This document shows, one piece after another, positions 1 through 64,000 of a DNA stretch of 64,000 nt (the first letter of the stretch is position 1; each line of letters begins with the position of its first letter). Where the stretch lies: NCBI RefSeq assembly GCF_002943565.1, contig NZ_PJCH01000010.1:186001-250000 (forward strand), in the 5' to 3' direction. This stretch comes from Hyphococcus luteus (GTDB lineage Bacteria; Pseudomonadota; Alphaproteobacteria; Caulobacterales; Parvularculaceae). A model generated the notes under the pieces. The model was not told where the DNA came from. It saw only the letters and a list, made by a program, of their open reading frames with translations, and searched no databases. Both the position numbers and the translations under genes were made by a program.

Positions 1-328
1 CGTCTCCGCTGCCATGGATAACCAGGCGGCCGTATCCGAAAATGCGCGCCCAAAATCCCTGCTGGATTGTCACCAGTTCGATGCTGCGAATTGGAAGTTC
101 GCGGGTGTAACGCCGCAGCCACCCTGTTTTTACGACAACACGATGGTTGGTCACCACAATCTCCGTCGTTGCGGCGGTAACCCACAGATGAAAGAAGATA
201 ATGAAACCAACCCCAACAAGGCCTAACGAGAGCAGGGCGAGCCAGGCCCCGATCCAGTAAAGCCAATGAAAGTGAGCGCTTGAAATCACGATTTCATGTT
301 GGCCGAGTGTTTTTGAAATGTAGCTCAT
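1..328 (-). CDS. PH-domain (bPH_2/YdbS-like) membrane protein, partial
   Basis: This is the N-terminal part of a gene that runs off the left edge. Reading the minus strand from the ATG at 328 gives about 109 codons without a stop. After roughly 25 residues there is a hydrophobic hairpin (HFHWLYWIGAWLALLSLG, then VGVGFIIFFHLWV), followed by TTEIVVTNHRVVVKTGW and then IPIRSIELVTIQQ-like sequence (actual LPIRSIELVTIQQ) and a GYGRLVIHGSGD end. Two membrane segments followed by a TN.R...K.G...R...E.....I....V.......G.G.v.i..tG pattern are typical of bacterial PH-domain (YdbS/bPH_2) proteins of unknown function, probably facing the cytoplasm. No clear Shine-Dalgarno was seen, so the start is tentative. 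The C-terminus is outside the window. Confidence 0.72.
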   Translation of the reverse strand, partial: MSYISKTLGQHEIVISSAHFHWLYWIGAWLALLSLGLVGVGFIIFFHLWVTAATTEIVVTNHRVVVKTGWLRRYTRELPIRSIELVTIQQGFWARIFGYGRLVIHGSGD

Positions 329-447
329 AATGCGCTTTTAGAGAAAGTATGATGCAGCGTTGGCATGCTAAGCGGTATCGCATCGAGAGGAAGTGGCGGC
401 GTACTGCTCTTTCACCGCCCGTCGACACAATTGGGCGGGGCCCTCTG

Positions 448-1041
448 TTATGCGGCGCGCCGCGAAAGCGATCCGTCCTCAACGAGGTCGACAAGCCTTG
501 ATCGCGCCCGTGAAAGTCGAGAGCGAACAGTGCCAATCGGCACGTTAGTATGCTCCGCGATTTCAGCGTATTTCAGTCCATCGAGGGCGCTGAGTGCAAT
601 AACCTGCTTGTCGTTCATTGTAAGTCGATCCAGAGCACCAGCAACATCTGAAAAATGCATGTGATCGTCCTGGATCGCCCGCGTGCAAAGGCTGTATGAG
701 GGAGCGTCATCATAGGAAATAGCGACGCCACGCGATTTGTCTCGCCTTATGTTATTTAGGAATATTCTTTTGCAAATCGTTGTGAGCCAGGCGCGAAGGT
801 TGGCGCCGTCGAATAGATGCGATTTTATGAGCGCTCGCTCAACTGTATCTTGCACCAGGTCTGCCGCGTCATCCGCATTTCGCGTCAGGCTGCATGCAAA
901 GCGATGCAAGTAGGGCAACAGATCAGTCAATTCTTGCGAATTGATTGTTTCACCTGTCCGTTCAGCGGATTGATCCTGCAACTCGGCGCGGATAGCCGGT
1001 GAGGCGCAATCTATGGCGAAAAAAGTATTTTGAATGGTCAT
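448..1041 (-). CDS. ECF-type sigma-70 family RNA polymerase sigma factor
   Basis: The protein directs RNA polymerase to a stress or signal regulon. Region 2 is seen as LPYLHRFACSLTRNADDAADLVQDTVERAL, with RAWLTTICKRIFLNNIRRDK following. Region 4 is LTMNDKQVIALSALDGLKYAEIAEHTNVPIGTVRSRLSRARSRL, a typical sigma-70 region 4 helix-turn-helix. The length of about 197 residues is normal for an ECF sigma factor. An upstream in-frame ATG at 1095 exists, but the ATG at 1041 has AAGGGA about 10 bases upstream and gives a better start. No FecR or other anti-sigma gene is next to it inside the window; the neighbour toward the left edge is the PH-domain gene. The partner signal is unknown. Confidence 0.88.
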   Translation of the reverse strand: MTIQNTFFAIDCASPAIRAELQDQSAERTGETINSQELTDLLPYLHRFACSLTRNADDAADLVQDTVERALIKSHLFDGANLRAWLTTICKRIFLNNIRRDKSRGVAISYDDAPSYSLCTRAIQDDHMHFSDVAGALDRLTMNDKQVIALSALDGLKYAEIAEHTNVPIGTVRSRLSRARSRLVDLVEDGSLSRRAA

Positions 1042-1340
1042 GAATATCGTCCCTTCTATGTAAATACTCTGCTCACCCCGCAATGACGTCTGCATACGGC
1101 GCAGAGGGGAAAGTCTGGACTATAAGCTGGAGGTGATAACTGTCTTCGTATTCGTCTGATCAGGCGCGCCAGCAGGATCAGTGCAGCGCCAATCGCTTTG
1201 CTCAGAGCCGCTGTTCATTAATGAATGTGCAGCGAGCGGATTAAGTTTAACAGGATCGGGATATACTCAACTCTTATTCAACAATGAAATGAGTAGATTC
1301 CGATGCTCCCCATTCAAAAGATGAAAGATTAACGTAGAGG

Positions 1341-1460
1341 CTGACCATCCCTCCGGGAAACCGGCGCGCATTGCGACAAGCCGCCCCCCCGCGCTCGCAA
1401 TGGCAGGTCAGTTCAACCGCCGGCCTAGCCCTCCCATAAATAGGCCGGCGGTTGCTTTTT
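1341..1460 (+). ncRNA. candidate structured small RNA ending in a terminator
   Basis: No protein gene fits here, but the sequence folds on paper into a compact RNA. CTGACC (1341-1346) pairs perfectly with GGTCAG (1406-1411) and closes a junction. Inside it, CCGG-GAAA-CCGG (1353-1364) makes a GNRA-capped hairpin and CATTGCGA (1369-1376) pairs with TCGCAATG (1395-1402). The next element is a perfect 13-bp terminator hairpin followed by TTTTT. Exposed loops are C-rich (ATCCCT, a run of seven C, CCCTCCC), like alphaproteobacterial small RNAs that bind Shine-Dalgarno sequences. The 5' end is not defined and no promoter was identified, so the start is only the first paired base. I do not recognise the family. 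Confidence 0.55.
1415..1460 (+). terminator. rho-independent terminator of the candidate small RNA
   Basis: AACCGCCGGCCTA (1415-1427) and TAGGCCGGCGGTT (1441-1453) are perfect 13-bp complementary arms around a 13-base loop, followed by GC and five T. No plus-strand protein gene lies upstream, which supports a separate short transcript. Confidence 0.8.
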
Positions 1461-1801
1461 CAGACAAGATCCGCGGTTTCATATGAGCCTTCGGCGCATA
1501 CTTTGTTTCATCCAGCGAGCGTCGGCTATTTATTCTACGAGCAGCGTTTGTTTCGTCATGAAGTACGCAAAATCCGCCGGCCTGTGAGGCCTTCACCACA
1601 ATATACGGAAAAAGCGGCTCCGTGATCGAGATAAGATCGCAACAGCGAACTAAAACACACTGAAAAAACGTGTCCGATCACGGATCCAAACCGCAGCAAG
1701 GTTCTCCCCCAAGGCTGCGGTTATCCATGTTAGCTTTGCCGAAAATGTCTGCACTGCAGGGGGAGGGAGCAGCGCATGTATATTTTAGGCGTTGTTGCGC
1801 A
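1461..1801. other. intergenic stretch, no gene seen
   Basis: Between the small-RNA terminator and the lipoprotein stop codon I see no convincing reading frame, strong hairpin or promoter. Confidence 0.5.
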
Positions 1802-2284
1802 CTAGCGTTGAGGACGATAGTCAAGCACCTGTCGCGCATCGTAAACGCTAGTCGATCGCGGGGCGGGGTTATTGCCCATGAGAATTTCGATCTGCGCTAC
1901 CGCACTGTCGTCAGTTCCGTAGTCATATTGAGGTCTGTCCGGATAACGCTGGCTATCGCGGCCGTAGATACGCATCTGATCGTAACGGTCTAAAGTTGAG
2001 TCTGAAAAAGTGCGATTTCGACTCGTGATTTGAAACCAGTCATATTTTTGATCCAATGTAAGTTCAGCGGATCGGCGCAACACCCAATCTTCTGCAAGCG
2101 CCTGGCTGGCGCCAACAGAGCGGTAGCGTACCTGGAACCTGTTTGAATCAATTCTCGTTTCAGAATAGCCATTGTCGTATTGCGAGGTTGCCTGCTCGTA
2201 AACCGGCCCTCGATACCCGGTTGCGCAACCGCCTAAAAACACAATCGTCGCAGCCAGAATTCTGAGTTTTATCATTGTCGCCAT
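1802..2284 (-). CDS. CC0125/CC1285-family lipoprotein
   Basis: A 160-residue exported lipoprotein of unknown function. The N-terminus MIKLRILAATIVFLGGCATG is a lipoprotein signal with lipobox LGGC. The following segment YDNGYSETRIDSNRFQVRYRS, then an Ala/Glu-rich helix (ALAEDWVLRRSAELTLDQ) and KYDWFQITSRN, is the pattern of the short alphaproteobacterial lipoproteins called CC0125/CC1285 after Caulobacter. The start may be the ATG at 2284 or the one three codons later at 2275; AGGAG lies 2 bases before the first and 11 before the second, and the second gives the cleaner signal peptide. The C-terminal half is rich in Tyr, Asp and Arg. It stands alone, transcribed away from the large kinase gene. 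Confidence 0.78.
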   Translation of the reverse strand: MATMIKLRILAATIVFLGGCATGYRGPVYEQATSQYDNGYSETRIDSNRFQVRYRSVGASQALAEDWVLRRSAELTLDQKYDWFQITSRNRTFSDSTLDRYDQMRIYGRDSQRYPDRPQYDYGTDDSAVAQIEILMGNNPAPRSTSVYDARQVLDYRPQR

Positions 2285-2610
2285 TTCTCCTGTGACGCGA
2301 CCGAAAATCCCTCATGGGGAACTTCTTCGGATCGCTAAACCGATATCTGGAGAAGCGCTTTGGGCATGCGCGGGTTTCGCGCTGAAGGACCCAATTGCCG
2401 CAAACAGCGCACTCCTGACGGGCTATTGGCTATAATTACTGGCGAGCAGGTCGGTTTGCGAGACTCGGAATCTACTCATTTGAGCACCCAGTGCTCCGCG
2501 TTGGAGAGCCCTAATCGCGCCATTCGCCTGATTTTTGGTGTATTTCGGTGAGATCTGGTATGGTGCACGCTCGCTTTCCCCTAGCAGCAAGCCACTGAAA
2601 GGCAGCGCAA
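2285..2610. other. divergent promoter region, no gene seen
   Basis: This 326-base gap separates the lipoprotein and the hybrid kinase, which diverge from it. It must hold both promoters. I saw no convincing reading frame or strong palindrome. Confidence 0.5.
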
Positions 2611-5600
2611 ATGACGGAAAGCCGTTCGCCCAAGAGTAAATCCGCTCGCGCGCCGTCAAACGGACGCGAAAAGGTTGCGATAGCGCCAGATGAAACGAAT
2701 TTTCTGGTTGTCGGCATTGGCGCTTCTGCCGGCGGCCTTGACGCCTGCAACAAGCTGCTTGACGCCATACCGGCGAAAAGCGGAATGGCTTTCATCATCG
2801 TTCAGCATCTCGACCCGACCCATGAAAGCATGATGGTCGATTTGCTGTCGCGCCATGCGGCGATATCGGTGCAGCAGGCGACAGATGGAATGCCGCTTGA
2901 ACGCGGCAATATTTATGTCATTCCCCCTGGGGCTGATATTTCTGTCGAAGGCCATGCATTACGACTGTCGCAAACTCCCGACAGGCACGGCGCGCGCCTG
3001 CCGTTTGATTTTTTGCTTCGCTCTATGGCGGAGACTTTAGGATTGCGCGCCGCATGCGTAATACTTTCCGGAACCGGCGCAGACGGCAGCCTTGGATTGA
3101 AAGCGATCAGGGAATCTGGCGGGCTCGTCATCGCTCAGAAACCCGAAGAAGCGAGCCACGACGGCATGCCTCGCAGCGCGATTGCGACCGGCGCTGTCGA
3201 TCTTGTGTTGCCGGTATCCGAGATACCAGACGCGCTCGATCAATTCGAACGTCGCATGACCTTCGCCCGCAAGAAGAAAAACCTGACCCCTTCAACCCAG
3301 GATTCGGAGTGGCTGCCGGAGATCATCGCGCTGCTTCGAACAAGAACAGGGCATGATTTTACCCTGTACAAGTCCGGCACGCTGCAACGGCGCATCGATC
3401 GGCGCATGGCGCTTGCGATGATTGATGGCGATGACATGGCTTGTTATCTGGAAAAGCTACGCAATGACCAGGACGAGATCGAGCTTCTCGCGAAAGATTT
3501 ATTGATTAACGTCACGAGCTTTTTTCGCGGTCCGGACGTGTTTGCTTACCTGGAGAAAAATATCGTTCCGGACCTTGTCGCCGGCCATGATGTTGAGCGT
3601 CCATTAAGACTCTGGATCGCGGGATGCAGCACGGGTGAGGAAAGCTACTCGCTCGCCATGCTCTTTCAAGAGCAGATTTCAGCGATTAAGCGGAATGTCA
3701 GGTTGCAGGTCTTTGCGTCGGATTTGGACGCAGACGCCGTAGCGCGGGCCCGTGAGGGGCTTTATCCGGAGACGATTGAGGCTGATGTATCGCCTGAACG
3801 GTTAAAGCGATTCTTCGACAAGGAAGGCCGGCAATATCGTGTGAAGCCGGAACTGCGCGCCGCCGTCGTCTTTACAGAGCATGATGTGCTCTCGGATCCG
3901 CCATTTTCCGGCATTGACTTTGTTTCCTGCCGCAATTTGCTTATTTATCTCCGACCTGAGGCGCAGGCGAAAGTCATTTCCATCTTCAGGTTCGCACTGA
4001 GAGCGGATGGCGTCTTACTGCTTGGCGGGGCGGAATTAGTGGGCGCCGGAGAAGCCGGGTTTGAAATCGTATCGAAGCCGCAGCGCCTGTACCGGCGCGT
4101 CGGTCATCATCGCCCCAGCGAGTTTGCCGAGTTGATGGCGGAAAACGTTCGGGCGCCGTCTCGCATCGTTCGAACGCCGGCTCGCGCGCAAGCGTCGGCT
4201 TTCGCGGAATTTTGCGAACGGCTTGTCATGGAAAATTACGCGCCGGCGGCGGTCCTGATTAACAGAAAGCAGGAATGTCTTTTTACGCTCGGTTCGACGG
4301 ACCCGTTCATGCAGTTGGCGCCAGGGCTGGCGACCCGCGATCTGATTGCATCGTCGCGCGAATTTGTTCGCGCCAAACTCAGGTCTGCTCTTCAGAAGGC
4401 ATGGCAGGCTGACGCGAAAGTCGTCGTCAAAGGGAGGCGAGCAAGCCGAGACAAGGACGGGATGGCTTATCGTATTGAGGCCTCGCCGACGGTTTTTGAC
4501 GGCGAAAAGCTCATGCTCGTCTGTTTTGTCGAGGAGCCGGCGCAAGAAGAGCGACGCGGCGCGGCGCCAACTCCGGGCGGGGGCGCGACGCAGGTGGCGG
4601 AGCTTGAACGGGAGCTTGACGAGACACGCACCGAGCTCGAAAGCGCGATTCGTTCCCTTGAGGTCGCCGAGCAGGAGCATCAGGCGATCAATGAAGAGGC
4701 GTTGTCTGTCAACGAAGAATACCAGTCGACCAATGAAGAACTGGAAACGTCAAAAGAGGAATTGCAGTCCCTGAATGAGGAGTTGACGGCGCTCAACAGC
4801 CAGCTTCAAGAAGCGCTCGAACTGCAACGCACCGCCTCCGACGATCTGCAAAATGTTCTCTACAGTTCTGATGTTGCGACGATCTTCCTTGACACGGATT
4901 TGCGCATTCGCCTTTTTACGCCGGCGGCTAAAGGTATGTTTCACATTATCACGAGCGACATTGGGCGTTCTTTGTCAGACCTTAATCCTCTTGCGGCCGA
5001 TCCTTCGCTGCTGAGCGATGCCAGTCAGGTATTGCAGTCGCATGAACCGTTGGGGCGCGATATCAATGTGCGCGACGGCGCGTGGTATTCTCGCCGGATC
5101 ATGCCTTATCGCACGCAAGGCGGCGACGTAGAAGGGGTCGTCATTACGTTTATCGACATAACGGAGCGGCGCAGAATTGCGGACGCGCTCGCGGCGGCGA
5201 ATGAGAAAGCGCAACGCGCAACGGAGGCTAAATCCCGTTTTCTCGCCGCCGCCAGCCATGACTTGCGCCAGCCCTTGCAAACGCTTGTTTTTCTGCACGG
5301 GTTGTTGGCGAAGTCGGTGGAAGGGAAGAGAAAGCAAGATCTTGTGGTGCGCATGGGCGATACCGTGGATGCAATGTCCGGCATGCTCAATGCGCTGCTC
5401 GATTTAAATCAGATTGAGGCGAATGCTCTGCAGGTTGAAACGCGCGGATTTTCCATCAACAATCTGCTCGTCCGACTGCGCGATCAGTTTACATATCAAG
5501 CACAATCCCAGGGGATCGATTTGAGGTTCGTGGAGAGCAGCCTTGTCGTTGAAAGCGATCCGCGTCTTCTCGAGCAGATGGTCCGCAATCTTCTGTCGAA

Positions 5601-6984
5601 CGCAATAAAGTACACAACACAAGGCAAAGTCCTGGTTGGCTGCCGCAGGAAGCAGGGACGGCTTAGGATTGAAGTCTGGGACACCGGCGCTGGAATTCCG
5701 GAAGATCAGCTTCCGGCTGTGTTTGAAGAATATCATCAGCTCGACAATGTTGAACGTGAGCGAAGCCGTGGCTTCGGTCTCGGCCTTTCGATCGTTCAGC
5801 GGCTAGGCGACTTGCTTGGACATCAAGTCGATGTTCGTTCCCAGGCGGGCAAAGGGTCGGTTTTTTCTATTGGGGTTGGCATCGCCCACAACGCGCCGCC
5901 ATTTTCGCATGAAATTGAGACGCGCGGGCCGGTCACGCCAAGCATTAAACCAGCGCATCAGGCGGAGGCTGTTCTTGTCGTAGAAGATAATCATGAAGTG
6001 CGAGAGTTGTTACAGATTGCTTTAACGGAGGAAGGATATCCAGTCGCCGCTGCTGAGGACGGCGCCGGCGCAATGGAATTGGTGTCGTCCGGAAAGATAA
6101 AACCGGATATCATAGTGGCGGACTTCAGTCTTCCCAATGGCATGAATGGCGCTGAAGTCGCCGAAAGCGTGCGCGAAATTCTTCATTCCGATGTTCCAGT
6201 CATTATTTTAACCGGCGATATTTCGATTGAAATATTTCGCAGTCTCGCGCTGCCGAACTGCGCGCGACTCAACAAGCCGGTCAATTTGAATGAATTGACG
6301 CAGGCGATGCGACAGCTTTTAACACGGCCGCCGAAGGCTGCTGAGAAAACGCTGGAACCGTCCGCCGCGGGCCACGCCGTAGCGAAAGAAACTACGATAT
6401 TCGTCATAGATGACGATAGTCACATACGCGATGAAGTTGCGGATGCGCTTGGCGGACACATCTGGGGGGTGAAGACCTATTCCACCTGTGAGGCATTCCT
6501 TGCCGAATATCATCCAGGCTCTCAATCTTGTCTGCTCGTCGATTGCCGCCTTCCCGGGATGGATGGGTTCCAATTGCTGCGCGTGATGCGGGACCGGAAG
6601 CTTCATCTTCCCGTAATCATGATCACCGGTTACGGCGACGTGCCGACGGCGGTCCGGGCGATGAAGGCCGGAGCGATCGACTTCATCGAAAAACCGATCG
6701 CCGTCGAAGGGCTTGTCGCTGCTGTCGAGCGCGCCCTGGAGGCGTCTCAAGACATCAACGCCGCAGATGCGCGCCAGGAAAATGCCGAAAAACGAATTGC
6801 GTCGTTGACGCCGCGTCAGCGTCAGGTCATGGATCTGGTTCTTGCTGGGCAACCCAGCAAGAATATCGCCGCAGATCTCGGCATTAGCCAGCGCACAGTT
6901 GAAAATCATCGCGCCGCCGTCATGAAAAGTACGGGCGCAAGATCGCTTCCCGAATTGGCCCGGCTTGTGGTCACTGCGGCCTGA
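2611..6984 (+). CDS. CheB-CheR-PAS-histidine kinase-REC-REC-LuxR fusion protein
   Basis: A 1457-residue one-gene signalling chain. Domains in order: CheB-like methylesterase (about 30-215) with the triad residues Ser39 (GASAGG), His66 (VQHLD) and Asp158 (GTGADG); CheR-like methyltransferase (about 235-490) with the SAM motif AGCSTGEE near 336; a Glu/Leu-rich coiled coil (about 655-735, NEEYQSTNEELETSKEELQS); a PAS-like domain (about 740-850); HisKA with phospho-His 883 in ASHDLRQPLQ; HATPase (DTGAGIPEDQL, GLGLSIV); receiver 1 with Asp1171; receiver 2 with Asp1311 in LVDCRLPGMDG; and a LuxR/FixJ-type helix-turn-helix (about 1398-1450, LTPRQRQVMDLVLAGQPSKNIA). No membrane segment was seen. CheB-CheR-PAS kinases are common in alphaproteobacteria; having receiver 2 plus the DNA-binding output in the same chain is less usual. 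Stimulus and targets are unknown. GAAAGGCAG precedes the ATG. Confidence 0.93.
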   Translation: MTESRSPKSKSARAPSNGREKVAIAPDETNFLVVGIGASAGGLDACNKLLDAIPAKSGMAFIIVQHLDPTHESMMVDLLSRHAAISVQQATDGMPLERGNIYVIPPGADISVEGHALRLSQTPDRHGARLPFDFLLRSMAETLGLRAACVILSGTGADGSLGLKAIRESGGLVIAQKPEEASHDGMPRSAIATGAVDLVLPVSEIPDALDQFERRMTFARKKKNLTPSTQDSEWLPEIIALLRTRTGHDFTLYKSGTLQRRIDRRMALAMIDGDDMACYLEKLRNDQDEIELLAKDLLINVTSFFRGPDVFAYLEKNIVPDLVAGHDVERPLRLWIAGCSTGEESYSLAMLFQEQISAIKRNVRLQVFASDLDADAVARAREGLYPETIEADVSPERLKRFFDKEGRQYRVKPELRAAVVFTEHDVLSDPPFSGIDFVSCRNLLIYLRPEAQAKVISIFRFALRADGVLLLGGAELVGAGEAGFEIVSKPQRLYRRVGHHRPSEFAELMAENVRAPSRIVRTPARAQASAFAEFCERLVMENYAPAAVLINRKQECLFTLGSTDPFMQLAPGLATRDLIASSREFVRAKLRSALQKAWQADAKVVVKGRRASRDKDGMAYRIEASPTVFDGEKLMLVCFVEEPAQEERRGAAPTPGGGATQVAELERELDETRTELESAIRSLEVAEQEHQAINEEALSVNEEYQSTNEELETSKEELQSLNEELTALNSQLQEALELQRTASDDLQNVLYSSDVATIFLDTDLRIRLFTPAAKGMFHIITSDIGRSLSDLNPLAADPSLLSDASQVLQSHEPLGRDINVRDGAWYSRRIMPYRTQGGDVEGVVITFIDITERRRIADALAAANEKAQRATEAKSRFLAAASHDLRQPLQTLVFLHGLLAKSVEGKRKQDLVVRMGDTVDAMSGMLNALLDLNQIEANALQVETRGFSINNLLVRLRDQFTYQAQSQGIDLRFVESSLVVESDPRLLEQMVRNLLSNAIKYTTQGKVLVGCRRKQGRLRIEVWDTGAGIPEDQLPAVFEEYHQLDNVERERSRGFGLGLSIVQRLGDLLGHQVDVRSQAGKGSVFSIGVGIAHNAPPFSHEIETRGPVTPSIKPAHQAEAVLVVEDNHEVRELLQIALTEEGYPVAAAEDGAGAMELVSSGKIKPDIIVADFSLPNGMNGAEVAESVREILHSDVPVIILTGDISIEIFRSLALPNCARLNKPVNLNELTQAMRQLLTRPPKAAEKTLEPSAAGHAVAKETTIFVIDDDSHIRDEVADALGGHIWGVKTYSTCEAFLAEYHPGSQSCLLVDCRLPGMDGFQLLRVMRDRKLHLPVIMITGYGDVPTAVRAMKAGAIDFIEKPIAVEGLVAAVERALEASQDINAADARQENAEKRIASLTPRQRQVMDLVLAGQPSKNIAADLGISQRTVENHRAAVMKSTGARSLPELARLVVTAA

Positions 6985-7032
6985 GCGCAACCGGTTGGCC
7001 TTCGCTTTAAAGGTGTTCCGAGCGACTGGGGC

Positions 7033-7203
7033 TTAGTTTGTAGCATCCTTGATCGCGTCGCTAACGTCGTCGGCGGCGTTTTCTATGCTGTCTCCAAGCT
7101 TTTCCGTATCGCTTTTGCTGCTTTCATTAATATAATACGTCCCGCCGATAATAACGGCCACGAAGCCTGCTATCATCAATATTTTTTGTGTTTTCGTTTC
7201 CAC
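7033..7203 (-). CDS. small single-span membrane protein (56 aa)
   Basis: A short gene with a GTG start preceded by GGGGAG six bases away. The product begins METKTQKILMIAG and has one hydrophobic stretch (ILMIAGFVAVIIGGTYYI, residues 8-25), followed by a charged tail KLGDSIENAADDVSDAIKDA that looks amphipathic and resembles the tails of small entericidin or YtxH/CsbD-like proteins. I do not recognise it with certainty. It lies between the end of the hybrid kinase gene and the LysM gene, on the same strand as the latter. The clean codon structure, TAA stop and Shine-Dalgarno support it as a real gene. Confidence 0.6.
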   Translation of the reverse strand: METKTQKILMIAGFVAVIIGGTYYINESSKSDTEKLGDSIENAADDVSDAIKDATN

Positions 7204-7290
7204 TTTGAACTCCCCATTAAGGAACGGACAAAAGGCGCCCGAGCAATAACTTCCGATTTAAAGATGCGGGAAGGAAGTCCTTTTGCGCGC

Positions 7291-9105
7291 TTACCATGGC
7301 GCCTTTGCGATTGAAAAAACCTGGATGGTTTCCGATTGCCCGCAAATGCGGCGGTCGGCGGCGGCCGAGCCGCTAATCAGGACGCGGTCTCCGTCATCGA
7401 ACCCCTGGAGGTCGCCAAGCAGGGTATAAAGACGCCCGGCGTCGTCGCGCAGCGTCGGGCAGCTGACGCCCTCATTCGTGAGGATCCCTGCGACCGCGCT
7501 TTCGCCGCCTGTATTGATGTTAACATCATCCCGGCCCGTATTATTACGCACTCTCGAAAGGAATCCGATATTCCCCGTCTTGTTATTGCGCCCGCGATCA
7601 AGTTCGCTTGACGCGGGCGCCGCCATTGTCGACGTGCGGTAAGGGGGTTCAGTTTGGTTTGCAGAGGAAGTACGATCATTATGTGAATGTCCCTCGCCGC
7701 GTCTGCGATCGACATCAGTGCGGATGCGCACGCGTTCCGAAAAATAGGTCCGGGCGCCGTTTTCAACAGCAGCGACGAAATACACGGAGTCGCTGTTAAT
7801 TGTGTCGGGAATGACAACCTGCGTTTGGAACACGCCCTCGGCGCCTGTTCTCGTTTCTGCAATTTTGGTCAGTGCGTTTCGGTTGGGCCCCACATAAATC
7901 GAAACAGGCGTGTTCGGCGGGAAACTGTGCGCCACAAGCGTCACCTTATCGCCCCAGTAAACGTCCTGATCGACGGCAATCAGCGCCGCATCGTCAGTCA
8001 ACGAGTAGGGGCCGCGATAGCTTTGCTTGCCGGCGTCGCCGCCGTTAAAAAAGTCGCCATTTGCATGGCTGTTATTCTCAACAGAGGCGCGATCGACATA
8101 ATATGACTGGCTCATATAGGTGTCTGACCCGCGCTGGATCGCGAAATAAGCAAGATTATGATCATAAGACTCGGGCAAGGTGACGCGTTCGTCAATGCGG
8201 CCTTCGCGGTCGCTTGCAATTGTTCGAATGCGGATAAGGGTGTCCCGGCTGTCGCCGTACAGTATGTATACCTGCTCGCCGCGCTGGAAATTATCTCCAA
8301 TAAGCCTGATTTCGCCATTGCGCGGCCCGTGCGCCGGGGTGATTGAAATAACTGGCGGTTCATTGTCATGGGACGCCGAACGCCAGGACGCGTCCTTGTT
8401 TGAAACGTTGCGTGCGCTTCCGGGAAGATAGACCCGCTCCCCGATAGCCAGGTGACGCGCCCGAAGATTTGGATTGAGCCGGGCGATTTCGCGTAAGGAA
8501 ACATCGTAGCGTTGCGCAATTTCTGCGAGAGTGTCGCCGCGCCTAACGACATGATAGCCATTGCTGACATCGTGGCGGCCGTTGTCCAGATATTGAATTT
8601 CGTTATACCGGGCGCCGGAAAGGCTGTCCTCATAGATGTTAGCGCGCGCGTTCGGAATATGAATCGGATCTCCGATTGACATGCGGTTTGGGTTTGTTAT
8701 TTGCGGGTTGCTGATCAGAATTGAAGCAATGGAGACATCGCAAAACTCTGCAATGTCGGAAAGGGTTTCGCCGTAATTGAGCGTAACGCGATTTTCGCAA
8801 TCGCCGTCAAGCTGTTCCGCCCGATAAGGAGAGTTGTTGCGATGCGCCGCTCGCGCAGCCTCAATGCCCGCGACGGAGTTGTAGCTTACGCGCTCGCCGT
8901 CATATTTGTTAGGATAATAGTCATCGTAGCTGCTGGACGGCTGATATTGGACATTGTCGTTTCGATATTGGTTGTCGCGGGCATAACTCGCGCAGCTTGC
9001 GGTCATAATTGCAAGGATGCTTACGGCGCCGTAGCGCTGAAGCGAATTTAACTTTCGAATGGCCGGGATTGACATAATCGGCTGCTTTCTGCGGCCATGT
9101 TTCAT
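7291..9105 (-). CDS. LysM-repeat lipoprotein
   Basis: A 604-residue probable outer-envelope lipoprotein. The N-terminus AVSILAIMTASCASYARDN carries a lipobox (MTASC). Two LysM peptidoglycan-binding repeats are seen: VTLNYGETLSDIAEFCDVS...ISNPQITNPNRMSIGDPIHIP and YHVVRRGDTLAEIAQRYDVS...LNPNLRARHLAIGERVYLP. They are followed by two domains beginning PPVISITPAHGPRNGEIRLIG and VYWGDKVTLVAHSFPPNTPV that look like Ig-like/IPT folds, and a C-terminal segment ending GDRVLISGSAAADRRICGQSETIQVFSI, reminiscent of a short OB-like domain. There is no catalytic peptidase domain, so the role is likely structural or peptidoglycan binding. A second ATG at 9075 is a possible start. Confidence 0.82.
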   Translation of the reverse strand: MKHGRRKQPIMSIPAIRKLNSLQRYGAVSILAIMTASCASYARDNQYRNDNVQYQPSSSYDDYYPNKYDGERVSYNSVAGIEAARAAHRNNSPYRAEQLDGDCENRVTLNYGETLSDIAEFCDVSIASILISNPQITNPNRMSIGDPIHIPNARANIYEDSLSGARYNEIQYLDNGRHDVSNGYHVVRRGDTLAEIAQRYDVSLREIARLNPNLRARHLAIGERVYLPGSARNVSNKDASWRSASHDNEPPVISITPAHGPRNGEIRLIGDNFQRGEQVYILYGDSRDTLIRIRTIASDREGRIDERVTLPESYDHNLAYFAIQRGSDTYMSQSYYVDRASVENNSHANGDFFNGGDAGKQSYRGPYSLTDDAALIAVDQDVYWGDKVTLVAHSFPPNTPVSIYVGPNRNALTKIAETRTGAEGVFQTQVVIPDTINSDSVYFVAAVENGARTYFSERVRIRTDVDRRRGEGHSHNDRTSSANQTEPPYRTSTMAAPASSELDRGRNNKTGNIGFLSRVRNNTGRDDVNINTGGESAVAGILTNEGVSCPTLRDDAGRLYTLLGDLQGFDDGDRVLISGSAAADRRICGQSETIQVFSIAKAPW

Positions 9106-9421
9106 GATCCGCCTGTTAAAAATATCTACACTGAATAAATGAATGGCGCGGAATAAAGTTCCATTTTATGGGCGTAATTATTAAATAACGTTTCGATTGA
9201 AAATGCCGAACTGAAACCTGCGCAATTCGATGTGGGAAACTGCGGCATCTACTCACAACGGTAATCAATTTCAGTCGCTAAAACCTCGAATAATCGACTG
9301 GTGCGTTCTCACAGCATGTTCGTGCATTTTTGGAACCAGTCATTATGAGCGATGTTGTCCGAATCCATAACCAACATAAAAATAGGCAGCTGAATTAAAC
9401 CAATCAAGACGAGATAGATAT
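9106..9421. other. intergenic region with a candidate stress promoter
   Basis: This AT-richer 316-base gap lies between the divergent LysM gene and the 62-residue gene. Apart from the EcfG-like element annotated separately, I see only GGAA-TAAAG-TTCC near 9160 and no coding frame. Confidence 0.5.
9332..9356 (+). promoter_or_regulatory. candidate EcfG-type general stress promoter
   Basis: GGAAC (9332-9336), then 16 bases, then TGTT (9353-9356). The alphaproteobacterial EcfG consensus is GGAAC-N16/17-CGTT, so one base differs. It lies about 65 bases upstream of the small gene at 9422, in the right orientation. Sequence match only. Confidence 0.4.
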
Positions 9422-9610
9422 ATGAAACCCAATCAAACGATCAAACCGTTCGAAACGCCAGGTCAGAATGAAGCGGAGGAAATGTCGAGGTACGGGATTA
9501 AGAAGGTTTCGATAGAGTACTTCTACCTAGGCATGTATGGATATTTCAATCTGAAAGACGCGGTCGCTCAAGCCAAGCGGGATTTAAAGACCTCGGTTAA
9601 GACTAACTAA
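9422..9610 (+). CDS. conserved-looking small protein of unknown function (62 aa)
   Basis: The product has a polar N-terminus and then SRYGIKKVSIEYFYLGMYGY followed by FNLKDAVAQAKRD, a pattern of short beta strands followed by an amphipathic helix. I recall similar small unnamed alphaproteobacterial proteins with YGI..V..EYF...Y.Y.NL.DAvAQAkR, but cannot name a family. No signal peptide or membrane span is seen. The Shine-Dalgarno is weak (GACGAGATAGA). An EcfG-like promoter upstream suggests a stress-induced gene. An internal ATG (MSRYGIKK) may be the true start, because the first 20 residues look unstructured. Confidence 0.5.
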   Translation: MKPNQTIKPFETPGQNEAEEMSRYGIKKVSIEYFYLGMYGYFNLKDAVAQAKRDLKTSVKTN

Positions 9611-9800
9611 TGGCTTCTTTCCCGGCGATGGTGTTTGCGACGGCGTGTTTGCCTTCGCGAAAGGGCGAGGTGCTTGCTTGCCAAATACATTCTATTGGCG
9701 CGCGCGGTTTTACATGCCAGGCGGCCGCTCAAGGAAAGGACGCCACGCCTCAGGAGAAGGAAGCGGGGCAGTCATGGTCATTCTTACACCGTTTTGCGCC

Positions 9801-9849
9801 ATTTCGCCTGAATTTGACGAAATAATCCCGCTATTTCGCCGATTTCGCC
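9801..9849. repeat. ATTTCGCC repeats and inverted repeat upstream of the mobile-element HTH gene
   Basis: ATTTCGCC occurs at 9801-9808, 9833-9840 and 9842-9849. The second copy also forms one arm of the inverted repeat CGAAATA (9818-9824) / TATTTCG (9832-9838). The cluster ends about 40 bases before the HTH gene, a fitting place for an operator or short iterons. Confidence 0.45.
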
Positions 9850-9891
9850 TGTGCTTGGTTTTCCCCGTTCCAGTAGCGAGGAGGCCCGACC

Positions 9892-10164
9892 ATGGCCGAA
9901 AGTCCCAAAGCCCAACCCATTACGCCGCCGCCGCTTGAAGAGATCGCGCGCGCCAATCCCGGCTGGTTCGACGAGGCGGTGACCGCCGCTGATGCGGCGA
10001 AGCTGACGGGCGTGCCGCCGGCGACGCTTGCGACCTGGCGCTCGCGGGGCGGCGGCCCGAAATTCCTGAAGCTCGGCCGCGTGGTGCGCTATCGCCGGCG
10101 GGCGCTTTATGAGTGGATGGCGGCGAGGGAGCGCCGCCATACGGGCGAGGCGGGACCAGAGTGA
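9892..10164 (+). CDS. excisionase/AlpA-like helix-turn-helix protein
   Basis: A 90-residue protein with the winged-helix pattern VTAADAAKLTGVPPATLATWRSRGGGPKFLKLGRVVRYRRRALYEWMAARE, which is the MerR-like/excisionase fold (helix-turn-helix, GGP.f.klGr.vrY....l..W). Such proteins control excision or element genes. AGGAGG lies seven to nine bases before the ATG. Its stop overlaps the next start (GTGA), so it heads a tightly packed mobilisation operon. The ATTTCGCC repeats just upstream may be its operator. Confidence 0.8.
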   Translation: MAESPKAQPITPPPLEEIARANPGWFDEAVTAADAAKLTGVPPATLATWRSRGGGPKFLKLGRVVRYRRRALYEWMAARERRHTGEAGPE

Positions 10165-10493
10165 CCGGCGCGAAGACCCGGCCGCTCACGATCCGCTTGC
10201 CCGCCCGCGCCGTCGAACGCCTGCATGAACGCGCAAACATCGTCAAAGGCCGTCCAACCGCCATTGCGCGCGAGCTGATCCTTGCGGGCCTCATCAACGG
10301 ACACTCCCTTGAACAGGCGGAACGCATGCTGACGATCGAACGCCGTCTCGCGGCCATCGACCAGCAAGTGCAGGCGGTTTCACAGAAATCCGATGCGCAC
10401 GCGGCCTCAACAGGGAGGCTCCTCGCCATGTTCGAGGCCCTGCTTCAGGTGCTGACCGGCGAGCATTCGAAGGACCATTCCCATCTTGAGTAA
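10161..10493 (+). CDS. ribbon-helix-helix DNA-binding protein, MobC/CopG-like
   Basis: A GTG start overlaps the stop of the previous gene by four bases, giving 110 residues. The N-terminus KTRPLTIRLPARAVERLHERANIVKGRPTAIARELILAGL is a ribbon-helix-helix domain (a beta strand TIRLP followed by two helices). The rest, RMLTIERRLAAIDQQVQAVSQKSD, is a likely coiled coil. Proteins of this kind sit next to relaxase and coupling-protein genes and often help assemble the relaxosome or repress the operon. It overlaps the coupling-protein gene by eight bases. A longer in-frame start at 10113 would overlap the HTH gene and is less likely. Confidence 0.72.
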   Translation: MTGAKTRPLTIRLPARAVERLHERANIVKGRPTAIARELILAGLINGHSLEQAERMLTIERRLAAIDQQVQAVSQKSDAHAASTGRLLAMFEALLQVLTGEHSKDHSHLE

Positions 10494-12276
10494 TGCAAAG
10501 AAAATCCTGTTTCTCGTCTCGCTTGTCAGCTTCGCCGCGGCGCTCGCCGTCTTCGAGACCGGCTTCAAGCGATGGACGCCCATTGGCCGTGTGCCGGAAG
10601 GCGGCCTCGCCAGATACGATCCGAATTTCGTATCTCAATGCGCACGATACCGAATGCGCACATACTTCTTCGACAATTACGCGGCTCATTTCTGGGGCGT
10701 TTGCCGCGCCAGCTTCACCGACACGGGATCGCTATCCGCCTTTCACCTTCGTTATTGGGCGCTGATTTCGCTGTCCGGCGCTGGCGTCCTCTCCTTATTT
10801 GCTTTCGCGCTTGCCGCGCGCTTGGAACGCCCGAAGGCCAAAGTTGTCCGCGGGCGGCGCTATCTGACGGGCGGCGAAGCCCGGGCGCAACTTCGCGGCG
10901 CCTGCGCCGCCGAACGTCGGCGCTTCGGAAAAGGTCTTGAGTTCCCGCCCGGCATCCATATCAGCGCAGAGCGCGAGACCCGCCACTGGCTGATCTGGGG
11001 CAGCGTCGGCGCAGGGAAAACCCAGACCATGCTGCATCTCATGCACGCCGCCATCCAGCGCGGCGACAAGGTGCTGGTCCTCGACACCAAAGGCGACATG
11101 ACCGCGACCATGCCGACAGAACCGGCGCTGGTCGCGCCCCAGGACGAACGCTCATTCGTCTGGGACGTCGCCGCCGACTGCCGCACCAAACAGGATGCGA
11201 GAGAGCTGGCGGCGCGGTTTATCCCGGCGAGCAACGATCCGATCTGGTCGGACGCTGCGCGCGAAATCTTCGTCGCCTGCATCGCCCGATTGCAGGCCGA
11301 AAAGCCCGAACGCTGGAGCTGGACCGATCTCCGGGACATCGTGCTTCAGGATGCGGCGGCGTTATTCAAGACCGCGCAATCCTATCATCCCGAAGCCATG
11401 CGCGTGCTGAAAGACCCGTCCAGCAAGACCGCGCAAAGCGTGCTGACGACGTTTCAGGCGCATCTGAATGTGGTGAGCGCACTCGCCGAAAGCTGGGGCG
11501 GCCATGACCACCCGCCGCGGTTTTCGGTCAATAAATGGCTGCATATGGACCATGCGAAGCCGGTGATCCTGCAGCGCGACGCCAAATATCCGGAGCTGTC
11601 GAACGCATGGATCAGCGGACTTCTCGGCCTGCTTTCCTCGGCCGTTGGCAGCCCATCCTTGCCGGAATCTCGCACCCGCCGGGTCTGGCTTTTCCTCGAC
11701 GAATTCCCGCAATTGCCGCGCATGAGCGACTTCTCGACCTTCCTCGACATGGGCCGCTCGAAGGGCGTGATCGTGGTCCTGGGGGCGCAGGATATCGCTC
11801 AGATCCGCTCGGTTTACGGGCGCGAGCGCGCCGATTCCTGGATCGGCATGATCGGAACGCAGGTGATCACGCGGCTCAATTTCGGGCGGGGCGCGGAGGA
11901 AGCAAGCCTGATGATCGGCGATCAGGACGTCGAATATAAAGTGCGCAGCACCGGAACCAGCGGCGGCCATTCCACTACTAGCGAAAGCATTCACCGCGAA
12001 ACTCGCCGCGTCGTCACCGCCGCAGACCTTTCGAACCGTCTCGGCCCCCGGCGGAAAAGCATCCGCATCGCGCTGCTCGGTCCAGGAAAAGACGCTTACG
12101 AACTCGATCTTCCATATGTTCGCCAGCAGCAATTCCGCCCCGCGTCGCAGCCGGCGCAGTGGACTTATCGGGCGACCGAGCGCGCGCAATATGGCAAGAG
12201 TACTAAAAATTCCGAGCCCGAAAGCGCCATCTCGAAAGCCGACGCCGCTTTCATCCGGGGCGACAGGGACGACTGA
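10486..12276 (+). CDS. type IV secretion coupling protein (VirD4/TraD family)
   Basis: A 596-residue inner-membrane ATPase that links a relaxosome to a conjugation channel. Two N-terminal membrane segments are seen (ILFLVSLVSFAAALAVF and WALISLSGAGVLSLFAFALA). Walker A is GSVGAGKT (172-179) and Walker B is RVWLFLDEFPQLPRM. DTKGDM follows the first nucleotide motif, as in TraD/TrwB (TraD_N/AAA) proteins, and GAQDIAQIRSVYGRERADSWIGM matches the conserved motor core. No mating-pair-formation genes are present, so mobilisation would need a helper system. It overlaps its relaxase partner by one base. Confidence 0.9.
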   Translation: MSNAKKILFLVSLVSFAAALAVFETGFKRWTPIGRVPEGGLARYDPNFVSQCARYRMRTYFFDNYAAHFWGVCRASFTDTGSLSAFHLRYWALISLSGAGVLSLFAFALAARLERPKAKVVRGRRYLTGGEARAQLRGACAAERRRFGKGLEFPPGIHISAERETRHWLIWGSVGAGKTQTMLHLMHAAIQRGDKVLVLDTKGDMTATMPTEPALVAPQDERSFVWDVAADCRTKQDARELAARFIPASNDPIWSDAAREIFVACIARLQAEKPERWSWTDLRDIVLQDAAALFKTAQSYHPEAMRVLKDPSSKTAQSVLTTFQAHLNVVSALAESWGGHDHPPRFSVNKWLHMDHAKPVILQRDAKYPELSNAWISGLLGLLSSAVGSPSLPESRTRRVWLFLDEFPQLPRMSDFSTFLDMGRSKGVIVVLGAQDIAQIRSVYGRERADSWIGMIGTQVITRLNFGRGAEEASLMIGDQDVEYKVRSTGTSGGHSTTSESIHRETRRVVTAADLSNRLGPRRKSIRIALLGPGKDAYELDLPYVRQQQFRPASQPAQWTYRATERAQYGKSTKNSEPESAISKADAAFIRGDRDD

Positions 12277-13409
12277 TGGTCGCCTCGATCTCAGTCAGGA
12301 AAAGCGTCGCCGCGGCCGCGGCCTATTACCAGCATATGGGCAAGGACGACTATTACGCGCGCGAGGGCGAGGCTCCCGGACGCTGGGAAGGCCGCGCCGC
12401 TGAACGGCTTTCTCTTGAAGGTTCGGTCTCGAAATCCGACTTCGAAGCGGCCCTCGAAGGCCTCGATCCGAGGACTGGGGAGCGGCTTATTCTGGCCAAC
12501 GGCATCGCCCATACGGCGGGCTGGGATATGACCTTCAGCGCCCCGAAATCCGCTTCGGTCCTGTGGGCTCTCTCAAACGAAAACCAGCGCATGACCATCG
12601 AAGCGGCGCACCAAAAAGCCGTGAACAAGGCGCTCAACCACCTCGAAAACAATCATGCCTGGGCCCGCCGCGGACGGCGCGGAGGCACAAAAGAAAGGAC
12701 CGCAGGCCTCCTTGTCGCGGCCTTTGATCATCACACGAGCCGCGACTTCGATCCCCAGCTCCATACCCATGCTTTCATCTTCAATCTGGCCCCGCGCCAT
12801 GACGGAAGCTGGGGCGCGATCGTCGGCCGCGAACTCTATCTGGCGCAGAAGGAAGCCGGCCTCGTTTACAGGGCTGAATTCGCAAACGGGCTCGAAAGAT
12901 CAGGAATAGACATTACGCGAGAAGCGGAGAGTTTCCGCGTGACGGCGATCCCGCGAAATGTGGAGCGCGCCTTCTCGAAGCGCCGCGAGGCTATCGAAAA
13001 CGCCGCCGAAACCTACGGCTATTCGAGCGCGAAAGGCATGGAAATGGCGGCGCTCAGGACCCGAAAACCAAAGCAGGAAATGAACCGCGAGGCTTTACTT
13101 TCCATGTGGCGGGAGGAAGCAAAGATCCTCGGATTCGATCTGAAAAGACAGCGAATCCATGCGCCAAAAGCGGAGAATATTCAGGAGCGCGGGGCTAATA
13201 ATTCGCTGGAAATGCGCTCAAAATTACGCGCTAAAGCGGCGCAAATCCAGCCCGAAAAACATGCTGAAATGCAGCCCAAAAAGGTCATCCGGCCGCCCAA
13301 CATCGCGCGCCTGTTGCAACGTTTGGCGGCGACTTTAGACGGCCCTTCGCGCATGTCCGGCATCCGTTTCAGCCTGCGCCAAAAGGAGAGAAATCTCGAA
13401 CGGGAGTAG
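12276..13409 (+). CDS. short MobF (TrwC/TraI)-type relaxase
   Basis: A 377-residue relaxase that would nick DNA at an origin of transfer. The start MVASISVRKS and AYYQHMGKDDYYAREGEAPGRW match the TrwC relaxase N-terminus, with catalytic-type tyrosines in AAYYQ. GWDMTFSAPKSASVLWAL is the family core motif. The metal-binding histidines are in HHTSRDFDPQLHTHAF (about 152-167). Classical MobF proteins carry a C-terminal helicase and are about 900 residues or longer; here the protein stops after a basic tail (IRPPNIARLLQRLAATLDG). It is either naturally minimal or trimmed. It belongs with the coupling protein and the RHH protein. Confidence 0.87.
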   Translation: MVASISVRKSVAAAAAYYQHMGKDDYYAREGEAPGRWEGRAAERLSLEGSVSKSDFEAALEGLDPRTGERLILANGIAHTAGWDMTFSAPKSASVLWALSNENQRMTIEAAHQKAVNKALNHLENNHAWARRGRRGGTKERTAGLLVAAFDHHTSRDFDPQLHTHAFIFNLAPRHDGSWGAIVGRELYLAQKEAGLVYRAEFANGLERSGIDITREAESFRVTAIPRNVERAFSKRREAIENAAETYGYSSAKGMEMAALRTRKPKQEMNREALLSMWREEAKILGFDLKRQRIHAPKAENIQERGANNSLEMRSKLRAKAAQIQPEKHAEMQPKKVIRPPNIARLLQRLAATLDGPSRMSGIRFSLRQKERNLERE

Positions 13410-13873
13410 CATCATGATGCGTGTACGGTGTGATCAGACGCTAATGCATTAGCGACGCTCAACTTATCGACCGATGAGCGGTAAAATGTACACAGCGAAT
13501 TTGCAATTTTGTACACGGGGCAGGGGAATGCTAACACCGTGATATGGTTGGACTTGCCGCTCTCCCGGCCTCTGGCCGGTATGCGCCTTCAGGCGCCGGG
13601 GTGTGATCTTTAAAACGTCGATGTCGGGGTCTCAAGTAGAGGCCTGTTTGGGCTGACGCGCTGCGGACGACGGTTCGCCAGCGCGCGGGATGCCTTTTTG
13701 CAATCAACCGGTTGCACGAACTCACCATCCATTCCGCGAGCGCTTCGGAACATCCGGAGCCGCTGACGAACTGACGCTTCAAGGCTTCGGGAATTGCTTC
13801 CCGTGCCGTCCTTAGCGCTTCCGGGGGGTCCGCACGATTTTTGAAACCCAAGGAAGCGTGAGGAGAGATACTC
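13410..13873. other. non-coding gap of the mobile element, candidate oriT/operator region
   Basis: This 464-base gap lies between relaxase and integrase. It holds the 16-bp palindrome and TGTACAC repeats annotated separately, and small hairpins CCGGCC-TCT-GGCCGG and GCGCC-TTCA-GGCGC near 13565-13600. A minus-strand frame (13531-13875) exists but lacks a Shine-Dalgarno, so I did not call it. Confidence 0.45.
13439..13516. repeat. 16-bp palindrome and TGTACAC repeats
   Basis: CGCTAATGCATTAGCG (13439-13454) is a perfect palindrome. TGTACAC occurs at 13487-13493 and 13510-13516, 23 bases apart, with an inverted GTGTAC at 13421-13426. Placement directly behind the relaxase gene suits an origin of transfer, recombination site or operator. 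Confidence 0.45.
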
Positions 13874-15151
13874 ATGGAAGACCATGCTCACGACATTCAA
13901 AAGGAGTTTTTCGAATGGGACGATGCGGTGACGGGGCTCGCCCTCCGGCATCGTCCGAACCAGCGGCCCGCATGGTGCGTGCAGTTTCGCCATGACGGCC
14001 ACACGCGACGGCGCACGCTCGGGCCCAAACACGAGCTGAGCCTTGAGGATGCGAGAGACGCCGCCCGCGACCTTATCAGGGAGCTGACCGGCGACGGCGC
14101 GTCGCGAAAGAATGCGCTGCCGAAGGACGCCGCCGTCGCCATATGCGCCGAAGCCTATCTGAAGCACGGGGCCGCGATCTGGAAGCCGACCACCTTGCGC
14201 ACCCATCGCTATCTGGCGGCGCGCTATATCCATCCGGAGTTCGGTCATCTGCCTGCGGCGTCAATCGATCCGGAGCACGTCGCGCAATGGCGCTCCGGCA
14301 TCGGCAAGAGCCATGACACCGCCTCGCGGGCGCTTGCGGTGATGTCGGGGATCATGCGCCATGCGGAGCTGCTGGGGGTTCGCGAGGCGGGCTCCAATCC
14401 GTGCCAGGGGATGAGGCGGCGCAAGAACGGGTTCAAGGCGCAGCGGCTGACGGCGGAGGATTATGCGCGGCTCGGAAAGGCGATCCGCCGCCTCGAACAG
14501 CATCAGCCCGTGATCGCGAAGCTGATCCGTTTCATCGCTTTCACCGGCTGCCGCAAAACCGAAGCGCGGCTCCTCAAATGGGACATGATCGACGGACGGC
14601 GCGCGGCGCTCCCCGACAGCAAGACGGGCCCGCGTGCGCTGTGGCTCGGGCAACCGGCGCTGCGCGTCATCGCCGAACAGCCGCGCATCGCCGATTACGT
14701 TTTTGCGGTCGGCGCCGAGCCGGTCAAAGAATCGAAGCTCGACTGGGAATGGCGCAATGTCCGCGCGAAGGCGAAACTGAAGACGCTTCGCCTTCACGAT
14801 CTGCGCCACGGCTTCGCCTCGGTCGCCATCACCTCGGGCGAGCCCTTGCGCACCGTGTCGGGCCTGCTCGGTCATACGGAGCTGAAGACCACGGCGGGCT
14901 ATGTCGCGATTGACGAGGGACCGGTGCTCGCCGCCGCCGAACGTGTCGCGCAGTATCTGACCAAAGCCATGAGCGCCAAGCCCGATCATGAGGCGGCGGA
15001 CGATCCGGTGCTCGCCGACTTCCTCGCCCAGCAAAAGACCATGGCGGAATACGCACTGTCGACCGGCGTCAGCTATCCGCTGCTGCGCAGCAAGCTCGAA
15101 ACCCATATGGAGGCCGTGAAGTCGAGGCTCGGCATGGAGGCGTCGTCATGA
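13874..15151 (+). CDS. tyrosine recombinase (phage-type integrase)
   Basis: A 425-residue site-specific recombinase. The N-terminal Arm-type segment LRHRPNQRPAWCVQFRHDGHTRRRTLGP is followed by a SAM-like core-binding domain (YLKHGAAIWKPTTLRTHRYLAARYIHPEFGHLPA). Catalytic residues are visible: Arg in FTGCRKTEARLLKW, HxxR in LHDLRHGFA, His in LLGHTELKTTAGY and the nucleophile Tyr343. GAGGAGAG lies just before the ATG. The stop overlaps the start of a second recombinase (ATGA), so the two form a pair. Together with the HTH, coupling protein and relaxase it defines an integrative mobilisable element. Confidence 0.9.
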   Translation: MEDHAHDIQKEFFEWDDAVTGLALRHRPNQRPAWCVQFRHDGHTRRRTLGPKHELSLEDARDAARDLIRELTGDGASRKNALPKDAAVAICAEAYLKHGAAIWKPTTLRTHRYLAARYIHPEFGHLPAASIDPEHVAQWRSGIGKSHDTASRALAVMSGIMRHAELLGVREAGSNPCQGMRRRKNGFKAQRLTAEDYARLGKAIRRLEQHQPVIAKLIRFIAFTGCRKTEARLLKWDMIDGRRAALPDSKTGPRALWLGQPALRVIAEQPRIADYVFAVGAEPVKESKLDWEWRNVRAKAKLKTLRLHDLRHGFASVAITSGEPLRTVSGLLGHTELKTTAGYVAIDEGPVLAAAERVAQYLTKAMSAKPDHEAADDPVLADFLAQQKTMAEYALSTGVSYPLLRSKLETHMEAVKSRLGMEASS

Positions 15152-15981
15152 GCCGCGCGCCCCGTCTCCTCACCGACGCGGTTGCGCGGGGCGCGAGCCC
15201 GCGCAACCGCGAATATGCGATCTCCGACACCAAGCTCAAAGGCTTCGCGCTGCGGGTGCTCCCCTCGGGCGCCAAGGCGTGGATCGTGCGCATGAAGACC
15301 GGCGGCAAGCACCGCCGCCTCACCATCGCAACCTTCCCTGAGACGGATGCGGACGCGGCGCGGGCGCGGGCTCACCAGACCATGGCCCGCGCCGGCGCCG
15401 GGTCCGCCATCGCCTTCAAGGAATCCGACAAGCCCGTCATCACCTTCAGGGCGCTTGCGGATCACTACATCAAGGCGAAAACCCCGGACTGGAAGCCGTC
15501 AACGAAATCGAAGACCCTCGAATATTTACGGGCCCAGCTTCTGCCCGCCTTCGGGGCTAGCCCCGCAACCCGCATCACGACCGCGGAAGTCGCGGAATGG
15601 TTCTTCGATTATTCCTCGCGCCGCGCAGGCGGCGCCAACAAGGCGCTGGGCAGCTTCCGGGCCATCATGAAGTTCGGACGCGACAATGGCTATCTTCCAA
15701 GGAAGGCGCCGGACCCGTCGCATCCGATCCGCTACAATGTGCGGCCATCGCGGGGACGGCTCCTCAACGCCGACCAGCTCGCGAAAGTCGGCGCCTTCCT
15801 CGACAATCCGCCCCAGCGCTGGCGCGACGCCGCCGACGCGATCCGGCTCATCATCCTCACCGGCTGCCGTTCCGGCGAGAGGAATCGGTCGTGCCGAGTC
15901 CGCTTTTTCTTTCAAAATTTTGCGAAAGAACAATCATCCGTGTACCAAGCACCATACCAACGCTTCATTACGCTTGGGTAA
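15148..15981 (+). pseudogene. truncated tyrosine recombinase
   Basis: The second integrase of the pair. It has a DUF4102-like Arm domain (ISDTKLKGFALRVLPSGAKAWIVRM), a core-binding domain (FRALADHYIKAKTPDWKPSTKSKTLEYL) and the beginning of the catalytic domain (IRLIILTGCRSGE near residue 246). After that the frame runs into unrelated, AT-richer sequence (FFFQNFAKEQSSVYQAPYQ) and stops, so HxxR, the second His and the Tyr are missing. The junction is near 15885-15900. It is probably inactive and marks a deletion or insertion edge of the mobile element. Confidence 0.85.
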
Positions 15982-16121
15982 TTCAGTTCCCAAACATGGT
16001 CTATTATGTATCACGTTTGCGCATGTTTGTCAGTACTGAGATTAAAAAATTTCCAGAGAGCAATCTGGCGACTTTTCCCGTGCAAAGCGTAAGCAAGGAC
16101 GGATCGCACAATGTTTAAAGC

Positions 16122-17300
16122 TCAAGGCGCGAGTGGCTCCGTGCCTTCGCTCAGAATATCTAGATAACGCGCATAGGCGTAAACGCGGCCGCGCTGCTTG
16201 CCGCTTACCTCTTCGATAAGGCCCAGCTTTTCGAGATGAGAGAGCGCATTCGCCGTCGCCGGAAACGAGGCCTCGGCCAGCTCCGCGGCGGCGCCGATTG
16301 CGAGAATGGGGCGCTGCTGAAGCGCGCGCAGGACAGCGCTTGCGGTCGGCGCCCCGCGCCCGAGCGTTTTGACGGATTCAAGATCCGCCTCGAACAATTC
16401 GGAAATGCGCCGCGCCGCTTCATGGGCGCTGCGGGCGACATCGTGCACGCCGGTCAGGAAGAATTCGAGCCAGGCCTCCCAGCGTCCATGTTCGCGGACT
16501 TCCTGCAAGAGGTTGTAATAGGTCTGCCGGTGGCTTTTGAAGCATAGGCTGAGATAGAGCAGCGGCTCCTGCAAGAGACCGCGCTCGCACAGATAGAGCG
16601 TAATCAACAGTCGCCCGAGCCGTCCGTTGCCGTCGAGAAACGGGTGGATGGTTTCGAACTGAACGTGGGCGAGGCCCGCCTTGATGATGACGGGAAGGCC
16701 GCTCTCATCCTCGTGCAGGAACGCTTCAAGGTCGCTCATGAGATCGAGCACATCGCCTGGCGGCGGCGGTACGAAGAGCGCATTACCGGGCCGCGTGCCG
16801 CCGATCCAGTTTTGCGAAGTCCGGAACTCGCCTGGTTGCTTGGTGCTGCCGCGGCCGGTCGCCAGCAAAATCCCGTGCATTTCGCGGATCAGACGAAGCG
16901 AAAGCGGAAAACCCTCCGCCATCCGGCGAAGGCCATGGTTGAGCGCGGCGACATAGGTCGAGACTTCCGCCACCTCGTCAATGGGCGCTCCCGGCGCGGC
17001 GTCGGTCTCGTAAAGCAGAAGGTCGGACAACGAAGACTGCGTCCCTTCGATCTGGGATGAAAGCAGCGCTTCCTTGCGCACATACATATAGAGAAACAGG
17101 GAGGTGTCCGGCGCGACAGCGCGCACGCCGTCCAGCCGCCCCAGCGCAAACATGGCTTCGCTGATCAGGGCGGAAAGCGAGGATGTGTCTATGGGCGGCG
17201 ATGGCGGCAGGGGCGCAGGGATATAAGCGCGCACGCGTTCGCCCACGGCGCTAGTGGTGACGTAACGGCCGATACGCTGGTTCAGATCGGGTTTCGGCAT
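16122..17300 (-). CDS. Fic-domain protein, probable AMP-transferase
   Basis: A 392-residue Fic protein. The catalytic motif is HPFLDGNGRLGR (about 219-230), which fits the active consensus HxFx(D/E)GNGRxxR for AMP transfer from ATP to protein targets. An N-terminal inhibitory motif (S/T)xxxE(G/N) is visible as SSQIEG (81-86), making it a self-inhibited class II Fic. The N-terminal region PPIDTSSLSALISEAMFALGRLDG is the usual Fic N-domain. The C-terminal 60 residues (ASAVLRALQQRPILAIGAAAELAEASFPATANALSHLEKLGLI) look like a winged helix-turn-helix. With the two inverted repeats at its start this suggests autoregulation. The target protein is unknown. It stands alone next to the truncated integrase. 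Confidence 0.92.
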   Translation of the reverse strand: MPKPDLNQRIGRYVTTSAVGERVRAYIPAPLPPSPPIDTSSLSALISEAMFALGRLDGVRAVAPDTSLFLYMYVRKEALLSSQIEGTQSSLSDLLLYETDAAPGAPIDEVAEVSTYVAALNHGLRRMAEGFPLSLRLIREMHGILLATGRGSTKQPGEFRTSQNWIGGTRPGNALFVPPPPGDVLDLMSDLEAFLHEDESGLPVIIKAGLAHVQFETIHPFLDGNGRLGRLLITLYLCERGLLQEPLLYLSLCFKSHRQTYYNLLQEVREHGRWEAWLEFFLTGVHDVARSAHEAARRISELFEADLESVKTLGRGAPTASAVLRALQQRPILAIGAAAELAEASFPATANALSHLEKLGLIEEVSGKQRGRVYAYARYLDILSEGTEPLAP

Positions 17301-17310
17301 GCCGCGAACC

Positions 17311-17377
17311 TTTAATAACGAATTCTCTTATTAAAGGATATGGCATGAAAGTTAAATAAGAACTTTGCTTATTTAAC
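17311..17377. promoter_or_regulatory. two inverted repeats upstream of the fic gene
   Basis: TTTAATAA (17311-17318) and TTATTAAA (17328-17335) are perfect arms with a 9-base spacer. GTTAAATAAG (17351-17360) and CTTATTTAAC (17368-17377) are perfect 10-bp arms with a 7-base spacer. Both lie within 80 bases upstream of the fic start and share AATAAG/CTTATT-like halves, so they may be repeated operator sites, perhaps for the winged helix at the C-terminus of the Fic protein. Confidence 0.5.
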
Positions 17378-18003
17378 CTTCGCCAGGCAGGAGGCTTAAA
17401 AATGTAAATAAAATCAACGAATTATGAATTTATAAGAATGGTGGCGCTCCTTCGGGACTGGAGGATAAAAGGGTGCTCAAGAGCAGCGAAAGCTAAATTG
17501 CATATGACCGGCTCATTCAGCATGCCGCCCGGCCCGCAGCCGTTCTCGCAGACACGGAATGTCCACTGTCCATGGGCTGTGGACACGGGCTAGGATAACG
17601 CATTTCTTAACACCGGTCCTCCACCTCATGGCCCGCCCGACTTGAAAACCGCGGTTTGCGCAGCGGCATAACTGGTCAGGCGGACGAGAGACAGTTTCTG
17701 GATCGCTATTTACCGGCAGAATCCCATTTTGCCGGTAAAAAGCAATTGCGGCGCGGAGCGCTTCTTAACACCCCTTTTTCAGGGCCTGCCTGGCGGCGCC
17801 CAGGCGTCGGCGAGAGCGGGGGACGGAATAGGCTCCACCTATTTTGAAGCCCGCTTTTGGCGTTCCGGTTTCTCATCAATCGTCCCTTATGGCGTTTATC
17901 CACATGACCACCCCGAACAAAGCTTGAGGCAATATCAGTGTCTGGACCGGTTGAACCGGACTTACTCTTGTCAGCCGCCGCTACCCATCCATATTCTTTG
18001 GCC
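17378..18003. other. intergenic stretch, no gene seen
   Basis: About 630 bases between the divergent fic and SRAP genes. Open frames here are short and resemble no protein I know. It should contain the SRAP promoter. GCCGGTAAAAAG near 17730 pairs partly with an inverted copy near 17710. Confidence 0.5.
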
Positions 18004-18687
18004 ATGTGCGGACGGTTTTGGGCCTCCTTGTCTTGGGAAGAATATCGCGAGCTGCTTGACCTTCAGGGAAAGCCGCCGGAGACGAATTTTCAGCCGAATT
18101 GGAATACCGCCCCGACCCATGACGTCCTCATCTGCTCAGAGCGCGACGGCGAACGGCGCATCGAGCAGATGAAATGGGGCCTTGTTCCGATCTGGATGAA
18201 GGACAAGCCGAAATTTTCAACGATTAACGCCAAGGCCGAAACTATCGAGGAAAAGGCGACCTGGAAAGGCTCGCTTAACAAGATGCGCTGCGTCATTCCC
18301 ATCAGCGGGTTTTACGAATGGCGGCGCGGGCCCGGAAAATCGAAGCAGGCCTACGCCATCAAGCGCCGGGACGGCAAGCCGATGCTGCTCGCCGGTCTTT
18401 GGGCCTTCAACGACAAGGTGGATCCTGACCACCCCCGCACCTTCACCATCATCACTTGTCCCGCCAATGAGGTGATGGGCGCGGTCCATGACCGGGTGCC
18501 GGTGATTCTCGATCCGGGCGATCTTGATCTCTGGCTCGGGTCTGAGCCCTGGGGCGAGGTTCACAGGGCGTTGCTGAAATCCTGCCCCGATAAGTGGCTC
18601 ACGGCCTATCCGATCTCCAACGATGTCGGATCGGTCAAGAACAATTACGCCGAACTTCTCGACCCCGAGGGCGATCCGATATTTTAG
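18004..18687 (+). CDS. SRAP-domain protein (HMCES/YedK family)
   Basis: A 227-residue protein that, by family knowledge, crosslinks to abasic sites in single-stranded DNA through Cys2 after removal of Met1. The start was chosen so the protein begins MCGRF, as the family requires; an upstream GTG at 17938 would hide the cysteine. Conserved blocks seen are NWNTAPTHDVLI, KWGLVPIWMKD, INAKAETIEEKATWKGSL, RCVIPISGFYEWRR, LLAGLWAF, TFTIITCPANEVMGAVHDRVPVIL (active-site His). It directly precedes the SOS mutagenesis cassette on the same strand, which fits a role in DNA-damage tolerance. No strong Shine-Dalgarno is visible. Confidence 0.9.
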   Translation: MCGRFWASLSWEEYRELLDLQGKPPETNFQPNWNTAPTHDVLICSERDGERRIEQMKWGLVPIWMKDKPKFSTINAKAETIEEKATWKGSLNKMRCVIPISGFYEWRRGPGKSKQAYAIKRRDGKPMLLAGLWAFNDKVDPDHPRTFTIITCPANEVMGAVHDRVPVILDPGDLDLWLGSEPWGEVHRALLKSCPDKWLTAYPISNDVGSVKNNYAELLDPEGDPIF

Positions 18688-18752
18688 AGCCTTTGGATTC
18701 AAGGCGTTAGCGGCGCATTGCTCCGTATAGAATCGATCCGCTTGACTCAAAA

Positions 18753-18767
18753 GTTCTCTTTTTGTTC
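18753..18767 (+). promoter_or_regulatory. LexA box
   Basis: GTTC (18753-18756), seven bases, GTTC (18764-18767): the exact alphaproteobacterial LexA operator GTTC-N7-GTTC. It lies about 37 bases before imuA, so the cassette should be induced by DNA damage. Confidence 0.88.
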
Positions 18768-18803
18768 TAATTCCCGCCCATAGCTGAAAACGGAACTCGC
18801 GGG

Positions 18804-19574
18804 ATGCAAGCGATCGCGCGCCGCACCGAGCTTGCGCGGCTCAGGCGGCGCATTACCGACATTGAGAAACGCGAATTCACCGGGCTTTCCGCGACGGACG
18901 ATCTCGCCTGCGGGCCTGTTTTGCTGGCGCCTGGCGCCGTGCACGAATTCCGGGCAGGCGATTATCGCGACGCGCCCGCCGCCCTCGGGCTTGTCCTTGC
19001 GCTCGCCGGCGCAGCAGGCATGAAACGCGCGCAACCCGTCATCTGGATCGGGCAAACGCGGGACGCCTTTCATGAGGGCGTTCCTTATGGGTGCGGTTTG
19101 CATTTTTACGGCGTCGACAGCGCGCTCTGCATTTTCGTTCATGCGCGCGACGTCAAGGCCGTTCTCTGGGCGGCTGAAGAGGCGGCGCGTCATGACGCCA
19201 TCGTTCTTGTTGAATTCTGGAAGCCGCATCGCCTGCTCGATCTGACGGCGACGCGGCGCTTGCAGCTCGGCGCGGAAGGCTCGGGCGCGCGGCTCTTTTT
19301 GCTGCGAGATGCGCGCGATGAAGGCCCTAGCGCGGCGCGCACGCGCTGGCGCGTCGCGCCGGCGCCGAGCGCGGAAGATCCATTGGATCAACGGGGATTG
19401 GGGCGGCCGCGCTGGGATGCGGCTTTGGAGAAGAGCCGCGATGGGGATCGCGGCCGGTGGGTATTGGAATGGGATCATGAGCACAGGAGACTCATCGAGG
19501 CCGCGCCGCATTCTCGCCGCGTGGTTTCCGCGATGGCCGATAGATCATCTGAAAAAGATACAGCCGTCGCTTGA
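18804..19574 (+). CDS. imuA: ImuA, SOS-induced RecA-like mutagenesis protein
   Basis: A 256-residue RecA-like protein of the ImuA family, the first gene of the damage-inducible mutagenesis cassette that works with ImuB and DnaE2 in error-prone translesion synthesis. Features: short N-terminus with LARLRRRITDIEKRE, then GPVLLAPGAVHEFRAGDYRDAPAALGLVLALAGAAG, a RecA-like beginning without a good Walker A, and a core ending with LQLGAEGSGARLFLLRDARDEGPSAARTRWRVAPAPS, which is the typical ImuA pattern. It has a perfect LexA box upstream. It overlaps the likely imuB start by about 98 bases, consistent with translational coupling. Confidence 0.87.
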   Translation: MQAIARRTELARLRRRITDIEKREFTGLSATDDLACGPVLLAPGAVHEFRAGDYRDAPAALGLVLALAGAAGMKRAQPVIWIGQTRDAFHEGVPYGCGLHFYGVDSALCIFVHARDVKAVLWAAEEAARHDAIVLVEFWKPHRLLDLTATRRLQLGAEGSGARLFLLRDARDEGPSAARTRWRVAPAPSAEDPLDQRGLGRPRWDAALEKSRDGDRGRWVLEWDHEHRRLIEAAPHSRRVVSAMADRSSEKDTAVA

Positions 19575-21033
19575 AGCGGCGTCTGCGCCGATCGTGCTTC
19601 ATGAAAAGACGAAAAGCGCCTTGCGCATCCGCGCCATGGACGCGCGCGCCGCGCAGCTTGGTTTCTATCAAGGCCAGGCGCTTGCCGATGCGCGCGCCAT
19701 CGAGCCGAAGCTGATCGCCGTCGAGGCCGGCAGGGAGGAAGAGGCGCGCGCCTTCCGGCGTCTCGCCGAAGAGCTGATGCGCTATTCGCCGGTCGTCTGC
19801 GTTCAAGAGACAGGGGAAGTCTTTATCGACATCACGGGCTGTCAGCGCCTCTTTGGCGGTGAGGATGTCATTCTTGAGGATCTGACCTCTCGCATCCGGC
19901 GCGCCGGCTATTCGGCCCGCGCCGCGATCGCAGACACCGCCGGCGCCGCCTGGGCGCTGGCGCGTTATGGAGAAGAGGGCGTCGTAGAGCAGGGCGCGCA
20001 TGATGCGGCCATCGCGTCCTTGCCGGTCGAGGCGTTGCGCTTGCCGCCGGCGCTATCGGACCGCCTGCGCCGCCTCGGCCTTAAAAGAGTGGAGCAGCTT
20101 TACGGAATGCCGCGCGCTCCGTTGACAGCGCGCTTTACCAAAACCCTCCTGTTGCGGCTCGGTCAGGCCCTGGGGATGGAGCCTGAACCCCTGACGCCGA
20201 TTTCGCCGGCGCCGCTTTATTATTCGCAACGGAAACTCGCCGAACCGGTTTCCACGCTCGAAGCCGTCAAATCCATTCTGGCGCCGCTCGCCCAAGATCT
20301 CGCAGGCGCGCTTGTCCGGGATGCCGCCGGGGCGCGGCGTTTCGAGGTCTCGCTCTTCCGCGTCGATAATCATGTAACGCGCGTGCAAGTCGGCGCCAGC
20401 GCGCCGGCGCGCGATGCGGTTCATATCATGCGATTATTCTCGAACCGGCTCGACGATCTTCAGGACGATTATGACGCCGGTTTCGGGTTCGAACTATTGC
20501 GCCTCAGCGCCTTCGAGGTTCGCCCGCTTGCCGTCAGGCAGCGCGCCGCGTTCGATCTCAAATCGGACAGGGCGGCCCAGGACGAAGCGCTGGCGGAACT
20601 GAAAGACCGGCTCAGCAACTGGTTGGGCGAGAAAAATGTCTGTCGCATGCGGTTCCGCGACACGCATCTTCCCGAACGCGCCGCGGTCTTTACGCCGGTC
20701 ATCGCGCCCGATGACAAACCCGAACACAGTCCCGGCGCCGGCGCTCGGCCGGTGAAGCTGTTGCCGCGTCCCGAAGAAATCGAGGCGATCGCGGAAGTCC
20801 CGGACGGCCCGCCGCTACGCTTTAAATGGCGTCGGGTCGCTTATGCCGTCGCGCGCGCCAACGGTCCCGAACGCATCGCCGATGAATGGCAAAGGAAAGA
20901 AGCGTCAGGCGCGACGCGTGATTATTATCGTATTGAAACGCCCGAAGGCCGCCGCTTCTGGCTTTTTCGCGAAGGGCTCTATGGGCGCGAGACGGCAAGT
21001 CCGCGGTGGTTCCTGCACGGGTTTTTCGCATGA
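19477..21033 (+). CDS. imuB: ImuB, Y-family-like DNA polymerase subunit
   Basis: About 518 residues from the ATG at 19477 (MSTGDSSRPRRILAAWFPRW); the open frame extends upstream to 19309, but the ImuB N-terminus (RRILAAWFP..PID) fits the later start. The fold is Y-family polymerase-like: ARAIEPKLIAVEAG, VFIDITGCQRLFGGED, ARAAIADTAGAAWALAR, LPPALSDRLRRLGLKRVEQL. ImuB proteins usually lack the catalytic acids and serve as a hub linking DnaE2, ImuA and the sliding clamp. The C-terminus DYYRIETPEGRRFWLFREGLY is the family hallmark. The stop overlaps the dnaE2 start (ATGA). Confidence 0.88.
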   Translation: MSTGDSSRPRRILAAWFPRWPIDHLKKIQPSLEAASAPIVLHEKTKSALRIRAMDARAAQLGFYQGQALADARAIEPKLIAVEAGREEEARAFRRLAEELMRYSPVVCVQETGEVFIDITGCQRLFGGEDVILEDLTSRIRRAGYSARAAIADTAGAAWALARYGEEGVVEQGAHDAAIASLPVEALRLPPALSDRLRRLGLKRVEQLYGMPRAPLTARFTKTLLLRLGQALGMEPEPLTPISPAPLYYSQRKLAEPVSTLEAVKSILAPLAQDLAGALVRDAAGARRFEVSLFRVDNHVTRVQVGASAPARDAVHIMRLFSNRLDDLQDDYDAGFGFELLRLSAFEVRPLAVRQRAAFDLKSDRAAQDEALAELKDRLSNWLGEKNVCRMRFRDTHLPERAAVFTPVIAPDDKPEHSPGAGARPVKLLPRPEEIEAIAEVPDGPPLRFKWRRVAYAVARANGPERIADEWQRKEASGATRDYYRIETPEGRRFWLFREGLYGRETASPRWFLHGFFA

Positions 21034-24000
21034 CCCGTTACGCCGAACTTTGCGCCATGAGCAATTTCACATTCCTCAAAGGCGCGTCGCATCCCGACGA
21101 GCTGGTCTTTCAGGCGGCGAAGCTCGGGCTCAAGGCGGTGGCCGTCACCGACGTCAACACGCTCGCCGGCGTCGTGCGCGCGCATACCGCCGCAAAAGAA
21201 ATCGGCTTCCGGTTCATCACCGGCGTGCGCCTCAACTTTTCCGACGATACGCCCGATATGCTGTGCTGGCCGTCGGATCGCGCCGCCTATGGGCGGCTTT
21301 GCAAGCTTTTGACCCGCGGGAAAATGCGCGCGGCGAAAGGCGATTGCGAGATTACGCGCGCCGACGCGCTGGAGCTTGGCGAGGGGCAATTGTTTGCATG
21401 TCTCCCAGACGATCCCTTCGCGCCGGTCATCGCTGAGACGCTCAACGATTTCCGGTCCGCCTTTCCGGGATCGGTCTGGCTCGCCGGCGCGCGGCGCTTC
21501 CGCGACGATGACCGCCGCGTCCTCAATCAGCTGGCGCTGACCGCTAGGGCTGCGCGCGTTCCGCTGCTCGCCGTCAATGACATTCTCTACCATGCGCCCG
21601 AACGCCGGCGGCTCGCCGATATCGTTCACTGCATCCGCGAGCATGTAACGGTTTTCGATGCGGGCCGCGCCCTCGAAGCAAACGCCGAACGGCATCTGAA
21701 ACCGCCGTCGGAGATGCTGCGTCTCTTCAAGGATCATGCCTACGCCATCGAAGAGACCTTGCATGTGGCGGAGCGGGCGCAATTCTCGCTCGACGAACTG
21801 CGCTATGAATATCCGGAAGAAACATGCGGGGGCAGCGCCTCGCCGCAGCAAGAACTTGAGCGCCTCGCCTGGGAGGGCGCAAAGATGCGCTATCCCGGCG
21901 GGGTTCCTGAGAAAGTCTCGAAGGCGCTTCATCACGAGCTCGCGCTCATCCAGGAACTCGACTATGCGCGCTATTTCCTGACCGTCTACGACGTGGTGCG
22001 CTATGCGCGATCGCAAGGCATTCTCTGCCAGGGCAGGGGCTCGGCGGCGAACTCTTCCGTTTGTTATTGCCTCGGCGTCACCTCGGTCGATCCGGCGCAG
22101 ATGGACCTTCTGTTCGAGCGCTTCGTATCGGCGGATCGCAACGAGCCGCCGGATATCGACATCGATTTCGAGCATGAGCGGCGCGAGGAGGTGATCCAGT
22201 ATATCTACAGGAAATACGGCCGCGACCGCGCCGGCATCGCCGCGACGGTCATCACCTATAGAACGAGGAGCGCCGTGCGCGAAGTCGGCAAGGCCTTCGG
22301 CCTTTCCGACGATGTCATCTCATCGCTTGCAAAAAGCAATTGGGGCGGCGACGCTTCCGGCGTCAATGAGGCGCGCGTCCTAGAGCAGGGGCTCGATCCT
22401 GGCGATCTGACCTTGCGTCACGCGCTCGAATTCTCAAAACAGCTGATTGGGTTCCCGCGCCATCTTTCCCAGCATACTGGGGGCTTCGTGATGACGCGCG
22501 GACCGCTGGAGGAAGTTATTCCTATCGGCAATGCGGCCATGGCGGATCGCAGCTTCGTCGAATGGGATAAGGACGATCTCGACGCCCTCGGCATGATCAA
22601 GGTCGATGTCTTAGGGCTAGGCATGCTCACATGCATCGCCAAGGCCTTCGCGCTCCTGAAAAAGCATTACGGCGCCGATCTCGATCTTGCTTCGATCCCG
22701 GCCGAAGACTCTGCAGTCTACGACATGATCTGCAGGGCCGACACGCTCGGGGTCTTCCAGATCGAAAGCCGGGCGCAGATGTCCATGCTGCCGCGTTTGA
22801 AGCCGCGCAACTTCTACGATCTCGTCATCGAAGTCGCCATCGTCCGGCCGGGGCCGATCCAGGGCGACATGGTGCATCCCTATCTGCGCCGCCGGGACGG
22901 CATCGAAAAGGTTGAGTATCCGAGCAGGGATCTCGAAGAGGTGCTCGGCAGGACACTCGGCGTTCCCTTGTTTCAGGAACAGGCCATGAAGATCGCCATT
23001 GTCGCCGCCGGCTTCACGCCCACTGAGGCGGACGGACTGCGCCGCGCCATGGCGACGTTCCGGCGGGCGGGAACGATCCACCAGTATCACGGCAAGATGG
23101 TCGAAGGCATGGCGGCGCGCGGCTATGACCGCGATTTCGCCGAGCGCTGTTTCAAGCAGATCGAGGGCTTCGGCGAATATGGCTTTCCCGAAAGCCATGC
23201 GGCGAGTTTTGCACTGCTTGTCTATGTCTCCTGCTGGCTCAAATGCCGCTACCCGGACGTCTTCTGCGCCGCGCTTGTCAATGCACAGCCCATGGGCTTC
23301 TACGCGCCGGCGCAGATCGTCCGCGACGCGCGCGAGCACGGCTTCGAAATCCGCCCCGCCGACGTCAATCATTCCTCCATCGATCTGACGCTGGAGGAGG
23401 GGGAAGGCCCCGGGCCGCTTCATGCGCGCCATCAGGAAATGAAGAGCGCCATATGCGGGCGCCATACGGTGCGGCTGGGCTTCCGGCTCGTCAAAGGCCT
23501 CGCCGAAAAAGATGCAGCCCGCATCGAAGAATGTCGCGGCGCGGGCTATGATTCTGTGCGCGATCTCTGGCTGAGGACCGGCCTGTCACAAGCTTCGCTT
23601 GAAATACTCGCCAACGCCGACGCCTTCACCTCACTCGGGCTTTCGCGGCGCGCGGCGCTCTGGGCCGTCCAGGGGCTCGATAAGGTGAAGGGCGACGCCC
23701 AGTTGCCGCTCTTCGCCGCCGAAACCGCATTCCGGAAAGAAGAAGAGGTCGCGCTGCCGGCGATGCCGCTCGGCGAGGAAGTCGCCTATGATTACAAGAC
23801 CATTAAGATGTCGCTGAAGCGCCATCCGGTCTCGTTTCTTCGCCCTTGGCTCAAATCATCCCGTTACGCCGCGAATGAAGAATTATGGACCATGTCGAAT
23901 GGCCGGTCCGTGTCGGTGTCAGGGCTGGTGCTCGTGCGTCAGCGGCCAGGCACGGCGAAAGGCGTCATCTTCGCCACCCTCGAAGACGAGACCGGGATCG

Positions 24001-24314
24001 CAAACATCATCATCTGGCCGAAAGTCTTTGAGCGCTTCCGCCGTGAAGTCTTGGGCGCGCGGTTCTTGGGCGTTTCCGGCGCTTTGCAGCGTGAAGGCGA
24101 CGTCATCCACGTTGTCGCGCGGCGGCTTTATAATCTGACGCCCAAGCTCGCGGATCTCAGCGACTACCATGGTGAGATGGATGACGGTCTTTCAAGAGCG
24201 GATGAGTTCAAGCGGCCAGTGATCGAGGATCTGAGGAAAGGGGATTTTCGCCGGCGCATGGAGCGCGCCAGGCATATGGAGGACATCCTGCCGGGCGGGC
24301 GGAATTTTCATTAG
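21030..24314 (+). CDS. dnaE2: DnaE2, error-prone DNA polymerase III alpha subunit
   Basis: A 1094-residue C-family polymerase of the DnaE2/ImuC type. The start at 21030 (MTRYAELCAMSNFTFLKGASHPDEL) overlaps the imuB stop and places the PHP domain at the N-terminus. Motifs: SNFTFLKGASHPDE and VTDVNTLAGV (PHP), PPDIDIDFEHERREEVIQYIY with the catalytic aspartates, GFPRHLSQHTGGFVMTRGPL, RPGPIQGDMVHPYLRRRDG, FQEQAMKIAIVAAGFTPTEADGLRRAMATFRR, EYGFPESHAASFALLVYVS. A C-terminal OB fold (VSVSGLVLVRQRPGTAKGVIF) completes it. Together with imuA and imuB it forms the SOS mutasome. Confidence 0.94.
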   Translation: MTRYAELCAMSNFTFLKGASHPDELVFQAAKLGLKAVAVTDVNTLAGVVRAHTAAKEIGFRFITGVRLNFSDDTPDMLCWPSDRAAYGRLCKLLTRGKMRAAKGDCEITRADALELGEGQLFACLPDDPFAPVIAETLNDFRSAFPGSVWLAGARRFRDDDRRVLNQLALTARAARVPLLAVNDILYHAPERRRLADIVHCIREHVTVFDAGRALEANAERHLKPPSEMLRLFKDHAYAIEETLHVAERAQFSLDELRYEYPEETCGGSASPQQELERLAWEGAKMRYPGGVPEKVSKALHHELALIQELDYARYFLTVYDVVRYARSQGILCQGRGSAANSSVCYCLGVTSVDPAQMDLLFERFVSADRNEPPDIDIDFEHERREEVIQYIYRKYGRDRAGIAATVITYRTRSAVREVGKAFGLSDDVISSLAKSNWGGDASGVNEARVLEQGLDPGDLTLRHALEFSKQLIGFPRHLSQHTGGFVMTRGPLEEVIPIGNAAMADRSFVEWDKDDLDALGMIKVDVLGLGMLTCIAKAFALLKKHYGADLDLASIPAEDSAVYDMICRADTLGVFQIESRAQMSMLPRLKPRNFYDLVIEVAIVRPGPIQGDMVHPYLRRRDGIEKVEYPSRDLEEVLGRTLGVPLFQEQAMKIAIVAAGFTPTEADGLRRAMATFRRAGTIHQYHGKMVEGMAARGYDRDFAERCFKQIEGFGEYGFPESHAASFALLVYVSCWLKCRYPDVFCAALVNAQPMGFYAPAQIVRDAREHGFEIRPADVNHSSIDLTLEEGEGPGPLHARHQEMKSAICGRHTVRLGFRLVKGLAEKDAARIEECRGAGYDSVRDLWLRTGLSQASLEILANADAFTSLGLSRRAALWAVQGLDKVKGDAQLPLFAAETAFRKEEEVALPAMPLGEEVAYDYKTIKMSLKRHPVSFLRPWLKSSRYAANEELWTMSNGRSVSVSGLVLVRQRPGTAKGVIFATLEDETGIANIIIWPKVFERFRREVLGARFLGVSGALQREGDVIHVVARRLYNLTPKLADLSDYHGEMDDGLSRADEFKRPVIEDLRKGDFRRRMERARHMEDILPGGRNFH

Positions 24315-24789
24315 CGTGTCCTATGATGGATGATACAGACTAAGTAATGTTTTCAACGCGTTATGAGCCGAAGTGTGCAACATGTGTGCACACGGAATAG
24401 TTTGCGGATGATAGGTTTTTTTTTAATCATGCGGTGCTTTGAGAAGATGAATTGGAAGCGTGGATTTTGATGATACGGCGCGGTGCGGACGACAAAGTTT
24501 ACCTGCTGAGTCTTGACACAAGATGTCGCCGTAAAGACGAGCGAGACGTGGTTTCGTTCCAGAATTTCGCAGCGTTTTCGCGAAGAAAATTCGAACTATG
24601 GCTTTGGGGCCGGAAAATGTGGTTTTCTGGCCGCGCTTCGAGCATGCAACCTCTTCTTATTCCTGATCTATCTTGCGTCGTACAGGAATTGCAGCTTACT
24701 GCTTAGGCGCACGAGAGAACAACAGGAATCGAAGTCCCTTGTCTGGACCGCGTACAGGATCGAACGACAAGTCGCTTTGCGCAGAAAGC
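24315..24789. other. upstream region of the first receptor module
   Basis: About 475 AT-richer bases. They contain the left 32-bp direct repeat, a perfect 10-bp palindrome GTGTGCACAC (24384-24393), and presumably the promoter of the sigma gene. I looked for a lasso precursor with an LGKA-type leader on both strands and found none. Confidence 0.5.
24325..24356 (+). repeat. 32-bp direct repeat, left copy
   Basis: The 32-base sequence starts GATGGATGATACAGAC 11 bases after the dnaE2 stop. It matches 39235-39266 at 29 of 32 positions in the same orientation. The two copies bracket the two sigma-FecR-receptor-peptidase modules. Confidence 0.7.
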
Positions 24790-25368
24790 GTGCGCGAGGC
24801 TCATGCCGATACGCTGCTTGCCGATCTTTACCGCAATCATTTTGCAAACCTCGTTTCCAATATCCGCAAATCTTTTGGCTCAGGCCCGCCCGACCCCGAA
24901 GACGTGGTGCAATCGGCTTTTGCCAAATATGCGAGCCTTGAAAACCCGCAAGAGATCAAGGACCCCCGATCTTTCATCTATATCGCAGCGCGCAATCTCG
25001 TGCTCGACCATAAGCGCTCGGCGAAGGTCGCCGATGCCTATATCGCCGAACAGATCGCGCTCGATTATGAACTGAAGCTGGAAGGAATCACCCCCGAACG
25101 CGTCGTAGTAGCGAAAGAACGCTTCGATATCCTGATCGAGGCCATGCGCGCGCTGCCCCGAAAACAGCAGGTCATCCTCGCCATGAGCCGACTTGAAGGC
25201 AAAAGCTATCGGGAAATCGGGGAGGAGATGGGCTGGTCCGCCGGCGATATCAGCCGCAACATGAAAATGGCGATCGCTTCCCTCGTCATTGCGCTGAAAC
25301 GCAAACGGATGATCGCAACAAGAGGCGGCGGCGCGGCAGAACAAAAAATGTCGGAAAACGACCGATGA
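24790..25368 (+). CDS. FecI-type ECF sigma factor, receptor module 1
   Basis: A FecI-like sigma factor, region 2 DLYRNHFANLVSNIRKSFGSGPPDPEDVVQSAFAKYASL and region 4 LPRKQQVILAMSRLEGKSYREIGEEMGWSAGDISRNMKMAIASL. The true start is unclear: the open frame goes back to a TTG at 24673, but domain length points to the GTG at 24790 (about 192 residues), and neither has a strong Shine-Dalgarno. The stop overlaps the fecR-like start by four bases (ATGA), so sigma and regulator are co-translated. By the FecIRA model it transcribes the adjacent receptor gene when the receptor is occupied. Confidence 0.85.
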   Translation: MREAHADTLLADLYRNHFANLVSNIRKSFGSGPPDPEDVVQSAFAKYASLENPQEIKDPRSFIYIAARNLVLDHKRSAKVADAYIAEQIALDYELKLEGITPERVVVAKERFDILIEAMRALPRKQQVILAMSRLEGKSYREIGEEMGWSAGDISRNMKMAIASLVIALKRKRMIATRGGGAAEQKMSENDR

Positions 25369-26408
25369 ACAACGAGGAAACCATTGAGGAAAGACTTGAG
25401 CGCGAGGCCGCCGATTGGTTCGCAGCGATGCATTCGGGCGAGACCACGCCCGAATTGCGCCAGCGCTTTGAAGCGTGGCTCCATGGCGATCGCACTCATA
25501 AAATCGCCTATCGCGAATTCGAGCAGGTCTATCGCGATCTCGACCATGTGGCGGTCGAGGCGGGCGTTGATGTCGATGGCGCCCTTGTTCGCCAAAAAGC
25601 CGGCTGGGTTGAGCTTGTCGCCGGGTGGCTACGCCGCCCGGCTTTTGCTCTTGTCGCCGCCGCCCTCATGGCGATACCGGTCGCTGCCTATCTGACTACG
25701 AGAGAAGCGCCGGGCGACCTCATTCATGCGGCGGCGCCCGATTATGTCACTAAGACCGCCGAGATCCGGGATATCACCCTCGAAGACGGCACACGCGTCA
25801 CCCTCGGCGCTAGGTCCAAAATCGCAACCGCCTTCACGCCGAAGGAACGGCGCGTGACGCTGTTAGAGGGCGAAGCGTTTTTTGAAGTAACGAAAGACCC
25901 GGACCGGCCGTTCTATGTCGCCGCTCAGGACACGCTGGTGCGCGTCGTCGGTACGAAATTCGATGTCAAACGCAGCGCCGAGATTGTTCATGTTTCGGTA
26001 CTTGAAGGCATCGTTGAAGTGATGAAGCCTGACAATATCGAAAAAGCGATAGAGACGGCTGATAGCAGCGCCTTCGACAAACAGATACTGACGGCCGGCG
26101 AACGGGTGAGCGCCGCGCGGCGCGTTGCCCTGCCCGAAGCGCGCCAGGTGGAGACCGCCAAACCCGGCGTCTGGCGGGAAGGGAGACTCGCCTATGAAGA
26201 CGCGAGCCTTGCCGAAATCGTCGCCGACGTAAACCGCTATTACGATCGCCGGGTCCGCATTGCGACTTCCGATGTGGGAGACTTGCGCTCAACGATCGCG
26301 TTCAACTCTTCTGAGATCGACCAGTTTTTCGACGTCATCGAAACGATCCAGCCAGTGAGTATAGATCGCGCCGCATCCGGCGACATCATCATCAAACGCA
26401 AACGCTGA
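25365..26408 (+). CDS. FecR-type anti-sigma/signal transducer, module 1
   Basis: A 347-residue single-pass inner-membrane protein. The cytoplasmic N-domain (EAADWFAAMHSGETTPELRQRFEAWLHGDRTHKIAYREFEQVYRDLD) is the DUF4880/FecR_N sigma-binding part. One membrane span follows (FALVAAALMAIPVAAYL). The periplasmic FecR domain has ITLEDGTRVTLGARSKIATAFTPKERRV, GEAFFEVTKDPDRPFYV and VVGTKFDVKRS. The C-terminal domain (LAYEDASLAEIVADVNRYYDRRVRI) is STN-like and would contact the receptor's STN domain. It lies between the sigma and receptor genes and overlaps sigma by four bases. Confidence 0.92.
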   Translation: MNNEETIEERLEREAADWFAAMHSGETTPELRQRFEAWLHGDRTHKIAYREFEQVYRDLDHVAVEAGVDVDGALVRQKAGWVELVAGWLRRPAFALVAAALMAIPVAAYLTTREAPGDLIHAAAPDYVTKTAEIRDITLEDGTRVTLGARSKIATAFTPKERRVTLLEGEAFFEVTKDPDRPFYVAAQDTLVRVVGTKFDVKRSAEIVHVSVLEGIVEVMKPDNIEKAIETADSSAFDKQILTAGERVSAARRVALPEARQVETAKPGVWREGRLAYEDASLAEIVADVNRYYDRRVRIATSDVGDLRSTIAFNSSEIDQFFDVIETIQPVSIDRAASGDIIIKRKR

Positions 26409-26484
26409 ACGGCGCTTTCGCGTCAGCACGCCGTGCAAGCGGGGCGGTCATGAAACAAAAATGAAGGAATGGTGAAACTTTTTT

Positions 26485-26512
26485 GGAACGCAAATCAAGG
26501 CTCCCCGTCGTT
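26485..26512 (+). promoter_or_regulatory. candidate ECF promoter of the module 1 receptor gene
   Basis: GGAAC (26485-26489), 16 bases, CGTCGTT (26506-26512), about 87 bases before the receptor ATG. GGAAC with a downstream CGTC is the usual ECF-sigma pattern; the adjacent sigma factor is the obvious candidate. Sequence match only. Confidence 0.4.
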
Positions 26513-26598
26513 GTCATAAGGCTGAATTCGGGAAGCGGGAAAGTAGCGGTCCCGACGAAGCCTCTCATGCAGCAAGCATCGTCGGGAGGGCGACCATC

Positions 26599-29259
26599 AT
26601 GATAAAAACGAACTCGAAAAAATCCATCCTTATTGGCGCGGCGTCCGTCCTCGCGCTATTGCTGGCCAGCGCGCCGGCCTTTGCGGAAGACGCAAAACAA
26701 TTCGACATTGAGGAACAACCGCTGGCGAAAGCGCTGCTCGCCTTCAACGAACAATCGGGCCTCACCGTCGCGGCGCCGCGCAATCTTGTCGAGGGAAAAA
26801 CCGCGCTCGCAGTCCATGGTGAAATGGAGCCCGGCGCGGCGCTTGAAAAACTCCTTGCGGATACCGGACTGAAATCAACCGAACTGCCAAATGGCGCCTA
26901 CACGGTCACTCTTGCCATTGCCGAGGCGAACGAAGCCCGGTCCTTTCGCGTGGCTCAGCTGGGTCAGGAAGATGCTGGGACTGTAGAAACGGTCGACCGC
27001 AACCGCCGCGACGAAGAAAAAGACGAGATCGTCGTCACGGGAACGAACATCCGCGGCGCGGCGCCGGTGGGCTCGCAATTGCTGACCTTCGACAGAGCGA
27101 GCATCGAGGCCACTGGTCTTGCGACCATGCCGGAGTTTTTGGAAACGCTGCCGCAAAATTTTGGTCTCGTCGGGGTGGACGGATCCCCCGGCGGCGGCGC
27201 CGGCCTGCCCAACGCATTCGCAAACCAGAATGGCGGCTCATCCTTGAATTTGCGCGGGCTCGGGCAGGGAACGACTTTGACGCTCCTCAACGGCCGGCGC
27301 ATGGCGCTCGGGTTCCAGGGAACAGCAGTCGATGTTTCCGCGATCCCCCTGACGGCCATTGAACGGGTCGAAGTTCTGACGGACGGCGCCTCGGCCATCT
27401 ACGGCTCTGATGCGATCGGAGGCGTCGTCAATTTTGTTCTGCGCGACGATTTTGAAGGCGCCGAAACGACCTTCCGCTACGGTCGCGCGAGTGATGTTGA
27501 CGAGTACAGGGCGGCGCAGAGCCTCGGCGGCGCATGGGGGAGCGGACATGCGCTGGCGTCTTTCCAGTATTTCAGCCGCGACAATCTTGCGAGCGCAGAC
27601 CGGTCATTTTCCGGCGGCGCCGATTTGCGCGACCTTCTCCCCGAAGACGAGCAATATTCCGCCGTGCTCGCTGGCGCCCAGGATGTCGGTGATGCTGCAG
27701 AGTTTTTCTTCGACGGTTATTGGTCGGAACGCAATACGCACAGTGAGGGCCTGTCTCTTACGCAATGGGTGACGGATGGAAAGGACCGGAAGCTTAATCT
27801 GTCCGGTGGCTTGCGTTTCGATCTTTTCAGTGACTGGAAGCTGGAAACCGCCGGTTCTTACGGGCGGTCGAAAACGGGCCTCAATGTCGATGCTGTCTTC
27901 TCCGGTTTTCCCTACGAGCAGGAAATCACCTCGGTGTTTGAGGTCTATGCTGCAAACGCCAAAGCGGACGGCTCCCTGTTTGAATTGCCAGGCGGCGCCG
28001 CAAGGCTGGCGCTCGGCGGCGCCTGGCGCCATGAGTCGCTCGATATCGTCACCATGCAGGCGCTGGCGGGCGTTTCATATCCCGCGACCGGCGCGGCGGA
28101 TGAGCAGGATGTCTACTCTGCATTTTTCGAGACTTACATCCCGCTGATCGGCGAAAACAATGGCACAGCTCTCGTCCAGAGCCTGGAACTGTCAGTTGCC
28201 GGACGTTATGACGACTACTCTACCTTCGGATCGTCATTTGATCCCAAGGTGGGCTTTTCCTTGACGAGCTTTGACGGCTTCACCCTTCGCGGCTCTTATG
28301 GAACGTCATACAAAGCGCCAAACTTACGCGACTATACGGCTGCGCTTAACTCCGCGACGGCGTCTGAAATCGCCGATCCCCTGTCGCCGCTGGATATGAT
28401 CACGATCCTGCGCCTCAATGGAACGATTGTCGATTTCGAGCCGCAAAAGGCTGAAACCTGGACGATTGGTTTCGATTATTCACCTGGCTTTGCGGAAGGA
28501 TTATTCCTCTCAGCTAATTACTACAATATCAGCTTCAAGGACCGGATCGCCTTTCCGCCGAGTTCTTCAAGTACAATACTGGCTGACGCGACCGCTTTTG
28601 CAGACATCATCACTGCCGCGCCGGCGGCTGCGGAAGTTGCAGCGGCGATCGCCATCGGCGAGTTGGGGCAGGGCTTTTTCGATCAGACGCCGTTGATGAA
28701 CTTCACCGCCGCTGACGCCGACTATATTATTGACGGCCGACAGCGAAATCTTGGCGTCACGGATACGGAAGGCGTGGACATCCGCGCAGGATACAATGTT
28801 GAAACGGACATCGGGCGTTTCAATGTCGATCTCAACGCGAACTACATCTTCAATCTGGAAAGCGCCGTGACCCGCCAGAGCTCGCGCTTCAACGAACTGG
28901 ATCGCATCTTTTACCCGACCGACTTTCGTATGCGCGCGTCGCTTGGCTACACAAGAAGCGCATTTTCAGGGGGCGTCTATGTCAATTATGTCCCATCTTA
29001 CATAGACGACCGCGATGCGGAAAACCGCCAGATCGACGCCTGGACCACAGTTGACGTTCGAGCTTCGCTCGAACTCGAAGCGCTTGCTGCAAATGCAGTG
29101 ACGCAAGGGCTGGAGCTGTCGCTAAGCGTGCGAAATCTGTTCGATGAAGAACCGCCGGCGGTGTTGCTTTGGAACGCCTTTGACGGGAGCGGCTACGATC
29201 CCGCCAACGCCGACCCGCTTGGCCGGCTTCTCGCGATTGAAATCCGGAAAACCTGGTAA
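26599..29259 (+). CDS. STN-containing TonB-dependent receptor, module 1
   Basis: An 886-residue outer-membrane receptor. Signal peptide: KSILIGAASVLALLLASAPAFA. The STN signalling domain follows (FDIEEQPLAKALLAFNEQSGLTVAA...GALEKLLADTGL pattern), then a plug (IVVTGTNIRGAAPVGSQ, LPQNFGLVG, LNLRGLGQGTTLTLLNGRR, ERVEVLTDGASAIYGSDAIGGVVNF) and a beta-barrel ending LLAIEIRKTW with a terminal aromatic. GGGAGGG lies nine bases before the ATG. The next gene, a lasso-type isopeptidase, starts on the last base of its stop codon, so receptor and peptidase are one unit. A lasso peptide is the likely ligand, by analogy with astexin-type clusters. Confidence 0.92.
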   Translation: MIKTNSKKSILIGAASVLALLLASAPAFAEDAKQFDIEEQPLAKALLAFNEQSGLTVAAPRNLVEGKTALAVHGEMEPGAALEKLLADTGLKSTELPNGAYTVTLAIAEANEARSFRVAQLGQEDAGTVETVDRNRRDEEKDEIVVTGTNIRGAAPVGSQLLTFDRASIEATGLATMPEFLETLPQNFGLVGVDGSPGGGAGLPNAFANQNGGSSLNLRGLGQGTTLTLLNGRRMALGFQGTAVDVSAIPLTAIERVEVLTDGASAIYGSDAIGGVVNFVLRDDFEGAETTFRYGRASDVDEYRAAQSLGGAWGSGHALASFQYFSRDNLASADRSFSGGADLRDLLPEDEQYSAVLAGAQDVGDAAEFFFDGYWSERNTHSEGLSLTQWVTDGKDRKLNLSGGLRFDLFSDWKLETAGSYGRSKTGLNVDAVFSGFPYEQEITSVFEVYAANAKADGSLFELPGGAARLALGGAWRHESLDIVTMQALAGVSYPATGAADEQDVYSAFFETYIPLIGENNGTALVQSLELSVAGRYDDYSTFGSSFDPKVGFSLTSFDGFTLRGSYGTSYKAPNLRDYTAALNSATASEIADPLSPLDMITILRLNGTIVDFEPQKAETWTIGFDYSPGFAEGLFLSANYYNISFKDRIAFPPSSSSTILADATAFADIITAAPAAAEVAAAIAIGELGQGFFDQTPLMNFTAADADYIIDGRQRNLGVTDTEGVDIRAGYNVETDIGRFNVDLNANYIFNLESAVTRQSSRFNELDRIFYPTDFRMRASLGYTRSAFSGGVYVNYVPSYIDDRDAENRQIDAWTTVDVRASLELEALAANAVTQGLELSLSVRNLFDEEPPAVLLWNAFDGSGYDPANADPLGRLLAIEIRKTW

Positions 29260-31520
29260 TGCCGTATTCGCGTTTCGCCGCCGCCGCAAAAGGAGCGGCG
29301 GCGGCGCTGCTGTCGTCAGGGATGGCGTTGTTGCTGTTCGCCTGTGCAAGCGCGCCGGATGCCGGCGCGATGCGCGGGCTGGCAAAAGCACCTGAATGCC
29401 TGCCACAGGCCGAGAAACCCGCCGCGAAAAGGAGCGGCGTGACGGCGAACGATCTGGCGAGCCTTTGCGATATCGTGACGTTCGTGCTTTCACCGGATGG
29501 CGCGCGCGCCGCCTATCTTGTTCGCCAAGCCGATCCAGCGGCGGACAGTTACACGCAAAGCTGGTATCTCGCCCGTCTGGACGGCGGGGCGGAGCCGGTA
29601 GTGCTAACCGGCGGCGGGGATGTTCAGCTCCGCGTGTTGCCGGATGGACGGCGCATCGGTGAATTCGAAAACCCTCAATCGGCATGGTCGAAGGACGGGC
29701 ATTGGTTCGTCTTCCTGCGAAGCGACGAAGGAAGGTCGCAATTGTGGCGGGCCAATCCCGATACCGGCGTTGAAGAGCGGTTGACGGATCACCCATCCGC
29801 AGATGTCGAAACCTTTCTTTGGTCTGGCGATGGCGAGAGCCTGATCTATACGCTGGGCCCCGACCGGAAGGTCCAGGCGGAGATTGAAGAGGCGGCCGCG
29901 AAAAGCGGCTGGCTCGTGGAGCCGGAGGCCATGCTCCACTATCAGGGCGGGATCAGGAAGATCGCTTCGCGTTGCGCCGGTTTCTCCCGCGCCAATCTCG
30001 ACAGCCTTTTTGCCTCATGCGCGGGTGAAAAATGGGTGCTGGACTGGCGCAGCCGTAGCTCAAGGCGACTGCGCGAAGGAGAGAGCGAAGAGGGGGACGA
30101 TGCCCGTCAAACGCCTTATCCATCATTGAAAGCGCGTGTCTATTCGGCTGATGGAGTGCGTTATATCGGTTTTGAAAACGCCGATCCTGAAACGTTTAAG
30201 GGTATCGCGCCGCCGCTTCGCCTGTTTGTCGCCAATGCCGAAAACGGCAAGAAGACATTGTGCAATCAGCCGCAATGCGCAGGCTTCACGTTGAAACAAG
30301 CCTGGTGGCGGGAAACAGCAAGCAGATCTGAAGTTGTCTTCTACGCGCTCGATGGGTCTGGTTATGGCACAGCATCGCTTTATGCATGGTCGCCATCTGA
30401 CGGCGCTTTAAGGACAGTATGGCGGAGCGACGAGGCGCGCCTCAGCGGCTGCGTTATGGCGAGGGCCAGATTAACTTGCCTGCATGAGAGCTGGACGAGG
30501 CCGCCTTATCTCGCGGCAGTCAGTCTCGAAACCGGCGATGCTACCACGATCGCCGATCCCAATGACGGTTGGCGGCGTTTCAAGTTCACCAGAATTGAAA
30601 AGCTGGTCTACAAGGACAATGCAGGAAACGAGACCCATGGGCATCTCGTTTACCCGGCGGACTATGCGCCCGGCGAACGCTATCCGCTCGTCATAACCCA
30701 ATATCGCAGCGGCGGCTTTTTGCGCGGCGCCGTCGGCGATGAACAGCCGATCTATGTCTATGCGCAAAACGGAATGTTTGTACTAAGCACAAATCTGCCC
30801 GACGATTTTGACATGCGCGCGCGCGTCAATGATCTTTGGGCGCTGCAAAACCGCGCATGGAGCGATACCTATGTCAAGGCGCGCGAAGTTACGGCGCTTG
30901 AAAACGCCGTCGATATTCTGGACGAACGTGGTCTGATCGATCCGAAGCGCGTCGGCATTACAGGGCTCAGCTATGGCGCAATGATCACCAGCGTGGCCTT
31001 GACGAAGTCAGATTATTTTGCGGCCGCTTCTGCGGCTACGAGTTTCCTGTCGCCGACGACATATTATCTCGCCAATTCTGAAGCGGAGCGCAAAAGTCAG
31101 CGCACTATTCTGGGTGGCGCGCCATTTAGCGACGCGATAACAAATTGGCGAAAGCATTCGCTCGGGCTGAATGCCGAGAAGGTCAACACGCCGTATCTCC
31201 TTCAATCGGCCGACAGCGAATATCTCTTCTCGGTGCAGAATTATCTGGACCTTCGCGCCGCAGGAAAGCCTGTGGAGATGATCGTTTATCCGGATGAGTA
31301 TCACGTCAAATGGCGTCCGGCGCATCGTCTTGCTGTTTATCGTCGTAACATTGACTGGTTCAATTTCTGGTTGAGAGGCGTTGAAGATGATGTTCCGGAA
31401 AAGGCGGTCCAATATGAACACTGGCGAAAAATGCGTGCCGAATTCCGCGCGCAGAAAACGAAACTGAAGCCGCGTTTTGGCTCTATTTCGGGTCTTCTGC
31501 CATGCAGTTCCGATAAGTAA
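29259..31520 (+). CDS. AtxE2-like lasso peptide isopeptidase (S9 family)
   Basis: A 753-residue periplasmic serine hydrolase expected to open the ring isopeptide bond of lasso peptides. The N-terminus has a lipoprotein-like signal (GMALLLFACASAPDAG). The propeller begins GVTANDLASLCDIVTFVLSP, DGARAAYLVRQADPAADSYTQ, a pattern typical of AtxE-type enzymes. The hydrolase domain carries the nucleophile Ser571 (GLSYGA) and catalytic-type His682 (YPDEYHVKW); the acid is probably in QSADSEYL. It shares one base with the receptor stop codon. No lasso synthesis genes are adjacent in this module, so its substrate may be an imported foreign lasso peptide or a product of the operons 13-25 kb away. Confidence 0.88.
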   Translation: MPYSRFAAAAKGAAAALLSSGMALLLFACASAPDAGAMRGLAKAPECLPQAEKPAAKRSGVTANDLASLCDIVTFVLSPDGARAAYLVRQADPAADSYTQSWYLARLDGGAEPVVLTGGGDVQLRVLPDGRRIGEFENPQSAWSKDGHWFVFLRSDEGRSQLWRANPDTGVEERLTDHPSADVETFLWSGDGESLIYTLGPDRKVQAEIEEAAAKSGWLVEPEAMLHYQGGIRKIASRCAGFSRANLDSLFASCAGEKWVLDWRSRSSRRLREGESEEGDDARQTPYPSLKARVYSADGVRYIGFENADPETFKGIAPPLRLFVANAENGKKTLCNQPQCAGFTLKQAWWRETASRSEVVFYALDGSGYGTASLYAWSPSDGALRTVWRSDEARLSGCVMARARLTCLHESWTRPPYLAAVSLETGDATTIADPNDGWRRFKFTRIEKLVYKDNAGNETHGHLVYPADYAPGERYPLVITQYRSGGFLRGAVGDEQPIYVYAQNGMFVLSTNLPDDFDMRARVNDLWALQNRAWSDTYVKAREVTALENAVDILDERGLIDPKRVGITGLSYGAMITSVALTKSDYFAAASAATSFLSPTTYYLANSEAERKSQRTILGGAPFSDAITNWRKHSLGLNAEKVNTPYLLQSADSEYLFSVQNYLDLRAAGKPVEMIVYPDEYHVKWRPAHRLAVYRRNIDWFNFWLRGVEDDVPEKAVQYEHWRKMRAEFRAQKTKLKPRFGSISGLLPCSSDK

Positions 31521-31706
31521 GACGATTGAAGACATGATTTTGCCGCAATAACCGAGCTAAGAATATATAAACACTGAGATGTTTGCCTAGGTGTCGCCGG
31601 CGGGCAACATCAGCCGTAATGGGAGTTGCCAGATTGCGCGCAAGAGCTTCTAATATTCTGCTATCAAGTGTTTCAATCGGCCTGGCGTTCTCTTCTGGCA
31701 AACGAG

Positions 31707-32270
31707 ATGAGCGACATAAACAAAAAAGAAGCAACGGAGAGTGTGTTGCTGCCGACCTCGGTACGCGCGCTTTTTGTCCGCTATCGCGCGGAACTCATGA
31801 CCTTTGCTCGGAGGCGCGTGGGCAAAGGTCCGCCAGAGCCGGAAGATTTGCTCCAACAAGCTTTTGCCAATTTCGCCGGTGTGGAGGACCCCGCATCCGT
31901 CAAAAATCCGCGGGCGTTTCTTTATCGCACTATCGCTAATCTCATCACGGATTACCGAAAAAGCAGCCACCATAATCAAAAGCTTGATGTGGATGATGCA
32001 GAACTCGAGGATTTGTTTCAGCATCATGATGAAATCAGTCCCGAAATCGTCTTACTCGATAGGGAGCGTTTTTTCCGGGTCGAGGCTGCAATACGCGCTT
32101 TGCCCCGTCGGCAGAGGCGTTTTCTACTCCTCAGCCGCCTTGAAGGGATGAGTTTAACGGAGATTGCGCGGCGCAATGGCGTCTCGATTTCGACCGCGAG
32201 ACGCGAAGTTGAGGCTGCGATCGGCGTTTGCCGTGAAGCCGTCCGCCAATTGATGACAAATGATGGATAA
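31707..32270 (+). CDS. FecI-type ECF sigma factor, receptor module 2
   Basis: About 187 residues from the ATG at 31707 (MSDINKKEATESV); the open frame extends to a TTG at 31626, which is less likely. Region 2: LFVRYRAELMTFARRRVGKGPPEPEDLLQQAFANFAGV; region 4: ALPRRQRRFLLLSRLEGMSLTEIARRNGVSISTARREVEAAI. It overlaps the fecR-like start by about 11 bases. It is similar in layout to module 1, so the two modules are probably related by an old duplication or parallel acquisition. Confidence 0.88.
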   Translation: MSDINKKEATESVLLPTSVRALFVRYRAELMTFARRRVGKGPPEPEDLLQQAFANFAGVEDPASVKNPRAFLYRTIANLITDYRKSSHHNQKLDVDDAELEDLFQHHDEISPEIVLLDRERFFRVEAAIRALPRRQRRFLLLSRLEGMSLTEIARRNGVSISTARREVEAAIGVCREAVRQLMTNDG

Positions 32271-33351
32271 CCAACGTCATAACGGACAGCCAGTCCGAGA
32301 GACCGTGATGCGAATCGGCGCAGAGGCCGACAGCTGGCATGCGCGAATCAATGAAGGGCCGCTAACCCCTGATGAAGCACGCGCCTTTAACGAATGGCTC
32401 GCTGCCGATCCGGAACACGAACGCCAATATCGCTGCGGGCAGATGGCGCTGCGCGAAGTTCTGCTAATGCGCGGTGAGCGCGATCTCGAGGACCTGATGC
32501 GTCCGACAGTTTATGAGCGCATAAACAGCGCGCTTTATGATGCGGGTCAATGGCTTCAGACTCAATCTGCTGGACGGATTGCTCGTGCTGGGTTCGTGAC
32601 TGCGGCTGTCAGTTCGATCCTGCTCGTTTCATTCTTTGCGGTTCAACTGGGGTTCGGTCCTGAACAAATGCGGATATCAGCACCTGCGTCGCCGGCAGAA
32701 CCGCTTTATGAGACGAAAATTGCAGAAATTCGCGACGTCACATTGTCGGACGGCAGCATCGTGACGCTAGGCGCCGCGTCAGGAGTCGACGTGCTGTTCA
32801 CGCAAAATGAACGGCGCGTCGTGCTATCCGAAGGCGAGGCGTTTTTTCAAGTTGAGAAGGATCCGGACCGGCCGTTCATCGTTGTCGCCGACAACATGCT
32901 GGTGCGGGTGTTGGGCACGAAATTCGATGTTAATCTCGGCGCCAAGGCCGTTGGAATTTCAGTTCTTGAAGGCCGCGTCGAGGTGATCCGGCCCGAAGGC
33001 GACAGTGGGGTCATGCGCGACAGCGACATAAAGCATGTGTTGACCGCAGGCCAGAAAGTCGCAGCTGCAAAGCAGGGGCGCGTCCAGCCTGTGGAGACTG
33101 TCGACGTGGAGAATGTCGCCGCATGGCGGCGCGGCGAGTTGGTCTGGGTCGATACGCCTGTGCGCGACATTATCGCCGATCTCAATCGATATTCGCCGTC
33201 GAAGATCGTCCTCGCTAATAGCGAAATCGGCGATCTCGGCTACACGCTCGCGCTCCAGGCTGACGATGTATCGCGCGGTGTCCGGCTGCTGGCGTCGTCG
33301 CTTGGCCTCGAAGCGAAAGAGCGCCCCAATGGCGATATTGTTCTGCGATAA
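32260..33351 (+). CDS. FecR-type anti-sigma/signal transducer, module 2
   Basis: A 363-residue FecR-like protein. N-terminal DUF4880-type segment WHARINEGPLTPDEARAFNEWLAADPEHERQYRCGQ; one membrane span around AGFVTAAVSSILLVSFFAVQL; the periplasmic FecR domain with VTLSDGSIVTLGAASGVDVLFTQNERRVVL, EGEAFFQVEKDPDRPFIV, VLGTKFDVNLG; C-terminal STN-like domain (WRRGELVWVDTPVRDIIADL). Two adjacent ATGs are possible starts (32260 and 32263). It is the middle gene of a sigma-FecR-receptor-peptidase series. Confidence 0.92.
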   Translation: MMDNQRHNGQPVRETVMRIGAEADSWHARINEGPLTPDEARAFNEWLAADPEHERQYRCGQMALREVLLMRGERDLEDLMRPTVYERINSALYDAGQWLQTQSAGRIARAGFVTAAVSSILLVSFFAVQLGFGPEQMRISAPASPAEPLYETKIAEIRDVTLSDGSIVTLGAASGVDVLFTQNERRVVLSEGEAFFQVEKDPDRPFIVVADNMLVRVLGTKFDVNLGAKAVGISVLEGRVEVIRPEGDSGVMRDSDIKHVLTAGQKVAAAKQGRVQPVETVDVENVAAWRRGELVWVDTPVRDIIADLNRYSPSKIVLANSEIGDLGYTLALQADDVSRGVRLLASSLGLEAKERPNGDIVLR

Positions 33352-33562
33352 TGGCCGCTTCCGTGAAGCGCTGGATCCGTACTTGTTTCGTGTTCTGAGT
33401 TGCATGGACACAACGCGATCGCGATTCGCGAAATTATTAACAAACTCTGCGGCAAATATTTTCTTTCGTTCGTCTCACTTTATGGAAGGCGGATTCAGGG
33501 CGATGGCGCCTAAGGGGATCGGGGGCCTTCAGTGATTGAACCATTGGAGAGACGAAAACATC

Positions 33563-36241
33563 ATGTCACGTAAAAGTAATTTATTCGCCGCGCGCCGCAT
33601 GCTCGGCGCCGCGTCTGCGCTCGCCATCCTTATGACCATCTCCGCACCGGTCTGCGCCGAGGAACAGGCGGCCCAATTCGACATTCCGTCTCAACCGCTT
33701 TCCGAAGCGCTAGCTGAGTTTTCGCGCCAGTCAAAGATTAATGTTGTTGCCCCGTCATCGCTCACTCGCGACAAGGTCTCGAACGCTGTTGTCGGCGAAA
33801 TGGAGCCGGAAAAGGCGCTTGAAACGCTTATTGGCGACGCTTCCTTCAGCATACGTACGGAAGATGACGGTTCACTCATCCTGGCGCAGGCAACAGCCGA
33901 TGCTCAGAAAGGTCGCCTTTTTCGCGTGGCTCAAACGGTTCCTCGAGAAGCTAGGGCTGTAGAAGATATCTCAAGTGAGCGAATTGAGAACCAGGAGACG
34001 CAGGACTCCGTAGTCGTGACCGGTACGCGGATTAAGGGCATCAAAGACCAGTTCTCACCCGTGACTCAAATCGGTAGAGAAGACATGGAGTTAGCCGGCA
34101 ATGAGACTATTGCGGATGTGCTAGATGATCTCCCCCAAAATTTCGGGGGCGGGATCGCTCAGGATGCTGCAACGTCTATTAATGGGCCCGGCGGAGCCAG
34201 CGTGAACTTGCGCGGCTTGGGTAATGAATCAACTCTTGTTCTGCTGAATGGCCGGCGGTTAGCGCCAGGCGGCCTGAGAGGTTCTTACGTAGATATTTCT
34301 TCGATCCCGTCGGCTGCTATCGATCGAATAGAAGTAATGTCAGACGGCGCCTCTGCAATCTATGGCTCTGATGCGGTCGCAGGTGTTGTTAACATTATCT
34401 TGCGTGATGATTTTAGCGGCGCCGAGAGTCGACTCAATCTCAGCACCTTAACGGAGGGCGGTGGAAATACGATCAAAGCTGGCCAAACTTTCGGATGGAG
34501 CGATGACCGGGCGCACGCTCTTGTTTCCTATGAATATTCTTCCGAAGATAATCTTGATGTAAAAGAAAAAGCGTTTTCCGAAAATACTCAGGGGCCGTAT
34601 TACCTATTGCCGTACAACCAAAAACATAGCGTATTCTCGTCTGGCGGCGCTAAACTAACAGATCGGATGCGCGTGGCGGCTGATGGATATTATAGTAAAA
34701 GAAAATCAAAATCCTTTGAAACCAGCGGGAGCGCTGCAGATACGCTATACTGGGAAGGAGATCTTGAGCAATACGGAGCCTCTGCTAGCATACATTTTGA
34801 TCTTACCGAGGAGTGGGCTGCCGATTTGTCTGGTGCTTATTCCTGGAACGGCCATACCACAGAAGCGCTGTATCGAATCCCAACATCGCTATTAGGGACC
34901 AGCGCCGATTCCAAGTCGGAAATTATTTCCGTGGATGGTTCCCTGGGCGGCCCGCTATTTAATCTGACAGACGAGGCTGTAAGGGTCGTCGTTGGAGGTC
35001 ATTTTCGAACAGAAGCAGCAGATCAACTATACTCCTACATATTGTCAGGCGGAAACCAGACAGCTCTTGACGTTGAGCAAAACAGAGACGTTTTTGCTTT
35101 TTTTGGAGAAATTTATGCGCCGCTTGTTTCTGAGGGAGACAGTGTACCCGGAATCAAGCGTTTAGCTGTTACCGCTGCTGTGAGGCGCGAAGATTACAAT
35201 GATGTGGGCTCATCTATTGATCCTAGAGTAGGGGCGGTCTGGTCTCCATTTGAAGGGCTTAGCGTCAGGGGTACTTGGGGGACTGCATTTCGCGCGCCCC
35301 GGCTCGAACAGCTTCGGGACATTTTGCAGGCGGCAATTCTGGGAGTTTATGTCGACCCAGAAACGCCTATGACCGAACAGGTGGCGCTTGTTCTTTCCGG
35401 GCAAACGTCGAACCTTAAACCAGAGCAGGCCGAAACATGGACAGTAGGAATGGATTTTTCGCCTACTTGGCTCGACGGGTTCAATTTTCGAGGCACATAC
35501 TTCGATATTGCTTACACGGGACGTATTGGAATTCCGTCTTCCCGGCTTAATGCAAGTTTTCAATTTACCGACTTTACAGGCATCCCGGTTGAAAATCTCA
35601 GCGTGGCGGACGTGCAGGGATACGTGAATTCTGCCGACCGGTTCATAAATTATGCGGACTATTTTCCGTCGCTAGGTTCATTAGTGATTGAAGATGTCGA
35701 GGTAATTCTAGACAGGCGCCCTCAAAACTTGAGTTCCGCTGACGTGGCGGGATTTGATCTGGAAGCGTCATATGACTTTTCATCGTCAGTTGGCGACGTG
35801 GCGGTTTTTGTTAATTCCACGATTTTGACTGCATATGAGCAACGTGTTTCTCCTTCGACGCCTTTGGATGATACGCTAGATACCTTTGCTAATCCGCTTG
35901 ATTTCAGGCTTAAGGGTGGCGTGCAATGGCGTACAAATCCTGTTACCGCGGCCGTTTATATCAATTATGCTGATGATTACTTGGACGACGAAGCATTGGA
36001 TGGCGGCGTCAAGGTCGGTTCATGGACAACAATGGATGCATCTGTCCGGGTAAGTCTCGGAGAGATGATGAAATCCAATTTTGCAAATGAAACGTATCTT
36101 ACCCTAAGTGCGTCGAACATCTTTGACAAAGCTCCTCCAATGATTGGCGGCCGCCCGCCCTTGAGCGGCGTCATTTATGATCGCGCCAATGCGGATCCGT
36201 CAGGACGAAGAATAGGGTTGCTGTTAACAAAGCGCTGGTAA
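33563..36241 (+). CDS. STN-containing TonB-dependent receptor, module 2
   Basis: About 892 residues from the ATG at 33563, which has GGAGAGACG upstream and begins the signal peptide (MLGAASALAILMTISAPVCA). An upstream ATG at 33536 would add nine residues. STN domain: FDIPSQPLSEALAEFSRQSK. Plug: VVVTGTRIKGIKDQFSPV, LPQNFGGGIAQD, VNLRGLGNESTLVLLNGRR, RIEVMSDGASAIYGSDAVAG. The barrel ends in RIGLLLTKRW. The 3' part is visibly more AT-rich than the neighbouring receptor genes, which suggests a different origin. The ligand is unknown; the linked peptidase suggests a peptide. Confidence 0.9.
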   Translation: MSRKSNLFAARRMLGAASALAILMTISAPVCAEEQAAQFDIPSQPLSEALAEFSRQSKINVVAPSSLTRDKVSNAVVGEMEPEKALETLIGDASFSIRTEDDGSLILAQATADAQKGRLFRVAQTVPREARAVEDISSERIENQETQDSVVVTGTRIKGIKDQFSPVTQIGREDMELAGNETIADVLDDLPQNFGGGIAQDAATSINGPGGASVNLRGLGNESTLVLLNGRRLAPGGLRGSYVDISSIPSAAIDRIEVMSDGASAIYGSDAVAGVVNIILRDDFSGAESRLNLSTLTEGGGNTIKAGQTFGWSDDRAHALVSYEYSSEDNLDVKEKAFSENTQGPYYLLPYNQKHSVFSSGGAKLTDRMRVAADGYYSKRKSKSFETSGSAADTLYWEGDLEQYGASASIHFDLTEEWAADLSGAYSWNGHTTEALYRIPTSLLGTSADSKSEIISVDGSLGGPLFNLTDEAVRVVVGGHFRTEAADQLYSYILSGGNQTALDVEQNRDVFAFFGEIYAPLVSEGDSVPGIKRLAVTAAVRREDYNDVGSSIDPRVGAVWSPFEGLSVRGTWGTAFRAPRLEQLRDILQAAILGVYVDPETPMTEQVALVLSGQTSNLKPEQAETWTVGMDFSPTWLDGFNFRGTYFDIAYTGRIGIPSSRLNASFQFTDFTGIPVENLSVADVQGYVNSADRFINYADYFPSLGSLVIEDVEVILDRRPQNLSSADVAGFDLEASYDFSSSVGDVAVFVNSTILTAYEQRVSPSTPLDDTLDTFANPLDFRLKGGVQWRTNPVTAAVYINYADDYLDDEALDGGVKVGSWTTMDASVRVSLGEMMKSNFANETYLTLSASNIFDKAPPMIGGRPPLSGVIYDRANADPSGRRIGLLLTKRW

Positions 36242-36279
36242 CGGCGATCCCTGCATTAAGAGGGCGGTTCAGATACGGA

Positions 36280-38874
36280 GTGCGTATCTGGATCGCTCAA
36301 ACATTTTCAACCGTATCAATTTTGGCGAAGATCGTGGTTTCCTTATTCCGAGGTCTCATTGGGGTCGTATTTGCGCTGGCCAATGCGGGCGCCTCAATGG
36401 CTGAGCCCCATAAGTTATCTCTTGATGACATGATGAAGGTGGAAGGTTTGGGTAGGGCGGCCAGCGATCCAACAGGACATTGGTTTGTTTACGAACGCTT
36501 GCGCCCCTACGGTCAATTGCCAGATTACACTTTCGGCGCCTATGCGTTTAGGAAGTCCGGTCATCAACTTTGGCGATATGATTTAGACAAAGGGGGTGAT
36601 GCCGCACTTTTACCCGGTTTGGATCAGGAATTTTATAATTATCTCCAGGGTTTCTCACCCTCCGGGCGCTTTTTGGCACTTTTTCAGTATCGCTTTGGCG
36701 CAATATCCATAGCCGCTTACGATATGATCCGAGAGAAGAGCGTGGTGTTTGATCAGACACCGGCGTTAAGCCGCAGCGGCGAGCATGATCCCGTTTGGAT
36801 ATCCAAGGATGAGCTCGTATTTGCAGCTCTGCCGAAAGGCGAGCAGCCGATATCAACAAGCGTGCGGGCATACACGGGTAAGGCGCTTACGCTCGCATGG
36901 GACAATGCGTGGCGAGGCAGGATTGCTACCGCGGACGAAGTGCGTTCGACTTTTGAAGATCAATCCAACGAACAGGAAGTTGGTGTCCTCGTGCGCGCCA
37001 ACGCACGCACCGGCAAGGTCAAAACTCTCGCCAGGGGGCTGTTTGCTGACCTCAGGGTGTCGCCGGACACGCGCTATTTGGCGGGCCTTGCTGTCTCAAA
37101 GCCGCGCTCGGCAGATTCCAGCAAACTGATTGTGGCTGACTCGCGCCGCTATCGTTTGACGGTTTTTGATTTGAATACCGGCGAGGCCCGGCCGGTAGCG
37201 CCCAAAATTGAATTCTTTCCTTATTCGATCGCCTGGGCGCCCGACAGCGAGCGTGTCGCCGCCTTTGGTTGGGCGTCGAGTGAAGGGCCGCGCAGTGGCG
37301 GATTTTATGTGATAGATGTAAAAAATGGCGCAGCGACCCGGTATGACCATAAGGGCCTCGACCTGGTTTCCGAACGGGAGCGCGGCTGGCTGCAGCGCCC
37401 GGAACGCACCGCATTTCTTGGAAACAATCTCCTCGTATTCGCACGTCGAATTCCAGAAAATGAGAGGCAAGATCCGCGCTTCACTTTTCAAAATACATGG
37501 CCAACCAATCTTTCGAAGCCGGACTGGTATCTCTTGCGCCCTGACGGTACGTCGGAAAACCTCTCAAAGGACCTCCCTGGAATATCAGGTATTCCTGTCG
37601 GTGCAGGGGACGGGCATGTCACTGTGTGGGCGGAGAATGGAGTCTACCGTTTTTATGAAAACGGCAGTCGTCTATTGCTGACGCCAGAAATACCCGGCCG
37701 CTTCCGGTTTGTTTCTGCGGACAGCTTTACAAGCAGGAGCGGTTTGATCCGTCCCGAATTTGAAGAAAAAGCGTTGTTTACCGTAAACAACGCCGGGTCA
37801 AAAAAGACCGTGATGGTTGATCTGCGAAATGGCCATGAAGGCGATGTTGTGATTGTCGACGCTCCATCAGCGGATGCGGCGCCGATGGCGGGTAGTCTTG
37901 CCGCAGGCGCTGTTCTATTTGATGTTGAAGAGGGCTCGGTTTCACGTCTCTTGGTTGCAAGAGCTGAGGATCAAAGGCGGCCGCATACTATCGCCAGTGT
38001 AAATACTCATCTTGCCGAGGTTGATCTGGGCGCCTGGAAAACGGTCTCATATGAGATTGACGATCCGCAGGGCATTCTTCCCTCGCACGTTGTTGAAAGC
38101 TGCGTTTTGCTGCCGCCGGGATACGATGGCGAGGTCTTACCGGCAATCGTGAATGTTTATCCGGGAGTGGAGCCGAGCTGTACAAGCGAGCCTCCAAAGA
38201 TCTCCTATCCTGATCCCTATTCGCCTTACTTATGGGCCGGCAAGGGATACGCCTACGCGCGCCTTGCAACACCGAGACAGTTGATACGCACCAATGACGG
38301 CCCGATAGCCGGCTTGGATGAGGTAATTGAGGCGGGCGCGAATGCACTTGTAAAAGCAGGAATCACCGCCCCAGAGCGCATGGTGCTAGATGGATCGAGT
38401 CAGGGTGGCGTGTCTGCACTGTATGTGGCTGCTCACTCCAATCGATTTAAGGGGGTTATTGCGAGGAATAGCTGGGCGGATTTTTTTAGTCACTATTTTG
38501 GCGCTCAGGGCATCGCTAGGTACGAATATGGAGAGGAGTATTTTAACACGAGTGCTCTTCGGTATGACTCGATCAGCGGGTCCGATTTCGGGATCGGGCG
38601 ACAGCCATTCGAAGACCCGGAAGTCTACTATAAAAATAGTCCGGTCTTTCTTGCGCCGCAGATCGACATGCCTGTTCTGCTTATTCATTCAGATATGGAT
38701 TTCTTCGATATTTCCCAATTCGATGAAATGTTCGGGGCATTGAAGCGCTCTGGAAAAGATGTGCGGTACGTTCGTTATTGGGGTGAAGGCCATTTACTCT
38801 CAAGCCCAGCGAATATTCGTGATATGTGGGAACGAACAGACGCCTTTTTGAAGGATAACGGCGTCACTCCCTAG
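36280..38874 (+). CDS. S9-family (prolyl oligopeptidase-like) peptidase, module 2
   Basis: An 864-residue exported serine peptidase. A GTG start gives a long signal-like N-terminus ending LFRGLIGVVFALANAGASMA. After a beta-propeller region the hydrolase domain has Ser707 in GSSQGG, Asp807 in HSDMDFF and His838 in GEGHLL, a complete catalytic triad. It is more distant from AtxE2 than the module 1 enzyme and looks more like a general S9 peptidase, so isopeptidase activity is an inference from its position 38 bases after the receptor gene. GC content looks lower than average. Confidence 0.82.
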   Translation: MRIWIAQTFSTVSILAKIVVSLFRGLIGVVFALANAGASMAEPHKLSLDDMMKVEGLGRAASDPTGHWFVYERLRPYGQLPDYTFGAYAFRKSGHQLWRYDLDKGGDAALLPGLDQEFYNYLQGFSPSGRFLALFQYRFGAISIAAYDMIREKSVVFDQTPALSRSGEHDPVWISKDELVFAALPKGEQPISTSVRAYTGKALTLAWDNAWRGRIATADEVRSTFEDQSNEQEVGVLVRANARTGKVKTLARGLFADLRVSPDTRYLAGLAVSKPRSADSSKLIVADSRRYRLTVFDLNTGEARPVAPKIEFFPYSIAWAPDSERVAAFGWASSEGPRSGGFYVIDVKNGAATRYDHKGLDLVSERERGWLQRPERTAFLGNNLLVFARRIPENERQDPRFTFQNTWPTNLSKPDWYLLRPDGTSENLSKDLPGISGIPVGAGDGHVTVWAENGVYRFYENGSRLLLTPEIPGRFRFVSADSFTSRSGLIRPEFEEKALFTVNNAGSKKTVMVDLRNGHEGDVVIVDAPSADAAPMAGSLAAGAVLFDVEEGSVSRLLVARAEDQRRPHTIASVNTHLAEVDLGAWKTVSYEIDDPQGILPSHVVESCVLLPPGYDGEVLPAIVNVYPGVEPSCTSEPPKISYPDPYSPYLWAGKGYAYARLATPRQLIRTNDGPIAGLDEVIEAGANALVKAGITAPERMVLDGSSQGGVSALYVAAHSNRFKGVIARNSWADFFSHYFGAQGIARYEYGEEYFNTSALRYDSISGSDFGIGRQPFEDPEVYYKNSPVFLAPQIDMPVLLIHSDMDFFDISQFDEMFGALKRSGKDVRYVRYWGEGHLLSSPANIRDMWERTDAFLKDNGVTP

Positions 38875-39904
38875 CAATATTATGGATTATTTATCTTCAA
38901 TTGATGCTGGTGCGGATGGTCTCCATCTGGCTGAGTAAGGCTCGATTTTATATTTTCCGATGCAACTTGGTCGAAGTTTTCTCGCGCGCTACTGCGCTCA
39001 TCCTTACAAAGTTTCCATAGGGCGACGCTTTTGAATTTTCGACCTCGGAAGGTCCGTTATTCTTGAGGTCGAGCACTATACGCGGGAATTCTTTCAAGCA
39101 GCCAGATAAATTCGTGGGCGGGATAATTAGTATGGTCGTCACCGACTGCGATCCAGATGCGGATCGATTGTCACTGATCGCTGGTAAGGCCATATATTCA
39201 AATAGATATACATCTACATGCTTGTATGTTCTTTGATGGATGATACCGGCTAAGTTATGTTTTCAATTCTTTATTATTGCTTAGGGGGAGCTTTCGGACG
39301 TTATCTTTGCGGTATGCGATTCACGTGCCGTCGACCGATGCGCCAGCCTTCGTGTTCGAGCAGCTAGAGAATGTGGCAATGGCGACGGCGGTCGAACTTT
39401 GAGGCTCGATGGATGATCGTTTATGAAGCGACATTTGACGGCTTCGCTTTCTCATCCAGCGCCAAGCTTCTTGAATTCAGATCCGGCGATGCAGAAAGCC
39501 TACAACGCGAAAAACCCCGTAATTTCCGAGCCCAAAAGGCTATTTATGGGAAATTTCTGAGAAAAAATATAGTATAGAGAAGTATTGATTGAGCATAATT
39601 TTTGGAATACATCTCTATCGGAAGGTGTAATTGTGCGCCGCGCGACCGGCTCTTGAAAAGACGGTGATATAGAGCGGCGCGAAAGCATCGGGCTTGGGTG
39701 CGACTATCAGCGGAAACTACTTTGCCCGGCGGTTGCCCCCGCGAGCATTCTTACTGGTGAGCGATTTTATGAGCATTTTCAGTGGGTCGGCTGAAGGCGA
39801 TTTGGTAATTGTATTCACGCGGCAAATGAATGTCCGGTTTAATAGATGTTTCAAGCTGATCACCTTAGTGCGCAGCGGTTTATTGTTTCGCGAGCGTTTT
39901 GCAG
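38875..39904. other. AT-rich gap between modules 2 and 3, no convincing gene
   Basis: About 1 kb. It holds the right copy of the 32-bp repeat (39235-39266). Short frames at 38948-39193 (minus) and 39371-39577 (plus) have no Shine-Dalgarno or familiar motif. No sigma factor is found in front of the next fecR-like gene, and no LGKA-type lasso leader was seen on either strand. Confidence 0.5.
39235..39266 (+). repeat. 32-bp direct repeat, right copy
   Basis: Matches 24325-24356 with three mismatches over 32 bases, in the same orientation, 14.9 kb apart. Possible boundary of an acquired segment or a shared regulatory site. Confidence 0.7.
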
Positions 39905-40966
39905 ATGACCCGTGAGGTTGAATATTTCCAGGACGGCAAGACGCTGAGCGAAGAGGAGCGCGCCGCGATCGAATGGCATATGCAGCTGCTTCGCGGCGAC
40001 GCGTCAGCACATCTCGAGAAAGAATTCGAGGCCTGGCTCGAGGCGTCTCCTGAAAATACGAAAGTCTACGAAGCGCTTGTACGCCTCTGGGACAAGGTCG
40101 AAACGGTTGCGGACGGAGAGCTGAAACGCGCCGCGCCGGCGCCGGACGGCGCCGACCGGGAACGCGCTCCGGCGCCGGCGCGCGTGAGGCCGTTCGGACG
40201 GACCTGGCGCACAATGGGGGGCGCCATGGCGCTGGTTTTGCTGGTCATGCTGTTCGTGCAGCTGCCGTTCAATGGCGCGACATACGAAACCGCACTCGGC
40301 GAACAGCGCGAGTTTGAGCTTGCGGACGGATCCGTGCTCACCCTGAACACCGCCTCTTCGGCTGAAGTACGGTTGAGAAAAGGGGTGCGGCTCGTGCGAC
40401 TTCTTGACGGACAGGCGAGCTTCTCCGTCGCGCACGATGAAGGCCGGCCGTTCATCGTTTTTGCTGCGGACAGCGCCGTGATGGCGGTCGGCACCGAATT
40501 CGACGTTTTCAAATCCGGCGATGAAGTCAGGGTGACGCTGATTGAAGGCGCCGTTGATGTCGCCGCCGGCCTGTCGGAAAGGCGGGCGGTGCGCGACCTC
40601 CCGGCGAAAGAGCGAAGCCCCGATCTCAAGGTCGCGGAGCTTGTCCCGGGCGATCAGATTTTCATTGACGCCGGAGACGGCTCCATGTCGCCGGCGGCGA
40701 AAGCCGATATCGACCGTCTCATGGCGTGGCGCGAAGGCAAGGTCAGTTTCCGGAACACGCCCCTGAAGGAAGCGGTCGCAGAGATAAACCGGTATTCGGC
40801 GGTGAAAATTCGCCTCGAGGGCGAAGAACTCGGCGAATTGCTGGTGAGCGGCACATTTGGGATTCACAACGCCGACAGTTTCACGAGCGCTGTTGAAACC
40901 CTGTTCGGGCTCGACAGCCGCCGGCAGGGACGTTCGATCGTGCTGACGCGCAAGGAAGCCGCCTGA
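39905..40966 (+). CDS. FecR-type signal transducer without adjacent sigma factor, module 3
   Basis: A 353-residue FecR-like protein. N-terminal domain: LSEEERAAIEWHMQLLRGDASAHLEKEFEAWLEASPENTKVYEAL; one membrane span GGAMALVLLVMLFVQLPF; periplasmic FecR domain ELADGSVLTLNTASSAEVRLRKGVRLVRL, ASFSVAHDEGRPFIV, AVGTEFDVFKSGD; C-terminal STN-like domain FRNTPLKEAVAEINRYSAVKIRL ending RRQGRSIVLTRKEAA. The ATG at 39905 is preferred over a TTG six bases earlier. Unlike modules 1 and 2, no sigma gene lies upstream in about 1 kb, so it must signal to a distant sigma factor or has lost its partner. Confidence 0.9.
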   Translation: MTREVEYFQDGKTLSEEERAAIEWHMQLLRGDASAHLEKEFEAWLEASPENTKVYEALVRLWDKVETVADGELKRAAPAPDGADRERAPAPARVRPFGRTWRTMGGAMALVLLVMLFVQLPFNGATYETALGEQREFELADGSVLTLNTASSAEVRLRKGVRLVRLLDGQASFSVAHDEGRPFIVFAADSAVMAVGTEFDVFKSGDEVRVTLIEGAVDVAAGLSERRAVRDLPAKERSPDLKVAELVPGDQIFIDAGDGSMSPAAKADIDRLMAWREGKVSFRNTPLKEAVAEINRYSAVKIRLEGEELGELLVSGTFGIHNADSFTSAVETLFGLDSRRQGRSIVLTRKEAA

Positions 40967-41247
40967 ACGCATGTTCTTCGACGCAGCTGGCCGGTTTGGC
41001 CCCGGCGCCGAAGATATCAGCCGCCCCGGCCTTTCCGGCCCTTGCATTTGCTTTCCTGAATTGACAAGCCGCGGACTGCGCCTGGCGTCACAGGTTTTTT
41101 CTTCATGAAACGGGCAGCCGCCTTCCGGGTCTGCCCTTAAGCCTGCCATGACGAAATCAAATCAATATATTATGGTCTGCGCATTCTTTCTGGTAGAGAG
41201 CATTGGAAAGGCGGCGTTAGGGCGCGCCGTCCGCAAGGGGCTTTAAT

Positions 41248-43887
41248 ATGCGTGTTTTATCTGCGCCTGGCGGACGGGCCTTTTGGGCGTGTCTTGCGGG
41301 AGCGCTGCTATGGACGCAGGCGCATCCGGCGCGCGCAGCCGCCGGGGCCGGTGAAGGCGCGCCCGACCGGGCGATTGTATTTTATATTCCTCCGTCCGGC
41401 CTTGACGCCGCGCTCGAAGCCTTTGCGGAACAGACGGGCGCGGAAATCATCTACGCCGACCGGGATATCGCCGGTAAGACAAGCCCCGGCGTCGCGGGGA
41501 TTCTCGGCGAAACGCAAGCGCTCGACATTCTGATTGCGGGAACAGGCCTCGAATTCGTCAAAAACGAATATGGCGTCATCATCGTCAGGCGCGTTTCCGA
41601 ACCTGCGCAGGATCGGGCGGCGGCGCCCGCAGCCGACACGTCGCCCGAGGCCGGCATGCGGGAAATCGATGAGCGCTCGCCAGTGGATGAGGTCGTCGCC
41701 ATCGGGACGAATATTCGCGGCGTGCGAAATCCTGCATCGCCCGTTCACATTCATCGCCGCGAAACCATCGAACGCTCGGGCGCTGCATCGGTGCAGGACT
41801 TCGTTCGGCTGCTGCCCCAGAATCTGAATTTCAGCGATACGACGGCGGCCGGCTTCGCCGGTCCGCCATCGGGTTTTGGCGGCGCCGGCGCCGCGATAGA
41901 CATGCGCGGGCTTGGCGAAGGCGCAACATTGACGCTCGTGAACGGCCGGCGCGTCGCGCCTGGCGGCGAGGGCGCAGGTTTCGTGGACATCTCGTTGCTG
42001 CCCCTCTCGGCGATTGAAAGAATCGAGATGGTGACCGACGGCGCGTCGGCGATTTACGGCGCGGACGCCGTGGCGGGCGTTGCTAATTTCGAGCTTGTCG
42101 ACAGGATAGAGGGCGCGCAAACCGATCTCGCCTTCGGGTCCGTCACCGAAGGCGGCCTGCGCCAGCTCCGGGCGAGCCAGATGGCCGGAACCAAGTGGAG
42201 CGGCGGCAATATCTTTGCAGGCTATGAATTCCTTGGCTCGACGAGACTGGATTCGCAGGATCGGAAGATTTCCGCTGGCGCTGCGGATCCGACCGATCTG
42301 TCGCCCAAACGCGAACGTCACAGCGTTTTCGCCGGCGCGAGCGCGGCGCTTAGCCCAGATCTTGATGTCGAGATCTTCGGCCTATACTCGGATCGCGAGG
42401 TCAGCTTTCGACTTTCCGACAACCTGTTCGGCGCGGGCGAGGAAACCACGTCGGCCCGGCTCCTTTTCGGGAATGTCTCGGGAACCTATCATCTGGGGCG
42501 CGGCTGGGCGGCGAGTTTTTCGGCGAATTATTCCCGCAACGAGACCGCCGGCGCCCGTCTTGCTGCGAGCGCGCCTCCTTTCGATGTGGACGCCCGTTCG
42601 GCGATGACGGTCGCGGAGCTAATGGCCGAAGGACCGGTCTTCGCCGCGCCAGGCGGCGATGTCCGTCTCGCGGCGGGTTTCCAGTTTCGGTCCGAGCGTT
42701 TCCTGCGCTCTACCATGAGCGTGACGCAGGAGCGGACCAGCCGGGACCGTCGCGCCTATGCGGGCTTTGCCGAATTATATGTTCCCGTTTTCGGCGAGCC
42801 GAATGCGCGATCCGGTCTTGAAGAGCTGACATTGACCGCTGCGGCGCGGATCGAACGTTTCAGTGATTTCGGCGAAACAGTGAATCCAAAAGTCGGTCTG
42901 CGTTATGCGCCGTCCGAAGAAATCCGGTTTCGCGGGACATTCGGAACATCCTTCCAGGCGCCGGGCCTTTATGATTTGGGCCGCAATCGGACCGTTCAAC
43001 CCTTGCCGGGCGCGCTTTTTGTCCCCGATCCGGATGCGCTCGGGGCGCCGCCGGACGTTCTAGTGTTGTCCGGGGGCAATCCCGATCTTGATCCTGAAAA
43101 TGCGACGACCTGGACCGCCGGCGCCGATTTCGGATCGTTCGGCGCGCCGGGATTTGCAGCCGCGCTCACCTATTACGACATAAAATTCAAGAACCGCATC
43201 GGAACGCCGGGCGTCGCGCTCAATCAGGCGCTTGCGACACCCGAGGCCTTCGGCGGCGCGGTAACGATCGATCCTGCATTGGAGCAAGTGCAGCCATATT
43301 ATGTAAGCAGCGAATTTAGCAATCCCTTCGGGATCTCGGCGGACGCAATCGGGGCGATTGTCGATTATGGTCTGGCGAACACGGCTTCGACGAAGGTGAG
43401 CGGCGTCGATCTCAAACTTGGCTACGAAGCCGATATCGGCGCCGGCGCGCTAAGCGCCGGCCTCGATGCGAGCTATATGTTCGATTACAATTTCCAGGCG
43501 AATAGCGCCCAGGATCGTGTCTCCCTGCTCGACACTGTTTTCCATCCCCCCGATTTGCGTTTTCGGGCCAATGCAGGTTTTGGCAGCGGCGCCTTTAGCG
43601 CGGCTTTCTATGTGAATTATGTCGATTCCTATGAGAGCTTCGAGACGGGTGTTCGAGAACAGGTCGCATCATGGACGACCGTCGATCTGGGCCTGACCTA
43701 TGACGGCGGAGACGCCGCATCCAGCCAAAGGCGGAAGGGTCTTTCCGTCAATCTCTACGTGGCGAATCTGTTCGACGAGCCGCCGCCTTTTGTGGATCTG
43801 GGTCTCGGTCTCGGCTTGAGTTTCGACGGCGTCAACGCCAATGCAACCGGCCGCTTTATTTCGATCGGCGTTTCGAAATCCTGGTGA
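41248..43887 (+). CDS. STN-containing TonB-dependent receptor, module 3
   Basis: An 879-residue receptor. Signal peptide: RAFWACLAGALLWTQAHPARA. STN domain: FYIPPSGLDAALEAFAEQTGAEIIYADRDI. Plug: VVAIGTNIRGVRNPASPVHI, LLPQNLNFSD, IDMRGLGEGATLTLVNGRR, ERIEMVTDGASAIYGADAVAG. The barrel ends RFISIGVSKSW. AAGGGGC precedes the ATG. It converges with the lasso operon 1 genes on the other strand, with 134 bases between its stop and the precursor stop, so it is the likely receptor for that lasso peptide. No isopeptidase is attached. Confidence 0.92.
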   Translation: MRVLSAPGGRAFWACLAGALLWTQAHPARAAAGAGEGAPDRAIVFYIPPSGLDAALEAFAEQTGAEIIYADRDIAGKTSPGVAGILGETQALDILIAGTGLEFVKNEYGVIIVRRVSEPAQDRAAAPAADTSPEAGMREIDERSPVDEVVAIGTNIRGVRNPASPVHIHRRETIERSGAASVQDFVRLLPQNLNFSDTTAAGFAGPPSGFGGAGAAIDMRGLGEGATLTLVNGRRVAPGGEGAGFVDISLLPLSAIERIEMVTDGASAIYGADAVAGVANFELVDRIEGAQTDLAFGSVTEGGLRQLRASQMAGTKWSGGNIFAGYEFLGSTRLDSQDRKISAGAADPTDLSPKRERHSVFAGASAALSPDLDVEIFGLYSDREVSFRLSDNLFGAGEETTSARLLFGNVSGTYHLGRGWAASFSANYSRNETAGARLAASAPPFDVDARSAMTVAELMAEGPVFAAPGGDVRLAAGFQFRSERFLRSTMSVTQERTSRDRRAYAGFAELYVPVFGEPNARSGLEELTLTAAARIERFSDFGETVNPKVGLRYAPSEEIRFRGTFGTSFQAPGLYDLGRNRTVQPLPGALFVPDPDALGAPPDVLVLSGGNPDLDPENATTWTAGADFGSFGAPGFAAALTYYDIKFKNRIGTPGVALNQALATPEAFGGAVTIDPALEQVQPYYVSSEFSNPFGISADAIGAIVDYGLANTASTKVSGVDLKLGYEADIGAGALSAGLDASYMFDYNFQANSAQDRVSLLDTVFHPPDLRFRANAGFGSGAFSAAFYVNYVDSYESFETGVREQVASWTTVDLGLTYDGGDAASSQRRKGLSVNLYVANLFDEPPPFVDLGLGLGLSFDGVNANATGRFISIGVSKSW

Positions 43888-43969
43888 GCCGGGAGGGGTC
43901 GCAAGGCCCCGCGCCTCATTCTCGATCGCGCGTTCCACTGCGCGAAATTGCCGAATGAAATAATTCCGG

Positions 43970-44002
43970 AAAAACGCCGGCGCGCCATGAGCGGCGCGCC
44001 GG
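43970..44002 (-). terminator. rho-independent terminator of lasso operon 1
   Basis: On the minus strand CCGGCGCGCC, a 6-base loop and GGCGCGCCGG form a perfect 10-bp stem (arms 43993-44002 and 43977-43986), followed by CG and TTTTT. It sits 18 bases after the precursor stop codon, which supports the small precursor gene as the last gene of the operon. Confidence 0.8.
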
Positions 44003-44020
44003 ACTGTTCCGATTGGGGGG

Positions 44021-44104
44021 CTAGATGAACCGCCCGACCCAATCGATTAGCACCGGCACGCCGATGCCCTTGGTCGCTCTTGTCGCTTTGCCAAGATAGA
44101 TCAT
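44021..44104 (-). CDS. lasso peptide precursor A1 (27 aa)
   Basis: A gene too short for ordinary callers. GAGGAG lies six bases before the ATG. The product is a leader MIYLGKATRATK and a predicted core GIGVPVLIDWVGRFI. The leader has the LGKA motif of astexin-type precursors and the required Thr at the second-last leader position, and the core begins with Gly. Asp9 is correctly placed to form a 9-residue Gly1-Asp9 macrolactam, leaving a 6-residue tail WVGRFI. There is no cysteine (class II). The core is unusually hydrophobic with one Arg. A longer in-frame start at 44203 exists, but the Shine-Dalgarno favours the short form. The gene follows C1 by 213 bases and is closed by a terminator. Confidence 0.88.
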   Translation of the reverse strand: MIYLGKATRATKGIGVPVLIDWVGRFI

Positions 44105-44317
44105 ACAAGACTCCTCATTTGCGTCTTCTTTCCTTGGGGGGGAACATCCCCTCAAGAACGATACAGGGTTACGGATGAACGCCGGACCACTATATGGCCC
44201 CAATATTATCCGGAACGAAGGGCGAGTTGAAACGTCCGGCCTAAAACAGCCGGCGCATCAGTTGTTTGTGCCCGCATACTGACTGGTTTTCTGCGGTCCC
44301 GCAGACTAAAAGGCCGT

Positions 44318-46162
44318 TCAGGCTGCGCTCATGATATTCCGATGCGCGCGCCGTTCGCTCCATCCCCGCGCCCAGTATTCGACGCCGGTCAAATTCAGAA
44401 GGTCGTAAGCATGCCGCGCGACGAACGGCGCATCCGGTTTGAGCGCGCATTCGAGACTTTTGCGATCGACAATGCGCGCCTCCGATAGCGCGCCGTCTAT
44501 CAGGGCGCTGCGGATGAAGTCGAGATTGTTGCGGCAGAGTTCTTCGTAATATGCGGCCGGCGTCGACTTTCCGAAACGGCGAACGACGTCGCCAGGGAGC
44601 ATGTCCCGAAACGCCATGCGCGCCAGCGCACGGTCGACGCCGCCATGCGTCATGATCCAGGCGGGGACGCGAAGACAGGCCTCAATGATGGGCTGTTGCA
44701 GAAAAGCGTGCACGCGCTCGGCTGAGTAGCCCGTGTCCCAGTGATCGTAATAGTCGACGGCGAAAAAGGCGCAGGAGAGAATCTGAAGATATTTGGCCTT
44801 GAGATCGCCGTCGCGGGCGGCGAGGAGAGGGTGCAGCATGGATTTGGCGTCGCAGTCGGCAAGAAAATCGCGATTGACGAATGCCGGAGCGCTAGACCCG
44901 TAGAGTCTTTCGAGAACATATGCGCCGCACGGCGCCGGGCGGATCAGCTCCCTTGCCGTGTCCGCGAGCGATTCGGCGAAGGAGACGCGGCCATATCGCG
45001 ATGCGTGCAGAACGGCTTTAAAGAGGCCGGCGCCGGCGCCGTTTCGGCGCGCATAGTCGAGGGCTGAAAAATTAAAAGCAGGCTGGCAGAAGACATTGTC
45101 GCCGCCAATGCCGGTGAACAGGACGTCCGCGCCGTGATCGGCGGCGATGCGGGACGGGTTAGCGGCGAGCCCGATGCAGTCGAACATGCCCGGCGGGCTG
45201 GCGAGCCTGATCGATGAGGAAAGCCGGCCGAGATCGGACTGCGGCTTCAGTTCGATTTCGAGATGCGATGCATCACATGCCTGTGCTGTCTGCCGGCTGT
45301 AAAAACGCTCCTCGCCGCGAAGCGAGGAGGGAGTGTAGTAATTGAGCGCAATTAGGTTCGGGCGCGGCCGGGCTTTGGCGAGGCAGGCAAGGGCGATCGA
45401 CGAGTCGAGGCCGCCGAGAGCGACGGCGGCGCTGTCATGACCGCGCGTCAGCGCACTGATCGTTTTTACGACAGTGTTTTTCAGGATATCCGCAGCGGTG
45501 TTCACATCCGTTGCAACGACGTCCTCTGCAACTGCAAACGGGTCCCAGATGAAGCGCCGCGAAAACCCGCCGGGATGAAACGTCCAGCATTCGCCCGGCA
45601 GGACTTCGCTGACTTCATTTAGCCCGGTTTCGGTTTTCTGCAGCTGCGGCGTCAGAAAGTTCGCCGCCAAATAACGCCAGTTGACGGAAAAGGGGAGGAA
45701 ATCGAGATCGGCGGCGTCCTGCATGTCTGAAAAGAAGAGGCGCAATTGCCGGCAATAGGCTGCGAAACAGGGCATGGCCCCGGTCGGATCGCGCACGATA
45801 TGAAACGCGCGCCCATCGTTATCGCGCAGAAAGGCGGCGTAGCGACCCCAATAGCCATCGGCAAGAGCCTGCCCTCTGCTGGCGATCAGCTTGCGGGCCT
45901 CGTGCGCGCAAAGCGCGCCGTCGACCGGCGAATAATCGTTCCGATGAAGCCGCCCGAGGACGGCGCCGCCATTGTCAGGCAAAAGGAGCGTTCCCGTTCG
46001 TGCCGGCAGCGCGCCGCTGTCGAACACCGAGACGCCGTCGGCGCGCCAGGCATGGCGCCAGTCCCGCGCCGGAGATATCTTAAAGAGGCGTTCGAGCGCG
46101 CGCGCCTCGCTTGCCGCGGTTTCATCGAGTGGATCCCAGACTGCTGCGAAATAGCGATACAT
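44318..46162 (-). CDS. lasso cyclase C1 (asparagine synthetase-like)
   Basis: A 614-residue ATP-dependent enzyme expected to activate the Asp9 side chain of precursor A1 as an acyl-adenylate and close the ring. The N-terminal half resembles the glutaminase domain of AsnB but lacks Cys2 (it begins MYRYF) and includes the typical FHIVRDPTGAMPCF. The C-terminal domain has the PP-loop LGGLDSS (about 249-255), ALNYYTPSSLRGEERFYSRQ and later LFTGIGGDNVFCQ. GGGGAAA precedes the ATG, 22 bases after the B1 stop. It is a paralogue of C2 (54525-56351). Confidence 0.92.
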   Translation of the reverse strand: MYRYFAAVWDPLDETAASEARALERLFKISPARDWRHAWRADGVSVFDSGALPARTGTLLLPDNGGAVLGRLHRNDYSPVDGALCAHEARKLIASRGQALADGYWGRYAAFLRDNDGRAFHIVRDPTGAMPCFAAYCRQLRLFFSDMQDAADLDFLPFSVNWRYLAANFLTPQLQKTETGLNEVSEVLPGECWTFHPGGFSRRFIWDPFAVAEDVVATDVNTAADILKNTVVKTISALTRGHDSAAVALGGLDSSIALACLAKARPRPNLIALNYYTPSSLRGEERFYSRQTAQACDASHLEIELKPQSDLGRLSSSIRLASPPGMFDCIGLAANPSRIAADHGADVLFTGIGGDNVFCQPAFNFSALDYARRNGAGAGLFKAVLHASRYGRVSFAESLADTARELIRPAPCGAYVLERLYGSSAPAFVNRDFLADCDAKSMLHPLLAARDGDLKAKYLQILSCAFFAVDYYDHWDTGYSAERVHAFLQQPIIEACLRVPAWIMTHGGVDRALARMAFRDMLPGDVVRRFGKSTPAAYYEELCRNNLDFIRSALIDGALSEARIVDRKSLECALKPDAPFVARHAYDLLNLTGVEYWARGWSERRAHRNIMSAA

Positions 46163-46184
46163 GGAGGTTTCCCCGATGAGCGTG

Positions 46185-46949
46185 TTAAACGGTCAGAATT
46201 CTCGTATGGGGCGCGACTGCATAGACGAAATCGTCGAGCACGAGGTCTTCATGCTGCAGCCAGGCATGGGCGCCGAATTCATCGAGGCGAACCCCAATGC
46301 AGAACTCCGTCTTGAAACCGTGCGCTGCAAGAAACGTCGCCAGCGCAAGCGAATTGATGAGGCACGCATCGGTTCCGCGTGCGGCGAGCGGCTTTAAGAG
46401 CCTGAACATCTCGATCAGCTCTTTAAGGCGCGTTAGTCCGCCATTTCCGGTGGGCGTGTTCGCGAGCCGTTGCTTGCAGCGTTTGAGGTAATTGACAGAA
46501 TGTTCGAGGCCGAACAGGCGCAGCCGGATATTTGCGGAAGCGTAAGCGCCAAGAAAAGCTGCGACATGGGCGGCTTTCAGTTTCGGACGCTCATCGGGCA
46601 GCAAGCCTGGCGCTTCGCGCAGGTCAGGTGGCCCGTCGATCGGCTGGAACGGCTTTCCGACGCTGGCATTCGCAGTGAGTATCTTCTCCTCAATCAGCCC
46701 GGCGATTTCCGGGTCCTCGATGAGGGCTTTCCGATGCTCCGCTTCGGGCGCAGCGTCGTCCGCAGTATCCGGCGCTTCGGTTGCGAGCAGCGCACGAACG
46801 CGGCGAGAGGCTTCTGTGTTCAGACCAAAGTAACGGTCTTTCTTTACGTCGAGAAAGACCAGCGAGCCGCCAACCATGCAGGTGAAAATATGCGGGCTCA
46901 GATAGAGCGCTGGTCGGGAAGAGCAGCTTTTGCTTTGCCGCGCATTCAT
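46185..46949 (-). CDS. lasso leader-binding protease B1 (RRE + transglutaminase-like)
   Basis: A 254-residue fusion. The N-terminal ~80 residues (LYLSPHIFTCMVGGSLVFLDVKKDRYFGLN) are a PqqD-like RRE domain that binds the leader peptide. The C-terminal domain is the McjB-type cysteine protease with Cys196 (TDACLINSLAL), His228 (FGAHAWLQ) and Asp239 or 240 (LVLDD). It should cut the precursor after the Thr-Lys end of the leader. The two domains are separate proteins (B1 and B2) in many actinobacteria and fused in proteobacteria. The same catalytic spacing occurs in B2 at 53735. C1 follows after 22 bases. Confidence 0.92.
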   Translation of the reverse strand: MNARQSKSCSSRPALYLSPHIFTCMVGGSLVFLDVKKDRYFGLNTEASRRVRALLATEAPDTADDAAPEAEHRKALIEDPEIAGLIEEKILTANASVGKPFQPIDGPPDLREAPGLLPDERPKLKAAHVAAFLGAYASANIRLRLFGLEHSVNYLKRCKQRLANTPTGNGGLTRLKELIEMFRLLKPLAARGTDACLINSLALATFLAAHGFKTEFCIGVRLDEFGAHAWLQHEDLVLDDFVYAVAPHTRILTV

Positions 46950-47204
46950 GTCTCTTGCCTGGAACTATTTGCATTCATCAACGTTCCAAATAGGCAATGC
47001 CACGCGGCGCAGGCTTGCACTATATATACAATATAGAGCCGGAATATCGGCGCGCGCTTAAGCATTTGCGCGGCGCGAAGCATTCGCGGGCGCTGATTTG
47101 TCTTTCGAAAAAACGCCGACTTCGGCGGACCCGCGCCGTTCAGGCGCCGATAAAATGCAGGGCGTGGCAAACGGTTTGCGCGCCTGTCTTTGCCCGCCGC
47201 GAGT
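46950..47204. promoter_or_regulatory. region between regulator and B1 with an AT-rich inverted repeat
   Basis: The 255-base gap contains CTATAT-ATACA-ATATAG (47020-47036), a 17-base inverted repeat of 6-bp arms lying about 70 bases upstream of B1. It is a plausible operator for the GntR-type regulator encoded next door and likely includes the operon 1 promoter. Confidence 0.4.
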
Positions 47205-47891
47205 TTACCGCGCCGTGCGAACGCGCGATCTGGCGAGGCTGCGGAAAAGGCCCGGCAGCCACTCCCGCAACTCCAGGAAATACGCTGAAAGAGCCGTTCC
47301 GACCGCCGGGAAGTCCAGACTCGAATAGGCTTCAAAAACCCTTAGGAGAGCCTTGTTCGGATCGCCAAAGGCTTCATAGGTTTTCCACCGCGCGTGGAGC
47401 GTTCGGTCATTCAGGTTCGAAACGAGCCGGATCAGGTCTTCGTTTCCCGATTGCCGCGCAAGATGATGAAAGAGATCGCTGGCGAGGCCGGCGACTGCAT
47501 CGGGGCGGTCGCGCACGGCGTCCTCAAACTCGCGTTTGAAGTCCGGAGGTTTGAGCGGGCCGGGACCGGCTGTGCGTTCCGCTGCTCTTGAGGCGGACCA
47601 GCCCAGCAACAATTCCAGGAGATCGTAAAGATCGGAAAGTTCGGTTTGAGAAAGCGGCTTTGCGAAGAATCCCGCATTGGGAATATCCTGGACGAATCGC
47701 TCGGCGGTGAGCCGCGCCAGCGCTTCTCGCACCGGCGTGGCGCTGACAAAGAGCTGATCGGCCAGTTTTTCAATAACGATGCGTCGTCCTACGGGAAATT
47801 CATAGCGGATTAGCCGGGATTTAATCCGTTCATAAACGCCATTGGGGGAGTTTTCAGCGGGGATTCTTTTATGGGGGAGGGTGTGCGACAT
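47205..47891 (-). CDS. GntR-family regulator of lasso operon 1
   Basis: About 228 residues from the ATG at 47891, which has AGGA nine bases upstream; the open frame extends to 47945. The winged helix is VYERIKSRLIRYEFPVGRRIVIEKLADQLFVSATPVREALARLTAERFVQDI, a textbook GntR N-domain. The C-terminal part is helical (FCD-like: LASDLFHHLARQSGNEDLIRLVSNLNDRTLHARW). GntR proteins with FCD domains bind small acids or peptides-derived ligands; the effector here is unknown. It is paralogous to the regulator at 51154 and transcribed in the opposite direction from it. Its position suggests control of lasso operon 1. Confidence 0.88.
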   Translation of the reverse strand: MSHTLPHKRIPAENSPNGVYERIKSRLIRYEFPVGRRIVIEKLADQLFVSATPVREALARLTAERFVQDIPNAGFFAKPLSQTELSDLYDLLELLLGWSASRAAERTAGPGPLKPPDFKREFEDAVRDRPDAVAGLASDLFHHLARQSGNEDLIRLVSNLNDRTLHARWKTYEAFGDPNKALLRVFEAYSSLDFPAVGTALSAYFLELREWLPGLFRSLARSRVRTAR

Positions 47892-48293
47892 TGCGCCTGT
47901 CCTATGCATCAGTTTCGCCTTGTGTGAGGTTCGCCGCCGCGCCATACGCGGGACCGGAAAGCGGCATCTTTAATGAAACAGACTGCCCCTTTTCCAGTAT
48001 TCTTCACCAATTGTCCTTGTCCGGTATGTTTTGGCGCAATAATGCGGCCTTCAATTTGATCAGGCGGTTAGATCCGGTCGGAAGCGCTATTGTCTTGTGG
48101 AAATGGGGACCATTGACGGCCGGAGCTGTCCGGAAATTAGGACACAGTGCGGCGGCAGTCCGTCGGCGACAAAGTCCGCCCCCAAAAAAGCTGCAGAAAT
48201 GCTTAGATTGTTCAATTGCGCCGGGACCGCAATTGTTGCGGCAAGCAACAAAAGACGGCGCGCAAAAAACCAGATTGGAAAACAAGAAGGCGG
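47892..48293. other. intergenic stretch, no gene seen
   Basis: About 400 bases. TGTCC-GGAAATTA-GGACA near 48130-48150 is a short inverted repeat. I see no supported reading frame. Confidence 0.45.
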
Positions 48294-48770
48294 CTAGTGG
48301 AGCTTGAAGGAGCCCTTCGGAAACAGGTGGGCGTAAATCTCCTCCAGCCCGCCTTCTGTCTCGGCCTCCGCGTCCTCGCGATCGGATCTTAAATGATCCT
48401 CATATTGCGCGTCCGCATCGGCCGGCGCGCCTTCGAAATTCGAAAGCCGCTTCAGATCGTAATAGACCGAAAGGGGAAACATGTCGTCATAGCAGATTTC
48501 GCCGGCTTCATCGGGGTCGAAACTTTCCATGCGCCACACATAGATCTTTTCGAAGATTTCGCTGACGGTATTCGAATGACGCCGCGCGATCTCGCGGGTT
48601 ATTTTTTCGCGCTCGGCGTTCGTTTTTGCAAATTCCACTTCGTCGGCCGCAGTCTGGCAGGCCTGGACGAGCGTCAGATATTTCAGGAATTCTTTTGACG
48701 GCTTGTAAGCCCCCGGCTTGCGGCGCTCCCGCCCGCGCGGACGGGATGATTTCCTGGATTTATCCGACAT
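48294..48770 (-). CDS. hypothetical charged protein
   Basis: A 158-residue protein from the ATG at 48770, which has GAGGTGA seven bases upstream (the open frame extends to 48845). The sequence is highly charged: KSRKSSRPRGRERRKPGAYKP, then helices EFLKYLTLVQACQTAADEVE, KTNAEREKITREIARRHSNTVSEIFEKIYVWR and an acidic tail QYEDHLRSDREDAEAETEGG. No membrane segment, signal peptide or known motif is recognised. It lies in the centre of the lasso region on the same strand as operon 1. Confidence 0.62.
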   Translation of the reverse strand: MSDKSRKSSRPRGRERRKPGAYKPSKEFLKYLTLVQACQTAADEVEFAKTNAEREKITREIARRHSNTVSEIFEKIYVWRMESFDPDEAGEICYDDMFPLSVYYDLKRLSNFEGAPADADAQYEDHLRSDREDAEAETEGGLEEIYAHLFPKGSFKLH

Positions 48771-49323
48771 GACGATCACCTCGGCCATCAGTCGCAAGGC
48801 CGCCTGCCGCTTTTTCGTTGCGGCGATGAACCAGATGAAACGCATAGTCGGTCATAATATCGCCGGTCGCCGGCCGGGCGCGCCTTGGTCTGAATCGCTT
48901 TGAGGCATTCAAACCCGTTGCGTCCGGTTCGCAGCCTTTCTCCTCTCCTCCTGCGCACAGCACGCGACTATAGCCGCTTATCCCGCTGACGCGCCCCTTT
49001 CGGGTCAGTTTGACTGATTACCCCTCACGGTCAACTCCGCATTCTATTGGCCAGCGGCGGGCTAATCAAATCCGGCGCGCAACGCCGGGGACAGGAGTAA
49101 AAATCGGCTGAAAATGGTGGCTTTCGGCCGCGTTATCCGCTGAAGGCGGGCGACTGCCCCAGCGCCGCCGGGCGCCAGGAACAACGCCCGAATGGCGATT
49201 CCCAATAAAGTTTACGGAAAATTGCGAGATTGCCGGACAAGTCGGAACCCGCCATAATAGCCCGCAGATTAGTCACAATCGCCTCAAGTCTTGAGGCGGG
49301 CGCTTATTTGGAAAGGATCGCCC
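48771..49323. other. intergenic region upstream of mucR, no gene seen
   Basis: About 550 bases, divergent between the charged protein and MucR. It includes TTGAC...GTCAA near 49010-49045 and the mucR palindrome annotated separately. No supported reading frame was found. Confidence 0.45.
49280..49298. promoter_or_regulatory. 19-bp palindrome upstream of mucR
   Basis: CGCCTCAAG (49280-49288), one base, CTTGAGGCG (49290-49298): perfect 9-bp arms. It ends 26 bases before the MucR start, a usual position for an autoregulatory operator or a transcript hairpin. Confidence 0.5.
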
Positions 49324-49803
49324 ATGTCAGGGAAAGGCTCGCCCCCGGATTCAAACGAAGACGCCCTCCGGCTCGCAGGCAATATCGTCGCCGCCTATGT
49401 GGGTAACAACAAGGTCGGCTCTGACGACCTGCCGTCGATCCTGCAGGAAGTCTTTGAAGCGGTAAACGGCCTGTCCGAAGGCGGGCAAGGGTTTCCCAGC
49501 AACCGCCAACCGGCGGTGCCCGTGAACAAATCGGTGACCGCCGACTATATAATTTGCCTGGAAGACGGCAAGAAACTGAAAATGCTGAAGCGCTATCTGC
49601 GCACGCATTACAATATGTCGCCCGAAGAATACCGGCGTAAATGGAAGCTGCCGGCGGATTATCCCATGACGGCCCCGAATTACGCCAAGAGGCGTTCAAA
49701 GCTCGCCAAGGATATCGGGCTCGGCACGGCGAGCGTTTCCAAGAAGAAGCGGCCCGCAGCCAAAACAAAAACCAGGGCCAAACGCAAAACCGCCGCGCGC
49801 TGA
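49324..49803 (+). CDS. MucR/Ros-family transcriptional regulator
   Basis: A 159-residue zinc-finger-like regulator. The start at 49324 (MSGKGSPPDSNEDALRLAG) has GGAAAGGA seven bases upstream. The family core is seen: AYVGNNKVGSDDLPSILQEVF, SVTADYIICLEDGKKLKMLKRYL, RTHYNMSPEEYRRKWKLPADYPMTAPNYAKRRSKLAKDIGLG. In the usual Ros/MucR pattern one zinc-binding His sits in KRHL; here that position is Tyr (KRYL), so metal binding may be altered. The basic tail (KKKRPAAKTKTRAKRKT) may bind DNA. MucR proteins act as broad gene silencers of horizontally acquired, AT-rich DNA and surface functions. It lies between the two lasso regulators. Confidence 0.9.
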   Translation: MSGKGSPPDSNEDALRLAGNIVAAYVGNNKVGSDDLPSILQEVFEAVNGLSEGGQGFPSNRQPAVPVNKSVTADYIICLEDGKKLKMLKRYLRTHYNMSPEEYRRKWKLPADYPMTAPNYAKRRSKLAKDIGLGTASVSKKKRPAAKTKTRAKRKTAAR

Positions 49804-49820
49804 AGTCGGGCGGCGGCGGA

Positions 49821-50117
49821 TCAGCCTTCAGGGCCGCGCCGCCATTTGTCATGACGTTCGGGTGGCGGGCTGAGGTAATTGTAAACCCTGTTCCAGATCT
49901 GCTCACGCACGCCGGGCGCATGGGAAATGCAGAACAGAAGCTTTTTCCGGCATACGGCGAGTGCGCCGCTGCTCCCATATTTCGCTGTAAGACGCGTCGC
50001 CCAGCGTCGCGCAATGCTTTCGACGCGCCGCCGTTTGCGCAGGCGAGCTGCTGGCGAAAGGTTGGCGAGTCGCCGGCTCAGCGATTTCCGGTCAGGAAAT
50101 TGCGTTATCACGCCCAT
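49821..50117 (-). CDS. small hypothetical protein (98 aa)
   Basis: The start is supported by an unusually strong Shine-Dalgarno (AGGAGGAG, about eight bases before the ATG). The sequence MGVITQFPDRKSLSRRLANL, then SPAARLRKRRRVESIARRWATR and LTAKYGSSGALAVCRKKLLFC, is basic and mostly helical; I do not recognise a family. It converges with mucR and is a lone gene between the two lasso operons. No signal peptide or membrane span is seen. Confidence 0.55.
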   Translation of the reverse strand: MGVITQFPDRKSLSRRLANLSPAARLRKRRRVESIARRWATRLTAKYGSSGALAVCRKKLLFCISHAPGVREQIWNRVYNYLSPPPERHDKWRRGPEG

Positions 50118-50432
50118 CTATTGGCTCCTCCTGCGATCTCATGTGCGGCGCGGGCTCGCGCCCGCAGGCGAAATGCGAAACGGCGCTTTTGGGAACAGCT
50201 GAATTCGAAGGCGCCGCTGAGAACGGCCTTTCGAGCCCGGACATCCGCCCTGTTCGCCGAATTCCAATAACGGTTTTTGCCCACTAAATATATTCCAAAT
50301 ATATTGTAACATAGTTTGGATTTCCTTTCGCTCTTAATAAGAAAAACATACCGGATAAATTACAATTCCTGAAAACGCCCAGTCTGCTGGCGCTTCACTC
50401 AACTGGTTCTCAGGACTGCCCGGAACAATGAC
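50118..50432. other. AT-rich gap with repeated AAATATATT
   Basis: About 315 bases. AAATATATT occurs at 50286-50294 and 50297-50305 (period 11), and again at 50856-50864 in the next gap. No reading frame is supported. A common operator for a regulator of this region is possible. Confidence 0.4.
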
Positions 50433-50804
50433 ATGGTGCGCATTCTTGTCGCCATCGCCGATTCGCAAATGCGCCAGCAGGTCCTCGACATGCTGTCCGG
50501 ATCTTCCTGTGAGGCGCAATGGGCTGGCGATGGCTGGTCGGCGCTTCATTCTGCGCGCCGCGATTCATACGATCGGGTCATTTTCGACCTGGCGCTGGCG
50601 CTAGGGGACGGGCCAGATGTCGTGAGAAAGATTGAGGAGGCGACGGCGCCGGCGGCGTTCCTCATGCTTCTCGCTAGCGGTTATTCTCCTGATGCAGATC
50701 GCGTCCGAAGGTTGGCCGGGATAAAGCAAGCGGCGCGATTTCTTCGCGCCCCATTCACATCGGATGAACTGGCGAGCGCGGCCGGCTTGCAGCGGCGAAT
50801 CTGA
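50433..50804 (+). CDS. degenerate response-regulator receiver domain protein
   Basis: A 123-residue stand-alone receiver-like protein. The phospho-acceptor-type Asp52 is present (RVIFDLALALGDG), but the N-terminal acidic pair is reduced to ILVAIAD and the conserved Lys is replaced by Arg105 (RFLRAPF). The expected Thr/Ser position is present as LMLLASG. It may therefore not be phosphorylated normally and may act through protein contacts. It has no output domain. No kinase gene is nearby. Confidence 0.75.
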   Translation: MVRILVAIADSQMRQQVLDMLSGSSCEAQWAGDGWSALHSARRDSYDRVIFDLALALGDGPDVVRKIEEATAPAAFLMLLASGYSPDADRVRRLAGIKQAARFLRAPFTSDELASAAGLQRRI

Positions 50805-51153
50805 CGGCGCCCCCTTGAATGCATAAAACAAAAGTATAGTGTACTAATATATGTTAAATATATTTATTCATTATTATGTCACGGTCGTTGACTTTGAAAT
50901 TTACTAGAACCTATATGGATGATTGGAAATAAACATTCATATAACCGGGTTCGACTTGTTTCGGTATGATTGACGGCGTCGCCGGGCGCCATGGCCGGAC
51001 TCTGAAAAAGCTCCTTTGGCGGCGCCTGCGCCCCCAGTGCGTCGCGCGTCATGAGGGTGACGCAAGCGCATAAACCGGTGCGTCAGTCCGTGAGGCGGAG
51101 AACGCTGCCGGCGGCGGATTTGCGCCGGCGCCGGGCGCGAGAGGTAGTGAGCG
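50805..51153. promoter_or_regulatory. upstream region of lasso operon 2 with a GntR-like site
   Basis: About 350 bases, AT-rich to 50940. TAGTGTACTA (50837-50846) has TAGT/ACTA half-sites around GT, the kind of GT-N-AC core used by FCD-type GntR regulators, and AAATATATT (50856-50864) follows. It is the likely control region of operon 2 and its regulator. Confidence 0.35.
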
Positions 51154-51798
51154 GTGAGCAGCAACAGCATTTATGATGGGGTGAAATCACATGTTCTCTC
51201 TTTGGCTTCTCCGGCAGAGACCAGAATCCTGGTGGAGCCGCTGGCGACAAAGCTGTTTGTCAGCACCACGCCGGTGCGCGAAGCGCTGATCCGGCTTGCG
51301 GCTGAACGCATCGTCAAGGAAGTGCCGAAGGCCGGCTTTTACACGCGGGCGCTAACGGAAGTGGAGACCGGCGGGCTCTACGAGATGCAGGCCCTGATTG
51401 TTGATTGGTCCCTCAATTCGCTTGTGAGCGCAAAGGACGTCGCGGGAATGACGTTGCAGGACGGAGCGCGCGGCAAGGGCGCCCATCAGCCGTCAGCGCC
51501 GGAGGATCCAGGCGCGGCCATTGAAGAGGTGATGGTGCGCGTCGTCCGCAAAACCGGAAATGAGGACGCAGCGCATATCACCGCCAATATTAATGACCGC
51601 ACCAGAATGGCCCGCAAGAAAGACGCCGAATTTTTCCCTGCTGCGCGTGAGGCGATGATGCGAGCGCTGCAAGCGCATGGCGCCGGCGAGACCGTCAGCG
51701 CTCGCGATGAATTCGCGGCCTATTTCAGCGGTGTCAGACTGCGCCTGCCGGAGCTGCTCCGCATGCTAAGGAGCAGCGTTCATAAATCGCCAGCATGA
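51154..51798 (+). CDS. GntR-family regulator of lasso operon 2
   Basis: A 214-residue GntR protein with a GTG start (GAGAGG nearby). Winged helix: IYDGVKSHVLSLASPAETRILVEPLATKLFVSTTPVREALIRLAAERIVKEVPKAG. The C-terminal half is helical (GNEDAAHITANINDRTRMARK). It parallels the regulator at 47205-47891 in order and in phrases such as VSxTPVREALxRLxAER and NxNDRT, so the two are paralogues. It overlaps the ABC transporter start by four bases, so it is the first gene of operon 2. Confidence 0.88.
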   Translation: MSSNSIYDGVKSHVLSLASPAETRILVEPLATKLFVSTTPVREALIRLAAERIVKEVPKAGFYTRALTEVETGGLYEMQALIVDWSLNSLVSAKDVAGMTLQDGARGKGAHQPSAPEDPGAAIEEVMVRVVRKTGNEDAAHITANINDRTRMARKKDAEFFPAAREAMMRALQAHGAGETVSARDEFAAYFSGVRLRLPELLRMLRSSVHKSPA

Positions 51799-53603
51799 CG
51801 CGGCGGTCCGCCGCGCCGCTATGGGCGTTGAAACAAGCGTCGGATTTCGCGTGGCGCGAGTCGGATGGCGCCGTCAAGATGCGCCTGGCGGCGACAATCG
51901 CGCTCGCCCTTTGCGGCGCGCTTCTCTCCGGCCTGTCGCCCGTGCTTTTGAAATACGCCGTTGATGGCCTGGAACCCTCCACGCCGACGGGAGACGGCGC
52001 AGGCAACGCGAGCGGCGCCCTGTTGCTCGTTCTCCTTTATGTCGCCGCTTTACTGGCGGCGCGCTTGCTGGCGGAATTGCGTGCGCGCCTGATCGGCGAG
52101 GCGGACCAGCGCCTGCAGCGCCGGCTCGCAGCGCGCCTCATATCGCATGTGATCGATCTTCCGCTTTCTTTTCACCTCCGACGCAGGACAGGAGCGCTCA
52201 CCCAGACTCTGGCGCAGGGACTTGCCGGTTATCGCGTGCTTATTCATCATTCGGCGCAGACAATCATTCCGGTTTTTGCTGAAACGCTCATCGTCGCGGG
52301 CGTCCTTGTTTCGCGGCTTCCGCCTGAATTCCTCATCATTCTCGCGGTTTCGCTCGCCGCCTATCTCGGCCAGTTCGCGCTCGCGGCCGCCCGCATCGTC
52401 GGGCCGGCGCGCGCGGCCGCCGCCAGTCAACTCGACATGTCCGCCGCCATGACCGACAGTCTCATAAACGCGGAAACCGTTAAATCCCTCGCCGCGGAAG
52501 AGCGCATCGCATCGCGCTTTGATCGCGTGCTCGCTGAAAATGAAGAGCGGTGGCGGCGGTTTTACAGGCGCAAATCCCGCTATGGCGGCCTCGCCGCCGG
52601 TGTTTTTGCCGCCTCCCTTGGCGCGTCCCTCGGGCTCGCCGCTTTTCGCGTCGGCCAGGATGTCATGAGCATCGGCGATTTCGTGATGATGAACGCCTAT
52701 ATGCTGCAGCTCATGCGGCCGGTCGAGATGCTGGGCGCCAGCTTCCGGGAAATCCTTCAGGCCGCGGCCAATCTTGAACGCATGATGGCTCTGGCGCGAG
52801 AGGCGCCGGAGCCGGATGTCTCTCCCGCCGCGCCCGGCGGGGCGGCGCGGCTACTGCCGGGCTGCAGGCTTGAGGTCGAGAAAGTTTCATTTTCCTATGG
52901 GGACGGCGCGCCGGTTGTGGACGATGTCAGCTTCACCGCAGAGCCCGGCCGCGTGCTCGCCCTTGTCGGGCCAAGCGGCGCCGGGAAGTCATCCCTCCTG
53001 CGGCTTTTGTTGCGATTCTATATGCCCCAGCGCGGCGATATCCGGCTTGGCGGACAGTCGATTGGCGCGCTGGGCCTGAAACAGCTCCGCCAGGCCGTCG
53101 CCGTCGTTCCCCAGGACATCGTTCTTTTCGACGACACCATCGCCTTCAATATCGCTCTTGCAAGACCTGGCGCGAGCCATGACGAGATCGAGGCGGCGGC
53201 GCGCGCCGCAGGCGTTCATGAGCGGATCGCCGCCATGCCGGACGGTTACGCAACGATTGTCGGCGAGCGCGGGCTCAAATTGTCAGGCGGCGAAAGGCAG
53301 CGTTTGTCGATTGCGCGGGCGCTTGTGAAAAGACCGAGACTCCTCGTTCTCGACGAGGCGACGTCATCGCTCGACGCGGTGACGGAAAAAATCGTTCGCC
53401 GCAGCCTCATGGCGGGCGCCGCTGAACGCACGACGCTTGTCGTGGCGCATAACCTCGCCATGGCCGCTGGCGCCGATGAAATTCTGGTCATGGCCAAGGG
53501 GCGCATTGTGGAGCGCGGTTCGCATCGCGATCTCATCCGCCGCAAAGGTCTTTATGCGCGGTTGTGGCGCGAACAGATGCAATCGGGCGATGAGAAGGCG
53601 TGA
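51795..53603 (+). CDS. ABC exporter D of lasso operon 2
   Basis: A 602-residue half-transporter, membrane domain fused to an ATPase, of the McjD type that exports the mature lasso peptide and can give self-immunity. Membrane helices include LAATIALALCGALLSGLSPVLLKYAV, ALLLVLLYVAALLAARLLAELR, TIIPVFAETLIVAGVLVSRL and FLIILAVSLAAYLGQFALAA. The ATPase has Walker A GPSGAGKS (about 392-399), signature LSGGERQR and Walker B LLVLDEATSSLD. It overlaps the regulator gene by four bases and precedes B2. Operon 1 has no such gene, so this one may serve both peptides (inference). Confidence 0.92.
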   Translation: MTRRSAAPLWALKQASDFAWRESDGAVKMRLAATIALALCGALLSGLSPVLLKYAVDGLEPSTPTGDGAGNASGALLLVLLYVAALLAARLLAELRARLIGEADQRLQRRLAARLISHVIDLPLSFHLRRRTGALTQTLAQGLAGYRVLIHHSAQTIIPVFAETLIVAGVLVSRLPPEFLIILAVSLAAYLGQFALAAARIVGPARAAAASQLDMSAAMTDSLINAETVKSLAAEERIASRFDRVLAENEERWRRFYRRKSRYGGLAAGVFAASLGASLGLAAFRVGQDVMSIGDFVMMNAYMLQLMRPVEMLGASFREILQAAANLERMMALAREAPEPDVSPAAPGGAARLLPGCRLEVEKVSFSYGDGAPVVDDVSFTAEPGRVLALVGPSGAGKSSLLRLLLRFYMPQRGDIRLGGQSIGALGLKQLRQAVAVVPQDIVLFDDTIAFNIALARPGASHDEIEAAARAAGVHERIAAMPDGYATIVGERGLKLSGGERQRLSIARALVKRPRLLVLDEATSSLDAVTEKIVRRSLMAGAAERTTLVVAHNLAMAAGADEILVMAKGRIVERGSHRDLIRRKGLYARLWREQMQSGDEKA

Positions 53604-53734
53604 GGCGCAGCGCCTTTGATGCGTTCTTCGCGGGCCAAGAGGTTTAATATAATCATTTTATAGTGCTGCGAATTCATCGCCGGAACATCTAGCATGGGTC
53701 CCGAGATTGAAGCTTTTTCAGCGGGAACCCGGCC

Positions 53735-54508
53735 GTGACGGAAGCGACAGGCAAAATGCGAGCCGAAAAGCAGTCCGGCGCCCCGGAGCTTTTTCTGACG
53801 CCGCAGACATTCACAGCGATGACGGACGGCGTGCTTGTCTTCCTCGACTTAAAGAAAGACAGATATTCCTGTCTTGAACCCCGCTGCTCCGCCGCGGTGG
53901 CGGGCCTCTTGGGACTGAACGCTCCACGTGAAGAAGGCGCCGACGAAACGGGCGCTTCAGGCGAAACGCCTGCCGTCGATGAACTCGTGCGGGACCTTCT
54001 GGAACGAGGTCTTGTGACGCGCGACGCCCGGAAGGGAAAGCGCGCCGAAATGATTTCCCATACGGCAATGCTTCGAGAGACCCCCGGCTATCTGCCAGGA
54101 GAGGGACCCTATATCCAGCTCCGCCATGTCGCAGCTTTTTTCCGCGCGCTCCTTGTCACGAGCCTGCTTCTCGGATTTTCCGATATATCGCATATCGCCG
54201 CGCGCATTCGCCGGCGCAGGCGGCGCGAAAAGCCCGCCCGGCGCTGTGACGCGCATGACGAGCGGATCAGAAAACTCATCGAGATTTTTCGGGTGTTGCG
54301 TCCTCTAGGCGTCGCCGTCAAAGACCGTTGCCTGTTCAATTCGCTGTTGCTGATCGAGTTTCTGGCGGCGTTCGGCATTTTTCCAGAATGGCGGTTCGGC
54401 GTGCGCGTTCACGGGTTTCACGCCCATTGCTGGGTGCAGGAAGGAGAGTTGATATGCGACGACCAGATCCAGAACCTGGCCGCCAGCGCGCCGATCATGT
54501 CAGTATGA
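53735..54508 (+). CDS. lasso leader-binding protease B2 (RRE + transglutaminase-like)
   Basis: A 257-residue fusion paralogous to B1. N-terminal RRE: LFLTPQTFTAMTDGVLVFLDLKKDRYSCL. Protease domain: Cys199 (KDRCLFNSLLL), His231 (GFHAHCWVQ) and Asp242 or 243 (LICDD); residue spacing from Cys to His and Asp is the same as in B1. The open frame begins with GTG at 53735; an ATG at 53756 (MRAEKQSGAP) is an alternative. It follows the ABC gene after 131 bases and is 16 bases ahead of C2. Confidence 0.9.
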   Translation: MTEATGKMRAEKQSGAPELFLTPQTFTAMTDGVLVFLDLKKDRYSCLEPRCSAAVAGLLGLNAPREEGADETGASGETPAVDELVRDLLERGLVTRDARKGKRAEMISHTAMLRETPGYLPGEGPYIQLRHVAAFFRALLVTSLLLGFSDISHIAARIRRRRRREKPARRCDAHDERIRKLIEIFRVLRPLGVAVKDRCLFNSLLLIEFLAAFGIFPEWRFGVRVHGFHAHCWVQEGELICDDQIQNLAASAPIMSV

Positions 54509-54524
54509 AGCTGCGCCGGCCGGC

Positions 54525-56351
54525 GTGAGCGCATACCGATATCTCGCGCTCTTCTGGAGCCCGGAGAACAAGGATGAACAAGATGCGGCGCGGCGTCTTG
54601 TCGAAAAGCTCCATCGCGGTTCCCCGTATGAATGGGGTCAAGCTCATGCTTGGGACGGATGCGTGATCTGCCACGCCGGCGAGCGGGAAGGGCGCATCGG
54701 GGCGTATCGCTGCCGCGACGGGCAGGGCGTCGTATTAGGCCGTCTGTTCAAACGCGATTTCACGCCGGCGCCGCGCGTATTCGACGCGCTGGAATCTAAA
54801 CGGTGCGTCGAAACCGAAGGCGAACATCTGGCGCAGACCTATTGGGGCCAGTATGTCGCATTTCTCAATAATCGGCGAACCGGCGAGCGATATATCGCGC
54901 GCGATCCGACCGGAGCGATCCCGTGCCTTTATATCTTTTGGGAAGGCGTCACGATTTTCTTTTCCGATATGGAAGACGCCGCGCGCCTCGGGTGTCATTC
55001 CTTTTCAGTGAACTGGTCGTTCATCCGGTCCAATATCATGTTTCCCTTCTTTCAGAAGGCGTATACAGGCCTTAATAAAGTGGGCGAGGTCCTGCCTGCC
55101 GAAAGCCGCCGCCTTGCGCCGGCGCCGCAAGAACGCAGATTTCTTTGGAACCCCGCAGAGATATCCGGCGCGAATATCCTTGAAGATCCGGACGAGGCCG
55201 CGGCGTCGCTGCGCGAGACCGTCAACGGCGCCATCGGCGCGCTGGCGGGTTGTTTTCGGCGCGTCGTCCATAATATTGGCGGGCTCGATTCCGCGATCGC
55301 GCTCGCCGCGATGGCGACCGCCCCAAAGCCGCCGGCGATCGCTTGCATCACCAATTTCACATCATCCTTGCGCGGCGATGAGCGAAGATACAGCCGTCAG
55401 GTCGCTGAGCGATACGGGGCCGCGCTGACGGAATATCTGCTGGACGCAGAAAAGGTCGATCTGTCCCGAATATTCAGCTGCAATCTCGAAGCCAATCCTC
55501 CCGGCGTTTTCGATGGAACCGCGCTGATCGGCGATGAGTCCGCGCTGGCCGAAGACTGGGCGGCCGACGCTCTTTTCAGCGGCGCGGGCGGAGACAATGT
55601 ATTCTTTCAGGCGCCGCGATATCTCGGCGCCTTGGACTATGCGCGCCGTCATGGCGTGTTCGGCAGGCGCGCGCTCGGCATCGCCTTGCAGAGCGCGCGA
55701 TATGGACGGGAGTCTTTCCCGAGGGTCCTTGCCGAAATGGCGCGCGAACGCTTCGCCCCGAAGCCCGGATTTGACTATGCGCATGATACGCTCTTGCGTT
55801 CGCGCGACTTGCCATGGGTGAACCCGGAATGGTTGGCGGAAACAGACGCGGCAAGCGACTTGCATCCCTTGATTGCTCAGTGCGGCGAGCCGATGAAGGG
55901 AAAGATCCATCACATTCTTGGCTGCGCGCTTTTTCCTTACCGTTGCTACGATCTCTGGGACAGGACTCACGCAGCCGAACGGGTCCATGCTTTCTTTCTC
56001 CAGCCGATTATCGAGACGTGTCTTCGAATTCCGACCTGGGTCCTCGCCTGCGGCGGGGTCGATCGCGGATTGGCGCGGCTGGCCTTTCAGCACGATCTGC
56101 CATGGGGCGTCGTTCGCCGTTTCAGCAAATCTACGCCTGAATGCTTTTATGAGGACATCGTTGCGCGCAACCTCCCGTTTCTTCGCTCGCTCCTGCTCGA
56201 TGGCGTCATGACCGGAAAAAAGCTGTTGCTGCGCGGCAAGCTGGAGGAATCGCTGGCGGGCGATAATTTTTTACGCCAGGCTCCGGCCAGCCATCTGCTC
56301 GCCTATGCGGCGACGGAAGCTTGGTTGCAGCGCTGGGGCGAACGCGGATGA
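54525..56351 (+). CDS. lasso cyclase C2 (asparagine synthetase-like)
   Basis: A 608-residue cyclase with a GTG start (MSAYRYLALFWSPENK), paralogous to C1. The N-terminal AsnB-like domain includes RYIARDPTGAIPC; the PP-loop is NIGGLDSAIAL, then CITNFTSSLRGDERRYSRQV and ALFSGAGGDNVFFQA. The Cys2 of true asparagine synthetases is absent. It should join Gly1 to Asp8 of precursor A2. It lies 16 bases after B2 and 191 bases before A2. Confidence 0.92.
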   Translation: MSAYRYLALFWSPENKDEQDAARRLVEKLHRGSPYEWGQAHAWDGCVICHAGEREGRIGAYRCRDGQGVVLGRLFKRDFTPAPRVFDALESKRCVETEGEHLAQTYWGQYVAFLNNRRTGERYIARDPTGAIPCLYIFWEGVTIFFSDMEDAARLGCHSFSVNWSFIRSNIMFPFFQKAYTGLNKVGEVLPAESRRLAPAPQERRFLWNPAEISGANILEDPDEAAASLRETVNGAIGALAGCFRRVVHNIGGLDSAIALAAMATAPKPPAIACITNFTSSLRGDERRYSRQVAERYGAALTEYLLDAEKVDLSRIFSCNLEANPPGVFDGTALIGDESALAEDWAADALFSGAGGDNVFFQAPRYLGALDYARRHGVFGRRALGIALQSARYGRESFPRVLAEMARERFAPKPGFDYAHDTLLRSRDLPWVNPEWLAETDAASDLHPLIAQCGEPMKGKIHHILGCALFPYRCYDLWDRTHAAERVHAFFLQPIIETCLRIPTWVLACGGVDRGLARLAFQHDLPWGVVRRFSKSTPECFYEDIVARNLPFLRSLLLDGVMTGKKLLLRGKLEESLAGDNFLRQAPASHLLAYAATEAWLQRWGERG

Positions 56352-56542
56352 ACGATTTCGTCATGGTAAGGACAAAAAATTTTGCGTATTCGCTATGATG
56401 CGGCGCCGGAGAATGCATGCTGCCGCAGAACCGCCGATGTTCCGACAATAAAGCGAATATAAAACTCGCAGGGCTGTCGCGCGAAGAGTAGTTGTCATGA
56501 CGGTCGGAAACTTCCGGCTTTATTCAAACAGAGGAGGTCACG

Positions 56543-56629
56543 ATGATTGATCTTGGCAAAGTCTCCGAAGAAACCAAAGGTTTCGACGAAGGCCTGAGCG
56601 ACCATCAGGGCGGGCGCGAGCAGCAGTAA
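56543..56629 (+). CDS. lasso peptide precursor A2 (28 aa)
   Basis: The gene starts with ATG after a strong GAGGAGG Shine-Dalgarno. The product is leader MIDLGKVSEETK and predicted core GFDEGLSDHQGGREQQ. The leader has LGK, and Thr is at the second-last position, followed by Gly1. Asp8 can close an 8-residue ring, leaving the polar tail HQGGREQQ. The in-frame sequence upstream has no other start codon before a stop at 56498-56500, so the leader can only be 12 residues in this frame. The tail is unusual: two Gln at the end and no bulky plug residue, so how the thread is held is unclear (Arg or His are candidates). A terminator follows. Confidence 0.9.
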   Translation: MIDLGKVSEETKGFDEGLSDHQGGREQQ

Positions 56630-56648
56630 ACGCCCGCTTCGCAAGATG

Positions 56649-56682
56649 CAGCGCGCAGCCGAACCGCTGCGCGCTGTTTATT
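56649..56682 (+). terminator. rho-independent terminator of lasso operon 2
   Basis: CAGCGCGCAGC (56649-56659), loop CGAACC, GCTGCGCGCTG (56666-56676), then TTTATT. It is a perfect 11-bp stem 19 bases after the A2 stop and overlaps the end of the convergent S9 gene. Confidence 0.78.
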
Positions 56683-58918
56683 CGCTTTGTCGCGGCCGGT
56701 TCGCTGCAGGCTTGCGGCGTCGCCATTGTGACGAAAGGTCATCGCTTGCGTCTTTGCGCAATCGCCGCCACCGGCGGTATTGCTCGCGCTTGTCGGGGGA
56801 AGGGTCCTCGACGCCGGTCAGCCAGAACAGGACCCAGTCCAGATTGCGCGCCGCAGATTCGATTTGCAGGTCAGGCGATCTGATATTGTGGCCGGTTTTC
56901 GGATAGACGACAAATTCAGCAGGCAGGCCGGAAAGCGCGGCCGCCTTAGGAGATTCCAGCATCGCGATCGCCTGATAGCGCACGCCGCTTTCGAACAGAA
57001 TGGCGGCGCCCGCGCCGTCGAATTCGAAAACCGGCGAAGTCTCGATATAGGTTTGCGGGGAATCGTAAGGCGAGGCCCCCCAGAGCTTGTGATAGCCATT
57101 GGCGTACAGATAACCCGGGCTGAAGATATAGGTCAGGAAATTGTTTTGCGGTCCCTCGCCGAAGGAAGCCGCGACGATGTCCTTGCGCCGCGTCACGACG
57201 AGCGCGCCGAGCCAGGCGCCGTGGCTGTGCCCGGCCACCGCGAGCCGGCCGGGGTCTGCAACGCCCTTTTTAATGAGCGCGTCGATTCCGAGACTGATAT
57301 CCTGCAGCGGCTGCCCGTCCGGGCGTGAGGGATTTGCAAATTCGTCGCCAAAGCTTCTGGCGCCGCGATAATTCGGAATGAAAACGCTGACGCCCTTCAT
57401 CGCGAGCGCTTCCAGCGGATAAGGCCAGATTCCGCCATTGGTTGTGTAATATTGCGCGAAACTGTCGGTCATGGGCATGGACGGTCCCCCATGAACGAAG
57501 GTCAGAAGCGGCCGGGGTCGAGGATTGTCATGCGCGTCAGGCGGCTCCAGCAGCCACCCCGAGATGACAGAACCGTCCCGCCCATGCCAGCGCACCGCGC
57601 GGCTTGCGGGCATTTGTCTGGCCGAGACCGCGCCGTTAAGGCTCGTCAGCTGCCGGGGCGCCTGGCCTTTTCGCCAAAAATAGACTTCCGGCGGGCGGAC
57701 AAGACTCTCGGAGACGAAGACCGCCGACCGATAATCGCCCGTGAACCGAAACCGGCTGAGATCGCCATCGGGAAAGGACCTGAAGCGCGTCGCGTCGCCG
57801 CCTTCTCCGGAGAGCGAGTACAGTTTGCGGCGCCCGTTCTTAATGGCGTTGACGAAAACACGGCCTTCGCCAGAATCGAGAATAGCCGAACCGGCGGGAT
57901 AAAAATCCAGCGGCTTCCAACCGCCGCCCATCGCCGCGCGATCTCCTGTTTCGCCGCGCCGGCGCTCGAGGGGAAGCCTTCGCCATTCCTGCCGGCCGCG
58001 CCACAGGCTGTCTTGCGTCACGCGTCTGAGATAGAGGGCGTCGCCCTCGGCGGACCATTCGCCGCCGAGGAAATATCGGGCCGGCTTTTCTCCTGAAAAA
58101 TACCGCGCGGCGCCGACAGTGCGGAATTCGCCTGCCGCCACGTCCAACACGCCGATGCTGGCATAGGCGTCGATGAAAGGGCGCTCCGGCAACGTGCGCG
58201 CGGCATAGGCGACAGAGAGCCTGGTCGCGTCAGGCGACCAACGCCCGGACGCCGGGTCGCCGGGAAGATCGATGCGCGCAGCGCGTTCGCCCGGGCGCGC
58301 CAGCCAGAGCGTGCGCGGCCGCTGCGTTTTTTGCGCCGAGTAGAACGGATCGATGAAGTCGTATAGCCGCGCAAATTCCGGATTGACCACGACGCCGCGA
58401 TCACCTTCGTGAAGGCGTTCATATAACGTCATGCCTTTCTCGCCGGGCGCCGGCGCATCTTGCGTGATCCAGGCGAGTTCGCCGCTGTTTGAGAACGCGT
58501 ACCAGACGACGGGATTGCGCGAGTTCGTAATCTGGCGCGTCTTACGAGACGGAAACGCCGTCGCGTAAAGTTGAGCGCCATGGTCGCCCGCCGCGAGATA
58601 GGCGAGTTCGCGGGTCCCCGGAATCCAGGCGAGTTGCGACGCGTTCCGGCCCTGCAGCACTTGTCTTGGCTGCGCCTCGTCGCCGGTTTCCTGAATGAAT
58701 ATGCGGCGCGCGAACCCGTCGCGTTCCTCCGACGCCCGTTCAGCGGCGTAAGCGACAAGAGCGCCGTCTGCGGATATCGCCAGTTCCGTGATCCGGCTTA
58801 TCTTCGCATAATCGTCGAGCGCGAAGGGGGCTGGAGGCGAAGATCCGTCCGCCGCCGCGCCCGCCGCCGCGCCTGTCAGGCAGAGCGCAGCGGCGAGAAT
58901 TGAAACGATACTATGCAT
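56678..58918 (-). CDS. S9-family peptidase linked to lasso operon 2, probable isopeptidase
   Basis: About 746 residues from the ATG at 58918 (MHSIVSILAAALCLTGAAAGA, a signal peptide); a TTG start seven codons earlier is possible. The propeller region begins FALDDYAKISRITELAISADGALVAYAAER. The hydrolase domain has the nucleophile motif VAGHSHGAW, the C-terminal His in YPKTGHNIRSPD and an oxyanion-type HGGPSMPMTDSF. It is closer to general DPP/S9 enzymes than to the module 1 AtxE2-like protein. It converges with lasso precursor A2 and lies 17 bases behind the TonB receptor gene, so opening of lasso peptide A2 is the best guess. Confidence 0.85.
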   Translation of the reverse strand: MHSIVSILAAALCLTGAAAGAAADGSSPPAPFALDDYAKISRITELAISADGALVAYAAERASEERDGFARRIFIQETGDEAQPRQVLQGRNASQLAWIPGTRELAYLAAGDHGAQLYATAFPSRKTRQITNSRNPVVWYAFSNSGELAWITQDAPAPGEKGMTLYERLHEGDRGVVVNPEFARLYDFIDPFYSAQKTQRPRTLWLARPGERAARIDLPGDPASGRWSPDATRLSVAYAARTLPERPFIDAYASIGVLDVAAGEFRTVGAARYFSGEKPARYFLGGEWSAEGDALYLRRVTQDSLWRGRQEWRRLPLERRRGETGDRAAMGGGWKPLDFYPAGSAILDSGEGRVFVNAIKNGRRKLYSLSGEGGDATRFRSFPDGDLSRFRFTGDYRSAVFVSESLVRPPEVYFWRKGQAPRQLTSLNGAVSARQMPASRAVRWHGRDGSVISGWLLEPPDAHDNPRPRPLLTFVHGGPSMPMTDSFAQYYTTNGGIWPYPLEALAMKGVSVFIPNYRGARSFGDEFANPSRPDGQPLQDISLGIDALIKKGVADPGRLAVAGHSHGAWLGALVVTRRKDIVAASFGEGPQNNFLTYIFSPGYLYANGYHKLWGASPYDSPQTYIETSPVFEFDGAGAAILFESGVRYQAIAMLESPKAAALSGLPAEFVVYPKTGHNIRSPDLQIESAARNLDWVLFWLTGVEDPSPDKREQYRRWRRLRKDASDDLSSQWRRRKPAANRPRQSE

Positions 58919-58935
58919 GCCGGTCCCGACCTGGC

Positions 58936-61692
58936 TCAAAACCGTTTTTCGAATTCGATGGCGATGAACCGGTTCAGCGGTGACGCGTTTGTGGGATCGT
59001 ATCCAAAGATCCGGAAGTCCGGCGCGCCGGCGGCGTCGGGCGGAGGCGTGTCGAACAGATTGATCGCGGAGAGGCGCAATAGCGCGCCCCTAAGGACGGG
59101 AATGCTGCTGTTTCGGCCCGCGTCATAGGCGATCGAAAAGTCCACCGTGGTCCAGGAGTCGATGGCTTGGGCGCCGGGCGTCGCGTCGACGCGGTAACCG
59201 TTCGACCGGTTGACGAAAAGATTCGTTTCAAAGCCACGATGGGCGTAGCCGGCCCGCATGCGAAGGCGCAAGGCGACCGGGTTGAAAAGCGTATCGACGC
59301 GTTCGACCACGGGTGACGACGACGCGCCCTGTTGCTGGAAATCCCTCAGATAGGAGCCGCTGACGCCGAGGCTCCATGCGCCGATAGTGGAATCGAACCG
59401 GTAGGCCGCCTCGAAGTCGACGCCCCGCGCCAGCGTCAGCGCGAGGTTTCTGGTCACCTGGACGGAACTGATGATCTCCGCGTCGAGCGGGTCCGCATCG
59501 CCCCGGAGGCGGATTGCGTCCACGCTCTCCAGGAGCATGCCGATCGCGCTTTGGGACGGGGAAAACACGACCGTTCCCGCAGGAAAAGCGTCGGGCGCGA
59601 GATAGGCGATGTTCGGCGCGTCGAAGACGCTGCGATTGCCCGGAACCGGCGTGTTGCCAAGACGGTCCTCAAATCTGACATCGAAATAGGTTCCGTTCAC
59701 GCTGAAGGAATGCGGTCCCGTCTGGCGGTCGAAGTCGAGTCCCGCGGTGAAGCTGCGCGAGCGCTCCGGGGCGAGATCATTCTGTGTGCCCGAGACGTAA
59801 ATCGCTGTGACGTCCGCTATTGAAGGATCGGCCGGCGTCAGGCCGAAAATGCCGTTGATATCCGAGGTTCGCGCGGCGAAGGCGGTGAAATCGACGGCGC
59901 CGACCCGGCCCAGGGGAGGCGGCTTGTAAGACCGGCCGTAAGAGCCGCGCAGTCGCAGCGACGGCGTCGGGGCCCAGAGGACGCCCAGCTTCGGCGTCGC
60001 GGTGGAGCCGAAATCGCTGTAATCTTCGAACCGCCCCGAGGCGTTGATTTCCAAACGGCGCATGCCGGGCACGGCGTTCTCCTCGCCGACGAGCGGAATG
60101 AAGATCTCGCCGAACAGCGCATGGACCGTCCGGTCCGCTTCGACGCCGGCGATGTCGGCGTCGAGATGGACGTTGGAAAAGGATTCTTCGCGGTAATGCC
60201 CGCCGACGGCCAGTTTCATATCGCCGCCCCAGATCGTCGCCAGCGCGCCCGACGCTTTTGCATCAATGGTCGAAAGCCCCGACTCGATTTTCTTCTGGCG
60301 CGGGAAATCACCTTCAACGTCGATCTTGCTGTCCGTGCTGGCGTAAGCCCCCGAAATATCCGCCGACCAGTCTCCGCCGAGCAGGACATGAGCGCCGGCC
60401 GACAGGGAGAGCGTCGAGGCCACCGGCGCGGCGCGGACGAAATAGCCCGTATCGGTGTAATTGGTGACGCTTGCGCGGCGGGCGAAGAACGCTTCGCCGT
60501 CGATTTCGACGCGCGGCGACAGCGACTGCGACCCCGCGGCGATAACCGAGTGACGCCGCTGCGACGGAAACAGATCGTTGGGCAGCGGCGCTGCGGCGGA
60601 AAAGGCCCGGTCGCCCGCGCTCAGATTGTCCCGGTCATAGAACTCATAGGCGATCATGGCGTCGCCGCCGCTCCAGTTTTGGCCGGCGGCGAGGCTCGCG
60701 CGATATTCGTCGAGATCGCCTTCGGTCACAGTTCCGTAGCGAAAGGAGGATTCGATCCCGTCGAGATCGTCGCGCAAAATGAAATTGACGACGCCGGCGA
60801 CTGCGTCGCCGCCATAGATCGCGGACGCGCCGTCGCTCAGCACCTCGATGCGGCCGATCGCCGAGCCCGGTATGAGCGAAATGTCGACGAAATCCCCGAG
60901 GCCGGAAGACGGAGCCATGCGATGGCCGTTCAGGAGAACGAGCGTGCTGCCCGACCCGAGGCCCCGCAAATTAACGCTCGATCCATATGCGCCTTCGCGC
61001 CCGCTATTGGCGCCGGCGCTGAAATCATTGGGCAGGCTGCCGCCGATATCGGCATTGGATCCCCCGCCGAAATTCTGCGGCAGCGTCTGGATGAAATCCT
61101 GCGCCGTCGCCGCGCCGGTCATCTCGATGTCCTCGCGGGTGAAGGTCCGCGACGGCGACGAATCCGGCGCGACGCCGCGAATATTGGTGCCGGTGACCAC
61201 GACTTCGTCGCGGTTGCGCCTCGCCGGACGGCCATTGCGCGCCGGCGAAGCGTTCCGGTCGCCGGCATCGTCATCGGTCGTTTCTATCGGTTGCTCGCCG
61301 CCGGCGAAGCCTCTCGCCCCGGCGGAGACGGGGAGCAGCGCGGCCGATGCATTCGCTGTGACGACAAAGCCGCGCGTTGCGCCGGGGCGCGCTTTCAGGG
61401 AGGCGTCGCCGAGAAGGCGCGACAGCGCCTCGGGCGCTGCGAATTCGCCCCTGACGGTTTTCGAGCGGCGCCCGGCGGTGAGCTTCGGATCGGCGAGAAT
61501 GGTCTCTCCCGATTGCGCCGAGAACACGATCAACGCGTCGGCGAGCGGCTGGGCCGGGATGTCGTAACGGCGTTTTACCTGTTCGCCGTTCTGGGGCGCG
61601 TCATTGTCCGGCGCTTCGGCGTGCGCGGCGACCGGCAGCACGCCTAGCGCAAACGCCGATACGCAGACGGCGAGTCTGTTCTTGAAAGTCAT
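58936..61692 (-). CDS. STN-containing TonB-dependent receptor, module 4
   Basis: About 918 residues from the ATG at 61692, which has GAGGGG seven bases upstream; the open frame extends to 61764 (basic, less likely). Signal: RLAVCVSAFALGVLPVAAHA. STN: YDIPAQPLADALIVFSAQSGETI. Plug: VVVTGTNIRGVAPDSSPSRTF, LPQNFGGGSNAD, VNLRGLGSGSTLVLLNGHR, GRIEVLSDGASAIYGGDAVAG. The barrel ends RFIAIEFEKRF. It is a probable lasso-peptide importer for A2. Its STN domain could talk to the FecR at the right edge. Confidence 0.92.
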   Translation of the reverse strand: MTFKNRLAVCVSAFALGVLPVAAHAEAPDNDAPQNGEQVKRRYDIPAQPLADALIVFSAQSGETILADPKLTAGRRSKTVRGEFAAPEALSRLLGDASLKARPGATRGFVVTANASAALLPVSAGARGFAGGEQPIETTDDDAGDRNASPARNGRPARRNRDEVVVTGTNIRGVAPDSSPSRTFTREDIEMTGAATAQDFIQTLPQNFGGGSNADIGGSLPNDFSAGANSGREGAYGSSVNLRGLGSGSTLVLLNGHRMAPSSGLGDFVDISLIPGSAIGRIEVLSDGASAIYGGDAVAGVVNFILRDDLDGIESSFRYGTVTEGDLDEYRASLAAGQNWSGGDAMIAYEFYDRDNLSAGDRAFSAAAPLPNDLFPSQRRHSVIAAGSQSLSPRVEIDGEAFFARRASVTNYTDTGYFVRAAPVASTLSLSAGAHVLLGGDWSADISGAYASTDSKIDVEGDFPRQKKIESGLSTIDAKASGALATIWGGDMKLAVGGHYREESFSNVHLDADIAGVEADRTVHALFGEIFIPLVGEENAVPGMRRLEINASGRFEDYSDFGSTATPKLGVLWAPTPSLRLRGSYGRSYKPPPLGRVGAVDFTAFAARTSDINGIFGLTPADPSIADVTAIYVSGTQNDLAPERSRSFTAGLDFDRQTGPHSFSVNGTYFDVRFEDRLGNTPVPGNRSVFDAPNIAYLAPDAFPAGTVVFSPSQSAIGMLLESVDAIRLRGDADPLDAEIISSVQVTRNLALTLARGVDFEAAYRFDSTIGAWSLGVSGSYLRDFQQQGASSSPVVERVDTLFNPVALRLRMRAGYAHRGFETNLFVNRSNGYRVDATPGAQAIDSWTTVDFSIAYDAGRNSSIPVLRGALLRLSAINLFDTPPPDAAGAPDFRIFGYDPTNASPLNRFIAIEFEKRF

Positions 61693-62083
61693 GGATATCC
61701 CCTCGTTCTTTGCGCGTTTGTTTTTTTTGCACGCGCTCTTGAATGACTTGCAGCCGGTCTTCACGCCGGCTTCGTGTCATGCGCGTCTGGAGAGAGACAG
61801 GCGCGCCGGGCGAACGGGACAATAATTATTGGGGCGTCATTTGCGAGAGCGGTGCGGGTTGCGCTGCTGCGACTCGTCAGAAACGTCGAGCCTTTTGCCC
61901 GGCGGTTCCGCGCCGGGCTCGATGGTGGGCGCTCTTCGGGCAGGGCGGAAGGGCAAATGCCGTATCTGCCGGGCAATTTATGGGCGGCAAACCTGCTTTT
62001 GCATAGAACAAGAATTCATATTAAGAATAGAAACAAATACTTTGAAGCCTTCATAATAGCTGTTCCATTCCTGAGGGGGGCAA
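61693..62083. other. divergent promoter region, no gene seen
   Basis: About 390 bases between the receptor and the GAF-domain gene. I saw no supported reading frame. It must carry both promoters. Confidence 0.45.
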
Positions 62084-63103
62084 ATGGAAGATCCGCTGAC
62101 AAGGCTGTTTTCATTGTCGGAAGACATTGGAGGCCGGTTCAAAAACCGCAGCAAACGCATTTCGCGGGGAACTTTGTTCGTAAAACTCGCTCTCCTGGCT
62201 TTGGGCGGGCTTGCTGCGGGCGCTTCCCAGTTTTTTCTCATCCCGGAGGGCGAGGTGTTCGGAGTCTGGAACTCCGTAGGCGTGATCGGCGCTGCGCTTG
62301 TTTTTTTAGGAGCGCTCTATTTAGCCGCAACCGACGAGGATGCGTCCGACGATCTGGAAAGCGCGCGCTCGGCGATTTCCACTGCATACGAACTTTATGC
62401 GCAACTGGACGATCTGGAAATCTATTTCGATGAAATGGAGCGGGCGAAAGAACTCTATTTCGCTATGAAAACCATGGCCCAGACCCTTGAGTCGTGGTTG
62501 ACGCAAGAGCGCCGGGGCACAGAGGACGAATTGGTCCAGGCGCTGGTCGAGTCGGCCGCCCGCTCATTGCGGATCGCTCTCGGCTTTCAGGTCGCCGATC
62601 ATTGGACAATATGTATTTACAAGGCGACGCCGACAGATGCGGACGCCCGGACTATGTTGACCTGCGTCGGGCATGACCGGTCCGTCATGTGCGAATTGAA
62701 GGACGCCCGTCCGTGGCCGGACGGCGTCGGGATACCGGGCGTCGCCTTTGCCAGCGGACGAGAGGTGGTCATTCCTAATTTGTTCGCGCCGGGCGTCTCG
62801 GATATTTTTCATGTCAACGAGAATGTGGAGGCGCGCGAGACGGACAAATCCCGTTATTCTTCGGCGGCGGCCGTCCCCATCCTGGTCGAGCCTCATAAAA
62901 CGCCCTGGGGGGTGGTGGTGGCGACCAGCAGTTGCACCGACCACTTCCACAACAACGAGAAGCCCGGCCTTCACACGATCGACGCCGTACGGGCGCTGGC
63001 CGCGATGATCGCTCTGGCTTTCAGTGCGAATTCAGCTATAAGTTGCAAAACCGGGCCCGAAAATGGCGGATCCGAGCCTAAAAAAACCCCGGAAAAGCCT
63101 TAA
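62084..63103 (+). CDS. membrane-anchored GAF-domain protein
   Basis: A 339-residue protein with GAGGGGGG before the ATG. Two membrane helices (FVKLALLALGGLAAGASQFFL and VIGAALVFLGALYLAAT) are followed by a long helical linker (SAISTAYELYAQLDDLEIYFDEMERAKELY) and a GAF-like sensor domain (QVADHWTICIYKATP, VGIPGVAFASGREVVIPNLF, SAAAVPILVEPHKTPWGVVVATS). There is no kinase, cyclase or DNA-binding output. It sits between the receptor and FecR genes. Ligand unknown; it may be a sensor for an unlinked output. Confidence 0.78.
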   Translation: MEDPLTRLFSLSEDIGGRFKNRSKRISRGTLFVKLALLALGGLAAGASQFFLIPEGEVFGVWNSVGVIGAALVFLGALYLAATDEDASDDLESARSAISTAYELYAQLDDLEIYFDEMERAKELYFAMKTMAQTLESWLTQERRGTEDELVQALVESAARSLRIALGFQVADHWTICIYKATPTDADARTMLTCVGHDRSVMCELKDARPWPDGVGIPGVAFASGREVVIPNLFAPGVSDIFHVNENVEARETDKSRYSSAAAVPILVEPHKTPWGVVVATSSCTDHFHNNEKPGLHTIDAVRALAAMIALAFSANSAISCKTGPENGGSEPKKTPEKP

Positions 63104-63169
63104 GTTAAGCGTACTTACAGAGTTTAACGTCTCATTGAGAAATGAGCCTTAACACCGCAGAGGCACTGT

Positions 63170-63388
63170 ATGGTCATTGACGAGGCTGGAAAAATGCCTT
63201 TGGAGGCCGAAATCGAACGCCGGCGCAACGAGCTAATCAACAAGATCGTCGCCCGCAGCGCGTCAAAAGAAGAATACGCCGAATATGATGAGCTGACGCG
63301 TAAAATATCTGCGCTGATGCAATCTCCATTGGCGAAGCAATACAAAACGCTGAAACGAAGAATGTCGAGCTTGCGTCTCGCCGGGTGA
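63170..63388 (+). CDS. small helical protein (72 aa)
   Basis: AGAGG lies seven bases before the ATG. The sequence is charged and helical, LEAEIERRRNELINKIVARSAS, then KEEYAEYDELTRKISALM and LAKQYKTLKRRMSSLRL. No motif is recognised. It is 66 bases downstream of the GAF protein, in the same direction, and ends at a good terminator, so the two likely form an operon. Confidence 0.62.
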   Translation: MVIDEAGKMPLEAEIERRRNELINKIVARSASKEEYAEYDELTRKISALMQSPLAKQYKTLKRRMSSLRLAG

Positions 63389-63414
63389 CCGGCTTGAAAG
63401 CGTGACCTCGATCC

Positions 63415-63439
63415 AGGGCGGCGAATGCCGCCCTTTTTT
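63415..63439 (+). terminator. rho-independent terminator
   Basis: AGGGCGGC (63415-63422), loop GAAT, GCCGCCCT (63427-63434), with six T overall. It closes the GAF/small-protein transcript. Confidence 0.8.
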
Positions 63440-63572
63440 GTGTCCGCCAGAGGAGGCGAAGGGAAGCAGCGCTTCGGGCGGGCTGCGACGCGCCGGCGCG
63501 CTGTTACGGGGTCGCCGAAGGCGAGGCGCAGGCGCCGGAGATCGGCCCTGTCCGGCCTTGAATCCAAGCGCT

Positions 63573-64000
63573 TCAAGCGCCTTCGCGTTCCCTGATAACG
63601 ATCCGGTTCGGATCGGCGCGATCGACTGTGACGCCAAGCAGGTCCTCGAGCCCGTCCAGCATCTCGCCGATATTGTCGGTCTGAAAGGCCGCCATGATCC
63701 GCGCCTCGCCAAGCGCGCGCGAGGCGATGACGATCTCGGTTTGCGAATAGCGGTTGAGATCGGCGACGACGGCTTCAAGGCTTGCGTCGCGATAGACGAG
63801 AAGCCCGTCGCGCCAGACGCCGGGCCGGCCGGCGCCGGTCGGCGCGGGCGCGCTGACGCCATCGGCGTCGGCGACCGCGACCTCGCCGGCGGCGAGCTTC
63901 TGTTCGGATGCGCCATCGATCTTATCGTTCGAGGATGGGCCCTGAAGGGAGGGAAGGGCCGGGAGGGGGAAACGCCGCGGCGCGCGGGCGACCGCCACAT
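63573..64000 (-). CDS. FecR-type signal transducer, C-terminal part (runs off the right edge)
   Basis: The visible 140 residues are the end of a FecR-like protein: GVWRDGLLVYRDASLEAVVADLNRYSQTEIVIAS, then AAFQTDNIGEMLDGLEDLLGVTVDRADPNRIVI. This is the same STN-like C-terminal domain as in the other three FecR proteins. The N-terminal domains are outside the window, and so would be a sigma gene in the usual sigma-FecR order. It is the fourth FecR of the region and lies upstream of module 4's receptor on the same strand. Confidence 0.8.
   Translation of the reverse strand, partial: VAVARAPRRFPLPALPSLQGPSSNDKIDGASEQKLAAGEVAVADADGVSAPAPTGAGRPGVWRDGLLVYRDASLEAVVADLNRYSQTEIVIASRALGEARIMAAFQTDNIGEMLDGLEDLLGVTVDRADPNRIVIREREGA

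Follow-up and report, generated by a model that had tools for sequence, protein, structure and literature searches.

The DNA analysed here, a stretch of 64,000 nucleotides from Hyphococcus luteus (the window), carries an operon, operon 1, that produces, with a probability of about 0.8 and by the steps proposed below, a lasso peptide of 15 residues whose precursor has a naturally minimal leader. The pathway as such is known; new are the leader of 12 residues, the position of the precursor gene behind the cyclase gene and the gene length of less than 90 nt, and these features recur in two families. Since some relatives show the same build, operon 1 is a real variant of the known pathway. The evidence consists of the genes and their domains, a Shine-Dalgarno sequence, a terminator and the recurrence in relatives.

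Operon 1 and its precursor gene

The initial annotation, made from the letters alone, had proposed a lasso operon with a 27-residue precursor, and the open reading frame, the Shine-Dalgarno sequence, the domains and the recurrence in relatives support it. The order GntR-B1-C1-precursor was confirmed with Pfam and NCBIfam, but the GntR start placed at 47891 is an internal ATG of a frame that starts at 47945 (Table 1). The terminator expected behind the precursor gene is indeed there, with a stem running from 44002 to 43977; it has the longest stem of the 11 terminator-like sites in 43850-48100, compared with 5.9 sites per shuffle. A sigma-70-type promoter was not found in the same region. The palindrome between the GntR and B1 genes, whose 17-nt center occurs only once in the window, is a possible operator of operon 1.

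Table 1. Features of operon 1, operon 2 and their surroundings in the window
Feature	Position	Strand	Basis or remark
GntR-family regulator of operon 1	47205-47945	-	Pfam PF00392
Palindrome GCACTATAT-N5-ATATAGAGC, GntR/B1 intergenic	47017-47039		candidate operator
B1, fused RRE (about residues 15-90) and leader peptidase (C196-H228-D240)	46185-46949	-	
C1, lasso cyclase, asparagine-synthetase-like, 614 aa	44318-46162	-	Pfam PF00733
Shine-Dalgarno sequence of A1, GAGGAG, 6-nt spacer TCTTGT before ATG	44111-44116	-	read directly
A1, lasso precursor, 27 aa, 84 nt including stop, MIYLGKATRATKGIGVPVLIDWVGRFI; leader MIYLGKATRATK (12 residues), core GIGVPVLIDWVGRFI (15 residues; Gly1, predicted ring to Asp9)	44021-44104	-	ORF read, six-frame scan
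Intrinsic terminator, 11-pair stem (10 G-C), 4-nt loop, then CGTTTTT	43977-44002	-	terminator scan
TonB-dependent receptor, convergent with operon 1	41248-43887	+	STN match below Pfam cut-off
FecR-type anti-sigma regulator	39899-40966	+	Pfam
S9a peptidase, 864 aa	36280-38874	+	Pfam
S9b, AtxE2-type lasso isopeptidase	29259-31520	+	NF033523, 580 bits (cut-off 400)
Two complete sigma-FecR-TonB-S9 units	24673-31520 and 31626-38874	+	same strand as receptor 41248-43887 and its FecR
GntR of operon 2	51154-51798	+	Pfam
ABC exporter of operon 2	51795-53603	+	Pfam
B2	53735-54508	+	NF033537, 58.9 bits (cut-off 33)
C2, lasso cyclase	54525-56351	+	C tree; NCBIfam scores below cut-offs
A2, lasso precursor, 28 aa, 87 nt; leader MIDLGKVSEETK (12 residues), core GFDEGLSDHQGGREQQ	56543-56629	+	
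S9c peptidase, candidate isopeptidase of operon 2	56678-58939	-	AtxE2 model, 96 bits (cut-off 400)
TonB-dependent receptor of operon 2	58936-61764	-	

The peptidase part of B1 matched Transglut_core3 and lasso_biosyn_B2 (NF033537; 55.5 bits, cut-off 33), and its N-terminus gave a lasso PqqD/RRE match at residues 19-65 (24.9 bits, E 1.7e-5) that lies under the model cut-off of 70. The Cys-His pair is invariant in the 46 B proteins compared and D240 in the six compared. An AF2 model of B1 (mean pLDDT 90.6) was searched with Foldseek, and the top four PDB fold matches were chains of TbiB1 and TfuB1, which are lasso RREs solved with leaders; the match is modest, because the best E was 6e-3 (probability 1.00) and none reached 0.001. 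C1 was recognized as Asn_synthase by Pfam (67.5 bits, cut-off 21) and falls among the C proteins of other lasso loci in a tree, but its score with the NCBIfam model lass_lactam_cya (NF033535) was 44.2 bits, far below the cut-off of 525.

A lasso cluster is recognized by a B protein with RRE and cysteine peptidase and by an asparagine-synthetase-like C protein, and operon 1 has both. A1 has the marks of a precursor, that is, Thr-2, a small residue 1 and Asp/Glu at 7-9; the Thr at the second-last leader position, Gly1 and Asp9 are as read in the initial annotation. The TonB-dependent receptor and FecR beside the operon are those of an isopeptidase-type cluster. GntR, TonB, sigma/anti-sigma and isopeptidase genes are described as the standard surroundings of such clusters, with a function called enigmatic (PMC9266682, in the part available). 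Operon 1 shares with the alphaproteobacterial astexin, benenodin-1 and sphingopyxin clusters covered there the GntR, the fused B, C, the TonB receptor, FecR and a nearby S9 peptidase, and its leader ends in LG-x5-T-x like those of the surveyed long-leader loci. In contrast to these clusters, where the precursor lies next to GntR, B1 and C1 intervene between the GntR gene at the head of operon 1 and A1, its last gene; the leader lacks an acidic half, and no isopeptidase gene adjoins. Lasso leaders are generally 20-40 residues long according to the available text of a 2026 review (PMC13352647), but A1 and A2 have 12 residues each. Operon 1 is mostly an ordinary isopeptidase-type alphaproteobacterial lasso cluster with two oddities, the 12-residue leader and the position of A1 after C1.

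All six frames of the window were scanned for an ATG that has a Shine-Dalgarno sequence before it and L[GD]x3-6T.[GASCT] within the next 10-16 residues. There were exactly two matches, A1 and A2, whether or not D/E was required in the core. The same scan on 150 dinucleotide shuffles gave a mean of 0.047 matches, with a maximum of 2 in one shuffle, and on this count A1 as a chance open reading frame was rejected. A1 had been proposed in the initial annotation and A2 was spotted by eye, both before the precursor pattern was applied. In a comparison with precursor models, A1 had no match. A2 matched the benenodin-family precursor model at positions 11-36 of 43 with an E of 2.4e-6 (27.3 bits, cut-off 33). 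A1 (84 nt), A2 and both precursors of the related locus L016 (87 nt each) are shorter than 90 nt and therefore under the gene-length floor of Prodigal, stated as 90 bp (PMC2848648, in the part available); two further precursors have exactly 90 nt. The start of the 12-residue leader is backed by the Shine-Dalgarno scan, by A2, whose frame contains no ATG, GTG or TTG from the preceding stop up to its own ATG, and by the same build in relatives.

Unfamiliar cores are common among lasso peptides. The core of A1 had been described as strongly hydrophobic and as matching no familiar lasso peptide, and both descriptions held. Its GRAVY of 1.40 is the highest among the 63 precursors collected (median -0.61, next 0.56) and tops 56 of the 57 published cores compared, the exception being specialicin, a class I peptide (1.51; table of PMC12427821). 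The published set comprises 57 of the 62 cores in Table 1 of that paper; dropped were astexin-1, whose printed sequence contains a letter O, and four copies or near-copies (lariatin B, lariocidin B, moomysin and siamycin II). Kinship with a known lasso peptide was rejected: the best alignment score with these 57 cores was reached by 30% of 300 shuffles. No close homologue of the core was seen among the surveyed precursors either. Fuscanodin/fusilassin (core WYTAEWGLELIFVFPRFI, same table) is hydrophobic and ends in RFI like the core of A1, but has 18 residues and Trp1 and is outside the eight best-scoring alignments with A1. With its 15 residues, the core is inside the known range, since chaxapeptin has 15 and huascopeptin 13 residues (PMC12427821, as listed there). 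The predicted product (core minus water) has an [M+H]+ of 1622.9417, and that predicted for A2 has one of 1741.75. The short leader and the precursor after C, common to operon 2 and relatives and not singled out as unusual in the initial annotation, are more informative oddities than the unfamiliar core.

Short leaders in related loci

A B profile, applied to the family at E 1e-15, matched 8 of its 62 genomes; at E 1e-25 it matched 37 of 398 genomes drawn from the order and 6 of 398 drawn from the phylum. The three draws overlap and include the genome of the window. Every place listed, the named locus L027 and the window together gave 53 loci with B or C, and this survey is a lower bound, because at most six candidates per genome were scored in the order and phylum draws and because the draws overlap. 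The precursor list has 69 rows, 63 distinct by locus and 57 distinct peptides; L017 is the exact reverse complement of L028. The precursor pattern demanded L/V-[G/D/A], T at -2 and D/E at core position 7-9, and these motifs are therefore not independent evidence in the survey. No precursor was found under the filter in 3 of 54 C loci (L094, L102 and L107); the unfiltered listing does give one for L094, with the same sequence as that of L093.

Leaders of 12-13 residues were found in at least 12 precursors in at least seven genomes of two families: A1, A2, two in L016, one in L018, two in L074, one each in L075 and L090, two in L017 and one in L020. Five of these genomes, the window's own included, belong to the genus of the window and two to another family (genus g31). 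All other surveyed leaders have 16-36 residues, among them those of three further lasso loci in the genome of the window, with 22, 26 and 27 residues (L025 and L026). Upstream alternatives to the start codon (ATG, GTG or TTG) are absent in 6 of the 12, including A2 and both L016 precursors, and a Shine-Dalgarno-like match of at least 4 nt precedes 11. The remaining one, the second precursor of L017 (leader MLIYLGKITEKTS, core GWGYTGVEPGVILPLY), has none and was dropped by the Shine-Dalgarno filter; it is counted in the 12 and left out of the 11 used for alignment and gene order. In the literature searched on short or minimal leaders, mostly without subscription papers, no natural lasso leader of fewer than 16 residues was recognized, and the peptide strings of these precursors had no match in a similarly bounded search.

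In an alignment at the cut site, L-G stands at -9/-8 in every leader, long (40 of 40) or short (11 of 11), even though the pattern permitted L anywhere from -7 to -10. The long leaders have an acidic upstream stretch (mean net charge -4.8). The short leaders start directly with the conserved block; their net charge, from -1 to +3, is near neutral to basic, and 8 of the 11 have Lys or Arg at -7. By this alignment, the short leader is the conserved C-terminal block of the canonical alphaproteobacterial leader minus its acidic N-terminal half. In an AF2 model, residues -12 to -10 of McjA add a fourth strand to the RRE by pairing with its strand 3, and in the MccJ25 system product is still detectable when as many as 28 residues are removed from the N-terminus of the leader (both PMC11420955, in the part available). 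A natural leader that begins at -12 would therefore retain no more than the strand modelled on the RRE, the Thr-2 site and the cut site. The synthetase of microcin J25 works with about the last eight leader residues (Cheung et al. 2010, as cited in PMC11420955 and PMC11212047), but there the short form is an engineered, less efficient cut of a 37-residue leader, whereas in A1 it is the natural state.

Among the precursors that passed the filter, the gene lies after C in 9 of 11 with a short leader compared to 0 of 52 others (Fisher p 2e-9, which is too small because kin loci are taken as independent). Shortening and relocation are separable, since the short-leader genes of L018 and L017 sit before B as usual. 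On the C tree, a quick search with SH-aLRT support only, the short-leader label is clustered, as low a number of changes being reached by 3 of 500 shuffles. One group, with a support of 92 and so under the 95 mark, unites operon 1, operon 2 and L016; L074, L075 and L090 form another (100), L020 pairs with the long-leader locus L021 (99), and L017 and L018 are left unplaced. A single origin of the short leader is unsupported, as the tree needs five changes of state, at least four of them forced by starred branches. The RRE has a mean charge of -5.9 in nine B proteins of short-leader loci versus -2.2 in 32 of long-leader loci (Mann-Whitney p 0.0098, with L074, L075 and L090 being close kin). Short-leader exceptions are L020 (+1) and L017 (-2) and long-leader exceptions L111 (-9) and L096 (-8); the sequences do no more than suggest a more acidic RRE in short-leader B proteins.

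Some of these loci have features of their own. In L074, L075 and L090, the loci of the other family, B and C are on opposite strands with FecR between them, and the short-leader precursors lie behind C, as a tandem pair in L074. L020 encodes two precursors whose long cores contain Cys (GSLGTFVEVSVVSGTVCHPSFSVDGNGTCGCLE and GSIIPLFIEFDGDLTRICPPPFQFTLTIGGDFDCD, at about 9180-9330 and 11998-12145), one before B and the other after C. The short-leader precursor of L018 (8915, plus strand) lies between the ABC gene and B, and its core starts with Ala (ATGVQLLVEEETGQFYI).

Operon 2, receptors and S9 peptidases

Operon 2, in the order GntR-ABC-B2-C2-A2, shares both oddities of operon 1, since its leader has 12 residues and A2 is directly behind C2. 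S9c, its candidate isopeptidase, is 42% identical to the S9 peptidase beside L016. According to the available text of PMC9266682, rubrinodin was alone among the clusters characterized by 2022 in having an ABC gene together with an S9 peptidase. Operon 2, L016, L018 and L027 have the rubrinodin-like combination of ABC, S9 and TonB, the last three also with FecR; operon 1, unlike these, has no ABC gene. Upstream of the GntR gene of operon 2 is an AT-rich imperfect palindrome (50836-50874) that does not resemble the one in operon 1.

On the other side of operon 1, S9b matched the AtxE2 structure 5txc with an E of 7e-91, whereas S9a scored 27.6 bits with the AtxE2 model, far below the cut-off of 400. 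In a search of the lasso loci, relatives of S9a with 53-59% identity were found beside C or B genes in L024, L025, L080, L083, L087 and L089, and S9 peptidases of about 850 residues like S9a may perhaps be a second line of lasso isopeptidases. Operon 1 has no adjoining isopeptidase gene, nor is there one between A1 and the convergent receptor; S9a ends 5.1 kb from A1 and S9b is 12.5 kb away. A sigma gene was not found between S9a and FecR (7 ORFs tested, 0 Pfam matches), and the two complete units, each with a FecR of its own, were the only places where sigma genes were found. B genes other than B1 and B2 were not found in the window, and its first 25.5 kb gave no B or C match. Both complete sigma-FecR-TonB-S9 units could serve to take up and open either foreign lasso peptides or the product of operon 1.

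Proposed pathway, alternatives and meaning

In the proposed pathway, the RRE of B1 would take up the first leader residues (about -12 to -10) as an extra strand, Thr-2 would dock at the peptidase domain, and Cys196 would cut after Lys-1. C1 would then activate Asp9 with ATP and join it to the amine of Gly1, giving a product with an [M+H]+ of 1622.94. As the canonical leader minus its acidic half, the leader of A1 would keep only the parts for recognition and cutting. The product is probably exported, reimported via the neighbouring TonB receptor and opened by an S9 isopeptidase, as proposed for other such clusters. As for what sets this product apart, binding of a hydrophobic partner or of a membrane is our main candidate, at the level of a guess. 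For operon 1, the chemistry and the threading, the role of the palindrome as an operator, the export and uptake of the product and its biological role are all inferred. Counted against this reading are the open frame upstream of A1, the lack of a precursor-model match, the low score of C1, the lack of an adjoining isopeptidase, of a sigma gene among the ORFs tested between S9a and FecR and of a sigma-70-type promoter, and the inefficient processing of McjA with minimal leaders reported in the available part of PMC11212047.

The upstream frame is open for 51 codons and contains two TTG codons, 17 and 33 codons before the ATG, from which leaders of 29 or 45 residues would start; leaders of 16-36 residues are, after all, the rule in the other 52 precursors. 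We consider such a start very improbable, as neither TTG has a Shine-Dalgarno sequence but the ATG has GAGGAG at 6 nt, which would then have to be read as the codons Glu-Glu, and as A2 and both L016 precursors, with the same leader type, are without any upstream start. That A1 is a decayed duplicate, with B1 and C1 now acting on another substrate such as A2, would fit a precursor out of its usual place with half a leader missing, a core that has no close homologue among the surveyed precursors, and a leader that reads ATRA at -6 to -3, where VSEE is commonest in short leaders. Yet the Shine-Dalgarno sequence, terminator, L-G, Thr-2, Lys-1, Gly1 and Asp9 are all intact; Ala-6, Thr-5 and Ala-3 are each found in one or more other short leaders; and the same build, with different cores, is seen in operon 2 and L016, which fall into the C group of operon 1 (SH-aLRT 92). 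Decay is thus quite improbable.

It is also unlikely that the ring is closed without threading, to give a branched cyclic peptide of the same mass. Threading has no proof in sequence, and only six residues follow Asp9, but chaxapeptin, with 15 residues, is listed as a class II lasso peptide (Table 1 of PMC12427821), and Trp10, Arg13 and Phe14 would be candidates for bulky plugs. The synthesis of a lasso peptide from a naturally short leader remains our preferred reading. A wider and more doubtful proposal is that of "micro-leader" lasso pathways with more than one origin, in which the leader would have shrunk to the RRE strand and cut site and lost its acidic character, becoming neutral or basic, as the acidity of the RRE increased; the change in charge might let two micro-leader and three acidic-leader pathways coexist in one cell without cross-reaction, and the class might have been overlooked because many of its genes are at or under the floor of gene callers.

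To our knowledge, minimal lasso leaders are known only as engineered truncations. Operon 1 and its relatives offer a natural answer to the question of how little leader a lasso synthetase needs, and in a genome with both short- and long-leader pathways the discrimination of leaders by RREs can be tested directly. Because the precursor genes of 84-90 nt also lie after C, a search restricted to genes annotated between GntR and B would miss them, and in lasso clusters seemingly without a precursor the DNA behind the cyclase gene is worth rechecking.
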